The notes under the pieces are model-generated. The model had not been told where the DNA came from. It saw only the letters and a program-made list of their open reading frames with translations, and searched no databases. This document shows positions 1 to 64,000 of a stretch of 64,000 nucleotides of DNA, in pieces. Made by a program: the position numbers and the translations under genes. Position 1 is the first letter of the stretch. Each line of letters starts with the position of its first letter. The stretch comes from Ascidia mentula (Eukaryota; Chordata; Ascidiacea; Phlebobranchia; Ascidiidae), in assembly GCA_947561715.1 (NCBI GenBank), contig OX387198.1:4774001-4838000 (forward strand). Reading direction: 5' to 3'.

Positions 1-2274
1 CCGTAAACACCCGTCACCGATTTGCCGTTAGGGGGCAGATGTGGGTCGCCCCCATTTACGAGTGGGTCATGGGTGTCAAAGCGTACCCCGAACCCATTTG
101 TGACGGGTGATACGTCATCACATATTGGAGCGAAAGGGACACTTTCCTTGTCTACGTCATGAAAGGTGCCGGTGAAGCGACTGTAGGAGAGGCGTTGCGG
201 AAATGCCTGAGAACAGTCGGAAGTTAAACAATGATTGTATTGTTTTTACTTCGGTTTATTTTGCTATAAAAGTTACTGTTTTAATGATTTGTCGGTCATT
301 TTTACGGATGAATGAATGAATTCATCAATCAATCTCAACCAATCGCCCGTCTGAGCATGTAGCCACTCCGTTAAAGCAATAAGCTGTAAACCAAAGGTGT
401 TCGGATCAAACTTAAATTCACAAAGAACTGATTCGAGTGCATCTTTAAAGTTGTGGCACGCACCAAATCTAGATTGGGAAATAAGAACGCTCTAAATAGG
501 TTTGACATCCCTACACTAAACTAAATGAGATGTTGTATTTGCCTTAACACTATAACCTCATATTTCAGAGCACAAAGCCATCTCCTATATATAATGTTAA
601 AATGTCAATGCTATAACAAAACACTATAGTTTATTTTAACCACAAAAATAGAGCATTCGGATGCCTTCGGAAGACAACAAAAGCCGCAAAACGTTTCACA
701 AAACAAACAATGGGACGGATAATGTTTCACACGCAATGGCGATTATGTTTACAAATTGTTCCGTGCGGATCAATTGGATATCGTATATGTGAATAGGATC
801 AAACCCCACGCTTTTGTTCTCCTACCAGACGTTAAACACTTGCTGCTGGTAGTGGTCTGTTTAGCTAGTGTGACGTAACAATGGTCGCTTAATATTAGGT
901 TTAGGTGTGTACGCTGATTGTTTGAACGACTGTAATTAACCACAAAGAAATGATTAGCCAAGAACTCAATAATGGCAGTGAATTGGATACCGTGTGTGCA
1001 TAACGTGATTTCTTTCACAAAATCTTAAAGCTGTATTTGTATACATAGCAGTTACTATAGATACCACTTGTACAAGGCCAAGATTTTGTAAATCGTTTCA
1101 TGTCCAATACACTACATTATACGGAAAATATTGCAGTTGCTACAGAACCTACAGTCAACTACGGTAACAACGGATGGTGCACGGGTAACCATGTGTTTGC
1201 AGAACAAACGTTTCAAATACTGCAAATACTCAAAACGAAAGACAACAGACGATTGACAAACATTTACGCAGACATCTTACCGGCAAAGACAGAAACGCGT
1301 TAAAATACTCCAAGAACGCGTCGTCACACGAAAGGGTCTCCTCCAACGACTCTGACGTCACCACATCTATACCTGTGACGTAATAAAACAAGATTTACCT
1401 TTAAATACAATAGTGCTTGGAGGCACAACAATCTTTGTTGTGCTTCTGTGCATTGTGGTGGATAGCATCAGGGCTTTAATTCACATTGACGAGCAGGAAA
1501 TTACAGTGATTTGCAAACACACAAAATAGGATTCTCTACGTCTTCGTACACTACGGGTAAAATAGCACAATGTATTTTACTGCGGTTTCCGGCTAATTAT
1601 TTTCAACAAAAGAATAAACAAAACAATTAAACTTCTTACTTTTCATCGCTGTATTCTCCACCGGCCCGTTGTTTAATGTTGTTCTGACGAGGTTGACTCC
1701 CTTCGCCGAAATAACTACGGCGCAAATAAAACACTACGTATGGCCCCCGTGGCTTGTCCACTCTGAATGGATGGCTATAGAGCGACGTACAACGGGACTG
1801 TTGACACATTATTTGTGCCGCATGGTGTCGCAGGTTTGTGAATAAATAGAAATTAAAAACGTGATATAAATTTGTATTAACAACTGACTTTTAGAGCGTT
1901 TGATGCAACGCCACCGAACTCAGTATTTGGGCAAGTAGCATGATTGAACGACAAACACTTTCACTCAAACAAAGTCCAAAAACGTGAACGGCAGTAAAAT
2001 ATCTTATGATTTTGCCTGATTTCGCAATAACGTGCGGTGAAAACGGTGGTCCTTCAGCGCATGCGAAGCAAGGTTGGACGCCCAGACCCATCAGTGCATA
2101 CAAAGCAGAAATCTTATCGGAATAACCTGGGTTCGAATCCCGGTGTGGTTACAATACAGCAAGATACATAAACCCAGTGCACAAAATGAAAAATGTTTAA
2201 TTCACCCAGTCTTCTAGGCGATAACGTACGGTTTACACAAAACACGCGTTACAAACTATGATGAAATTTCGCGA
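1..2274. other. Intergenic, no gene recognised
   Basis: No reading frame here resembles a known protein. The first 110 bases contain a 10-bp inverted repeat (8-17 CACCCGTCAC against 100-109 GTGACGGGTG). A palindromic CRE-type octamer TGACGTCA lies at 1353-1360, with a half-variant TGACGTAA at 1376-1383. A tRNA-like T-arm is at 2127-2151 (listed separately). The right end holds the 3' flank of the transaminase gene, which reads leftward. Confidence 0.5.
2127..2151 (+). repeat. tRNA T-arm fragment
   Basis: Positions 2127-2131 CTGGG and 2139-2143 CCCGG enclose the 7-nt loop TTCGAAT. They are followed by 7 nt and a discriminator-like A at 2151, exactly as in the 3' end of a tRNA. No matching 5' acceptor strand (AACCACA) is found 60-90 nt upstream, so this is a tRNA fragment or the edge of a tRNA-derived SINE, not a working tRNA gene. 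Confidence 0.4.
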
Positions 2275-5200
2275 TCACATGCCTCCCTCGACCAATGGGA
2301 GCGGAATGCGCATGTCAACGCATACGTCACGTACGCTGTTCAGCAGAGCGTGAATATCATCGGCGTGAAGGTCGCCAATGGTTGAGATACGGAAGCGGTA
2401 GGGGTAGTTGGTGCGCTGGGGGCATATCACGTGACCTGCAAGACAAGCGGTTGTCTCGGCAACGAACTGGAACACTATATTAAAGCTGTAAAACGTCGTT
2501 TAATTTACAGGACTTCTCTGACCAATTTACTATTTTGTTCAGAAACGTCCACAAGTTTTTTTTGAGCAATAGCATGGTTTTAAGCTCGTTGAAAATAACG
2601 TTAGGTTTTAAATGAACGAAATACTCGGGCTGGACGCATGCTGATTTTCTTAGTACAGACCGTATAACATTACCAGCATTGCTGAGTTTGTGGTAAAACT
2701 CGTCGAAGATGAATCGTGGGTTCTTGGGGTATTTGAAAGTTGTCACTATGAAAGCATTGGGATGTGCATCGTTGTCGAGAAGTTGTTTGAATCCTATCTC
2801 CGCCATTCCTTTCGTAAGAGTGTTCCAATTATCCCAATACCTGTAGAAAGAATTGTTTTAAAATCATTGTTTAGATGATTGGATAAGGATTTTTCGTGAA
2901 GTAGAAAGTAAGGTAAAAGCTCTTCATGATGAAGCAAAATAATGTAAGAAACCAAGTGCGTAGTAGTCGAAATCAAACAAAAACTTTGGTGGGGGAAAAA
3001 ATTTTGCGTGTTTGAGCAAGTAAAAGTTTTTGGTTTGAAATATCGCCTCATGAAGCAAAAATCGACCATGGAGTGCTTAATGGCAAATTATTTCATCAAA
3101 ATAATGAGTTGTGGTCCACAGACCCAGACGAGGGAGAAACTCTACCCTAACACTAAAACCTTCAACCCTGTGACCATCCAACTGACCTTGAAGATCTCCC
3201 GTGCGTTCCCCCTTCTTCTTCAAACTCAAGAAGAGCTTCCCTGAACGCCAGCATTACGTGGGTGGGGGGAGTGAAGCGGAACTGGCCGAAATTCTCGAAC
3301 GAATCGTGTTGAGGGGCAAGATCGAGAACCATGCTACTACTTCTTCCGCGCGATCTTTGATGTCAAAGAACAACAGAATAAATATTTGTTATCAATTTAC
3401 AACTAAGTAAGACCAAGGGCTCTTGAGTGGAAACAATGCACGGTAACAGGACCTTTTTTGGAGATCACATGATAAGCTTTTACGGTGGAAATATCCTATT
3501 TCCAAGCAGACAATCATTGCCACAGGCCCCTTTTGGCATTCATAGATCCCCCACCTGTATGAGCCATGCTCGTGGGGCCAATTGGACTTGTACTGGCCCT
3601 TGTTCGCCTTACTTGAGACCAGTAAGAAATATCGCTTTGACCCACGCTATCAGAAGTGCAAATTTTCGTACTCGCAACAATAACAAAACTAATGCAGTGC
3701 ATAAACCCCTATCTCACTTCTCAATGGCTGATTTCTTCGCAATTGCGAACGAGATTCCAGGCACGCCCTGTATACACTTGCAGGCGCTGCTGGTCAGAAC
3801 ATCGATATTGGATAAATCCACTCGCAAGGCCCCAAAGCTCGTCATACCATCGACAACATAGATAATGTCTAAAAAATGGTAACACGATAGTGGTCACAGT
3901 AGTTGTACGAACCAACAACAACATTTCGTTTGAGGATAAATTATTTAGTTTACTAAACGTTACTAAAACGTTGCATTTACTAAAGTGTTAGAAAAATGAT
4001 TTTTGATTCTGTCATTGCAATTGTAAGTCGATTTCCTGCAATTACGTGATTTTGTAATTTTATTTTTTAGTGATTTTATTTTTTTTAGTTTCGCATTAAT
4101 TCTGGTAAAACTGAGCAAAAAAGGATTCGATACGGCGGTACGGTAAGAATTCAACTGCTGGTGTGTCCCAAATAGTTATAGGAAACTTAATTTAAGTAAG
4201 TTTTTTCACTTCTTTAGGAAATCTTACGTAGTATATATGCATATATTTATTTTTCGAGTAAATTCAATCGTCCGGTAAGATTTTTTTACCTTTACCACTG
4301 CGCAGATGCCTTATACAAGAGGCTATCATGGGGATAAGTTACAAAAATGTGGTCGAGCTTTAAACGTCTTACCTTCGTTATGTGATTTAATAATATTTCC
4401 AAACTCTGCCACGGGATTAACTATCCCTGATGAAGTTTCGCAATGCACAATCACTACCCCCACAATATCCTTGTTCTGAGCCAAAGCTTGTTGAAGAGCT
4501 TCTCTGTCCACAGAAATCACCTGAGCTCGCACGCCAGCCATCGTACAGATTTCCGCCATCCTTCGGCCGTACGTTCCGTTTTGCATGACAAGTACCTGAC
4601 ATTGAAAATTAGGTGCAAATATTCGGGTGCAAAAAGCAAATGTTGCAATTTAACTGATAAGTTTTGTATTGAAAAACATAGATTTTTGAGCATTTCTCAA
4701 TTTTCGGTGTAAATATTCGCTGGTGATTTTACAGTTTGGGGGTATAAAACAAAAAAATATCAGGTCACGATAATAAAATGTTTGGGAACAAAACGTTTAG
4801 TAAATGTTGAAACATTGTCTTAGGAGAAGCAGAAAACGACTAGACGTGTGCTCAAAGGCCCATGTCTGAAACAGATTTTGATGAAACAAGATTTAAACAA
4901 AAAATATTCCCAAAGCTAAAAGTGCACTAACAATGAAGCTATTTAAAGTCAATTTTACCTTTCCAGTTGATTTTGAAAACATTGACACCAACGCCGATTC
5001 GTTGGCAAATGTTCCACTTCCTTGGACAGGAATCGCAGTATATTCGTCTTCTCCAACACCAGCTATTTCAAGCAGAGCGTGACGAACGTACCTGAAACAC
5101 AACATGTCGATTGATTTTAAGTAAAGGACCACAGTCTGATTGTGACCGTGTTTAAAAGAGAATGAATTACGAACAGCTGATTGTATAATTTCGTGTTGGA

Positions 5201-5596
5201 AGATTACTTTTGCCGTTCAAGACTAATGCCTTTCTTGCAATATAAATGCCTACAATTAAACATATGTGGGAATATTTTGGTATTGCGTGTTCTAGAATTT
5301 TTTACTTAATCACGTATTCGAAGTCGGAATGTCGGGTTCCAATATCTTGCATCATTGCACTTTTAACACGGGCACTGACCATCAGCGGTCCTGGAGTAAA
5401 AAGCTTCTTTTCTTTGGCAGCGAAGCGACTGGAAAAGGCTAAAAAAATATTTTTTTTGCCATAGAACTCCGGAAAGTAGAAAAGTAGGCTATGGCAACTT
5501 ACCTATTTGATTGAATGTGGTGGCTCCCTTGTGATAATGAAATGGGGAAGGCCCGAATCCTTTTAAATGTAGACAACGGCGAACTAACTTTGCCAT
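2275..5596 (-). CDS. 2-aminoethylphosphonate:pyruvate transaminase-like
   Basis: A PLP-dependent class V aminotransferase of the PhnW family, which turns 2-aminoethylphosphonate plus pyruvate into phosphonoacetaldehyde plus alanine. Exons in reading order: 5503-5596, 5306-5438, 4959-5091, 4373-4595, 3718-3868, 3187-3354, 2674-2840, 2275-2435. All junctions are GT/AG and in phase, giving 409 residues against about 365 in bacteria. Visible motifs are LFTPGPLMVSARVK near the N-terminus, QGSGTFANESAL, VVDGMTSFG with the PLP-contacting Asp201, SACKCIQGVPG with the Schiff-base Lys225, and QFRFTPPTH. The C-terminal FRISTIGDLHADD corresponds to the family's substrate-Arg segment. The first ~50 residues are rich in Arg/Lys and poor in acids (MAKLVRRCLHLKGFG...), like a mitochondrial presequence. 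The alternative assignment is a related serine/alanine-glyoxylate aminotransferase, but CIQGVPG and TPPTH favour PhnW. No phosphonatase gene lies nearby. Confidence 0.88.
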
Positions 5597-6315
5597 CTTT
5601 GATAAACTAACCTTTACAGCACAACTAAACTGTAACTAATAATTGATCCAGCTACATTTTTACGTCGCATAATGAACTTCGGTGTGTGGTATTTACACTT
5701 GGTCTTATTGTGACGCAACAATTCCTTTTGATTTTAACAATTGAACAAAGGCTAGCAGGGAATGGCTTAGCAGAGAGGTTTCCAAATCTTTTTCGGTCTT
5801 TTTTGGACCCTCAATGCCGGTAATATTTTCTCGAACCGGTCGTCATGATGTAGCAGATAAACAATGATTAAGCTCTACCTCTTCATTACGATTTGCAACA
5901 TCTTACAAACACTCTTTGAAAAACTGTCAAGCAACTTCAACCAAAAACAACATTATGAACGTAACTAGGCAGTCATTTGAAAACAGTTTGAGTGAAAACA
6001 GCTGTATTTGATAGAGACCCAAACGAAATTGTAACGTTAGCAATAATCGAAGCAATTTGGATTGATTGTCATTTACAATGTATATTTGTGTACATTGTCC
6101 TCATAACTTAATTTCAAAGCTTTGTTAACTGATGTAACATGTTTGTTTTTTTGTAATATCAAGTCATGATGGACAACGATCAGCACCTTGATGCAAACGA
6201 CTGCTTCTGATTTTCTCATGGCAACAGTTACCCTAAACGAAAAATCCAAATCATTTTGTTTACATTCAGCAAACGTCCACAGCCTTCTGAAGCTGGTTTT
6301 CGTACTAGAAAAGTT
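5597..6315. other. Intergenic, upstream of the transaminase gene
   Basis: About 720 bp between the transaminase start codon and the kanadaptin stop codon, both genes reading leftward. It must hold the kanadaptin 3' end and the transaminase promoter. I see no coding sequence or recognisable repeat. Confidence 0.5.
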
Positions 6316-9300
6316 TCAGTATCCAAATTTGGCATTGAGTGAAGTTGTCCCATCGCCGCTTTGACCTTGGGGAAACATTTGTAACGTTAAGAAGGTTATT
6401 CTACAGGGTAAATATATTTTATTGTCTATTATTTACAACTATAAAGTGGTATGGAACACTATGACTAAAGTGTAGAATAAGCCTTAAACAAAATTTTTTT
6501 AACATCTATATTTCATTGCCTCAATGTTTAGAAAGGAAGGTTCAGAAACTGTAAAACTAAACTGGTTGCCACCGTCAGGTGAAATTAGTATTTGAAAATT
6601 AATATGAAGAAATGGGACTGTTATCAGTGCAGTAACATTGGGTAAATGGACAAACTGGTAACAAAGATGTTGCCCGCAGAGGTCATTGATGTTTGACATT
6701 TGGTTAAGGCTGGTGCCAGAACGTACAGAAAAGCCACTAGATTTCCACCAAAAACCACCCCAGAATCATGGTCAGTGTTATACCTTGCGGGGGCATCCAA
6801 TCGCAGTAGTCTGGGTCGTTACTGATCGTTGTACTTTTCTGGTCTTTCGTCTGCCTCTCGCGTGGCTGTGAAGGGTTATGAGGAGGTTGGTGGCATCATA
6901 TGAAACGCTGCATATTAAATTGATGCAAATTCAAACCTTTCTTTGTCGCTTCCTTCTCTTTGCTCGTTGTTCTCCTTCCTCTGTTTCAGGTTCTTCGTCG
7001 GGCGCTTTTTCTGTGACGTCAAAGTTTTTACGTTTCAAAAACGCGATTCGTTATAAATCCACACATTTTTCGCGAGTGAACCAATTTGGACCAAATAAAA
7101 TTGTTGTGACATAAAATCCATACGCTTAAAATGTTGATTTTTTAGACTACCTTAAGCCACGACGCCTGCATTAAAAGAATTCAAAAATTATATTGGATGA
7201 AACACAATGTAATATTCAAAATCCCGTTTGCCGACGCAAATTTGAACACAAAAATCCAGAACATGTCATGGAAAATTGTGACGCTATGCGAGCCTATTTT
7301 CCTGTAAATTCATATATAGCATGACATTTGGCTTCTGGTGATTTCACAGGTCTGCCCACCAAAAGAGCAACGCTGTACAAAGCTCTATGTAACGATTTTC
7401 CATGCGTTTTTTCAAGTATCATGAACCGGTCGTTTAACTACATAACAATTGTGTCCTATGAGCTCATAGTTCGATTCTGATGACCCGAATTTAAACGAGA
7501 AGTGATTGTAATTTGCAATAAATTAAAACTAACTGATCGGGTCTATGAAATATTAATGCAAATATACGTTCAAATAAAATTCCAGAAGATAAATCGAATT
7601 TGTTCGATGTAAACCTGGTTTAACAAGGCAGTAATCACTTGTACAGGGCAATGCTTACGTAAACACACTTAATAGGCGTCATAAATTTCCAATGCCAAAA
7701 CTACAAGTAAGCCTCACAGTGTAGTTCAGGCACGGGGGAACTCATGGTCAGTTTTTTAAGTTAAAGTTGCAAATTTTCAATTGTAAACACAAATAATCTG
7801 GTTTAACATTTCTTTCTGGAATAGTTCTCTTGTTATCCACAAAAGGCCATGTTACAAATATGATATTGGCCAAATCATGAAAACATAACCTTTGTCCCCT
7901 AACTGATTTCTATTCTGCGGGCACCCATTATGGGCCCTCCATTGCTTTGGCACATATTCCCTCTATAATATATCTTACCTTCATCAGGTTCAACGCCACT
8001 AAGTTGTACACGAAGAGATTCTGGCAGGGTTGGTCCGAGTGTTCGACGTTTTGCTGATTCCTGGGATGTTTCCTCCGGTGGCGGAATTGTTACTTTTGCT
8101 TCCTCAAGCTTGTCAGGAATTTTCTCAGGTAACTAAAACGCACCACGGTTTATCAGCTTAACCCACAAGTCGCAGCCTAGGATGCTATGGAAAAGTGTTG
8201 GCAGGTTTGTTGACATTATAAGAGAAATCATTTCACGAACAATAAGCAACAAGTATTAGTGCAAATTTTGCATTTCAACTTACTAACTAATTCCGACAAA
8301 CGAATAACACAAGTGGTGTACATTTTAACCACAAAGAAGGCCTCATACTCATTTCGTATTAATCCAATGCAAGGCGCACTGGTCTATAGTTTGCGTGCTG
8401 TATGTTTTTTCAGATAATAACACACGGTTCAAGGTTTTTACCTCGGTATTTGGTTGTTGATGTATTTCAACTACAGGTTCAGGTTGGTCGATAATTTTAG
8501 GGGCGACAGGAGGTGATTTCACATTATTTTTATCTTTCGGTTCTTCGGTATCTCCAGGTTGCGTTACAGCTGCTGGAACGAACAATGTATGTTGCTACAA
8601 CCATACACACTATTCGTAAATTTACGAAACAAAATATCGCCGTTATTGTACAAAACTCGAATTAATTTCTTTTGCGTTACGTTTGTTAAGCAGAAAATAT
8701 ATGAATTTGTGTATAAGCTGCAGACAGATGGCCACTGTTTCGACCTAAAAGGTCTCATCAGTGCAGCTGGTGTGACTATCAGACGACTTTGCTGACCAAA
8801 CGGCCAAGCAAAGACTTCCACTTTGTGGTGACTATACAGTCACCGTCATCCGTTGGGCACCAAACTAGGTGCAACCTTACGGAGCAAACAAGGTGGAAAC
8901 ACTACGGCCAAGCAAGCTCAACCAATAGTGCCGTCAGGCCCCGTGTCACAATAATCATATGATAAGCAATGTGGAGCCAATAATATGAATTTGTGTATAA
9001 GCTGCAGACAGATGGCCACTGTTTCGACCTAAAAGGTCTCATCAGTGCAGCTGGTGTGACTATCAGACGACTTTGCTGACCAAACCAGCTGCACTGATGA
9101 GACCTTTTAGGTCGAAACAGTGGCCATCTGTCTGCAGCTTATACACAAATTCATATTATTGGCTCCACATTGCTTAGAAAATATATGTTTTGCAAGAAAG
9201 CCAAGGAATGTTTACTTTGTAAACATATGTTTTTATAAAGACAAGGTAACTTCTCAAACCGTAATGTAACAACTAAGCCTGGTTGTAAGGGGATCGTTTC

Positions 9301-12300
9301 CATCATATACTCACACTCTATCTCAACCAGTCTTGAGTTTGTTGGTGGAGCCGGTTCTGCAGCTTCCTCATCTTCTTCCACTTCGACCTTGTCATTTTCC
9401 ACTGTGGTCTTCACAGGAAACGATTCTGTCATTGGTTTAGGCTGCGAAAGAGAGATATTTGGTAAAATATACGCATTTCTGTAAAAAAAACAGGTATTTT
9501 ATAATAGCGTCGAAGTGTTTTTGAATTGTACAAACATTTTGCCTGTTTCTTACATATATGATTGTTGTTTCGAATCTTATTTCTACGTAAGATTCGAAAC
9601 ACCAATCAAAAATATATGAAGAGAACTTAGTGGATGTTTTGTTCAGAAAAATACATCTTCAAGAATCTTCATGGCGAATATATACTTCCATATATCAAAT
9701 AAATAAGTTTAACACACCAGACAAAAGCTGTTGATCGGATTTGCGTAAATTAAAACGGTGTTGAGTAAAAATTGTCCAAACAATTCACAAGCACGTAGAA
9801 GTTACTGCTTACCGGTAAAACAAACCCCCTTTTCCGCCCCTTCATCTTTCCAATGAACGTCAGGGATTTGGTGACGTTTCTGCATAAACAAACGAAACTG
9901 TTACCTCACAAAAGGCGAGATCAACTTCAATCAGAATCCTTTGTGTCGTGTATTTAATGCACATGAAAAAAATAAACCATTGTGTTTTCGTATAATAGGT
10001 GAGATTTCTTTTAATAAGTGAATAAATTTCTCAAATAAAGTTGCCGTAGCTATTTGGAACACACCAGTCGTCGAATTTACTTTTAGCACTGCATAAATAT
10101 GACACATAGTAGGTTTTGTACCAAGAACATGCAAAGCTTAACCACAAATGTCATATAATGTCGAATAGTGTGCGTTGTTTTAATTTTTTGTTGTCTTTCT
10201 TGCTAAACATGTGTACTTTGTACACAGACGTGCTTACTGGTTTACTGGAGGCAGGGATATGGGTCTGGCAATTTCAGCAAGTTTTGATAAACGAGCGGAT
10301 TCCCTTCTGGCCTCGATTAGTCTGTGTTTTAGTTTCGTGCGTGTGAGGGAATCCAGCGTGTTCCCTGATTTAACTTGACGCATAAACTCTTCCAACGGAT
10401 CGTCACCTCCCTTCGACCGGATAGCTGTGGGTAATGACATGCAAAGTATACTGTAGTGGTGCTTTTTTAACCGTTATTGTTGCAGGGTTGTATAAATCTG
10501 CTTTTGTTAAAATGGTTATTTACTGCTGTTTTTTATGACAAAACTTGTTCGAACTTAGTGGTCCTTTACATTCAGACAGTTTAGTCTTCATACACTAACA
10601 TAAACACTCAATTAGTGTCATTTTTTATGTGAAACATAGATATTTCTTTATACAGCATATAAAACACTGACATCAGATTGGGTCAACCTCTTTTTTACAT
10701 TACAAACAAACCTTCTTTGTCTTTATTTAGTTGGTTTTCAATCTCAGCCACCTCTTTTTCCAAATCCTTAATTTGCTGATTCTGTTTATATTTTTGTCAC
10801 ATGTTTAGTAAACAAATACAAAACGTTTACAACAAAAAAATAACACTTACCAGTGATTCGTATGTTTCTGCTTTCTCTTGAAGAAGAGCTTTTTTACCCT
10901 CAACTCTTAGTTTCCTCTGCTTTCTTTTTACTTCCAAATCACCAGTTCTGTCAAGGAATTGATCCTCATCGCTATCATAATAATCATCTTTCTCCCATTG
11001 CTTAACTTTTTTGCGGTGGCGCTCTGTCCAATAAATTTTGGCATATCACCATGAAGCAGAAAATTGGTTATTTAAATTAACATAATGCGTAGAAGCAAAC
11101 ATGCGATAATAATCTTTTTTTTTTCGTAATAAAGCATTGTATATTATATTCATAACAATCACAGCTGAATTGATTATTGTTTTTTCGTGGCATTTCATGT
11201 ACTTGATCTATATCTGCTCCACTGGACACTTTAATAATTACTCATACATTAATCTCTGCTGTATCATAACACATTAAAAAGCTATTAAAAACTTAATAAA
11301 GGTATACAAAAAAAGACCTAACCTGTTCTTTTAAACAATCCATGTCTATCCATGATGCGACAGGCCTCAAGGGCACAATTGTTAATGCCCTCTTTTCTTT
11401 TGCCGGTCACACTCGCTTCAGCAAAAATTGGTTTTCCAGTTGGTGTATCAACTGGTAGTTCAAGACGGACATTCCATTGGCCAGATCTTCGTTCATTGCA
11501 TTCAAAATCCAACTCCATGCCTTGTTAAACAATCAACATAAGTAAATAACAACTAGCAGGGTGACAGTAAATCAAATTTTTCTACCTTCTTTTTCATAGA
11601 AATTCTTCAGGGCTTTGTGTGGATCTTTTACATAGAAAGGGTCCTTTTCAGGTAGTGGGATTGCATCTGGAGGTGGTTTGCTAGTTTTTGATTCTTCTGC
11701 CTCTATATCTTCCTCAAATGCCTCTTCCACTTTAAACAAGTGCATTACTACTTTATGGACATTCTTAGCAATACTTCATAATGTTTTATTAATTCATTTT
11801 AGAGTTGGATATATTTTTGATAGGGAAGCCGTCATACATTAGTATCGGTAGTTGTTCACGTTTCAGTAAATATCAACTTAATTTGACATTTTTTAATGTT
11901 TTTTATATCCAAACAAAATAAAGTTTATCATTTTAAAAGTGAGACTTTTTTACAATTTTGCCCCACACAATTTAGCTGAGTGAGGATGCTGACTTACACA
12001 TTCCCCAACTTATTCCAGAATCTTCATTGTTCTTTTTACTCGACCCCTCTGTGTCTTTATTCTCATCGTCACTATCACTTTCCTCTCCCATCATCATCTT
12101 CTCAAGTTGTTTCTTCTTGTTCCGTTCATCTCTAAAATGTGCAGATTTGACAATAACGTAAAACAATTGACGAACCAGATAAAAACACAAACATTTTGAT
12201 ACAGTTAACACCAAAAAGAATAAACATAAAAAACAAAAAATATGTTTTACAAAACCTTGGTCATTGCAATGCACATGGAAAAAACTATTTTTTTCAACAG

Positions 12301-13870
12301 ATTTTAAGGTCATACTAGGAGCAATAAATCACCTTGCTTTGTCCCTCAGTTCCGTGGCTGTCTCTTCAGATTCCATTTCTTCATCATCACCTGGACCCTG
12401 AAAACAGATAGTTCATACTTAAGAATAGTTAGTCAACAGATGCAGTTTTTGTGGGGAAAACACATTTAGATTTAAAAGATACGAGGAAGCCAATATAATT
12501 TTTAAGATATTATAACGAAAAATATCCACTTGTGCAAAACCTTTTCGCTTATCCATTATAATACCTGCAGGATGTATGTCCTTGTGCTGTTTCCAAACTT
12601 GAACATGTGACCAACTTTTATTCTGTAATATTTTCCCTGTGGAACTTTAGCTTTGTTTAGAAATGTCCCGTGAGTGCTGCCCAGTTCCAACAAGTAGAAT
12701 CCAGCAGAGCCATCTTTCTGGAATTCAACATTCTGGTCCTCTGCAGTGGGTATTCCAAACTGAAGGATGGCATGATGCCTAAAAACAATAAAGCAACTGT
12801 GAAAATGCAACTGATTTTAGTCCAGATGTTTGCTCTCGTATTAGGTTTGTTGTTTTTAGAATACTGATGATACCATAAGGGCGAAATATACATATTCTCT
12901 TGAGTAGTTATCTTGGACAATTGTGCAATAATCCAGGTCACATAATCACTATGTATATAAAGTTATATTAACACAAATCAAATCAATACAAATAATACTG
13001 ATTTTGCTTGATGGAAAATAACATAAATAAACCAATTATAAGAAATAGCACCAGTCACAAAAAAAACTAGATTATTATGTCAGGCTTCAATACATTTATT
13101 TTAATCTGGAAGTTTTGTCACTTAAATCCTAAAAAAATGTACAGTTCTGTTTGATAGATAAAAGACATAATGTTTAAATAGAAAGTAATAGAAAATTTAT
13201 GTAACCTTGAAATGGAAGGGTGTTCCAAGGTAATGTCACACTCTGGCAGTCGACCAAACACAAAATACTCATTGGCAGTAAGCTCAATTTTGTCTATTAT
13301 TGAACCTCCTCTTAGAACTTCAAGATTGTATGACTTGTCAGTTGAGTCACAGGATATACTCCAAGGTGGTTTGGTGTAGTTTAGTTTTGGTGGAGGTGGC
13401 TTGGGTTTTGAACTGGTCTTCGGAGCTTGGGCAGGTGATGCTGCTGTTCCTTTGTCAGTGTTGTCCAGTTTGGGCTTATCTATAACTTTTTCCTTGCATT
13501 CCACTTCTTCTTCTTCTTCTTCTTCTGGTTTTTGCACAACTACATCTTTAATGCTTTCTTCGATTTTCTTTGCATCTTGCTCTTTTTTCAAATTGGACTT
13601 ATTTTTCAGGTGTCGTTCAAGAAACTCTGTCGCACTTGGCCGATGTGGCTTGTAAACCTCAGATGGTAAAGTCATACTCTTTGTTCTAAACGAAACCGCA
13701 GGTCTTCGTTCCTCAAGAGGAAGCGAGCTAGATGAATTCTGTTTATTGGAAACATCGTTTTTGGCAGGTTTTGAACTCGATTCAGTTAACTTTGGAAACT
13801 TGTTGACTTTTCCGGCTAAAGCTGGAACTTTGAAGACGGGAAAATCTGAAGTATTTGCCTCGTTGTCCAT
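6316..13870 (-). CDS. SLC4A1AP: Kanadaptin, FHA-domain protein
   Basis: Sixteen exons: 13206-13870, 12565-12778, 12333-12397, 11998-12131, 11586-11729, 11323-11520, 10851-11023, 10712-10781, 10238-10424, 9813-9879, 9315-9441, 8442-8572, 7979-8132, 6937-7010, 6784-6865, 6316-6365. They sum to 845 codons (844 residues) against about 800 in mammals. An acidic/Lys-rich N-terminus carries a proline run, followed by a forkhead-associated domain at roughly residues 170-290. Its phosphopeptide-binding signature is GRLPECDITLEHPSISRHH, then STHGTFLN. A long charged, coiled-coil-like middle follows. The last two exons give DPDYCDWMPPQ and GQSGDGTTSLNAKFGY, the family's diagnostic C-terminus. The family was first described as a binder of anion exchanger AE1, and later work points to a nuclear role; its exact function is unsettled. 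The boundary around 10238 was chosen because only that donor keeps phase with both following exons. Intron 11 carries the hammerhead element. Confidence 0.93.
7013..7020. promoter_or_regulatory. CRE-type palindrome in kanadaptin intron
   Basis: TGACGTCA lies directly upstream of the acceptor of the exon starting at 7010. As an intronic 8-mer it may be chance; listed because the same octamer occurs upstream of two start codons in this window. Confidence 0.15.
8716..8768 (-). ncRNA. Type I hammerhead ribozyme, distal tandem copy
   Basis: Read on the minus strand it has stem I AGCTGCA, core CTGATGA, stem II GACC/GGTC with loop TTTTA, core GAAA, stem III CAG/CTG with a 7-nt loop, then U-C and stem I TGCAGCT. 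Predicted cleavage is after the C at 8723 (minus strand). Every core position matches the hammerhead consensus and all three stems pair perfectly. It is in the same sense as kanadaptin. Confidence 0.85.
9000..9052 (-). ncRNA. Type I hammerhead ribozyme, proximal tandem copy
   Basis: Identical in sequence to the copy at 8716-8768. Predicted cleavage is after the C at 9007 on the minus strand. Cleavage at both sites would release a linear RNA of exactly 284 nt (9006 to 8723) with ends suited to circularisation. This copy sits inside the left arm of the 92-bp inverted repeat, so in the kanadaptin pre-mRNA it could instead be locked in a long duplex. Confidence 0.85.
9087..9139 (+). ncRNA. Type I hammerhead ribozyme, inverted copy
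   Basis: The same 53-nt motif on the plus strand. Stem I is 9087-9093 with 9133-9139, CTGATGA is 9094-9100, stem II is 9101-9104 with 9110-9113, and GAAA is 9114-9117. Stem III is 9118-9120 with 9128-9130, and the cleavage-site C is 9132. It is antisense to kanadaptin, so it would only be active in an opposite-strand transcript. Confidence 0.85.
9552..9619. repeat. Small hairpin repeat in kanadaptin intron 10
   Basis: 9567-9579 GTTTCGAATCTTA and 9588-9600 TAAGATTCGAAAC form a perfect 13-bp stem with an 8-nt loop. Imperfect pairing extends outward through catatatgattg-like arms. It is probably a small foldback repeat. Confidence 0.5.
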
Positions 13871-15301
13871 TGCAGTGCAACTATATTTTTATGTTTAAAT
13901 CTAACACGCGTTACTGCAACGAATTCGTTGCATTACCGGAAAACGTGCGAACTGAAATCACAACGAAGGTCTGTCGTACTTCAGCTGGTGATTCCCCTTA
14001 TTATTTTCTTCGGCATTTGTGACGTCACACTGATCAAAAATATTTTTGTTTCCTGTATCCCGAATTTCACAACATTCGTCGGAAAAAAACTAAAAAACTA
14101 TACTGAAGATGTTCAGGGATTTAAGTACAGAACGGAAAATTGGACACTGAATTTATCAATGTTGATTCTAGCACAAACGCCAGCAAAATATTCCCGGAAC
14201 GTCTTTCATACTTTAATTTCGAAAAACACACAAAAGTGACATGTTAACACGCATACCACAAAATACATGCATAAGGATGATTGCACGAATGAGCCCAACG
14301 GCAAAAAGGAGTGTTAAATTAAAAAAAAATCATGACAACGAATTGAATCAATTGCAAAGAGGGTGAAGGCATGTAAACCATGCTTGAAGGCATAATAATC
14401 AACAAACCGAACACTGTGGGCCATGGATTAAAACATGGTTTAATAATTCAAACTTATTATGTGTCTGAAAAGTCACTTAATTGGGAAGAATTATGTGATA
14501 GAATCATGGTATGGTAGATTTTACAGTTTGTAAACAAAAAACCAGAAAATTTAACACAGCAGTACAACAGAACAGAATGACTTCATCAAACATGCAATGC
14601 TTGTCTAGTAAACTCTAGCAATAAATAAATGTGATATATAAGAAGGATGGATTTTCATACATCGCATGTAATATGAACAGTACACAAACTTTTTGCTTCA
14701 CCTTTTGGCAAATATATAATTTTGTTGCTTCAAGGTTTGTTTTTGTGCAGTTAAAGAAACATGGATATACAGTAAACAGTGTAAAACATGGTTTCATGAC
14801 TAAAAATCGACAAAAGTCTGACTTTTCCCCAATAAAATATCTCAAACAACAACTACAGAACAACATAAAAATATACAAGAAAGGATGATTCTAATTACCA
14901 AGGGCATCTTTCTAAAAGCATGACAAAGCTCTTGTAGCTTTAAATCTTCAGCATAGAGCCTTTTTTGGTGTTTCATGAAAATCTTGTTACAAATTTACAG
15001 CACCATCACCAACACCTGTGCATTGTAACACAATGCCACAGTACTTGCTCCACAAAAAAAACAATATCCAAATAAGTACATTAGAGAAATGTTCTCTTGT
15101 CTGGCCCAAAACATCTTGGACATAAATGGAATATGTGGCAAGATGGGCAATAAGCAACCGAATATACAGTGTTTGTGCAAATATCTTAAATTACACCAAT
15201 ACAGTTTACTGGGCAGAAAAGAAGGTTTCTTTATGTTTCATTACTTTCGCAAATTTTGTTAAAAAATCAAAAATCTATCAAAATGTGTAAGAATAGTTCA
15301 G
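13871..15301. other. Intergenic, kanadaptin promoter side and SOCS 3' flank
   Basis: About 1.4 kb between the kanadaptin ATG and the SOCS stop codon. It carries a palindromic CRE-type site at 14020-14027, 150 bp upstream of the kanadaptin start. The remainder is AT-rich, with short frames on both strands that match nothing I know; it probably holds the SOCS 3' untranslated region. Confidence 0.5.
14020..14027. promoter_or_regulatory. CRE-type palindrome upstream of kanadaptin
   Basis: TGACGTCA is the full consensus site for CREB/ATF-family bZIP factors and lies 150 bp upstream of the kanadaptin start codon, a plausible proximal-promoter position. Function is inferred from sequence only. Confidence 0.35.
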
Positions 15302-18300
15302 TTATGATGCAAGAGCACACTCAAAGTCTTCCTTGGGGTCAAAATACTGTGATACCCGTAAGTATTCTTTCAACTTGGATGGGATTGGCAACTTGTCGAT
15401 CGATTCAGTTGGCACCAAATCTTTTATGACAAAACGTGTATAATACTTGAGCGTCTTCACGCATGTAAACCTTGATATTGGTGTCAACAATCTACAAACA
15501 ATAAAAACAACTGAAAGAAATCTAAATATTATTATTGCTATGGTTATGTGTTGTGTTTGGTAACCTTTGTGCTTTAGCCACTAGTATGCCATTGCATTTC
15601 CTACAACTTAAATATATTATAAACATTTGTACAGATGTTGGTTTGTGCCTTACTGATTTAAAGCTCATTTTCCGGGATTGCTCACAAGCCATAACTACAA
15701 CAAGCCCTGGATTGGATTAGGGCTCATATTTAACAGACTGCACATTTGACAAAAGTACTTGTACTAAAAAATATATATATATATACCACAAAATCTCACA
15801 ATGTTGTTTAAAAAGTGGTTACAAATAAATACTTTCGTAACTTAAGTGCCAGAAGCAAAACTCTTATTAACTATTATTTTATATGAAGAAAAAAGAACAA
15901 ATTATGAGGAATGGACGACAGCTCAAAAATGTAGCTCACTAATCAGGAACAGATTATTTGTTTTGCTCGATATACCTTATTTGCACAGGAGGTTCACCCA
16001 TATTCCTCGTTTTCACAAAATAAATAAACGTCCCCGATTGTGAGTGCTTCATCACCAACTTAATGAACGTTACGATGTTTGGATGCCGAACACAGTTTGC
16101 TGCTCCTTGACTAACCGACCCACTTGGTTCATACAGCTGGAACTTCCCTAAAATGAAATACTTTAGTCTAGCATGTATTTTTGTGTATTATCATTTCTAT
16201 TTTAACATAAGATCATGAAGTTGCGTATTCCCAGATCCTAGCATTTTCAGATCTTTTTCTGCCTAAAAGTTTTTGAAAGCTAATTCATATAGGCCAGTGT
16301 TTCTCAAACTTTTTCCAATAACGAACCGCTCATTTGTTTTTTGATACACTGCGTACCACCGTATTGCTATACTATAACTATTATGACATACCACCATTGA
16401 ATAACAATTTAGCTAATATCACTAGTTGCTTGGATTTCTTTATTGTGCATTTGTGACGCAGTAGTATCAACGTGAAATTGTTGCACAGTTGAATACACGA
16501 TGTCAGAATTACTTCAACAGTGCAACAATTTCACGTTGATACTATTGCGTCACAAATACACAATAAAGAAAACAGACATCTTGTATTTGCAGCAGTTTTG
16601 GCTTCTGCAAAGTGCGGCAAATTGTATAGAGTAGACTAAATCGCGTACCACTTGAAAAGCTCTCGTGTACCACTAGTGGTACGCGTACCACAGTTTGAGA
16701 ACCACTGATATAGGCGTACTTATCTGTAAGTGACTCTGGGTGATTTAAACATGGACTTATGTATGCATCTATAATATTTTACAAATGGTCAAACTATAAA
16801 TCCATGCAGATTGTATCTTGTATATATACATATCTTTACCAATTAATACCACAAAGAAACTTATATTATTTGAAATCGTACCATCAGCGTGTTCAATTCG
16901 TACATGGTGAATGGTGTTCTCAGCTGATCGGACAGTCAAAGTGAGAAGGTGCATCGGGTCTTGACTGTCGCGAACCAAGAAAACTCCTTAAACAAGGAAG
17001 TAGGCGTATTATTAGGACAAAAACAAACAAATTACTACAACCATCACTATATTTAAACTTATTCTTTGCAACTGCTACAATAACTAATGCCACAGTCTTT
17101 TATTTTATCAGAAAAGTGAGGATAGTGAGATCGATGGCACTACATTTCATTGCAAGCCAATAAAGATGTATGTGTGAGAAGCATATAACAACACAACAAC
17201 ATCAACATGTGTGATTGCATTCGCAATTCTGGGTGAAGTGGTAATGACTAATTATGTTTTACAAGTAATTGCCCATTAACACAAGGGCAATTGATTTGAC
17301 ATTGCCTGTATTGTTTAAACACAATGGAATAATAGCATTTGTGCAATTGACTGTCATGCTAAGGCCCTACATTCAATCAGAACCAGAGAGCCCGATCACA
17401 ATTAGTCTTTTCATCAATAAAATCATATAGTATCAGGAGTGCATTGGCCTAATTGACAATGAGTCGAAAATTATTTGTTTCTACGACCATACAAATACAA
17501 GCAAACAGATGTTTATGAGACAAGACGCCGTAAAGGCTATAAACCGAAATAGCATTGTACACTAACCTTCCACATCTGGCTTGTAGCTTAGCATGGTTTC
17601 AGCATCTTCCCAAGACATATTTCCCCAATACCAACCACACTGTTTTAAGCATTTTAAACTTTGAATAAACTGAACGCGGGACCCGGTGTGTAAACCAGGA
17701 AACATTTTTTCCGTCCCCAATCCGGATTCCTGATAGTCTTCATAATATGGCAAAGTTCTGGGTGAAAAACGACCATGGGCATCTAACAGTGGAATTGAAT
17801 GTCGCTGTTCAGAATTGTCAGGATCATTTTCAATTGTCCAATACTGGGTTTCATTCTGCATTGAATCTGAAATATGGGCAGTGGATGGACCAGCACCAAC
17901 ATCATTCACAATCTGTCCCCTCGATAGCATATGTTCTCCCGCACAGCGAGGATGTGTTGAATCTTCTTCAATGAAATCATCCAACAGGTCAATGTCAACA
18001 CTTCTGCGTATATTTTCAAAGTACTCATCTGTCAGTTGTTTCCGTTGGTTGATAGCATCCTTATTAAGTATACGTGGTGGTAACGGAGGTGCCATATCAC
18101 CTGCAAACTCTGGTCTTAAATAGTGAGGTTTGAAAGGCAAGGGTGGAGCTTTCCGCAATGGAACTGTGGGTTTTTCTTCAACATTCCTGTCTTTTTCACT
18201 GGGTAGAACAATCGTATGGTAAACATGCCTTCTTCGCTTGGGTCTCAATACATAATTTTGAAGACTTGCGGTGGCAGAACTTTGTTGGGCTTCAGTATGA

Positions 18301-18620
18301 TTACTGTCAATACTGCCATTATGTGGTAAGTTACCAAACACACTTGACTTGACACTTCCTTGAAGTACGTTGTCCCTTCCTATTTCGCCATATACATTTT
18401 CACCAGATTCATCAATATAAGCACCATTTTCAACCACCTCGTTAGTTTTTACAGTGAGATTACGCAGACTGTTTTGTGCATCAATGTAACTGCTTGATGT
18501 GGGTTCATTCGGTGGTCGTTGTCCTTTTTTGGGCAGAAACTGTTTTCGAAGAGGAGGTTGTGGTCTGTAATCATTGTCATGTGAATGCTCAATTGAGCTG
18601 AATTTCCCATTTATTTCCAT
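15302..18620 (-). CDS. Suppressor of cytokine signalling, SOCS6/SOCS7 type
   Basis: Four exons: 17567-18620, 16882-16986, 15976-16147, 15302-15491, giving 507 codons (506 residues). SOCS proteins bind phosphotyrosine targets and recruit an elongin B/C-cullin-5 ubiquitin ligase. The long N-terminus has proline-rich stretches (PPLPFKPHYLRP, APPLPPRI) typical of SOCS6/7 and likely SH3 ligands. The SH2 domain starts at CGWYWGNMSWEDAE (about residue 330). It continues through FLVRDSQDPMHLLTLTVRS, with the phosphate-binding Arg in FLVRDS, and IHHVRIEHADG. The SOCS box follows (LKYYTRFVIKDLV, LPIPSKLKEYL, QYFDPKED). WEDAE and the YFDP ending look closer to SOCS7 than SOCS6, but a single ancestral gene of both is likely. 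The ATG at 18620 is chosen because the upstream in-frame extension lacks an ATG and crosses a likely splice acceptor. Intron 2 carries a hAT-type element. Confidence 0.9.
16295..16707. mobile_element. Non-autonomous hAT-type element with nested foldback
   Basis: It starts CAGTGTTTCTCAAAC and ends GTTTGAGAACCACTG, near-perfect terminal inverted repeats of the hAT superfamily pattern. It is flanked by a perfect 8-bp duplication ATATAGGC (16287-16294 and 16708-16715), the length hAT transposases make. It has no coding capacity. Internally, 16435-16486 and 16520-16571 form a ~52-bp near-identical inverted repeat, which looks like a second foldback element inside the first or a duplicated arm. The motif GTACCACTAGTGGTAC near the right end is shared with the element at 36054-36292. 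Located in SOCS intron 2. Confidence 0.85.
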
Positions 18621-18710
18621 CTTGATTTTACAATTTTCATTATTCAAACTCAGTGCATACACTCCATAGAAAAACACATTTAAACATTCTGCAACCACGC
18701 AAAACAATGA

Positions 18711-18744
18711 CAGTGGCCATCTGTCTGCAGCTTATACACAAAAC
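18711..18744 (+). repeat. Hammerhead-family relic, 3' half
   Basis: Matches the hammerhead from stem III CAG through the cleavage site and stem I TGCAGCT, and continues with the family's TATACACAAA. The CTGATGA/GAAA core that should precede it is absent, so no ribozyme is formed here. It lies just upstream of the SOCS start codon, antisense to it. Confidence 0.75.
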
Positions 18745-19340
18745 AATTTCAGTTTCCTTGATCGAAAAAAAATCTTGACAGCAAAACCGTTGGTGCTAGA
18801 TCAAAATTTGTATCTTATATGTGCTGTTTAGAGGGAAAACAAACCAACTAACTTATCAAAAACAATACAACGCCAACTATATATTTTTGTGATCAGTAAT
18901 CTCTTTCCTTTACCAGACGAAAGTTCTGTATGAATTTTTTTGCTTTTTATTTCTGTAACCATTCAGTCATTTTACAAAAAATCCGATCGCAGCGTCCGAA
19001 GATGTTCCGGATTTGCCTTTTGCACAGGAAAATGCATTTCGCACAAAGATCTTATCGTAAAAACGCGAAATATTGTCTGCTTTTGCCTCAAACCCTTTAC
19101 AGGCCAGTGCACTTGGACAACGCAGTTATTACATTAAAATGTTTGAGACAGTAAGTTGTCGTTTAACACTACCACTGGACGTCATTTAAATTGTATTTCA
19201 CAACTTTTTGCAACCAGACGCTGCACATCAAGTGTTGTAACAAAACTCGATAATTGTGGTTTGCGGTTGTGGTCGATTTGTCAATAAAGATCTGTCCTTT
19301 TGTGCAAAAAAAACCCATAATAATTTGCGAAATACTTTAC

Positions 19341-19358
19341 AGCTGCACTGATGACACC
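19341..19358 (+). repeat. Hammerhead-family relic, 5' half
   Basis: AGCTGCA plus CTGATGA followed by CACC (family consensus GACC). It is the 5' half of the same motif, in the same orientation as the 3' half at 18711-18744. The order, 3' half first and 5' half 600 bp later, is that of one unit of a tandem array opened inside the ribozyme. Confidence 0.55.
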
Positions 19359-20776
19359 TCACACGTCCTTTAATATGCTTGTAAGTGTTTACGTTTTAGA
19401 CAGTAAAGGCAAGTAATCGAACGCTTCAGTAGCTAGCATTTCAAACGTTAACTGACTTGATATACTGCAAAAAGCACACAAACACGCCTTTAAAATTGTT
19501 TACTACCAAGTTTATGCCGACCACACTACAATTTACAGATTTTTCATTTTTTAAATCTTTGTAATGACAGTTTTGTAGAAGGTCGAAATTGTATGTTAAA
19601 ATTGGCCAAAACCAGATTAGCAGATTGTTGGTTAAAAGTAATGTCGTTGAATGGCACCAAATACTACACAGCACCATTGTGGTTGACTTGTCTGGCTCAG
19701 TTCTCATAGTGTGATGTATGGTTGCACATTAAAACTTACAAGGAAAAAGCAACACAAAATAGGTGTAGTATTGGTAAGACACATTTTATCAAAGAGAGCT
19801 TTCAATAAACACAGAGGTGTGAACATGGTTTTAAAAATGGTCACAAAACAAAAGCAATACATGAAACACTAATTGCACTCCATAACCAAGTAAAAACAAA
19901 TGAGGCGGTTGGTTTATATTCCAATGGCGTTAAAAATAATTTTATGTATTTGATCAAATAATGGTGTGGTAAGTAGAAAAACAATATTGGCCTTTGTTTA
20001 GAATTAGCTTGTATGTGAAAGCAAGTTTGGGCTGTGGATTACAAACACATTTTTTTGTACTAAACAATGTACAAAGACAAAAATCGCTGTTATGTTTTTG
20101 AATAACACCCGGCAAACAAACAAAAAGACACTTGTTCTTGTCATAAATCATAGGTTTAAATTACCCTCGGAACAGTGCCAAACACTAACACACAACCAGC
20201 ATTAAAACAATAGAAGGGTAACAATAACAAAAAAGTTTGAATTTTCTAGTTGAAGGTGGAGAAAGAACACTTGCACATAATAACTTGTTTTTTTTGCTGA
20301 CAGCTGGGGGAAGGTCACTGCTATGACAGGGAATGACTACCTGTGAAATAAACACAAGTTTATTTTCACAGCAGATAATGCAGGTACACTAAACTTGTGT
20401 TAAACTAAAAGCGGTTTCATTGCACTAATCAATTGCTTTAAAGGGTGTACCTTGTGAAACCTTTGTCAGAATAGGCAAGTTAGCAAGCTAGTATTTGCCA
20501 TATTGCCCCGCGCACCACAAAAAATTTACAGTCGGTAGCATGATACATGATAAAAAGCCGCTAAGCACTATCACCATAAATTTTTTATGAATAAAATATT
20601 TTCTTTGAAATATGTAAATAAAGCAATACTGTAGTGAAGATGAGTAACATGAAATGTATGTAGGGTCTATATGTAAAATATGGCAGAAGCCAAGAAAAGC
20701 CACCTAAAATATGCAGTAGTGAAGAAAAATAAAATGTTTCTACAAAAGAAAACTAAAAAAATCTTCAAAATTCAAA

Positions 20777-22342
20777 TCAATCACAATTCAAGGTCATAGG
20801 TGGAAACTCATTATCATCGTCAAGTGGCAAGCTTTCTGCAATATCATGAACTTCTATTGGACAAAAGAGCTTGCCTTTAGGAGATTCGTGTGAACGAAGG
20901 GACAACGCAGTGTCGCTGCTGCTGGTACTCGTGGAACTACCAGTGCTGTTCGTTCGATGTTTGTGACGCTCAACTTCTGTAAGTTGTTGAATCTTCTTTC
21001 CTTTGGTGGCATCTGCGTAAGTAGTGCCTGCTATTTCCATTTGGTTTGGAGTTGGTGTCAGGCCCATGCCATCCAAACGGTGTTGCCTGATTAATGTGCA
21101 TTCTCCACCATCTTCAGGGTCAATGTTGTAAATGTACAAATAACCATCAGCTGATGCTACCACAACACGCAGGAGTCTCTGCATTACAGTTAGTGCACAG
21201 ACGTTCTTTTGTCCAGAAAATGGAAGCTTCACAGTAGCAAATGCTCGATCTTGAGTGAGCATCACACTAACTTGGGAGGGCAAATAGTTAGAAGACGTCG
21301 TCAATACTTTGTTAAAGTATTCCATCCAAGATGAATCACTTGTGCTGGTAGTAATTGCTTTAGGAGGTGTTTTTACTTGGTGTGACTGGGTGTGTTCTAG
21401 TTTAAACAAATGGACTGTTTCCGTATTGCTGGAGGCCGCAAGTAACATAGAGTCAGCCGAGAAAGCAAGTGAGCAAATGTGGACACATCTTTTCACACCA
21501 CGGCGAAATTCAAAGAGCTTTTTTCTGTCAGCAACAGAGAAAACTCTGATTACTGTGCCTTTGTCAGATGCCGTGGCTAGTTTTGTTGCATCTCGGTTGA
21601 ATGCAAGGGCAGCAAGTGGATTGTCATGTGCGTGGATCATAGTTACAGCTTTCAAATTTGCAACATCAAAAATTTGTACTTCTCCCGTGTTTGGAGAGCC
21701 GGGGTAAGCTAGCAAGGCATTCTCGGTGTTGGCACTTAAAGCGCATATGCCCTGTGGATTAGATGGGGTATCTCGAATGGTGTGAAGCACTTTCATATCT
21801 TGTATGTTATGGATGTAAAGGCTGTCTTCAAGCAAAATCACCAAGCGAATACGGTTTAGCTTCACAGCTAAAATTGTGTTGGAGTAGCTGTGTAAACAAA
21901 ATGGACGATAAGAGTCTACCTATGTTTTGCTAAACTACTTTTCCTGCATACCTGTAATTGCATATTTCCGTGTTTTTCTTAAAGTGGCAGACTTTCAGTT
22001 TTCTTGGACTTGACAAACTAACAAGGGCAACAAGACTGCTGGAGAAAAGTCTTTCCACCAAGCATACATCCTCAATATCATCGGTGTGTATCTAAAATTC
22101 ACATAAAAATGTAATTGCAAATTCCTGTTAAGAAAAAAATCAAAAAAAAATAGTTTTTAAAAAAAGTTAGGGCATTTTAAGCAATGGCCAAAAACAAATT
22201 ATACCTCTTCAAGGTGATCCACAGAGTTTAGTCCCAAAATCCGATATCCATACCTTCCACCAACCGCCAATGATGTGAAGTCTTGGTTAAAATTTGCAAA
22301 CAGTAAATCACCAGCAAGACCATCAGATGTGGCTAAATTCAT
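20777..22342 (-). CDS. WIPI2: WIPI2, PI3P-binding autophagy WD-repeat protein
   Basis: Three exons: 22205-22342, 21952-22091, 20777-21887, giving 463 codons (462 residues; human WIPI2 about 454). It is a seven-bladed PROPPIN beta-propeller that binds PI3P on forming autophagosomes and recruits ATG16L1 for LC3 lipidation. The lipid-binding LFEFRRGV motif (FRRG at about residues 220-223) is intact. Propeller segments [19 protein letters not shown]-like [36 protein letters not shown] and [18 protein letters not shown] are in family order. The C-terminal tail after about residue 390 is Ser/Thr-rich (SSTSTSSSD) and acidic at its end ([11 protein letters not shown]), as in WIPI2 rather than WIPI1. 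The second exon ends within blade 2. Assignment to WIPI2 over WIPI1 is by this tail and overall similarity. Confidence 0.93.
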
Positions 22343-24093
22343 GTTTCATTGATGAACTGAAAAACTATTACTGGCGTAAAAAACAATAGCAACATCCGTT
22401 TAACTTTCTTTTCCAACTATCTTTATCTTAGAGAATGAGGTATTCTGATTATAGAGAACGATTGAAAGGGGCCTTTGCCCTTCAACTGTTAGCATGATGC
22501 AATAGCAACTAATGTAAGTCTACAGGAATAGCTGATACCAAAAAAACCTTCCTGTTCCGTGCATAACAAATGTTTATCAACAAGCGAGAATTCCTTCCCG
22601 CGCCTGCATATCGCGAACCAGTGCAATAAACATGAAAACATTAACCTTGCGCAACACGCGCGCAAAAAACGCGCTCTTCGTCTTTGTTACCACTGCACTG
22701 TAGCCCCAGTCGCTCCCTGTTTATCAACAAAATCACGTGACTGGCAGCAGCAGCTGATTGGTGTACGTCACAAAGAGTCGAGCAATTTAAAAGCGTGACG
22801 TCACGTCGCCCAGGCGAGCTCTGCGCGACGGGTGGAAAAATACAGAAGTTTGACAACTCGATCACGCCAGATACTTGTCGTTCGTCGAAACGGGCCTTTC
22901 GTTTATATTCCTTTTTCCTAATAGAGTGGATTGCAATAGGCGATGTGCGTATATCAATGGCCCTTCTCAACAAAGTTGCTCAATTATTCATTTGCAAATT
23001 GATCAAAACACTTTTGTTTTTCGGTCAATAGCTGACAACATTGACGAGTTTAGTGCAAACAATTGCTGCGAGGTTGCAAACAGGACAAAATGCTTAATAC
23101 TACCGCTAAAGCGTGGTTGTATTTTTGCAATAAAATTCACATTCAAACTAGAAAAAACTGTAATCATAACGTTTTCAAGTTGTTGTCGTAACGGAGAAGC
23201 GCATAGTTGTAATCCCATAGCATACACGGTCAGCGCGTAATATTTCCGTCTTGTGTATGACTCAATAGACAAACACAGATGCTTGACTAAACCAAAACAA
23301 CACTGTGGTTGAGGCTCCATCTGGGCTGCTGAAATTATCATGCCGTTTTAATACCACACAAGGCAATAACATCGGTTTATGTTAAAGAAAAAAATGAGTG
23401 AAGTGCTGCAGTATAAAAACCTGCGTCCCCCGACCAAATTCAATGTTATTTTTGCGTGCATTATGCATATTGTCTGTTTGAAAATCAGATGTGGATGCGA
23501 AAGGGGTACTTTATAAAACAACATAGCTTTCGGTTCACAATTTGCGGGGGAAAAATTCACTTCAAGAATAAAAATGCTCACTACAGAAACTAACAATCTG
23601 CGTCTCATGCAACTACTCTGTCAGCACAGAAACATTCACAATTTACATGGTTCAATATACATATAACATGCAATCGCAACGGGACTTTCAGACGGTACTC
23701 CCAATCTCTACTTCAAAAAATTCAAACTATGACAACAGCATTTTTTAAATTTATTGAGTCAACTTTGACGAAATAGACTGGGTGACCGCATCTTACAATC
23801 AGATAATGTTGGTGCAACATTTAAGTTTGTACGGAGAATCACTGCAGCCTCATCTCTCCATTACGGAGTTCGACCTATACACAAACAAGAACGAACACAA
23901 ATCGTAGATTTTGTGACTTTCAGTAAGTTTCAGTTTTCTGTAAAAACTGCTGCCTGTTGTATGCTGAAGGTCTGTTCTAACATGTCAAGTTTTACTGACA
24001 TAAATTTATTCGATCATATCATCCATGAGTATTTCGTCTGTTTGAAAAAAACAACGATATGTTAGAAATAAAATACAGCTTAATTAATGAATA
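22343..24093. other. Intergenic, WIPI2 promoter side and PRORP 3' flank
   Basis: About 1.75 kb. The 22560-23350 part is richer in CpG than its surroundings and has frames of about 110-120 codons on both strands, none resembling a known protein. A CRE-type octamer is at 22796-22803. The left part should be the WIPI2 promoter and 5' leader, the right part the PRORP 3' untranslated region. Confidence 0.45.
22796..22803. promoter_or_regulatory. CRE-type palindrome upstream of WIPI2
   Basis: TGACGTCA within a CpG-rich stretch (gcgTGACGTCAcgtcgcc), 454 bp upstream of the WIPI2 ATG. It is a plausible bZIP site in the promoter; inference only. Confidence 0.3.
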
Positions 24094-27000
24094 TTACTGT
24101 TCTTGCTTATCCTCTCGGCGGAGACAGAGAAAACACATGGGCTGTTCTCTAGATTGTGGTTGGTTTTTGTCTTCGTCCAGTCGGTAAAATGGAAAGTGCC
24201 AAGTGTCTCCAGTCGTTTGCACCTCAGCAAAAATGTCGCTGCCGAACTGCGTATATTGAAGTCCGTAAGAAAATGAAAAGATGTGGCGATCAAAATGAAC
24301 GTTTGGCAAAATGCCTAAATCATTTCTTCAAAAGATCAGAACAATAAACTTTGGTTAAAAAATCTACTTTTTATTAATAATTTAATTGGGACAAATTCAC
24401 TTTTCCATATGTTGGCATCAGTGTTTGTAAACTAGGCCAGGGGTCTGCAAATACGTTTTTGGCGCGACCCACAAAAACTATTTATAAAGTCTCGCAACCT
24501 GAAAGAGAGCTTAACAAACGGTTTCACTTCCATGAGTTCTGCTTGTGGTAAACTCAACGTAATATAACAGTGACATAACAATCGGATATTTGCAAATTAT
24601 CGTGTGACAACATAATGCAAGCAATGATAGAAGAAAGGAGGGCTACATAATGGCAAAACTGCCTGTGCTCATGGTAAACCTAAAAAGTTTGTTTTATACA
24701 ATTCCCATGACCAATAATGGACTGCTTGGCAACCCAAATATCAGGTGGTGGCTCGCAATTTGTGGACCCCCGCACCAGGTTACAATGTTAGTCGCAAACT
24801 AGATGTTTGCATATAAACAAATCACTTACAAAAAATCTCATTGAAGGGTGTACTGTAAAACTAATCTGTCTTGAAATTTGAAACTTCTCAAAAAGTTTGG
24901 TCATTTTTGGACCAAATTCTGTGTTGATTAAATTGCGATAATTCCGGTAAAAGTCATTGGAAATAAACCGGCAATTATTTCCACTGAATAGGGTGGCATA
25001 CAACAGATAGGAGTCATCTGCAACACTGTAATAAAAATATGTTCAAATTAACAACAAGTTTAACAATTTAACTTTAATTCAAACACACACTACAGAATTC
25101 TGCAAAAAAGTCTGAATAAAAGCCTATAATTATACTAAGAATAAAAAAGTAATTGTGTTTTTGCTTACTTTCCATCAACAAGATATACTTTAACATTATC
25201 TGCATAATCTAGTTCTGACATTTCAAGAGTTTTTTGTAAATGTTTTCGGGCAACAAACAAAACTTTTGCATTTTTCTTCCGTTGCCGATACTTTGCGATT
25301 GCTTGATAAATCTGAGAACAAGTTTACCCACGTTCCAAAAATCAATACAGACACTAAAAACACTTTCAGTTAAAACAAAGGCATTACAGCAGCGGTTCTT
25401 AACCATTGGGATATGGGGTTGTAGGTGGGTAATTAGCCTGCACCAAAATATACAAAATTAGTTGTAATATTCGGTATTTATTGTGTGTCATACATTTAAT
25501 GGCAATTGGTCATGCAATGCCGTCAAAAATGTTTTAAAAGTATGACAGATATGGCACAAACACAATAATTAAATTTCAAGTTTAAAACAAAATACTTGTG
25601 GAAAAAAGGATTCCCTTTAAACCGAAAGTAGGACATGAGAGAAAAAGGTTATGAACCACTTCTTGTAGTGAATTATGTTTATTACATTATTCCTTCTTTT
25701 ATAAAGTTAACTTACCGCTTTCATTGCATGCTCTTTGATCTTACATGCATAGAATATGTTTAGGCCATCAAGAACAAGATCGAACGGTCCGTTTTTGTTT
25801 AGAAATTCAACAAAATCTCCAATGTTACGGCGTGAGCTGGTCATATGCGATTTCTTGTGCATAACAACAAAAACAAGTATTATGTGACATATGTCACACT
25901 ACCGATGGCAGATTTTACCGATTCAAATTCTGGGTAAGTGGAAAAGACTGAACCAACTTTTTGTTGCAGAAGCATTGTCCTCAGTCCATTATGAAGTTGT
26001 GTATGTTCTGCTTTGGTCAGAACGGATGATGTTAGTCTTATATCAGTGATGGGGCAGTGTTGGTTTCTGGAGAACACAATTGAACTTCTAGTATTGTTCA
26101 CTAAATCGTATTAATATGGTACAACAACATGCACATACATAATATGGCCTAATAAAAGTGTGTCATATGAATATAGAATTTAGGAAAAAATATTACTTCA
26201 CATGTAAACTTATTAATTTTAAAATATTAAAAAACCTTGTGGCAAAACAATTTTTTTTTTTTAAAAACACGTTCCCCTTTAATAAGAAGTTCTTATTAAA
26301 ATAAACAAACACAAAGTACTTTCACCAATTGCTCTGTAATGGTGCAAGTCCTAAACAGTAATTAAATTACCTAATTTCCTCTGCAAGGAAGGTCGTGGCT
26401 GACCATGTTTCATCCTTAATATTTTTAAACCATTCGATCAAAAGTTTTGGCTCGTTGAAAAAATGTTGGTTTGATTGTCCTAAGTACAGCAAAAAGTTTT
26501 CCACAACATGTCTGTTTTCTTCCCATTGTCTTTTGTCCTCTGTGAAACTTGAAATAGAACAGGATTTTTCGGATTTGTCATATATATACAAGAATTTTTA
26601 CTGTAAAGAAGCAAACACAAACCAATTAATTTTAAGGCATGCTACTGTTTTAGGATCATACGTAATGCTTCTACATTTCCTTAGCAGATAGAGCCTGTCT
26701 TTCGACACATTACTTTCTTACAAGTCAACTTTTTATTACATTTTTGCAAACTTCATTTACCTGAAGGTATCAAGAAATACTTGTAATACGTCATGATTCA
26801 CAGAACAAATGCTACTTTGTTCATACAAATCTAAGTACTCTCGCAGGAGTTTAACTCCATGCAACTTTTCGTCGTTCCTGTTTAAACAAAGAGGTAATAA
26901 AACAGTATGTCACCATTTATTCAAAAATATTGTGCAGGTTATGAAAAACACACAACCATAGTTTATAAAAATATTTTTTCTTTATATTATCAACATCAAT

Positions 27001-28747
27001 ATTTATATTTTTTTGTCATACATGTTGTAAAAGTAAAATCAACCACTCAATGGCACAAAACTCTTTAAAACGACCCAAAGACAAACCAGTTTACCTTAAA
27101 AGAAACTTAATTCCATGCCATTTGACTTGTTTATTATTTAGGATGCTTGCATGATAACCAAAATGCTGAACAAGATCTTTCTTATTTTCATCGTTTGGGA
27201 ATTCACATTGCAATATTCTGATCAAAAGTTTGGGACCAAACACCTTTATTTTACTTTTTAACTTTCTGAAAAATAAAAAACCTTGAGTAGAAGATTCGAA
27301 AGCAGGGGAAAATTACAGAAGTGGAATTAGATCACTTTTAACTGGTTAGATAGTTAGCCGACAAGACCCTCAGTCACCAGCTCTACTGATGAGACATGAT
27401 CGGCCCAAAAGTGTGCACTGTATATAGATTAGAAATCAGAGAAGATATGCTATATTTGGTATACTTACGGCAACAACGCATTAATATGCTCAGTTTGTTT
27501 TTGGTGTTGACACCGCCTCAAATATGATGTAATTGCAACCTGTCCAACTTCCAATGCAGGAGGGTGGTTAAACAAAAAATCCAAATATGACTGCATCAAT
27601 GATTCAAGTTCAGACACAGGTGCAATATTGGAATGCATTCGACTATGAACATTAAAGTTTACTGTGGAATTTGTTTTACCAAAGTTTGTTTTAACCAAAT
27701 CTCACAAACAGGGGATGATTACTCTGTCAGCAACTAGCTTAAAAATTTCAAACCCTTCAAATGTTTAGTTTGTACACAGAAGTAAAAGTCTTATTTTCAG
27801 AGAAGCTGTTTGACTAAATTTTACTTGATGAGGAATTCCATGATCTCCTTTTGCACACAATTTCTGGTGTAATGAACATTTAACATGGTAGTTTCAACAA
27901 TGCTCTCCCAAGTATCCACACCATTATATCTAACATGAAAAACACTGGTAGAAATATGTATGTTTTACAATTGTTACTTTTATAGATTTAAGTATTCTAA
28001 GTGAGGTTCATTACCAAACTAACAACCAAATAATTGTCACTTTGTAATAGCTCCTACAACGGTTATGGGTCACTTCACCAATAAAATCATTCAACAATTC
28101 TTTGCATGTACTCCTTAAACTCAACAAACACATGTAGTTCCTGTTTGCATATGGGTGCATTCGCTTACATGATTATCAACAAAAAAGGGACTTTGAGGGT
28201 GGAGTTGTGGTAATCTACACAGCCATAAAAATAAAGCTAAAATACTGTTTTTCATATTAAGCAGACGTTTCAAACTCTTACTGGTTCATCATTAGTATTT
28301 TATAGCATATACTGATGATAGAATTGTCAACTCCAGATATTTCGCACCCAAGTATCTCACATTGTTACTGAATTTAGGCATATAGCAATATACACATACA
28401 TTTCTTTTAGTAGAAAAACACTGGACTATTAATGTTTCTTACCCTACTGGAATAGTCACTTGTGTTTCAGTTTCCGGATGTCTGTCAAGCAATGAAGACT
28501 CACTTTCAGATAACAGTCTTGTGAGATTAGGCCCTTCATCATATTGCATTTCAAAAAAGAGCTTTTTTTCAGACCATAGTCGTCTTGAATGCCTGGGTTT
28601 AGGCTCCGTCTTAAATTCTTTTGGTTCATTGCTCCTTGCAGATGTGTTTGTAACATATTTTGCATGACTTGTTACTGCCTGGCAGGAACATCGCAGGTAG
28701 ATATCACCATGAAAACCTACTGCTCTTAGCAAATTACCAGCTATCAT
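24094..28747 (-). CDS. PRORP: PRORP, protein-only RNase P catalytic subunit
   Basis: Removes 5' leaders from mitochondrial pre-tRNAs; in mammals it works with TRMT10C and SDR5C1. Eleven exons: 28443-28747, 27825-27929, 27469-27642, 27095-27265, 26761-26877, 26371-26547, about 25898-26066, 25716-25853, 25169-25311, 24830-25025, 24094-24246; about 615 residues (human 583). A basic N-terminus suggests mitochondrial import, followed by helical PPR-like repeats. The NYN nuclease domain has GPFDLVLDGLN and DDSYLLYATLFSGNNCRFI, then SND. All four metal-binding acids seem present: D435, D503, D504 and D524, spaced almost as in human D409/D478/D479/D499. The C-terminus VQTTGDTWHFPF and CFLCL supplies zinc ligands. 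Oddly, the central CxxC zinc motif has only one Cys (NQHCPIT). The exon end near 25898 is uncertain by a few codons. The last exon start (24246) was chosen for phase and its pyrimidine tract. Confidence 0.9.
24437..24775. mobile_element. Probable hAT-type non-autonomous repeat in PRORP intron 10
   Basis: The left end CAGGGGTCTGCAAA resembles a common hAT terminal repeat. Near the right end, TTTGTGGACCCCCG is its approximate reverse complement, and gcgacccacaaaa-like sequence follows the left end, as in many such elements. I could not find a clean 8-bp duplication, so the limits are approximate. Confidence 0.4.
25387..25661. mobile_element. Probable hAT-type non-autonomous repeat in PRORP intron 8
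   Basis: The left end CAGCGGTTCTTAACC and the right end GGTTATGAACCACT (approximate reverse complement) are hAT-like termini in the intron between the exons at 25716 and 25311. No clear target duplication is seen and there is no coding capacity. Confidence 0.45.
27377..27430 (+). repeat. Decayed hammerhead-family relic in PRORP intron 3
   Basis: CCAGCTCTACTGATGAGAC matches the family's stem I, core and stem II start with two changes. The downstream part (cggcccaaaagtg) only loosely follows the GGTC-GAAA-CAG consensus. It is antisense to PRORP and is not expected to be active. Confidence 0.45.
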
Positions 28748-28748
28748 T

Positions 28749-28770
28749 TCTGTATGATCTAATAATAAAA
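28749..28770 (-). promoter_or_regulatory. Splice acceptor just before the PRORP start codon
   Basis: On the minus strand a pyrimidine-rich run ends ATACAG two bases before the PRORP ATG (acceptor AG at 28750-28751, ATG at 28747). The PQBP1 stop is only about 140 nt further upstream. With no obvious poly(A) signal between, this could be a spliced-leader acceptor for the second gene of a two-gene operon, or simply a 5' leader intron. Confidence 0.4.
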
Positions 28771-28888
28771 CAAAGAAAATTATGCAAGTTGTTGAAAAAT
28801 AAGCACAGGTGACAAATCATAATATGGCAAATAAAACCAGCACAAACAAATACCACACAAAATATTTTTTCGTAAATAGCAAACATAA

Positions 28889-29476
28889 TTATGGTTTGGT
28901 GGGTCCATATTCGCGGTGCGCTGCCTTGTTTCTGCTTAGCACTTCCCCTGGTGATGGATAAGGTCTTTGTTGAAAAAGCGGCCCATTGGCAGTAGAATCA
29001 ACTCCTGTTTTGGCATCATCCAGTTTTTTCAATCCAACAGACCAGTTGCCCCTGGGGGCATCTGAATAAGAACTTGGATCCATTGGATCGAACTCTTCGT
29101 CCATTCTTGCTTTCCGTTTTCCAGGCTTCGAGCGAGGCTTCTCAAATTTTTTTTCTGATGCATTACTTTCAGTTGGCAGCTTAGCGTGCACAGCTTTTGC
29201 AGTGGGATAGGTGATAACAGCATCAGGGTCAGTTGGAGGAAGCCAACTAACTTTATCAGCGACAGTGTCCCAGTAATACCAGGTCTCAAATTCTGGTTCC
29301 CACACTTTTTCCCATGGTGGAGGCAAGGGCCTTCCAAACTCGTCAATGTTCTGATCCACTATTCCTTCAGGAGGTCGGTCATAATTCTCAGCAATAACTT
29401 CTTCGTCAGTTGTTCCATCCCCCGTCAAAATACCTCTTCTTGCAAGTTTGGCAGCCAACGCAGCAGGTAGTGGCAT
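28889..29476 (-). CDS. PQBP1: PQBP1, WW-domain splicing factor
   Basis: A single uninterrupted exon of 195 residues (human 265). PQBP1 is a nuclear protein that links the spliceosomal U5-15kD protein to splicing control, and in mammals also acts as an innate sensor cofactor. The N-terminus MPLPAALAAKLARRGI is typical. The WW domain is at about residues 50-85 (PLPPPWEKVWEPEFETWYYW, then VSWLPPTDP). The C-terminus DPMDPSSYSDAPRGNWS and GPLFQQRPYPSPGEVL contains the YPSPGEVL motif that binds U5-15kD. The Arg/Asp-rich polar repeat and polyglutamine-binding stretch that sit between these parts in vertebrates are absent, leaving only a short basic linker (KPRSKPGKRKARMDEE). It lies immediately upstream of PRORP on the same strand. 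Confidence 0.95.
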   Translation of the reverse strand: MPLPAALAAKLARRGILTGDGTTDEEVIAENYDRPPEGIVDQNIDEFGRPLPPPWEKVWEPEFETWYYWDTVADKVSWLPPTDPDAVITYPTAKAVHAKLPTESNASEKKFEKPRSKPGKRKARMDEEFDPMDPSSYSDAPRGNWSVGLKKLDDAKTGVDSTANGPLFQQRPYPSPGEVLSRNKAAHREYGPTKP

Positions 29477-31916
29477 GTTGTCAGTATTTTAGCTCCCTAC
29501 GTGATTATAAATACTAAATGCACATAACATTTATTATATATTACCACAGTTAGAAGCCAGACCGCTTTATCAAAATATAAATCCTAAGAATATAAATATT
29601 CGAATGCAAGCGTGTTAGCCGGGTAAATTATCCGAGACAGCAGGGTACTTAAAATATTTCGAAATCTTAAATATATAATAGATTTATACTGGCATTTTAG
29701 TTGGCTTTGATGTAATACGGATTTTATCAGGGTAAGCTTGTGTTTGTCACCTTCAAAAATACTGCGGTCCAGCAGGTTTCGCCATGAATTGCACAAACGA
29801 CCATTAAAAATGGACTTGGGTTGGGTAATATAGATTAACTAGACTAGATTGTTAAATCGGAACCGAAATATCGAATCAACGTCTGTTTTTTGTTGGAAGC
29901 GTTACTTTGCCTTGTGTTGCGTTGCCTAAGCAATATACGTTACACATCTGTTATACGTATTGCGCACCAGTTGATCCCCGACAGAGGGGGTGCTATTTTT
30001 AGCTCTCCGGAGTAATGATATATTGTGTTAAAAAAACTTTATTCTCTCTTAATCTCATAGATTTCACTTTGGGGCTGCTTGATTGTCGATTGCAAAAAAA
30101 GACTTAATTGCGCGATGAATTTGAACTAAACAGTTACATTAAATTTTTTTCCACGACATTCTAGCTCAACATTTTTGGTTTCGTCCGGAAAAATTTCGCA
30201 ATTTGCCAAGGAATTAGATTTAGCTATTTCTCCAAGTCTGACTAGAGCCGTACCGGCTCCATTTATCCCTCTTAGAGAGTCTTATGGAAGTGTTGTTTGA
30301 CAATATAGTTCGGAACAATGGTTGTCAGTGGCACGCAATTAATTTCAAATATATCAGCAAAGTGGCAAACTATATAACCACACGCGGTAAATTATATGCA
30401 TGGGTGGCAACAATGTCAAAGAACAATATTCTAGACACGTACGTTTACATCCATTGGTTTTATCCAGCTCAATTCTTTATTTTCAAGCAAGTTTGCAAAC
30501 GGCAACAAACGAAGCAAGCGTTGCTTTTGCGATTGCAAAATGGGATTGTAATCTGCAGTTTGAAGCTAAATCAGTGCTGAAGGCAAGAAAGTTAATTCAA
30601 TCACCACTGATCAGTGCTGCGTCATAAGAACATCAAGTTACAGCAGTTGGGTGAAAGAAAGGGACAAAACAATGGCCAATAAGAAGTATTGCACTATAAA
30701 GGAAGGTTGAAAATATATTTTGGGCACGGGCAGACCAAAGTTCTATGCAACCTTATGAGACTAAATCTAACCCTAGCAATCAGTAGCCTATGGCCTGGGC
30801 CCGATTAAGCTCGTTATCCCCCAACTTTTGATCGATCGATAACAGTGCGAGTCTTTTGTATCCGCGGTCCACATATAAATAACGAATTCTATGTTCACAT
30901 AATGTTTCATGCACGACAGGATGCAGCCAGCAACCGTACCGTGTAACTGGCGAATGCACTTTTGTAAAGCGAAACAATTTCAATTCAATTTTGAGAATTG
31001 AACGTTTTTCAAACATTACAATGTTAATACCAATATGGGCCACTCTTTTTATTCTTAGAATTATGAGGAAAGCCGTGATTTGTGTTCCTAAATTCAATTT
31101 TGTTTTGCACAAAAAAGACTGGAACGCGTATGATATGCAAAACGTAACTATGTAACGTAAAGATAAAACGTAAATAATTAACGTAAATATGGAAAAATAA
31201 TGACATGGACATCGAGTCAGATGCCCACATTTAGGATGATTTTTCCGCGGAAAATCACCGTCTGTCGTTGGATCAAAATCCATCAAAACGTTAACGCCAA
31301 CGGTTCAAACAATGATTTTAAAAATGTGAAAAGCTGCTGCTTTGGTCCGTAATTGGCGATATTCAAGAATTATTTTAATTCAGATGCATTTGTAAATGAA
31401 AACGTTAGAACCAATTTACGCGTCCATTTTTATCTGAATTATGAAAACATCCGCATTAACTCGAGGATTTACTTTGACTGCATTATGTTCGTGAAAACGT
31501 CCTCTGCACTTGGCAGCTAATTTACTCTCATTTATCAGAGCTAGATACACCAGTCATACAGCGTCCACAGACGTTTCGTCTGTACTAAAATGTACAAAGC
31601 AATAATATGCAAAAATAGGAAGTTATCATTGTCATTCAAGCTAAATATTTGTCATCGACAAACAACTAAGGGACACGCCATCTCAAAGGATCGCTGGTCT
31701 CATCCGTTGTAGTAGTGTTTATTTTATTTTCATTATTTTCGGTTCACTGCTTTGGTGATTTTTCCAGTGGAGTTTATTTGGCAGATGAAACATTTCTGTG
31801 AAAGAGTGCTGTTGCTGTAGTCACCCAAAAGATGCTACAAGAAGCTTGTCTTTAGTTTTTAATATGTAGTATTTTATTGCAGAATCAAGAGTATGTGTAA
31901 CGTGTAAGGAATAGTA
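29477..31916. other. Intergenic between divergent PQBP1 and ERO1
   Basis: A 2.4-kb divergent promoter region. A 168-codon frame (30780-31286, minus) and a 98-codon frame (30284-30580, plus) match nothing I know and are probably chance. No repeat with clear ends, RNA gene or CRE palindrome was seen. Confidence 0.5.
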
Positions 31917-34900
31917 ATGTTTTTGCATAAATTTTGTTGTGTCTTGTTGATTTGTGGGTTTGCAGTATGTGTCTTTGGAAAAGATAAACAATGCTTTTGC
32001 CAGGTATAACCATTCCCACTACAACTTAGACATATATCTTTAATGGGCTGAATGTTATTTGTTTTCAGTTGACGGGACAAATTGATGATTGCTTTTGTGA
32101 CATTGAGACGTTAGAAAAATTCAACAGTGAGCAAGTTTATCCTTTGTTAAGTGAACTCGTAAAGCAAGACTTTTTTCGTTATTACAAGGTAAAAATTTGT
32201 AAAACATGTAGACTGCACAAAGTATATGTAAAATTTGATTGTTTATTTACTTCTGCTGTAGGTAAACCTTTTCAAACAGTGTAAATACTTTGACGGTGAT
32301 GTTGGACTTTGTGAAAATGAATCTTGTGGAGTGAAAATTTGCGCCGAGGTTTGACTTTGATTAATTTTTATTATTTTAATTTAACAAACATTTAAATGCT
32401 TTAATTAACAAATAGGAAGATATCCCAGTTGGCCTCAGAAGTGGAAACTTTAATAAACACACGTCAAATGAAGACGATGTTGAGTGCACCAAGCGAACAA
32501 CACTTGGTGATATTAATGGAACTCTTAGGTGCGTACAAAATGCTTTCCAATGCCCCAGTTTTTCAATGAAGCTCTGAGCACTTTTTTAATGTGAAATTGG
32601 TTTTCAGGCCACAATACCCTGGTTAAAATAATTTCATGGTAGCGGCACATTTCAGTGTACACACAAAACAAATTTTAATGATATAAAACCCCTTGAATTA
32701 TTGATGAATCTTGCTTTGTGTTTAGCAATGTCACCATTGATGTCTTGGATAGCTGGGACAAACACGACGACACTGTGTATCAATTTTGTGATATTGATGG
32801 TTGGTAGATTTTCACATATTAAAACAAAAACTTATGTTCAATTTTAAACCACTAACATCTTAAATCCAAATGGATTTGATTGTCCCAAATTGTTAGTTAG
32901 CTTGTAGTTAATTAAAAGTTATCACAAGCAATTACCATGTGTACCATAGCTCCAAATTAGTTACTTACAAATCCACTTAATATTCTTGTGTCTCAGACGA
33001 AACCTCAACTGACCTCCAATACATTGATTTGGTCACCAATCCTGAGCGGTACACTGGATACAAGGGACCAATGGCTTGGAGAATCTGGAAAGCTATCTAT
33101 GAAGAGAACTGCTTCATGTAATATTCTCAAATATTTAGTTGAAAGATGTTTTTATAGGTTAAGTCTTCTGTTTTCATGAATATGTTTTTTTCCTTTTAGG
33201 CCTGACACCATGTCCAGAAATATCAATCCGATGATTAACCATGTACCAACAGGTAAAATAGACTTTTTAATCAATGGTATAGTTGTAGTTCCTTAGTTTA
33301 TAGTTTATCATCTCACAGTTTCAACCATTAACTCACACTTGGAAATTACTCAACACAAAGTAAATGTGCATTGATGCTCCATTTTGGGACAAATGTTTGC
33401 CATATGCAGTACATACTTACAATATATATATGTATCAAATGTAAATGTGACAAATCACACATTAGTTCAATACTGAACTCTATGTCATTGGTCACATTCA
33501 CAAATGTTTTGAATCCTAGAACGTAGCACTAGTTGCAAAACCTCGTAGTTTTTTTCAACCTGCATCTTAGTATAGTTGGTGGTAGAGTTGTAAATGGTTT
33601 GTTTGGGAATTTGTAGGAAAGACTGGACAACCTGTTCAAATAAGTAGCAGTGACATACAAGGTGAGGGAGTGGTGTTGTATTAACTTATGTCCTGTTCTT
33701 ACTTTAGTGTGAGATCCTGATGAAGTTTTTTCTCTAGTTATTGAGTATAATGTGTTACACTTATTACCTTGTCAACCAAAAATCTGGCCTATAACTGATG
33801 TTTGTTTAAAAGGTATTACATACTTAGCCACTATGCACCATTTGTGTTTTTATGATCAATTTACAAATCAGCAAAAACTTTTGTTATTAATAATAAGAAT
33901 AATCAGCAAGTGTTATTAATAATAAGTATTATTGTCCAATGTGCATAACTTGTATATTACGTAAAATAGAAACTTCCACACAAAACATTTTGATATTTAC
34001 GATCATCATATCACAGTGGCCATAAGTGTAAAATTTCCAATGTTTTTCACGTAACAAAGTGCATTGAAATAACTACAGCCACGTCATTACCATCTATAAA
34101 TGAGCACATTTGTTTGCTCAGCATGTACTTGTTTGCTTTACTGACATTTCTTCCATCCTAAAGTTTGAGAAACGCTCACCGGTCATTAGGTGTGTTGATA
34201 ATGTCACCTACTTGTTTGCTATTCATATATTCAGCTACTTCCTTTTATTTTGTGTCATGCAAATAGCACTGCACTGGTTGCTAATTTCCTGAACCACAAG
34301 CCATGTAGTCATATACATATTTGCATTTGTGAATAAATTTGTGGATTTTCTTTAAAATAGAAATGTTTTTTAATGAAGGAATGTGTTTGGAAAAGCGGAT
34401 ATTTTACCGTGTAATATCAGGCCTCCATACAAGTATCAACACACATCTATCAGCCCAGTACCTGTTTGAAGGTAAGGACAGTAAATTGGCAGACAAGTTC
34501 ATAATTCTGGAAATACTGAGACTGGCCCATATACTATTGTCAACATTGTCATGGTTCATATTGACAATACTATGTTCCAGTCTTTTATTCTCAGAATTAT
34601 GAGCAAATCCATAAACAGTGTTCCTAAGGTCATGTTATTTTTTAACCCCATGCATTTAAAGATGGGTGGGGACAACAACACTGGGGCCCAAATCTGGCCG
34701 AATTTCAAAAGAGGTTTGATCCCGAACTGACTAGTCAGGAAGGACCACGTCGATTAAAAAATCTCTACCTGATTTATTTACTTGAACTGCGAGCTTTGTC
34801 AAAGGTAAGTGTACATAAAATTTCACCCTTTATGTCAAAATGTTATATTTCATGTGTATTTTTTTTTCACAAGGAATGATAACTTTTACCACTATAATCT

Positions 34901-36777
34901 ACACCAGGGTTTCTCTAGCCTTTTAGGTTCATGTCATACTTGAATCCTCTTAAATCATTTGTGGCACTCCAAACTTTTAAATCAGTTAAAGGAAACAACA
35001 GGTGTCCGTGGTTAGGTGAACAAATTGCTTTGAAACGATGCTGCTTTACGTTTCAAACATTGTTAGCCAGTGCCCTGGAGAAAAATGACAATTGCTGTGG
35101 TAGTCGTAGCTCAATATGTTTTATTTTCCAAAAAAATATGTTTTTGTGCAAAAACTGTAACAATGTTTGAAAAAAACAACACAGCCACATTTTCTTTCAG
35201 GTTGGGTCGTATTTCAAAACCGAAGACTTGGTATTGTTTACTGGAAACGCAAAAGAAGACAAAAAGACGAAGAAAATGCTGAATACCTTGCTACAGCGCA
35301 CAAAGTAATTCAAAACTACTGTTTGTGTTTTTAGTTTCCTAGTAACCAGACCAATGGTAACATGCCAGTTTCAAAACTATTTATTGTCCAAATAAATGAA
35401 TTACAAATATACTTCAATTTAAACAGTACTTAACTATTATAACATATTTAGGAACTTTCCCATGCATTTTGATGAAGGGCTAATGTTTAAAGACAAAAAT
35501 GCCAAGTTGTTGAAAAAGGAGTTTGTGGACCGTTTTCTGAATGTCACGAGGATAATCGACTGCGTTACATGCGAAAAATGTCGATTATGGGGAAAATTGC
35601 AGGTATTTCAATAAAATACTTTCATAATTTCATTATAACCAGTTAGTGGGCAGCAGTTATATAATTCTAAACTGCATTGTAATCCTAGTGCAGTATTTAC
35701 TAATAAGTTTAGTAGAGTAAATTCAAGTTGTTATTAAACTGCTTGTTTACTGCAGACGAAGGGACTTGGAACAGCTCTGAAAATTCTTTTTTCTGAGAAG
35801 GAGATTGGAGGTGATGGTAAGAAACCATTCAGGCTCGTTCGACAAGAAGTGGTCTCGCTCTTAAACGGGTTTGCAAGGTACACCATTTTCCCCAAACTAT
35901 CCAATACAACTACAGTTTTTTCTAATCATCTTTGCAGTGAGCAGAATGGTGTAGAGCTTTGTGTAGGCAGATACTAAGATACTGGGACTTTTGAATGACC
36001 ATTTCCTGATGTGGTAATAATTCATATGACATAGAAAGACTAATGATTTAGATCAGTATTTCCCAACCAGTGATATGTGGTACCACTAGTGGTACACGAT
36101 GGTATTCCAGGTGGTACACGAACACCTTTCCAGAATTTGCAGATATAGTTCGAATTTAAAAAAGCATAAGTGATCTCAAAATGTTTGTTACCTCATCCCC
36201 TAGGTTACTTTGTGACACTCAACTAGGTGGTACATGTCCAAAATGTTTTACCTCCAAGTGATACGCTACCACAAAAAGGTTGGGAATCACTGATTTAGAT
36301 GATTACCAGACAGTGATTAAGGAAAAAAAATATGTTTAAAAACAGTCTGCTACAGTGGTTAGTGATACAGTGCAAGTTCAAATGGGTTTACATGGGTTGT
36401 TTATTTGAACAAGAAGAGTAACTTTGGTGTAAATTGGCAGGCTTTCATCGAGCATTGAATATTTGCAGAGTTTCAAGACACTGAGTGGTAAATACATGGA
36501 ACTTTACTAATATTATTGAAAGTATTTGGTAAATTTATTGTGAAGGAAAATAGTTAGCAGATCTTTATTGGCAGCAATATCACAGAATTGTTTTTTGTTC
36601 AAGATTGATTGTATTATTGTACTTGCTATCTGTACGTACAGTATTGAAACATACGATTAATTCACGCTTGTATTCAATCAATGTAAAGAAATATTATGCT
36701 TTAGGTTGTCAGAGAGCATAAAATACGTGGACATGTTCAGCGAAATGATCATGGCGGAAAAGCGGGATGAATTATGA
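31917..36777 (+). CDS. ERO1: ERO1, ER thiol oxidase
   Basis: A flavoenzyme of the ER lumen that reoxidises protein disulfide isomerase with O2, making H2O2. Fourteen exons: 31917-32003, 32069-32188, 32262-32348, 32416-32528, 32726-32799, 32997-33117, 33200-33252, 33617-33661, 34361-34471, 34662-34804, 35201-35304, 35452-35602, 35756-35877, 36705-36777. They give 467 residues, almost the human length. A hydrophobic signal peptide is seen ([16 protein letters not shown]). The N-terminal CFCQ and DDCFCD cysteines are present. The outer shuttle pair is C91/C96 in CGVKIC. The FAD-binding part includes [26 protein letters not shown] and [21 protein letters not shown]. The active site is [12 protein letters not shown] with Cys390, Cys393 and Cys396, then [16 protein letters not shown]. 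All expected redox cysteines are present. Intron 13 holds a hAT-type element. The single gene could be the ancestor of both vertebrate ERO1A and ERO1B. Confidence 0.97.
36054..36292. mobile_element. Non-autonomous hAT-type element in ERO1 intron 13
   Basis: Terminal inverted repeats CAGTATTTCCCAACC and GGTTGGGAATCACTG are flanked by the perfect 8-bp duplication ATTTAGAT (36046-36053 and 36293-36300). It shares TACCACTAGTGGTAC with the element at 16295-16707 but is shorter (239 bp), so the two are relatives. There is no coding capacity. Confidence 0.85.
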
Positions 36778-37707
36778 TTTAAACAAGCAATCCTACGATT
36801 TGTGCAATATCGCTTTTGTACGTGAAGCAAATGTTTTACCAGTGGTCATTGCTGCAACCTGTATTACCGTATTTTTACTCATGACTACAAAAACCTTATT
36901 GCGCCACATCATCATGCTATTCTTGGCCATGCTCGACTTAAGTTCATTTCTGCTTCTTGTTAATGTTGGTTCAAAACCAGAGTACTTGTTTGGCTGAGTA
37001 GGTGGATGTGTAGTGTTTTTAGAAATAATTTTTGCACAAAATCCAGTGGTTATTACTATTTTCTTTTACCAATCTTCAAGATTTAATTTGTAATCCAGCA
37101 TGTAATTGCAGCTTGTAGTTGGCACTTCTTGGTCTATCCTTCTAAAAGTATGATGTTTGTAACTGTTTTCCTGCAGCCTACCTTAGTTCTGTTCTTTGGA
37201 TTGTAATTGACTGTGCCCTCATTTGATGCAGTATTATTCAAAGGAAATGAATAATAGAGACTAACATATTCAAGTTGTTGCTCTTTTAATATCTGGTAAC
37301 CCTTCAGCAAAAGAATGCAAAATAATACTTAAATTTAATATTTTTATTTTTGTCTGTAAAATCTATTTATTGTGTTATTGTTGTTTTTTTATTGTCCTTG
37401 TTGGTGTCTGCTTTGTGTTCGTAGCTGACTTATTTTGTAGGTTTTTTTGTGGTGAAATAAAAGAAAACACACATACTCTTGTATTGTATACTTTTCTTCA
37501 CTTTAGTACGATCATGGATAAAAATCACTGAGTAAATCAATTATAATTGTAGAAACAATAGCATCTGTATTCTTCTACGAAATAAAAGCAAGTTAAAGAC
37601 CACAGTGCTAGCTATGTGAAGGCTGTGGAGCCCTGGCTTAAGGAACAAAAAAAACAAACAATCCAAACCTACATTAATGCAGAAACCCCACAGCCGTCCA
37701 CTTTATC
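36778..37707. other. Convergent 3' flanks of ERO1 and PGAP3
   Basis: About 930 bp between two tail-to-tail genes. An AATAAA signal near 37455 (gaAATAAAAg) may end the ERO1 transcript, and T-rich runs near 37340 could serve PGAP3. A 76-codon hydrophobic frame begins inside the last codons of ERO1 (36767-36997); I do not call it a gene. Confidence 0.45.
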
Positions 37708-39009
37708 TTATGGAACTTTACCTTTGGTTGGATATTTATGTTGTAAAAACAAATGGTCATCTTTGAAAAATGAAAACATGAGTATGGGTAAGGAAATTGT
37801 GAGCATGTGCCACACTGAGTGGGCATCAAAGGTCCATAAAATAGGAGCAAAGTCAAAAACTTCAAATGTGAGAAAAATGTTGGTCAGAACAACTACATAC
37901 ATTACTTTCCAAACATATTGCTGTTCGCTATTTTGTTTGTAGAACCACAACCAAGAAGCCGTATTTAGAAGGCCAATAAATAAATTAGCCTTCATGTTGT
38001 AACCGTAATCAAACTTGTCAAAGGTTAGGTAACAAATATGAGTAATATATAGACCAGCCAACACATTTCCTGCGACCCACCGGATTCGGGCTTGATTTTG
38101 TTGTTCTGCGCTGTAAGACCATCTATGGATTGAGACATAGAATGAATAAACAACCAGGGACGTTGCACAAAAATAGTCCAAAATTTCTGTCCATACAAAA
38201 TCCCTTGAGTGGTAAACAGATGACCAAATCCAAGCATTTACCCCGACTACTGCTTGCAAGACAGCAATATTAAACATTGGTGCAGTTGCTGGAACAGCAC
38301 CCAAATAATTTCTTAGACCAATTATTGTGGTTACCGCATTTAAAATCGAAAATACAACTGAAGCAGGCTCTTGCATTCCAAGCACCCGAACAAATGGCCA
38401 TTTGCCATGAAACTGTGGAAGTGGCACTTTTTCCTTTTGAAAAACATCAACAGTCCTCCACATACATTCGTACCTGTGAGAAAAATGCCTTTTGAAAAAA
38501 GTCATGTTGAAGCAGGTTGCATGGGTGGACCATAGCCAACTGTAATATCGAATGATCATTTGCTGTTGAAATTTGTCGAAGTTACAAATTTTTTAGTCAT
38601 ATGGGAAATTGCTGTGTTACAACAAAACAAATGGAATAGGACAAAATGTCAAAAAACATTACAGGAATCAGTTAACTGATGGATCATTTTCGAATCAGAC
38701 AAAATAATTAATTTATATTCCTATATACATATAAAATTTTAAATTCCTACTTGCACTCCTCTTGGCAATTCCAACCTAATGCTCTTAAGTATATTGGTTG
38801 ATCCGTAGGGTAATCAATACCACTGCAGTTTTTCTTTTGACATGGTTGCAGGCAGTTCTGCAAACAAAAATCTTCTTTTTTAACATTTCGCTGAGTAAAA
38901 TCTTTCTATGTAAAAATTCAATTACCAAATATGCTCCACATGTGTTACCAAGTGATCCAAGACTGCAGGCAACTTGAACAAGAAGATAAATGGCCACCAA
39001 CCAGAACAT
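37708..39009 (-). CDS. PGAP3: PGAP3, GPI-anchor remodelling enzyme
   Basis: Removes the unsaturated sn-2 fatty acid from GPI anchors in the Golgi/ER so that it can be replaced by a saturated one. Three exons: 38926-39009, 38751-38857, 37708-38473, giving 319 codons (318 residues; human 320). Exon 1 is a signal peptide (MFWLVAIYLLVQVACS). Exon 2 carries the cysteine-rich lumenal segment NCLQPCQKKNCSG and ALGWNCQEEC. Exon 3 begins YECMW and holds FHGKWPFVR plus seven hydrophobic segments. It also carries the CREST-superfamily residues VYHSRD, DYFCATS, FDYGYN and DAHSVWHMLTI, which supply the presumed metal-binding His/Asp. It ends without a clear ER-retrieval signal. Phase is preserved at both junctions. 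Confidence 0.95.
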
Positions 39010-39994
39010 TTGCTGATGTTGTACTAAGCAGCAAAACATAAAAAAAAACTCTTCAGAGAGGCAAAACATCAAATTAGTAGTGAGAATATAAATGAGCACC
39101 AAAAACAAACACAGTTACACTGCATAATAGAGAAAACGTCAAAAAATTGACTACAGGAATCAGCCTTTGCAAGTCGGTGACTTTTATCGTGTTTATAACG
39201 TTTAGCAAATTTTCAAACTGTTGCATTGCTATTTGATGGCAATCTCCTATAAAAATTGCACTAACACTATAATAAAGTAGTCAGTTTTCATGTTTGGTAA
39301 ACGGAGACCTGGCGCAGAATTGTCAAACTATTAACAAATGTTTTTCAACATATGGAAATGGAAATGGCCACATGAGCATTACGACTTCAAAAGCTTTGCT
39401 GTTTACTAAATCGTTCTGGTTCACTGCGTACTCCTGTCTACTCAACCAGAAAGGGGTTCGTTTGCATGTTGTTGTGATTTGTGACCCACAGACGTAACTT
39501 TGATATTTTCGACATAACGTGGAACGACGAACAGTCAGAATCAACGGATTGTCACCACAAAATAAAGGTTTTTGACAACTTTCTACGTACTTGCTTGTGA
39601 AATATTAAAAATAAATTAACGTTTTTGTAGTTTCATGTAGCCTATGTGTGCACATTCCAAGTTTGCTGCATTATATGAAAATTGTTGTGCAATTTGGTGG
39701 AGACGATAGATTTGAAACAATGAAGATTACCAAAAATTCCACCATTAACTGTGTAATGTAAGTGTATATTTCAAAAGATAACCATTTAACTTTCATGCAA
39801 AGAGTTGGGCATATTTATATTGACCTGTACTTTTTTTAGGTGATATTGAACTTGTGCCTATTAGGATATTGAACCTATTGGTTATGTACACAATTTCCTT
39901 CTTCTGTTATGGTAATTAAAAACAACATATGTCTGCTTGATTAAAATGTTGCAACTCGACATTTTCTGTTTTTCAGGTAAACTATAACATTCCA
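39010..39994. other. Divergent promoter region of PGAP3 and SZT2
   Basis: About 1 kb. The right part contains the SZT2 5' leader: a donor (AAT/GTAAGTG) at 39757-39764 and an acceptor (TTTTCAG) ending at 39976 define a 219-bp leader intron. Nothing else recognisable is seen. Confidence 0.55.
39720..39980 (+). other. Spliced upstream ORF in the SZT2 leader
   Basis: An ATG at 39720 opens a 13-codon frame (MKITKNSTINCVM). If the intron 39758-39976 is removed, the stop is formed at the exon junction (AT plus GTAA), 15 bases before the SZT2 ATG at 39995. Such a short upstream frame could damp translation. This is inference from predicted splicing only. Confidence 0.35.
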
Positions 39995-42900
39995 ATGGAT
40001 TCTGGGATAAGTAAAGCTGAGGAGGTTGTGATCCACTTAAAAAAAGAATTTCGGGTTTCGAGAAACATTCGTTTAAAGTGGTATCTAGACCACCTTAACT
40101 CACCAATTACTGTTTCTGCCAATGAAGAAACATCTTCCGCCCCAAAAGGACTAGAGGTGATTTCTGTGTTTGACAAAAATGGAGAACCTACAGAGAAGCA
40201 GTGCATGTTAACAACAGACACAAGATTGTCCTTTGTCTCAAGCGGATACAAGTTTGTGTTTGCCCTCGACCTCTCTTCGTCTGTGCTGCGTGTTGATACC
40301 TTCCAGCAATGCGTTATGGTCGAGGCTGTACTTCTAAACTTGGAAGAATGTCTGATGTCCCTAATTCAACCTTTCATAGTGCCTGGATATGCAGGCATGA
40401 TGCAGCCAACAATATATCTAACCATTTTTGCTCAATGGAATGGCACATCCAGTGGCAGCACAAATCAAAAAGTTATCATACAAGGGTGCAAGCTGAACAG
40501 TGCGTCAATACAACACATTATACCATTAGTAAAGAAGGCCATTTATTCAATTAATTACACAGCTGAAGGCCTTATCCATAGTGAAAATGTTAGGCCACAA
40601 GCACATGACAATACAATTATTTCTATCATAGAAACTGCCATACTAGCACTGCAGCTACTGCCACCCAACACCAGTTCAGGACTTGTGGTGTTTACCGATG
40701 GTGTAATAGGAGAGCCAGTTCCCATTGCTCTTGGTGACATTTTAAGCAAATGTCAAAACTTGACAACTGCCTGTTCTTTTGTGCATGTGAACCCATCAAG
40801 CTTTCCCCTGTGCAATTTTGGGTGTGTGTCTCATACAGAACTGATGCAATTTATTGCCCAGTCTACCAAAGGAAAGTACATCAACACTTTCCAGATTCCT
40901 TCCGCAAAGCCAAATTCATTAAACAACTACCAGAAACTGTTACTACTTTGGTCGTTTCAAGTTGACCAATATTTTGTTGAGTGTATGCAGGGAACTTTCT
41001 CCTCACCTTCACTTCAAGGCACTTGCTCTGTTTTTGAACTTCGCAACATCAACCCTGACCACGTTCAGACACCGGCCCTTTTAGTGCGAAAACACAGTGA
41101 GAAGAACTTACGAGTTGCCTTGCCAACTGTTGTTGGTTCACGTCTACGCGAAGGATATTGTATCAAAAAAGTTGCATTCCCCAAAAGTACAATAGAAGTT
41201 CATTTGGTGTTGTGTTGGTGGAAAAACCATACAACTGTGGAGTATAGAGTTATTGCCCCCTGGCCCTTAAGTAAAAAGTCTTGTAAGATTGAAGTGTATG
41301 TCGCGGGGACATATGAATTTCTCTATGATATCAGTCGAGGACAGTTGGTGGATAGGTGGACCAGATCTAGAAAACAGGTCACCCAAAGATTTGGAATGTT
41401 TATCCGTAATTTACAGCAAGCAGATCACATGTTGCAAAATTTGGCTTCTTTTAATCACGACCCAGTGTACTGTACAGTATCAGACGTTTTGGCCCAAGCT
41501 CAGAGTCTTTTCTATCTGCCGCCAAATTCCAACCAGTTTGTGCTTTCAGCACAGGCAGAAAATACGCCAAATGCATTTTCATCTTATTGGAAACCTGTTC
41601 TTTCTTTGGATGTGTCAATTTGGCAAAAGTGGTTACATATCCATTATGTGCATTTACTTTTGAAACATGACAGTCCTCTACCTAAACACCTGCATAATCC
41701 TACAAGTGATGGTAGGTATCACCCTGTTCAATGTCAAGTAGCATACACACAACTTCTGGCTCTACTGAGAGAATGGTGTACGTTTGTTCTACTTGAAGGT
41801 CACACCTATGTCAAGTTCATATTTGAAGGTGGCAACAAGGAATTACCGGCGTCCTTTTTCCTTGTCAGGGTATGGAGTAAGTCGGCAGCTGTGGTTTTAA
41901 AAGTGGCCTTTTTCATTGGCGTGCCCGGAGAAACCCGAAAGTATTACGTTGATGATTTAAGAGAAAAGGCTGCCTCGATGGGAACAACCAGTGCTGCTAC
42001 AAGTGTGAAAAGAGTGCGACATTCCAGTTCCAGGGTTTCACCAAGCATTCGTTCCAAACATCTTTCCGACAAACGAGTGACAGTCTTTCTTATGAGTAAA
42101 CCACTGGATAGACTGTTAGTCCAGCAAAACCAAGTACCACGCGACTACCTTCACATTCCACAGAACTTCAAATTTCTGCCACAGCAACACAATATGATAG
42201 GTGAGAACTCAAAAAGAATTCATGACTTACAGGGGTACATGATTCGGAAACGCTATGTGTGGTCAGTCACCAGTATCAAAGACACGCCAATATCAATGGA
42301 AGTTGCAGTTGGCCTTCCCAACCTACTTATGAAGTTAAGAATGGCCGAAGGATACAATATTGCTCATTCTGCACACGGAGTGCTGACACTTGCTCGGGAA
42401 TTTCCACTTGCCTCCATGTTTAATGTACCAGGTGACGATAACGACGCAACTCACAATTGCCTCGTGCAGTGCATCCTGTTTCCACCAAAAATAAAAATGT
42501 CCGATGTATCTGTGAGCACGACTGGCTCGGATATTGAGGAAGATGAAGATGTAGAGGAGAACAACAGCACGACAAAGGAAATCCTTTTGGCAATGGAGAT
42601 TTGGACAGAACCTCAGTATGGCATTGTAAGCCAACCACAGTATTCATCCCGTTTTAGCTCAAGTAGCAATGGTAGCAGTAGTAGTATGAAGTATAGTGCA
42701 AGTGAACCACTATCTGGCGTCCCGTATTATGAAGGGCTTCAGTGTCACCAAATAGCACCGGTTGTCTCACAGAAGGACACTGCCTGGATCAGCAATGTTA
42801 TCACACTAGAGCAGTTACAACTTATGTGCAAGTCAGACATTATTTCCACTTCATTTCCTCAAGTGGGCGACGCATGGCCTAACGTAGCGAAGGATTCGCC

Positions 42901-45900
42901 ACATGATATGTCGATTAGCAATGAAACGCTTGTTTCCGATGACGTTAGTGACAAAGGTTCCTTTTCTAAGGTGGACTCCACAGAACATGAAAGTGGGAAT
43001 GTACCAGGCTTTGAAATAAATAAGCATATTACAGCCTTTCCATGCATGTTTAATTTCATTGGACTGCTTGATCAATCCCCCAGAAGCAAACTGCTGTTCA
43101 TGACACTACAGCAGAAATTCCCAAATGAAAGCGGTCCAAATGAGGCCCTTTTTTGTAGTATGCATCAGTCCATAGAAAAAGTGTGTGATTGTGAAGTTGA
43201 TTTGTCAACATCAGACCAACGTGCCATTACCAATTTAATTTTGTCATCAGAGTCTTTGCATGATGATACGGCACAAGACAATAATAGCAATATTTCAAAG
43301 CAATGGTGTTGTTATTTGAAGGCTGGTGATGATGGCCAAGTCATGATTGTCATACTTCCAGCAACATACTCAGACTTCAGGAATATTTTTAGTGTATCAT
43401 TTGATGCAGAAACACAGGAACACAGCACAAGCTCAAGTGCTGCAACCTTAACTGACACTCAGGTCTTTCATGAGAATTTGCCTGCAAAGACATTTTCAGC
43501 TCCAAATAGCCCTGCAACGCACAACGATGACAAAACTGTCGAAAACGGGAGTCTTCACAGAATTGCACGTAGAATTTCAATAAAGCGGCAAACATCTAGC
43601 GGTGAGCCTCATCGTTTGGAGCAGAGAGAAGCTGAGAAGTCGATAGCACAAAGAACGTTTTCTGTTTATGTGTATAACTGCTCCATGAACATGGTGGTCA
43701 GTTCAGCACTGCAAAGTGTTAGCAGCCAACGTAACATCAAATGGCAGGAGTCGGTACAGGACCATCGCTTCTACACCTATGACCATGCGATGAATGATGT
43801 GATGTACCAAAATCTAACACCAACAAAAGAGTATACTGATATTGTAAGAATGTATTCAACATCACACAGTGTGGACGGCACTGATGAAGTATTTCCTCTT
43901 GTCTCGCATGAGAATGAGCAAGTAAACCACGCTTGCATGCAGATTGTGGACGCCTACAGGAGCGGCTTTGTTTCCGGTGTGTTTGAGGGAGTTCAAAACG
44001 AAACTGAGCAAGTTGTGAGCACCGATGACCTTCAGATTGTAACCGACTCCATCTGTCAGGAGTATGTGGAGGAAATTGACATCACAGACTTCATGCTTCT
44101 TAATTCTCCCCAAGTGGCTGAATTTAAGAACCAACATTTAACACCCTTCCTTCTAACTGATTTTAATCAACTACCTGATGAAGCTGACATAGAGCTTAAT
44201 GACATTGAAGACATGTGCAAAGATGGAGGTGTACCAAAAAAACCAGCAACATCTGAAGCTCAGACTCATGCGTTACCCATCGAGCACTCAACCTTAACAA
44301 CTGAGACACTACCCAAGGAAACTGAGGAAGGCATAGAAACCAACATGAAAAGTAGCAATGTTGGTGGCATAGTCAGTGGTGGTGTTCGAATCCTACCTCA
44401 GAAAGAAAGTGCCTTCACTTCAGTGAGACAGCGACACCGAGTGTCGGAATGTGAAAAACACTTGCCTGATAGCAGCAGTTCGGAAGAGGAGAATGAGTTT
44501 GATAACAGGAAGCGGAAAGCACAGTCCCATCACCGGGAAAGGAAAATTACGCACACTCTACCGGTGAAGCAGGTTGACATGAAAAAGAACATGAGTGGGT
44601 CTATGCAGAGTGGTTGGAAGAATTTGCCGATGTTATCGATTTCCATTCTAGCTAAGTCGCATTCTAGACACTTGTCGGGTTCTGTCGAGCAACTTGAAAA
44701 GTATTTTAACAGTGTCTTGAAAAAGTATTGCCGGTCTGTCCCACAGTTGCCTGATGTGTACTATGCTGTAAATCACAACAGTAATGAACTTGCTTCAGCA
44801 ACTCAAACAACCTTCAGTCACTATGACAGTGACACTGATGCTGTGCAATTTGCAAGCAAACAAAGTGCTTCGGACGCAACAGACTCTATGTATGATAAGG
44901 CAGGGTCAATTCATGCAGATGATAATGCATCATCTTCTTCTGCTATTGAAACATACATGCCTCCCTTGTTTTTGTGCATGACTTGCACTGTAAGAGACAA
45001 AGCAAGTTCAAACCATGGCACTTTGTCAGTTAACGGTCTGCCAACTGACCTTGCAACCGTGCTTGATGCATTTGAAAATCCATGTCAGGAGGTCAACTTG
45101 TCAGACCTTAAGATTACATTAGATTTAATTTGGCTTTTCCTTCCTAACCACCTTGACAATGGCAACATACCAAAATCTGACCCAAGCGCTCGTCTGTCAT
45201 ACAAGGAAGGCGATGTTAATGTTTCTGACTTCCCGTCCGAGTGCTTATTGTGTGTTGCAGGGGTAAAAAAGAGCATATCTTGGCTGTTGGAAGATGAAAT
45301 TATGTCTTCGCTGAGGACTTGCGAACCGATCAACCAACAAACCTTGGAAAAGGTGACCAAGCACATTGAGCAAAGGAAATCGAGCAACTGTAAAATGGAA
45401 ACTGTTCCACTGCAGTACATATTTGGCCTAGAAAGTAGCAAGCCACTGTTTTTTGCTGAGTTTGAGAGGTTCCGCTTTGAAAAGTACAAGCTGAAAAGGG
45501 AGGAGAACTTTTACTACGTCAGCGTAGAGAGAGGAAACGCTTCATTTTTACCAATTAAGTTCACGACTGGAGTGGATGAAGTTATAAATGGAACAGATGT
45601 GGAACTGATTAAAGACGATTTAATTCCAAACCATGGAATGAAGACACCACAATCAACTACCACTGGGCAATACTGGTCGACACCAATTACAAATACATTT
45701 CCTGTTATTTCCGCAAAACCTGACCAAGTGGCCGATACAAAACATGGCAGACGTAGTTGTGTGTCACTTTATCAAAGAGACCAGGATACAGCTACTGGAA
45801 ATAAACTACAAAAAGCGGCCTCATCGGTGGAGCTCTCCAGTTGTGGTTTTCCTGCTAAAAGGTCGTCTTCAGTTTCAAATGTTTTGGAAGAAGCTACTGT

Positions 45901-48900
45901 AAACCCAACCAAGTCAGGAAAACTGTCACAGAACAAGCCTGTGCCTTTGCATATCAACCCATCCATGAGCTCTGGCCACCAGCCATTGCATGCCTCGTTA
46001 AGCTGCGGAAAAGAGCATTTCTCCCCTTTGTTTGTGCCCAAGGGCAGCACAATGTCGATGCCGGGAACTCCAGCAAACACAGAAAGTGTTTATTTTAACT
46101 TCGGAGCTGCCACCAACAAACTTGGAATCGATGCGGCTTCATTTCCAGGCCCCAGCAATTCGAGGGACCCCATCTTCAGTCCGATGTCAGATACGTCCCC
46201 AAGACATTATAGTCAAACAAGCCTGATGACCTCTGGTTATGAAGGAGAGGTCAGCGACACGGAGGAGGAAGACTATTACTTACAACTGCTCCAGGAAGGA
46301 AACAGCCAACTTCCAAACTTCTGGCTGATTGTGCAAATAAATGATGACTGTGCAAACTTATACTTTCATCGCCGTGGAAGCGCTCGAGTGATGAGGGCAA
46401 TGAAAATGGAACAAAATTCTGTGATCCACAGGATCATCTCGAACCTGCATAACGCTTGTCGTGCAGTCAACCAAACTCTGTTGCTCAAGAAATTGCATGA
46501 AAGCCACATGTGTCATTCGTTGCTGGTGGAAGAGCCTGCAGAGGACATATGGAAACGTGAAGATTATTCATCATCCTCTGTCTACCAAGCAACATCCATC
46601 GACGATTACAATCTTGCAGATGAGACGTTGAATCAAGGTGAATATCTGGCAGCTAACATGAACTTCAGACCTGGATACTTTGAGTGCCAGTGTGTGTTGC
46701 AACAATCCATTGCCTTGCATCACCGCATTGCCGGCACAGTAACTGGATCTGCCTTGGCCTCCACAGCACCCACTGCAATGAGCACTGTGAAGTCTTTCCT
46801 CAAAAACTTTGCTGTTGTCAATCAGAAACACATGTTCGTATTTCAAATGGAGGATGGCACTATATTTTATTGCCGCATGAATACGGAAATAAGAAAAAGC
46901 GAGCCAAACAGTCGTAGATCTTCACTGGTTACCCCAAGTTCTGGATTGGAGCAGATTCCACAGTCAGTTAGGGAATCGAAAGAGAGTTTGCTCTCTGTGA
47001 GCGACAGTGATCCTAAGCTGTGCATTACTTGGTACGGAGTGCATGATCTCACCTGTCAGCACCTTTCCGAACTGACTAAAGTAAAGCAGAGTGTCGAGCG
47101 GAAACTAGATGATGCTGTTTTGGAATACATTACTCTTATGTTAACTCGCAATAAGATGTTCAAGCTTACCCCTGCTGACGTATCGCTTATACAGCCCAGA
47201 GTGGAAGGGCTGCAGTCAACCATTGTTCCCAAAGACCCTGATGATACTTTGACATTCCATGTATCTGGAGCTCTTGTAAATAGTCTAACTAATGCCAGGT
47301 TCTTGTACTATTTGCATCAAAACATCCTTCAGTTTGTAATTACACCACGGTATGCAGAGCCCAACAATACTGCAGGATTTTTCTTGCCATACCGGACTGT
47401 TCAGCAAGATGATATACCAATGGATAGAAGTGGCAACAAAGTTCCCGGCAGCATTTATGTTTACAATGGCTCTTCAGAGAAGGGTCGCACAGGCCAAGGT
47501 TTGGCTTGTGTTTTTCTGGACCTGACTACATGCAAATCTAGTGACAACTTGATAAACTCCGACATGCAGTGCAGCAGTGATGTTTTTAAATCCAAATGCC
47601 AGGTTGTTCAGTGTATGGAAGGATGTGAGACAGTTGATAGCAACCAGGCAATTGTGCAGTTTTATGTATGGACCAGAGGTATTGTCAAACTGGATATTTT
47701 GGGTCAAAAATTATCTTCCGCAATTCATAGCACCTTATGTGATTTGATTCTTGAGTACTTGTTAATGGCACCTATGTTGCAAACCACCACTCAAAAAACA
47801 GATGCCATGCGTAGTCTGTCGTTTCCCTCTTCATCTGAAACAACACAGAGTAATATGTTTAGTATGTTCCAAACCAAGGTAGCTCCAAAGCCAAGCAAAC
47901 CAACTGTGGTTGAAACTGTCAGTAAGCATTTATCAGAAAAATACTACACAATCGTACCGGAGTGGCTAAGTTATATGATAACGCAGGCATGCCCGTCTGT
48001 TTCAGCATTAACACTGAAAGTTAACAGCAGATCAGTCAACTCCAATTGCACTCGGAACTTAGCACAAATCTTGGAAAACAGTCTGCTAGACTCAGATGAA
48101 GTGTTTCTGTTTGAAAAATCAGCTGTGGAGTCGGTTTGGAAGGTAGAAACAGGTTCAAACAGCCATGATGATACTCCTGGTCATTACCCGGAAATGCTGG
48201 TGATAAGCAAGAACTTACATCTGTGGAAGAAAAGTATTGGTGGCCCTTGCGAAATGCCTCGACCCAATTTGAGCACCATGCAAAAATTTGTTGCCCATGA
48301 TGTTTCACACAAGCCAGACTTAAGTCCATGTCCCCAACACTCTTTGATATCATCATCTTCTTTTATTTGTCGACAGCATTTTGCATACGTTTCGTCCAAG
48401 TCCTTAACATCTATTACTGTGTATTTATACAACATCACTGCAGAAAAGACGACATCATTCCACAAAAAAATGCAGCACTGTGTGGCTTTTCACAATGCCA
48501 GACACAGCATGATGCAAGGCAACACTCTTCAAAAGTTGGGATTATTTAAACACAGAACAAAGAATTCTGACATCTCCAATTACACTGTCGATATTTTGAC
48601 CAGACACACCACATTACCCCCACCTGAAAAACTGAAACAAAAACCAACATATGCAGACCGTTATTTCGACGAACACTACTTGGATTGCCATCCACACATA
48701 GAACTGAGGGAATCAGATGACTTTATGAAAGACAAAGTGTCACATGTTGGCCACCAGTGCATTTCTCTGGCAAAGCAAAAGTACAAAAGAAGTGAAGAAA
48801 AAATGCATTTGAAAAATTTGTTTGCAAAGTTTCACAAAGTCAGGTCCTCCAGCTTCGTGGTATCCAGCACCACCCTCTCTATACTAATGTCCCATGCTAA

Positions 48901-50596
48901 ACTGATCTTTACCCAATCCACTCCCATTGTACTGAGTTGCATGGCACAGAAAAAGTTTCTGACAATTTATAGCAGACACAAAAGAAAAACCCGCACCACT
49001 TCGGGGTCAAAAGCGGAAAAACTGACGAGAAGAAGTTCATTTCTGGAAAGCTACCGCCGAAAGTCAGGTGACTCGCTAACTAAGGCAACTGGAGACAATG
49101 AAGAAGAACACGGACAGCCTGGTTATAATGAAGATCAACTTGCCAGCTGCTTCTACCAGTTCTACTTTGAACATTGCAAGGGTTTTGTTCAATTGCAAGT
49201 CGACACATCAAGGGTGGCCAAATCATTGTCTACTAACCCACATACCGAGTATATGTACAGAGCTATGGCTGGGGGCATGGTGTTATTGACACTTACGTTT
49301 CATGACGACTTGTTTGATGTTAAACTGTATGGGATCGATTTGTCTCATATCAGCACGGAAAGTTACAGAGCCAACAAATCAAAGTTAAACCTGAACTTTT
49401 TAAACAATTGTGAAAGATTTAAGGAGTTTATAAGTGTCCATACCATAGGCCTGGACCTGCAGCTCAAAGAAGTGCAACTATTTATAAGTGAAAAAAGATG
49501 TGCATTGTTGCCTGGATGCTCGTTAAGTGGAATACTACAGGCATTAGTGGATTGCTATGAACCAGTTGTACATCCATTGTCGCATCATATTTTACGTGGA
49601 AATGTAACCATACCTTGTCCCAATGTGTCGCACAAAGAACTCTTTGGCTTCATAACAAGTCATTCCCATGCATTGGGTTTAGAAATTTTCTCCTCTAATT
49701 GCAGCTTGCTTGGCAACCAGCAGGTAATGCTTTGTTGCACGACGTCTTTTTCAGATGAGCATATCAGTGACTGTTGTGCTCAAAGTCACCAAAGAAAAAA
49801 CATCTGCATTTTATTTACAACATCTGCTTCCAGTAACACTAGAGCTTTAGTCATGGAGTATTACATTTTGTTCACAGACAAACCAATACAGCAAGCAATA
49901 TCTCCGAAAGCTCCGACAAGTAAAAGTAAACATCCACGCAGATTCTCCGAGGTGGGTGACTTTGGTATTGCGCAGAGTTTGGCCATGCTGCAAAGGGAAA
50001 AGTTAGACTTGAGCTCTGTGATATTCAACCGCCTCGATACTGGAGAAAGTCATCAAGCGTCGTGCTTTGTGAAGTGCGAGCAAACGCGCACTGAGAAATG
50101 CCTTGCTGAAATTGGAACGAGCGCGGAGACTGAGTGTTACCGACACCAACTGTGGAGCAGACTTGGGCAAATGTGCCGAGAAAAAAGTTCAACTAGTCCA
50201 TTGTCAACTGAAGAATTTAACAAACTTGTAAACTTGATGCATGCAACACCAGCATCAGAACTTGACGATAGAGCACTAAAGCTTGTAAATACCAAAAACA
50301 CTGTAAAATATGGAAGCAGACTTCAAAAAAGACTACTAAGGGTATTTGCAAAATCCTCCGCCTCATTTATCTCTGGTGATAACAATGTCCAGACAGTATG
50401 TGTTATAAATCACGAAGGATTACATTGTATGGTGGCGGTGCATGTAAATATGGAAAAAAAGAGTGTTTCCATTCAAATGGTGCAATCAGTTGGAACGCCT
50501 GACATGCCAGAAGACCTAACATACTTTGTGTCAAGGAAATTATTGAAGGAAGTTTTAAATGAACTTTACCTTGACTTTTGGTCTCTTTGGTGGTAA
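39995..50596 (+). CDS. SZT2: SZT2, KICSTOR complex subunit (intronless)
   Basis: One open frame of 3533 codons; human SZT2 has about 3430 residues. SZT2 is the largest subunit of KICSTOR, which holds the GATOR1 complex on lysosomes so that mTORC1 is switched off when amino acids are scarce. The N-terminus matches the family (HLKKEFRVSRNIRLKWYLDHL in pieces: SRNIRLKWYLDHL, then KFVFALDLSSSVLRVD), as do YAGMMQPTIYLTIFAQWNG and GLVVFTDGV of the amino-terminal region. Low-complexity serine runs lie at about residues 885-905 and 1490-1500, presumably linkers between folded regions. The ATG at 39995 is the first in frame: a TAA lies upstream in the predicted spliced leader. No frameshift or stop interrupts 10.6 kb, so the gene is under selection. 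Absence of any coding intron is odd beside neighbours with an intron every 100-200 bp. Confidence 0.93.
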   Translation: MDSGISKAEEVVIHLKKEFRVSRNIRLKWYLDHLNSPITVSANEETSSAPKGLEVISVFDKNGEPTEKQCMLTTDTRLSFVSSGYKFVFALDLSSSVLRVDTFQQCVMVEAVLLNLEECLMSLIQPFIVPGYAGMMQPTIYLTIFAQWNGTSSGSTNQKVIIQGCKLNSASIQHIIPLVKKAIYSINYTAEGLIHSENVRPQAHDNTIISIIETAILALQLLPPNTSSGLVVFTDGVIGEPVPIALGDILSKCQNLTTACSFVHVNPSSFPLCNFGCVSHTELMQFIAQSTKGKYINTFQIPSAKPNSLNNYQKLLLLWSFQVDQYFVECMQGTFSSPSLQGTCSVFELRNINPDHVQTPALLVRKHSEKNLRVALPTVVGSRLREGYCIKKVAFPKSTIEVHLVLCWWKNHTTVEYRVIAPWPLSKKSCKIEVYVAGTYEFLYDISRGQLVDRWTRSRKQVTQRFGMFIRNLQQADHMLQNLASFNHDPVYCTVSDVLAQAQSLFYLPPNSNQFVLSAQAENTPNAFSSYWKPVLSLDVSIWQKWLHIHYVHLLLKHDSPLPKHLHNPTSDGRYHPVQCQVAYTQLLALLREWCTFVLLEGHTYVKFIFEGGNKELPASFFLVRVWSKSAAVVLKVAFFIGVPGETRKYYVDDLREKAASMGTTSAATSVKRVRHSSSRVSPSIRSKHLSDKRVTVFLMSKPLDRLLVQQNQVPRDYLHIPQNFKFLPQQHNMIGENSKRIHDLQGYMIRKRYVWSVTSIKDTPISMEVAVGLPNLLMKLRMAEGYNIAHSAHGVLTLAREFPLASMFNVPGDDNDATHNCLVQCILFPPKIKMSDVSVSTTGSDIEEDEDVEENNSTTKEILLAMEIWTEPQYGIVSQPQYSSRFSSSSNGSSSSMKYSASEPLSGVPYYEGLQCHQIAPVVSQKDTAWISNVITLEQLQLMCKSDIISTSFPQVGDAWPNVAKDSPHDMSISNETLVSDDVSDKGSFSKVDSTEHESGNVPGFEINKHITAFPCMFNFIGLLDQSPRSKLLFMTLQQKFPNESGPNEALFCSMHQSIEKVCDCEVDLSTSDQRAITNLILSSESLHDDTAQDNNSNISKQWCCYLKAGDDGQVMIVILPATYSDFRNIFSVSFDAETQEHSTSSSAATLTDTQVFHENLPAKTFSAPNSPATHNDDKTVENGSLHRIARRISIKRQTSSGEPHRLEQREAEKSIAQRTFSVYVYNCSMNMVVSSALQSVSSQRNIKWQESVQDHRFYTYDHAMNDVMYQNLTPTKEYTDIVRMYSTSHSVDGTDEVFPLVSHENEQVNHACMQIVDAYRSGFVSGVFEGVQNETEQVVSTDDLQIVTDSICQEYVEEIDITDFMLLNSPQVAEFKNQHLTPFLLTDFNQLPDEADIELNDIEDMCKDGGVPKKPATSEAQTHALPIEHSTLTTETLPKETEEGIETNMKSSNVGGIVSGGVRILPQKESAFTSVRQRHRVSECEKHLPDSSSSEEENEFDNRKRKAQSHHRERKITHTLPVKQVDMKKNMSGSMQSGWKNLPMLSISILAKSHSRHLSGSVEQLEKYFNSVLKKYCRSVPQLPDVYYAVNHNSNELASATQTTFSHYDSDTDAVQFASKQSASDATDSMYDKAGSIHADDNASSSSAIETYMPPLFLCMTCTVRDKASSNHGTLSVNGLPTDLATVLDAFENPCQEVNLSDLKITLDLIWLFLPNHLDNGNIPKSDPSARLSYKEGDVNVSDFPSECLLCVAGVKKSISWLLEDEIMSSLRTCEPINQQTLEKVTKHIEQRKSSNCKMETVPLQYIFGLESSKPLFFAEFERFRFEKYKLKREENFYYVSVERGNASFLPIKFTTGVDEVINGTDVELIKDDLIPNHGMKTPQSTTTGQYWSTPITNTFPVISAKPDQVADTKHGRRSCVSLYQRDQDTATGNKLQKAASSVELSSCGFPAKRSSSVSNVLEEATVNPTKSGKLSQNKPVPLHINPSMSSGHQPLHASLSCGKEHFSPLFVPKGSTMSMPGTPANTESVYFNFGAATNKLGIDAASFPGPSNSRDPIFSPMSDTSPRHYSQTSLMTSGYEGEVSDTEEEDYYLQLLQEGNSQLPNFWLIVQINDDCANLYFHRRGSARVMRAMKMEQNSVIHRIISNLHNACRAVNQTLLLKKLHESHMCHSLLVEEPAEDIWKREDYSSSSVYQATSIDDYNLADETLNQGEYLAANMNFRPGYFECQCVLQQSIALHHRIAGTVTGSALASTAPTAMSTVKSFLKNFAVVNQKHMFVFQMEDGTIFYCRMNTEIRKSEPNSRRSSLVTPSSGLEQIPQSVRESKESLLSVSDSDPKLCITWYGVHDLTCQHLSELTKVKQSVERKLDDAVLEYITLMLTRNKMFKLTPADVSLIQPRVEGLQSTIVPKDPDDTLTFHVSGALVNSLTNARFLYYLHQNILQFVITPRYAEPNNTAGFFLPYRTVQQDDIPMDRSGNKVPGSIYVYNGSSEKGRTGQGLACVFLDLTTCKSSDNLINSDMQCSSDVFKSKCQVVQCMEGCETVDSNQAIVQFYVWTRGIVKLDILGQKLSSAIHSTLCDLILEYLLMAPMLQTTTQKTDAMRSLSFPSSSETTQSNMFSMFQTKVAPKPSKPTVVETVSKHLSEKYYTIVPEWLSYMITQACPSVSALTLKVNSRSVNSNCTRNLAQILENSLLDSDEVFLFEKSAVESVWKVETGSNSHDDTPGHYPEMLVISKNLHLWKKSIGGPCEMPRPNLSTMQKFVAHDVSHKPDLSPCPQHSLISSSSFICRQHFAYVSSKSLTSITVYLYNITAEKTTSFHKKMQHCVAFHNARHSMMQGNTLQKLGLFKHRTKNSDISNYTVDILTRHTTLPPPEKLKQKPTYADRYFDEHYLDCHPHIELRESDDFMKDKVSHVGHQCISLAKQKYKRSEEKMHLKNLFAKFHKVRSSSFVVSSTTLSILMSHAKLIFTQSTPIVLSCMAQKKFLTIYSRHKRKTRTTSGSKAEKLTRRSSFLESYRRKSGDSLTKATGDNEEEHGQPGYNEDQLASCFYQFYFEHCKGFVQLQVDTSRVAKSLSTNPHTEYMYRAMAGGMVLLTLTFHDDLFDVKLYGIDLSHISTESYRANKSKLNLNFLNNCERFKEFISVHTIGLDLQLKEVQLFISEKRCALLPGCSLSGILQALVDCYEPVVHPLSHHILRGNVTIPCPNVSHKELFGFITSHSHALGLEIFSSNCSLLGNQQVMLCCTTSFSDEHISDCCAQSHQRKNICILFTTSASSNTRALVMEYYILFTDKPIQQAISPKAPTSKSKHPRRFSEVGDFGIAQSLAMLQREKLDLSSVIFNRLDTGESHQASCFVKCEQTRTEKCLAEIGTSAETECYRHQLWSRLGQMCREKSSTSPLSTEEFNKLVNLMHATPASELDDRALKLVNTKNTVKYGSRLQKRLLRVFAKSSASFISGDNNVQTVCVINHEGLHCMVAVHVNMEKKSVSIQMVQSVGTPDMPEDLTYFVSRKLLKEVLNELYLDFWSLWW

Positions 50597-51235
50597 AAAA
50601 TACAAGGAATGTTTTTATTGTCAATTTATTACGTGCAGTGGTAGCAAATTTGTACACATGTGGCAAAATATATTTTTTTCCAACTTACAGCCTCTGTTGT
50701 GTGAGGCTGATCATGATCATTACTTGGTGCCAGAATTTAATGTGGTGGCATAAAAACTACATTGTTGCAAATATATAGACACTCCTTCATATCATTCCAA
50801 ACAGGCTTACAAATGTTTATTTACTGAATTGCATGTCATACCTCCACCAACATGAAAAAATTGTGTTTTCCCATAACGTTCTTGTCTCTCTTTTACTTCT
50901 TTAAATACAAACACTGAGACTTGTTTTTATGTGAAAGGAATTAATCGGAATAATTTTAAAGTCAAATAGGTTTTAAGAAACAGTTGCACAATACAGTCCG
51001 ATTCAAATTGCTTTTCTTCCAAATCATGACATGAAAAGTGACAGCTTTTTGAAGGTTTTAAGTTAAATACACACATGGCCGCACATAATATATTACAGAT
51101 TTCAGTCACAATTAAATTTTTTGCGTAAAATTTGTCCAGTGTAATAGTGTGGTATGTTGTCATGGGCTGATATTTTGTGGATGATTAAATATACACGTTG
51201 CATAGTTCACAATTGATCACGACAAAAATAATTAT
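50597..51235. other. Convergent 3' flanks of SZT2 and CCS
   Basis: 640 bp of AT-rich sequence between two tail-to-tail genes. Short frames only, and no repeat or RNA gene recognised. Confidence 0.55.
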
Positions 51236-52027
51236 TTATAACTTTTGGGAAAATGCACTTCTTTCACTTCCCGCTGCTGGAATATTTCTTTCATCCCAAA
51301 CCACCACACCATCACATGCACAAAACCTCTTAGCATTTTGTAGCAACCCAGCTGAGCGAGCAACTATTCCACAGGCAAGCCCTCGACCAGAGCTGCCATC
51401 CACAGCAGAAGAATGTGTGGAACCCCTTCCATGGTCATCAGCTCCTTCATGTATAACCATTGATCTTCCGATAATATCCCAAACTTTGACATGATCGTCG
51501 AGGAATCGAAAAACTGACCTTCCGTTTTGGTTAACAGTGACGTTGCCAAGGTCTCCGACATGTCGTTCCATGTCATCTCTTCCACCATGGCGCATTCCCT
51601 TCGGGTTAAAGTGTCCACCGCAGTTTACGCAACCATTAGAAAGGTCACCAAATTCATGAATGTTTATTCCATGTCGACCTGGTGCAAGACCATCTAAGGT
51701 TCCTTCGATCAAACATTTCTGATTGTCAAGCTGTAACATTCTAACAATTCCCTTAATATTGGGACCTGAAATTTCAGCCACAGCTGCTCCTAGATGCTTT
51801 CCACCAATGCTAGACCCTTGCCCCATCAGAGCAGCCCGTTTTCCAGTACTTTCAATTATGTCCTGAACTTCATTGAAAGGTTGGTTGGTCTGGACCAGAA
51901 CAAGTTGCTTTTCAATATCCACAGACAGGACTTTTACCGATTTTCCTTGCAGGGCTTTTGTTACTGAATCGGAACAAGCGTTGCAAGTCATCTCCACAGC
52001 AAACTCCATTTGCACGTCGACACTCAT
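51236..52027 (-). CDS. CCS: CCS, copper chaperone for superoxide dismutase
   Basis: Delivers copper to Cu/Zn-SOD1 and forms its disulfide, in cytosol and mitochondrial intermembrane space. A single exon of 263 residues (human 274). Domain 1 is an Atx1-like copper domain with MTCNAC (Cys15, Cys18). Domain 2 is SOD-like: GAAVAEISGPNIKGIVR, CLIEGTLDGLAPG, HEFGDLSNGC, GGHFNP, HGG, GDLGN, RSMVIHEGADD and ACGIVARSAG. Domain 3 carries the essential CxC (CAC, Cys236/Cys238) in KRFCACDGVVVWDER. In the copper-site segment the first His of the usual H-x-H is Asn122 (GINIHEF; human CCS has HVH), so the SOD-like domain probably holds no copper itself. Overall length, domain order and both Cys motifs make the call firm. 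Confidence 0.96.
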   Translation of the reverse strand: MSVDVQMEFAVEMTCNACSDSVTKALQGKSVKVLSVDIEKQLVLVQTNQPFNEVQDIIESTGKRAALMGQGSSIGGKHLGAAVAEISGPNIKGIVRMLQLDNQKCLIEGTLDGLAPGRHGINIHEFGDLSNGCVNCGGHFNPKGMRHGGRDDMERHVGDLGNVTVNQNGRSVFRFLDDHVKVWDIIGRSMVIHEGADDHGRGSTHSSAVDGSSGRGLACGIVARSAGLLQNAKRFCACDGVVVWDERNIPAAGSERSAFSQKL

Positions 52028-53327
52028 TCTTTTACATAAAGTTTAGCGGCAGTGTGGGAAAACGACCTGGGAATACATGTACAGTTGATTATATCCTGCA
52101 TTCTGCAACATTACGAAACAGTTTTAGACAAGAAAACATTTGAAATGTTGTACTATATGTTATGTTTTTTAGTAAAGTCACGTTTTTTTTGACTTGCTGA
52201 CTAACCTTCTCTCAGCTGCTCTTTAGCACATCGAGTGGTTAACTTCTATTTTCTTACAACTGAACCTTTTTTATATTTCATCTTTTATATCAGTAAGTGC
52301 CAGACAATATGCAATATTGAGGTTACCAAAATTAACGGACGCAATGCATTAGATTCTAAGAACAATTTAAACTATAGCATATTAGCTTTGTGGCAGTTTG
52401 CCAAACTGACAACCATTTCAGAGATAGTGCCTAAGCTGTTATGTTATGCCTATACCTCGTTAAAAAATGGAATACATGCTTTTTATTTTGATCCTATCTG
52501 CTTCCAACATGGTAACAATATCTGCGTGACTTAGTTATGAAAAACAAGCTGACACATGGGAATTTAGTTTTTATTTATGTGCCGATCAACAGGCGAAGGT
52601 TTAGTTGTAAAAATTAAGGGACAAGTGGTGGTTTGAAGGTCAAGGAACACACTGACCGCAAAATTGCGATGACCAAGCAGCATTCAAGCAAACAAAACGT
52701 TTCACACAAGCGTCAAAAAATATATCGTTCACGAAAAAAAGGCAATTAAGCGTTTCAAAGTGGAATGTACGCAGCGAGATCGTCTGTACGCGGAACGGAA
52801 ACACAAAGAATAAAATTTCGGCAAAATGAAACGGTCATAGGTAGCTTGCAACAAACTGAAGTCAAAATCAAGCTTCACGCCAATCGTTACCAGCGTTCAT
52901 TCGCTCGAGTTGAACGATGTATTAATGCGTGTAAATCAATGTGGCGATGAACAGTATCAGTGATATATGGCGTGCGGACTGTGATCATCAGGTTCATGTT
53001 TCACAGATGAATTGCTATCTGATGCGCGGGAGGGTTGATTATCACAGTGGCTACAAGGCGCCAACACTCAGGCACGTGCATGAGAAAGGCTGTTCGAGAA
53101 ATCACAAAAATCGGTGGAACTTTTGCCTCAGATTATATACTGTGCCGCTACGGATTAATTGCGTTGCATAAACGGACGTTTACGACGAAAATGGACGGGG
53201 CTTCGTCATCCACAAACGGTGCATAGAAAACGTGAAACGGAAACGGACTTTTCAACATTTATTAGCAAGAGATGCTAACTCGATAAGAATTGTAGGCAGC
53301 CCAACATTTGTTTAAGATGACTTGATG
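52028..53327. other. Intergenic between CCS and acetyl-CoA carboxylase
   Basis: 1.3 kb. An AATAAA on the minus strand (53258-53263) lies 65 nt past the carboxylase stop codon and probably ends its mRNA. The 52740-53225 part is richer in CpG and has 60-75-codon frames on the plus strand that match nothing I recognise; this could be the CCS promoter region. Confidence 0.45.
53258..53263 (-). terminator. Poly(A) signal of acetyl-CoA carboxylase
   Basis: Minus-strand AATAAA, 65 nt downstream of the stop codon at 53328. Standard position for a cleavage/polyadenylation signal. Confidence 0.5.
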
Positions 53328-56300
53328 TTAGGCCTCGAGAGATTCGAGGATTTTGGCGGCCTCCTTGCGTTGTTCAGGACTCATGGTCTGTGCGAGTTGG
53401 ACGATTGAATGCATAGCAATGTCGGGACTGGTCTTCGAAAGGTGACGGATCTGTAAAAGAAATACAACACAAGTTTAACAAGAGAGGCAAATGGAGATTC
53501 GCTGCGGTATTACCTCATATTAAAGCGAGAAAATGGCACAATGCACACTTAGGTGAACACAATATACGGACATTTTTCCGAACTAGGTTTGTTAATACCT
53601 GTTGAGAAATAGAGTCTCGTTGTAACATCTTCATATTTTCTTCCAATATCGAAGCACCGTTTTTGTTTTTCGATGCTTTCAGTTGGTCAGCAAGCCATCC
53701 AGCAACTTCGTTGTTGTTTTCCCACAAATGAGCCTGAAAAAAAACACGCAGAAACGTTTTAAATGGAGATATCAGAAAAATATTAAATGAGTAAAAGCAG
53801 AAAGTCGGTTTGTAGTATTGGCTTACCTACAACACAAACTACAACATTACATTTTAAAGGTTTTGGAAAAGATTCACTGCAGTTGCTGGATGAGATTCAC
53901 TGCATAAGTATAAAAGATTCACTGCCTAATTATTAACCTATCTGAACAGTTATAATTATAAACCGACTTGTTCCTATGTTTGCCAATTTCAGTCGCAGAA
54001 AGCAGAGTTAACTAATTTTTTTTCAAAACTCTCCAATCTTCCTGATTAATTGTTACGCAACGGCCTTGGAAACTCGCACAGTTTGAAAACCACCAACTTA
54101 CATCAACTGTTCCTCTGTCCTCGACGAACCACCTCCTTAGCATGGCGTCGATTTGGGCATTTGTGAGATCTTTGTTAATTCCAACGCATCTTTTCTTCAC
54201 GTCATCCTGGAGGAGCAAACGCTTCAACCTCCAGTAGATGAATGATCGGCTGGTCTTCCAGTTGAGGATTCCCTACAAATATGCAGGGCTATTAACACCC
54301 AAGAATCGATACTTTTCTTGTGAAAAAAATCGCAGCAGCTCTGATAAATCAGACAACCCACGCCATTTTTAAACAAATAATGGTAAATTTTTTTGCTGAA
54401 ATGCCTTAAAAACATGCCTATGCTTTCGGTACTATGGGGACTCTCTTTATTCTCAAAGTCACATAAAAATCGAATAAAATTAGCTATCAGTTTTTTTAAT
54501 ATTTTTTTGTGTGATTTCGCTCAAAATTTTATTGTCTCTTTTACGGATGAAATAGTGAAATGTTTTTTGCCTCAAAATTAAGTTTTGTGTAATACATATC
54601 TTGCAAGATGTTTGAACACTCACTGATATACATCCTTTCGCCAACATTCCGCCGGGGGTGTCGTGGAGGTCGGCGAACTGTACTGCCACCTGGTGGTAAA
54701 CAGGTTCCAAATATTCTTCCCGTTCCTTCAATTTCTTATTGAGGGATTCTTTTTCTCCGTCACTCAGCTCTTCGTTTTCTACAAGCGAAAAAAAATAATT
54801 GCACACACTTTACGTCATGTTTTGTAAATTGTTGCGAATGATGGGAATCATTGACTATTCTATCCTGTCTTACTTCAAACCATGTTTAGAATTAAATATA
54901 ACAGACGGGCCAATGGGTTGTGCGAATATCATGTGGAGAAAACGTGCTTATGAATTAACCTGTTTACCATAATCATGTTCAAAAATTGCAAAGAAAAAGC
55001 AGCATAAACCGCGTTTGTAGAAACGACACTATTATACACCAACTACTGACGGGCCATATTTGAAGGCCGCAGTTGCCCATGTCTGTTTAGCGAATAAATA
55101 CCTTGAGCGTCAAGTTTTGATAAAACAACATTTTCGAAGCTCGTCGACAAAAATATTTAGTAAAAATTTAACTCACCAAGTTTTCCACAAAGGGAACTGT
55201 ATTCCTTGTCACAACGTTTCATCGTCTTCTGCAAATCCTTGCGTCGAAACTTGATTTCAACTGTAGCTTCTGGCTCCAGTACGCCACCTCGTGACTCCTG
55301 ATCGGCGTATAATTCCATGTGACTGCAAACAGAAATGTTAATCGATCAACAATATGAAAGAGTAGATTTAACAGAGTTGAGGATTTTGGAGTGCCTTAAT
55401 ACCCGTATCTTATCTATAAGGTATTTCAGCAGTACAGTTTAAACCAACTTGGCTCGTAAGTGTATTCAAATGCCTGACATTAATAGCGTTTAAATACTGT
55501 TGTTGCCCTCTTGTTATGCACACAATAAAAACACAATGTACATGCGTTTTAGGGGTTCTGTGCAGTCAGTTGACAGACGAACGAATTTCAACCCTTTTAT
55601 TCAAAATGCCACACTCACGTGGAGTTGATGGTTGGGTCAACGACCACCCAAGCTCCTCCCCTCAATTCAGCATGTGGAGGAATATAAACGATGACAGGTT
55701 GTCTGTACTTGCGTAAAGCGTCCACAATGTATGAACCGAACTTGAGCACTTCGTCGTACATGTCTATGACCCAAGTTGTGACGTTAATGTGCAATACTAT
55801 ATGAGGTAGTCCTTTCTTTAGGCCTATTTGTAGAAGGTTGCGTCAAAAATTGTTGTTATGAGACCTATGATATAGAGCAGGTCTTCTAAAACTGTGGTTT
55901 GTAACCCCTAAAAATTGTTGGAAACAAAAACAGCTAAAATTGTGTATTATTTCATTATCATTAAGATGTGTTCCTCCTGTGGGGGATTTCATTGCCATGT
56001 ACTTTTTAAATCGCAGAACAAAAAAGTTTATGAAAAGACTTAATAGGGGACACTACACGAGCGATTGCCCACAAATACATTCAATAACCAACCTTTCATT
56101 CCACCGGAAAATCCCCTCCAGTTTGCAAACATGATCAGGGGAAGTCCCTCTCTGTCGAAGTCGAGGATGGCTTGAGCAGTTTTGTAAGCAGAATCGGGAT
56201 ACCAGACCTACGATAATAACGACAACGTGCTACTAATCACTTTTTATATACTGTACCTTAACAAACAAAAATCTAAGCTCAAGCTAATTATGAAACAAAA

Positions 56301-59300
56301 ATAGGACACATTTTTTCTCAAAACTTCTCACTACTTTCAATTTGGGACCTAAATTATATGTGCTGAAAGTTGATTCTTACCTGCCCAGCTCTGTGAACCG
56401 TTTTCTCTTCGCTTTCCATGTCAGCCGGATCTGCAGGAACATCGACGTCCACAGTTCGGGTTTCCACGGCGACCACGCCCACCGGAACGCCCCCTAACCG
56501 TGCGCGTCCAACCACGACCGAGTTCGCCCAACCGTGCAAAATCTCGTCGAACGAGTCTCGGTCAAAGAAACCGCTTTGCCATTCGTCAGTTTCTACACAA
56601 AACACGTTCGATTGTTAATTGTTACGTTATAATAGGTAGTTTAGGTTTAAAATCTCTTGACGACTCCTTGCTAATCAATTTGAACATTAGTATGTGCCAC
56701 AAAGTTACGACCCTCCATATATAGCAACAACATATCACAGAAACAAACAAAAAACCATGTCGCACGTATAAGAAATAGAGCCAATAATGTGTTTTTTAGT
56801 GAGCTGCAGACAGGGCCACTGTTTCTAACTAATATGTCTCATCAAAGTGGAAGTCTTGACAAGATCGTTGTAAGTCATACCATAACTGCTCTTATGAGAC
56901 CTATTAGGTCGAAACAGTGGCGCTGTGGAAGTCTTGACAGATCCTATAACAAACGTTATTGGCTCTATTGCTCATCACAAGAGTGGAAATTTGCACACTT
57001 TCATACCAGGGTTGGTGGTTCCTGCCAACACATGTCTGGGGTCGTAGCTTGCTTTACTCGGACAGCAAGTAACCTCTCGTTCCACCGGATCTCTGCTGTT
57101 CGCCAGTATAGGTAGAGGTGAGTTTCTGGTGGAGGGAATGTACGACAACCATTTCAAGATGACCATGATCCCCTCATAATCCCAGGTAACTGTGCTGTGC
57201 GACACGCCGTTGTTGAACATGATTTGGATTCCGCCGAGTTGGTTGTTGGAGTTGTAAACCTCCCGACCCAACACCTGGCAAAGGACGGGTATTTACACAT
57301 TTTACGTTGAGAATTTGGCGCCCAAGATTTTACTTTGAGAATTTGGCGCTTGTGTTTCAGTTTTCCTCGTTTTTTTTTTAGCTAGATACCAATAATTCTT
57401 ACAGAGCAGAATAAAACATCGAAAGTACTCCCAAATCAAAACAGTTTATATGCTGATAAGGTATTGTAACAATAGATGCCAGGGTAATGTAAACTACATG
57501 ATACCTTATTAAGTGCTTGGTTACCAGTCAGAATGATGTAAGAATTGTCGACTTGCACAACTCTTTGACCGAGTCGGACCAGGTACGCTCCAATACCAAC
57601 CGCCCGACACGTGACCAGAGATATTGTCACAACCTGCAAATGAAATCAGAGGCGTTGAAGCGAAACGCATAACATGAGAACATTGTGCAAAAGCATACTG
57701 AACAAAACCGAACATTTTTTTTCATTTGTATTTAAACATTAACCAGCTTTTAAACCACTATAATGTCCCATATTACAAGTTAGATTGTACTTTTTTAACA
57801 TTTAACAACCTTGGCGTTTACGTCAAAACTTACCTCGTCATAGGCGAGTGACGTTTCCCCAGCTATCGTTCCACTCCAGCGAAGACATCTTGCTCCAAGG
57901 GCTTCATCTTTACCAATAATATCGATTATCTTGTATCGCGATTCCCCGTCCTCTTCGATATGTTGAGTTATCACGGAATTAAAGGCACTCAACTGCATAA
58001 AAAAAATAATCATTACGTTTCTGTCTGATTCGGTTAAGCTTAAAGTTTGTGCTTTGATCTAAACTGAAATAAAAATTTAGAAAAAACAAAAGTGCAAGTT
58101 TTTTTGTCTTGAGAAACTGCAACAACTTTTACAAGAAGTGGAATATCTACAATATCTCTAAAAATCCAAATCTGTGGCAAGTCGTCAAATGTACAAAACA
58201 CATTTATGGAACAAGAATAGAATAAGCAACTGAATGGTTTCCGATTTCAGTGAAAATCAATACACAATTAACCTTTGGCAAAACCCAAACTTTACAGAAC
58301 ACAACACATCAATGGTTAGTTTATAAAACAATGCCCACCTTCTTGAAGTCGTGTGGTGTGAGGTAGAGATATTTGAAGCCCTTCAGTGTGTTGTCGGGGT
58401 CGTGCCAAGCCACGCGGAACAGATGACGTAACTCTTCAGCCAATCCGATGCGAGCGCCGCTGTTGGCTGACAGGTAAATGCGGGGAATACCCTGTAAAAA
58501 AGAGGATTCCGTTCATAAATTTGTTGTAAAATAGCGGGAATTTGCAAACGGTATAAGGGTTAGTAAAGTAACTGATAGTCAATTTCGTAGCAGATACGGA
58601 TTTTAGCATGCACGAAGAAGTAATAACTTTAAACTACAACTAGACTTCTCCATCGTCTGTGATTTAGGAAACTATAGTGTGTGAAGTAACGCTTGTTAAT
58701 GACGAATAATAGTTTACAAATTTTCTGTCTTGGTCCATAACCTTAGGTCAGATAACACTCCCAATTGAGTTATAATTCTACCTCTTGTCTGGACAATTCC
58801 GACGCTCGTTGGTAAAGAAGATCCTCCTCTGGCCCGAACGATCCGATGTTGCAAGTGATGTCGTTTGCGATGCAGATCACCTTCCTCCCTTCCGGATACT
58901 CAGGAGTATGAAGAGTGAACTTCCACGCAACCATCCCGATCTGTAGGGTAGACATGGTTCCATAACGATTACTGTGGCTATTTTCCCGCCAGTAGAGCAG
59001 AGAGCCCAATTTGTGGACAAAAAATTCGATGATGTAATGGCAATGTGTACAATGGTACATATGCACACACGGGTTCATGTAGCATAGCATTGTTTTTTTT
59101 ATTTTAACTCGTGCCTTTACATATAGTGAGTTTCATTGTGACTTTTCCGAAAGCAGCAGCGACAAAAGAAGAAGTCTCAGCAACTACACAAAAAATAGCG
59201 ACAATTCCATCTTTACCTCGTTTTCTCCAGGTTGTCTGTTCATGTTGGCAAGTTGACCCTGGCTATTCAGAACCAATTCTTCCGTTGAAATCTTTATAAC

Positions 59301-62300
59301 ATACGCATATGTGAATATAATGCCGACCAATACAAGCAGATATCATACAAGCAAAGCCGTATATAACTACACACCAAAGTCGTGACGTAACACCCACAAT
59401 AGAAAAGTGTTCAGGATTTTCCGAATAGAATAGTCGAAGCTAATAGGCTGAACATATTTTAGCAGTTAGTTAAAACACTGACGATGAACACAGCCGTGTT
59501 CGAAACGTCTGCCACAAATGTCCAGCATATTAGCTATGGTTTTTCTGTTCAAAGTCATTAACTCCAAGTTTTCGTAATATACGTTTGCGATTTATTGCAA
59601 CTAAAAAATATGCGTTTAAAATAAAATTTCGTTTTGACACGAGGTTATATTGTATTGTAATTTCAAATGTGAAGTTTCCGCCGGAGTCACGCACAACAAG
59701 TAGCATTGGAAAAGGTCGATTTCAGGTAGAAAATATCAAATGTTGTAATTGCAACTAACCAGAGTTTCGGGAATGGCAATTCCCCAGTCTCCTTTGCTGG
59801 CATAGTCCTTCCATACTTCCGACAATGCTTGCTTGATCATCTCTGGAAAGTCGTACACGTAGGTCGTATTCAGACTGTGTGCCTTGAACCGCTTGGCCTG
59901 TAGAAGGTCTTTTGTGACGTATGGAGTGCTGATAAGCATCCCGTTCAACGGACCGGGTCGGCTCGTGTTGTAAGCTTGGAACATTGTCTGCAATTGACAA
60001 AAGAAATACAAGTAAATTTCAACCTTTAGACCAGTTAATGCCAATGTATCGAAGATTTGGTTGCCATTGCATGATTGAAATACATTTTTGAACTAATCGT
60101 ATGATGTTACTAATAACAAGAACTGATATAATAAGGACTGATGAATTCACATTGAAATGTATGTTTTGTTAGGCATGACGTAACAAAATAAGTTGGAAAT
60201 CTTGTGTAAAATATACATTGATCAACTGGTACCTGGCCGGTTGCGTTGGTAACTTCCTTGTAAATACTAATGTCCAAATAATATCCGGAATCTTTGGTCA
60301 GAAAGATTCGGAATGGAAGCGGATCGCCATTGTCTGTCAATCTGAGATAGAATATGGGACCGTTTAGAAATGTTGCTGAACCAACAATGCGCGTTATAAA
60401 CGTCCGTAAAACTATGATATCTAGCAAGTTATCCTTTTGGATTTTCTTTTCAAGCTTATATCAGCTAACTCATAACAATACAATATGATACAAGATCGAA
60501 AGGCATTCTCACCGAACGTTGACTTTTATTTCTGCCTGAAGAACTCGCAATTTCCACAGCCGACTTCCGTATCTCAACACCATAGAACGAATATTCTCCT
60601 CCAGTTTAAGCGGATCAATCATCACGTTCCTGTTGCAAAACACAATTTAAAACTTTACATTCTAAATATAGAGCACTCTACAACACTCTATTGATTTCTC
60701 ATGGGTGCCACAAACTATACAGCTGCAAAGTAGCTTACATTGTATTGTGCAAGCGATTGTAAGGTCCAATTGAATTGTAAAACGGGAACTATTATTAAAA
60801 AAGATGTGAAGAAAACGGCTTTTAACGGCACCTAAGATAAAGACCGACAAATATTACCGTCGTTTAAATAACCGTACAGCGACGATCAATGAAAACAGTT
60901 GGACGTGATTTCATAAACAGATGGACGCGACAGGTTGGAATGTGAAAAATTCCAACTCACGGTACGAAGTTCATGAAGATGTGATTGCAATCTATCCTCG
61001 TTTTGTTCTCGGTTGATGAGAAAGCAACTTCAAGTTCGTCCATCGCTTCTAACAACAAACGTTCAGCTTCGTTGTGGAGAAACTCGAAAGATGCTTCCTG
61101 TAGTGTTGAAAGGGAAAGGTTTTACGGGGTCAAAGATTACAACGATCGGCTGAAATCATTCAAGTCAGTGCTAGGTCCCTCATTTTTCCGCGTGCTGCAC
61201 GTTTAGAAATATTCACCGACGCAAAGTATGTTTGAGAAGATTTTAACCATTTTCCAAATTCGTTTCGCAGTATTTTACACGAAATTGCGTTGTCAAGGAA
61301 ACCAATTACATAAACAAAACGAATGTTGTGAGACCTTTTTGGAAGGTATTGTCACTCGACACTGTGATGTCACAATAACAAATAATTACATGACGCCCTT
61401 GACAACTTTACACGAGCAACCAGGGAGTCGTGACGCACGGTTTTAGAATCACTGATTCAAGTTAATTTGATTAAATTTTGAAAAGGAAAAAAATTACCTT
61501 AGTCACGAGGTCAGAGTGACGTATGATGGCTCTGACGAAAAATCGGTGATCCATGACCTCCGTACCCTCCTCCACTTTAGCTGAACCGAGATAAACATGC
61601 AGGCGGTGGTTGTTCGTCTGCACTGCCTTCAAGCGAAAGTTGCGCATTCTGTTCAGTTCAAGTTGGAATGCGAGAGCTGGTTCAAGATGGCGGTAAATGC
61701 GGTCTTCTTCAAACTGTGTGAAAAAAAGGAAAATTCTTATACAGCATGTTTACTTATTGGTTCAAAAGTAAATACAACTAGTTACTGTTGAAAAAGATAA
61801 CTGTGGAAACGAAACGCTAATTTGAATGCAGGTATGGTTGTGTTGTTTGCCATATTTGTTGTTGTGTTGAGTGCAATAAAAAAACTAAAAATTCAAGACA
61901 TAAACTTCAATATGTCTATTTGCTAAAATTAAAATTGTTTGTGTTGGAAAAGATATCTTAACATGTGCTTGCAACAAGTGTAATAAATGACACATGTAAC
62001 TTACGCAGTCTCTGGCTCTGTACGTAAAGTACTTGGGCACCTCCTTGCGTTTATGAACAAGAAACGTCACTCGGCGAATTCCTGTGTCGCTAAGTTCAGC
62101 CTGAAAATAAATCAAACAAAAATATGTTGATGTGATAAGTTTCATGTGTAAGTTATTTTTTGTACCAATCAAATCAAAATTATTGTTAACGGGCGTAAAT
62201 AATGTTTTTTTGCTTGCTTTTCTGAAAGGTGTGAAGTATCAGCGGTTCTCCAATTTGGTGCAAACGGCAAAATATATTGACATTGTAATACATTGTCATT

Positions 62301-63634
62301 AGTGAGTGTTCGCACGTACACCGCTTATGACGGTGACAGGCAAATAAAACCTAACCGCTAACGGGAGAAGTCCAGCAATAACCCGTGCCCACACAGCTGG
62401 TTTGGAGCATACACGCCGCCATCCGGGGTTATTCACGGTCAATATCGCTCGAGTTCATGTCGGGGTAAGTCAGGTGGTTTGTGGCGCAGACATTCGGCAC
62501 CAACGACAAAGTTTATTCGAGTTCAAGTTGTTTGGGGAAAGGGTTATCACACGTTCAGCCTGTTGCCTCGAGGATTTACAACCAACCATCCATAAATCAA
62601 TCAAGTAAACTCGACAAAACAACTTTTTTCTTTAGCATAGCAAAAGGGGAATGCCTTTTCCCATTATTTCCGATTGATTATATTAGTGACAAAGTTACTT
62701 CCCCACTTTATTAACATAAAAAAGACACAGCTGATTTATGTCTTTTATTATTCTTATTTTAGCACAAAAACGAAATCAGAGGCTTTTTGCTTCATCTTGT
62801 AACACTACATTGAAATGAGCAAATCTTATTAATGATAATGGTGTAAAAACGTAGGCGTAATCTTAAAAATGTCCCTCAAATATACATTTAACCCTTTCAC
62901 TCACCTGATTCTCGCGGACGAATTGGAGGAACTGGTTATTCAAAGTTTCATCGTCGACGCCGCGCTGCGTAACCATGGCAACGTTGAGGATGTGGATTGG
63001 TTCGTCTGTGATGCTGCTCAGTGACGTCGTATCTTCGTCCTTGCTGCTCGTTGAACCGTAACGGAAAGAGTTACTTTGGGGCAGCGAGGGTCGAACGTCT
63101 ATGGTGAGTGGAGAATCCGGGGGACTCGCGTTGTGGAAGCAACGGACAATGGATTGGAAATTTCTAGAAAGAAATTGAATTGACTTGTTACTGAACACAA
63201 GTAAAAAGCAGCCAATATTTCAGTAGTCAACTACAATATTGGACAATTAGGGGTTTCTGGACGTTTTCCAGACAAAATCATGCTCTTGGTGAGGTATGAA
63301 CTCATGACCCTGGGCATTACCGGCCCAATTGTATTTTGGACAATATACAACTATCAACAACATATAATTATGCAATTGGATAAATCAATACAAAAGTTTC
63401 TAAACTTTGTGGTAAGTTGGTAACTTTAATATTTGTTAACAACATTACGGTTTATCTTTGTAGGAAATTAAAACTTACTCTTTAAAGGAGTCAAAATCGG
63501 TGAAAGCAGCCATGATCCCCATCCTCTGGCAAGGAGGAAGAAGAGACGGATCGAACGAATTCAACCCCTCACCCACACTTGCCACCTTAGGTAGGGACGA
63601 AGTGCTCGGTATCTGATACTCGCGTTGGTGCATT
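53328..63634 (-). CDS. ACAC: Acetyl-CoA carboxylase, C-terminal half (partial)
   Basis: Makes malonyl-CoA for fatty-acid synthesis. Only the central and carboxyltransferase regions are in the window; biotin carboxylase and biotin-carrier parts lie past the right edge. Twenty-two exons: 63479-63634, 62905-63163, 62005-62100, 61498-61713, 60961-61097, 60513-60629, 60233-60341, 59760-59987, 59217-59291, 58782-58940, 58339-58491, 57834-57992, 57505-57633, 57007-57274, 56381-56592, 56093-56207, 55619-55763, 55177-55322, 54624-54778, 54102-54272, 53599-53733, 53328-53450. They give 1153 residues, all in phase. Landmarks are [145 protein letters not shown] and AMLRRWFVE. The intron 56593-57006 carries hammerhead-family repeats. 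It may be the single ancestor of vertebrate ACACA and ACACB. Confidence 0.96.
56774..56969. repeat. Foldback pair of decayed hammerhead repeats
   Basis: Ends are the perfect inverted repeat AATAGAGCCAATAA (56774-56787) and TTATTGGCTCTATT (56956-56969). Inside, a minus-strand hammerhead-like stretch (about 56801-56850, with GAAAC and the TGCAGCT stem I strand) faces a plus-strand one (about 56884-56935, with GACC/GGTC stem II and GAAACAG). Both have core changes and neither is expected to cleave. A direct repeat GTGGAAGTCTTGACA occurs twice (near 56847 and 56925), and a close match to it lies in the 284-bp unit of the intact element. Located in an acetyl-CoA carboxylase intron. Confidence 0.7.
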
Positions 63635-64000
63635 CTGGAACAGAACGCAACAGACGTTTATGGCGGGTGTACTAAGCTTTTGGTTCATGTTATAGTTAAA
63701 TAGTTTGTTCACACCAAACGATGAAGGTCAGAAAGAACCTTTTTGCTGCCACAATCGTTCAAGACATTTATTATGCGCAAAGGCTATGATCTATGACGGA
63801 CAAAGCACTTATTTTACTTGTAATAAATGTCTTGAATGATTGTGCAATAATCTACGTCAGTCCTACTAATCACATTTTACTTTTAGTGTAACGATCCCAA
63901 GACTAATCTTTGTTGTCAGTGGGAGATTAATGTTTCATATAAATACTTAAGAGTACTAATTTTGCTCTGTAATTTTAACCGGAGTAAATGCATTTTCAAA
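63635..64000. other. Acetyl-CoA carboxylase intron reaching the window edge
   Basis: No coding sequence is seen upstream of the acceptor at 63635-63636, so the window ends inside an intron. It contains a 24-bp inverted repeat (63750-63773 and 63821-63844, one mismatch) around CAAGACATTTATTA with a 47-nt spacer, probably a small foldback repeat. Confidence 0.6.

What the first reader, a model, noticed from the sequence alone, without database searches (positions are those of the whole stretch)
8704..9175. Young retrozyme-like element: tandem plus inverted hammerhead ribozymes in a kanadaptin intron
Seen: three identical 53-nt motifs that satisfy the type I hammerhead consensus at every core position (CTGATGA, GAAA, U-C cleavage site), with 7-bp stem I, 4-bp stem II and 3-bp stem III. 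Two are in tandem exactly 284 bp apart and one lies in a perfect 92-bp inverted arm; the whole is bounded by a 12-bp duplication. Known: animal retrozymes are small non-autonomous retroelements whose hammerheads cut multimeric RNA into monomers that circularise. Inferred: this is such an element, inserted recently, with a 284-nt circular RNA as its replicating form. I know of no named element with this sequence.
Basis: partly seen in the sequence, partly recalled or inferred. Interest (0 to 1): 0.95.

Follow-up and report, generated by a model that had tools for sequence, protein, structure and literature searches.

The report
Two-headed hammerhead retrozyme insertion
A tiny non-coding jumping element with self-cutting RNA motifs sits in an animal gene's intron, and its relatives across the genome share a strict two-ended insertion pattern suggesting that one small RNA is copied outward from both sides of the same cut in the chromosome.

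Summary
Window 8704-9175 is a 472-bp insertion between exact 12-bp duplications, with three type I hammerhead motifs: two in tandem 284 nt apart on the minus strand, one inverted. A strict hammerhead pattern occurs 2464 times in this 196-Mb animal genome, against 2 for the reversed pattern.

The inverted arm is the main finding. Of 40 loci retrieved with the 284-bp unit, 31 are head-to-head with both ends readable. In 31 of 31, one outer end starts 13-19 nt after the ribozyme cleavage site and the other 40-49 nt after it. Twelve more retrozyme insertions and 12 autonomous Penelope-like (PLE) insertions in the same genome follow the same one-short-one-long rule: 55 of 55. Both arms share locus-private variants, and units within an insertion look like copies of one monomer.

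Best explanation: a PLE-type enzyme nicks both strands, and each 3' end primes reverse transcription on the same retrozyme RNA, probably a 284-nt circle, at one of two adjacent start sites. The cDNAs join in the middle, usually through microhomology. PLE head-to-head structures and a tail on one end were already described. Ribozyme activity, the circle and the helper were not tested.

The parts
8692..8703 (.). left copy of the 12-bp target-site duplication AGAAAATATATG
9176..9187 (.). right copy of the 12-bp target-site duplication; GTTT, the commonest outside motif of the family, follows after one overlapping G (ATATGTTTT)
8704..9085 (-). left arm: sense retrozyme sequence on the minus strand, one full 284-nt unit plus parts
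   Evidence: locus L048 is this site
8704..8722 (-). 'short' outer end, 19 nt after the ribozyme cleavage site
9081..9175 (+). right arm: inverted retrozyme sequence
9133..9175 (+). 'long' outer end, 43 nt after the ribozyme cleavage site
9081..9085 (.). junction of the two arms: 5-nt overlap (microhomology); arms end at different unit positions (206 and 233)
8716..8768 (-). type I hammerhead motif 1; predicted cleavage between 8723 and 8722
   Evidence: activity not tested
9000..9052 (-). type I hammerhead motif 2; predicted cleavage between 9007 and 9006; lies wholly in the inverted repeat
   Evidence: activity not tested
9087..9139 (+). type I hammerhead motif 3 in the inverted arm; predicted cleavage between 9132 and 9133
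   Evidence: activity not tested
8723..9006 (-). cleavage-to-cleavage 284-nt monomer, GC 47.5%, no ATG-started reading frame over 46 codons even when read round the circle

Best explanation
A young animal retrozyme (non-coding, type I hammerhead, 284-nt unit) inserted by Penelope-like (PLE) machinery through two-ended target-primed reverse transcription. Proposed steps: retrozyme RNA is cut by its hammerheads into 284-nt monomers that become circles (inferred). A dimeric GIY-YIG/reverse transcriptase nicks both strands about 12 nt apart at a site resembling AAAC-N12-GTTT, leaving 3' overhangs (inferred from duplications and flanks). Each 3' end primes a cDNA on the SAME RNA at one of two neighbouring start sites, one ~16 nt and one ~44 nt after the hammerhead cut, each used once (pairing shown; same complex inferred). 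Each cDNA runs upstream, often round the unit more than once. The two ends join head-to-head, usually through 1-9 nt of microhomology.
For: Of 40 loci, 31 are head-to-head with both ends readable, and 31 of 31 pair a short end (13-19) with a long one (40-49). An exact repeat of 9 bp or more joins left and right flanks in 30 of 31, versus 11 of 930 mismatched pairs. Seven further retrozyme insertions of several subfamilies (segmental duplicates L083 and L088 dropped) and five more obey it too. Autonomous PLEs of this genome with RVT_1 and GIY-YIG domains obey it: 7 of 7 in an 801-aa family, 4 of 4 and 1 of 1 in two others. Total 55 of 55. GIY-YIG neighbours of opposite strand within 6 kb are head-to-head in 17 of 17; hammerheads within 1.5 kb in 9 of 9 among the 100 places listed of 2464. 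Target flanks favour GTTT on both sides (T at +8/+9/+10 from the duplication centre: 25, 25, 21 of 31 and 21, 22, 22 of 31). Junction overlap is 1-9 nt in 22 of 31. The two arms stop at unrelated unit positions (within 10 nt in only 2 of 31). Opposite arms differ by 1.07%, same-arm units by 1.03%, different loci by 2.31%; permutation 0 of 20000. Variants seen in one locus only (L019: two; L020; L042) are present in both arms. In the multi-unit loci, 32 variant positions are in every unit, 69 in one unit only and 5 in a subset. Independent biochemistry: a purified lizard PLE protein cuts and extends both strands and starts internally at two adjacent sites (PMC11167929).
Against: No RNA, enzyme or cleavage data. 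Rfam models do not reach their cut-offs. In 9 of the 40 loci the structure is not two-headed with readable ends: 6 one-headed, 3 partial or rearranged. In the later set of 10, two could not be read and three were one-headed. Own opposite arm is the (tied) closest in only 8 of 20 loci. L012 and L017 show larger arm differences (5.2%, 5.8%), from a deletion in one unit and misaligned bases at a palindromic junction. Arms of equal sequence could also come from sister RNAs of one source or from gene conversion. No PLE sharing the retrozyme's start region was found in the loci held, and the 801-aa family's flanks (n=7) show no clear GTTT. The lizard enzyme showed no strand difference in start site (PMC11167929).
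Confidence: 0.75

Rival explanations
1. Self-priming on an antisense template, proposed for Penelope in 2013: the cDNA folds back at its end and copies itself, giving head-to-head repeats.
For: Proposed by Arkhipova et al. for Adineta vaga Penelope because palindromes lie at the inverted junctions (PMC3846280, passages). A palindromic junction does occur here: L017 (both arms at unit position 167) and possibly L127 and L129.
Against: Fold-back predicts arms that mirror each other from the junction. Here they stop within 10 nt of each other in only 2 of 31, differ up to about twelve-fold in length (L020: 129 and 1630 nt), and it gives no reason for one short plus one long end in 55 of 55.
Confidence: 0.06
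2. Two-ended target-primed reverse transcription as in the best explanation, but each end copies a separate RNA molecule (sister linear multimers or circles), with the short/long pairing imposed by the protein dimer or by sequential priming rather than by one shared RNA.
For: Sister RNAs from one source array would carry the same variants, so the arm identity does not exclude it. Three arms end exactly at the cleavage position 1 (L018, L046; L132; post-hoc P 0.002), as if that RNA ended there, while the partner arm passes that point.
Against: Exclusive use of each site once is most simply explained by one start region holding both primers. Locus-private variants are in both arms.
Confidence: 0.25
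3. A LINE-type element mobilises the retrozyme, and the inversions are ordinary LINE twin priming.
For: Twin priming is known for L1 (recalled; titles and abstracts and 35 listings).
Against: LINE twin priming would be a minority outcome without fixed internal start sites at both ends (recalled). The retrozyme signature instead matches the PLEs of this genome end for end. LINEs of this genome were not surveyed.
Confidence: 0.06
4. A DNA transposon or MITE with terminal inverted repeats, or a rearranged satellite, with hammerheads as passengers.
For: The outer ends are inverted repeats and there is a target-site duplication.
Against: The inside is not fixed: number of units, arm lengths and junction differ from copy to copy, and the two ends are not the same sequence but start at two sites. 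Transposase genes were not searched for.
Confidence: 0.02

Closest known systems
Metazoan non-LTR retrozymes with type I hammerheads (Cervera and de la Pena 2020, PMC7229834: abstract, part 1 of the Results, and passages)
   Same: Small non-coding unit (theirs ~170-400 nt, here 284), type I hammerhead, tandem copies, GC below 50%, duplications longer than 4 bp, PLEs in the same genome.
   Different: The word 'inverted' does not occur in that paper's text; here head-to-head copies are the majority (31 of 40). They name PLEs only as 'a strong candidate' for mobilisation; here the retrozyme and PLE insertion signatures match in one genome.
Endonuclease-containing Penelope elements (Arkhipova et al. 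2013, PMC3846280: passages)
   Same: Head-to-head inverted pLTRs, short duplications (8-10 bp there), a 31-bp tail present at one of the inverted ends.
   Different: Those encode the RT/endonuclease; the retrozyme is non-coding. There the tail is called optional and inversion is ascribed to self-priming; here one tail per two-ended insertion is exceptionless in 55 cases and the junctions argue against self-priming.
Poseidon PAc from Anolis in vitro (Frangieh et al. 2024, PMC11167929: main text read, parts 1-2 of 4)
   Same: Both strands cut and extended; reverse transcription starts internally at two adjacent sites; the tail is the sequence between them.
   Different: Ends were not scored pairwise per insertion in the text read, so coupling of the two sites was not described; hammerhead cleavage was not needed in vitro, and no circular template was used.
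Plant LTR retrozymes (PMC4918200, search listing only; described in passages of PMC7761336)
   Same: Non-autonomous, hammerhead, circular RNA.
   Different: Type III hammerheads in LTRs with primer-binding site and polypurine tract, 4-bp duplications.

Membership tests
Metazoan (non-LTR) retrozyme | type I hammerhead with intact catalytic core and cleavage site | tested here: met
   core and stems by inspection; 2464 genome matches versus 2 for the reversed pattern; Rfam only below cut-off
Metazoan (non-LTR) retrozyme | tandem units of about 150-450 bp, GC below 50% | tested here: met
   284 nt, GC 47.5%, up to five full units in one arm
Metazoan (non-LTR) retrozyme | no protein coding | tested here: met
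   longest ATG frame 46 codons read round the circle
Metazoan (non-LTR) retrozyme | target-site duplication longer than 4 bp | tested here: met
   mode 12 bp, 31 loci
Metazoan (non-LTR) retrozyme | no LTR, tRNA primer-binding site or polypurine tract | not tested
   no search was made for PBS or PPT
Metazoan (non-LTR) retrozyme | self-cleaving, abundant small circular RNA | not testable with these tools
   no RNA data; indirect support from unit homogeneity
Penelope-like element | RT plus GIY-YIG open reading frame | tested here: not met
   the window element is non-coding; separate PLEs with both domains exist in the genome
Penelope-like element (insertion mode only) | head-to-head inverted copies, tail at one end, short duplication | tested here: met
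   compared with PMC3846280
Penelope-like element (insertion mode only) | shares start-region sequence with an autonomous PLE of the genome | tested here: not met
   start-region motifs searched in the PLE loci held: hits only in retrozyme remnants, plus two stray short matches; only part of the PLEs was read

The most novel reading that the evidence does not exclude
Penelope-type integration is a coupled two-polymerase reaction on one RNA: the two reverse transcriptases of a dimer, each fed by one broken target strand, must start at the two different sites of a single start region, and retrozymes exploit this with a 284-nt RNA circle that both polymerases copy, so each insertion is two counter-running readings of one circle.
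Probability: 0.5. Interest if true: 0.87.

Novelty: new variant of a known kind. Interest (0 to 1): 0.78.

Why it matters
Two open questions become testable. First, what moves animal retrozymes: PLEs were named as a strong candidate in 2020 (PMC7229834); here both show the same unusual ends in one genome. Second, how PLEs integrate: their inverted copies and occasional tails have lacked an agreed mechanism. A rule of one short and one long end in 55 of 55 insertions, with both arms carrying the same private variants, predicts a coupled two-ended reaction on one RNA that can be tested with purified protein and barcoded circles. Because the retrozyme is only 284 nt, non-coding and abundant, it is a convenient natural reporter of that reaction.

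Tried and rejected
Rfam: no family at gathering score in the window; lax searches gave mostly foldback artefacts (Wolbachia sRNA, miRNA models matching the long inverted repeat) and sub-threshold hammerheads. RF00163 over the genome was uninformative because its controls were silent. Start-region hairpin: the window family folds into a hairpin whose feet are near the two start sites (z about -2), but two other retrozyme subfamilies and three PLE families do not stand out, so I make no claim of a conserved hairpin. Helper PLE: not identified. Fold-back/self-priming, LINE twin priming and MITE readings were weighed and disfavoured (see rivals). Exact pattern of the hammerhead in viral contigs: 0 matches. 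Species: not identified; COX1 on contig C79 reads AGA/AGG as Ser at conserved places, which I take, from recall, as the invertebrate mitochondrial code. Covariation of hammerhead stems was not computed; the stems hardly vary among the copies read.

Rows dropped before the 55-count: L083 and L088 (segmental duplicates), L076 and L059 (duplicates of L067 and L060), L123 and the first site of L095 (no clear duplication; L123 looks short plus long), L127 and L129 (rearranged), and the one-headed or partial loci listed in the report. In one search the script's counts for L081, L087 and L088 are 11 too large because it matched an earlier TGTA/TGTC; I corrected by eye. One-headed loci use both sites: short in L010, L026, L028, L038, L100, L125; long in L041, L047, L124, L126.

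Literature limits: only CC-licensed PMC papers are held; PMC4209133 and PMC5785218, which deal with PLE hammerheads, are not held. Statements that a pairing rule or head-to-head retrozymes were not found in print rest on searches.

Full report
WHAT IS THERE. Window 8704-9175 is an insertion of 472 bp between two exact copies of AGAAAATATATG (8692-8703, 9176-9187). It consists of a left arm (8704-9085) that carries retrozyme sense sequence on the minus strand and a right arm (9081-9175) that carries it on the plus strand. The arms overlap by 5 nt at the junction. Three identical hammerhead motifs are present: 8716-8768 (-), 9000-9052 (-) and 9087-9139 (+). Read on the minus strand the first two define a 284-nt cleavage-to-cleavage monomer, GC 47.5%, without an ATG-started frame over 46 codons.

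IS IT MORE THAN CHANCE. The strict pattern CTGATGAG-N6-20-CGAAAC occurs 1217 times on one strand and 1247 on the other in the 195.8-Mb genome; the same pattern read backwards occurs 0 and 2 times. In the window it occurs three times against none in 100 shuffles (pattern without the last C). Rfam scores the motif only below its own thresholds, and simple energy folding does not produce the full hammerhead; both count against a purely model-based identification. The identification rests on the conserved core, the cleavage triplet, the three stems and the unit structure.

THE FAMILY. The 284-bp unit was searched in the window's own genome. The tool scored 40 of 2153 candidates, which I grouped into 40 loci and fetched (L009-L048). 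They were chosen by similarity alone. Mapping the unit on them shows antisense units on the left and sense units on the right in most. In 31 of 40 both outer ends could be read from a cleavage site outward. Six are one-headed: L010, L026, L028, L038, L041, L047, of which L010, L028, L038 and L041 show a duplication by eye. Three are partial or rearranged: L015, L022, L044.

THE END RULE. For the 31 loci, the distance from the cleavage site to the duplication is 13-19 nt at one end and 40-49 nt at the other, without exception. The search for the duplication did not presuppose this. The duplication is real: an exact match of 9 bp or more between own left and right flanks in 30 of 31, versus 11 of 930 pairs of flanks from different loci; its usual length is 12. 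Other subfamilies of the same genome obey the rule: seven distinct insertions, of 20 regions fetched, eight of which had been picked because hammerheads lie there in opposite orientation; one more, the second site of L095. As a further check, ten regions were taken from the pattern list without regard to structure: four two-ended insertions with duplications (L128, L130, L131, L132) all obey, L123 looks the same but lacks a clear duplication, three are one-headed, two are rearranged.

THE SAME RULE IN PENELOPE-LIKE ELEMENTS. The genome holds at least 121 GIY-YIG matches (150 of 382 candidates scored). Long frames of 801, 885 and 811 aa carry GIY-YIG and RT matches (in the 811-aa frame the RT match is below Pfam's cut-off). 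Of neighbouring GIY-YIG matches on opposite strands within 6 kb, 17 of 17 are in head-to-head order. Both ends were read for seven insertions of the 801-aa family, four of another family and one of a third. In 12 of 12 one end is at the short site and the other 30-43 nt further. Together with the 43 retrozyme insertions this makes 55 of 55. If the two ends chose their site independently at even odds, this would have a probability of about 3e-17; insertions are treated as independent, duplicates having been dropped. One-headed loci use both sites (short 6, long 4), so neither site is simply rare.

TARGET. Centred on the duplication, T is enriched at positions +8, +9 and +10 on both sides (25, 25, 21 of 31 and 21, 22, 22 of 31) and G at +7 (17 and 11 of 31). 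The target is therefore roughly AAAC-N12-GTTT, a palindrome, cut with 12-nt 3' overhangs: a dimeric endonuclease is the natural inference. The 801-aa PLE family, with only seven sites, shows no clear GTTT, so it may not be the helper.

THE JUNCTION. The two arms overlap by 1-9 nt in 22 of 31, are blunt in 2, have a gap in 6, and in one (L017) overlap by 21 nt in a palindrome. The arms stop at unit positions that differ by more than 10 nt in 29 of 31. Fold-back copying would make them mirror each other.

ONE RNA. Units in opposite arms of an insertion differ by 1.07%, units in the same arm by 1.03%, units of different loci by 2.31%. Shuffling right arms among 20 loci never reached the observed similarity (0 of 20000), although the own arm is the closest, or tied, in only 8 of 20. 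Variants found in a single locus of the 40 occur in both its arms: L019 positions 164 and 209, L020 position 239, L042 position 37. Within multi-unit loci 32 variant positions are in all units, 69 in one unit (16 of them a single deletion in L012) and 5 in a subset; four of those 5 are gap placements in short runs. This is what copying one circular monomer several times, from both target ends, would leave. A long linear transcript of an old array should carry over subset patterns. Gene conversion or sister RNAs are not excluded.

FINER HINTS. Three arms end exactly at the cleavage position 1 (L018, L046, L132) of 72 arms counted; chance 0.002, but noticed after the fact. Three end exactly at position 18, beside the short start site (L030, L039, L045). 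They might mark a cleaved RNA end and a collision with the other cDNA. I give them little weight.

MECHANISM. Shown by sequence: two-ended structure, site pairing, duplications, microhomology, arm identity. Known from others: a lizard PLE protein cuts and extends both strands and initiates internally at two adjacent sites that bound the tail (PMC11167929, main text read in parts 1-2 of 4), without a difference between strands. Inferred: that the same enzyme class inserts the retrozyme, that one dimer holds one RNA with both sites, and that the RNA is a circle. An oddity of this copy: motif 2 lies wholly in the inverted repeat, so in the kanadaptin pre-mRNA, which is read in the sense direction of motifs 1 and 2, it may be masked by pairing with the other arm; this is inference.

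KNOWN AND NEW. Retrozymes of animals, their circles and the suggestion that PLEs move them are known (PMC7229834). Head-to-head inverted ends and a tail at one of them are known for Penelope (PMC3846280, passages). In the papers I could search I found no report of head-to-head retrozymes nor of the one-site-per-end rule; the library holds only openly licensed papers, and two PLE-hammerhead papers were not held. I therefore rate it a new variant of a known kind: a member of the metazoan retrozymes that works, in its insertion, like a Penelope-like element without being one.

Noticed in passing
window 18710-18742: A 33-nt retrozyme fragment, 100% identical over unit positions 269-284 and 1-17, ending at the short start site, with CAAAACAAT on both sides by eye: apparently a minimal one-headed insertion.
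   Followed up: partly
window 56768-56921: A diverged head-to-head retrozyme remnant (78-86% identity) in the same window, so the neighbourhood has been hit at least three times.
   Followed up: partly
genome C67:6134028-6146916 (L061-L065, L079): A PLE locus with five GIY-YIG matches, two on the minus and three on the plus strand, at 2870-bp spacing within each arm: a tandem plus inverted array of long PLE frames.
   Followed up: partly
L090, L091, L092, L084: One hammerhead subfamily (stem-loop ACCTGACAGGT) recurs with nearly the same downstream flank, as if carried inside a larger dispersed repeat.
   Followed up: no
L127, L129: Retrozyme insertions with a fold-back of internal sequence at one end instead of a start site, possibly true snap-back products.
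   Followed up: no
window 39941-50596 (+): An uninterrupted 3551-aa reading frame in a genome whose other genes here look intron-rich; not identified.
   Followed up: no
window 20777-21919, 37708-38592, 51236-52042 (-): Exons with PROPPIN, Per1-like, and Cu/Zn superoxide dismutase plus heavy-metal domain matches.
   Followed up: no
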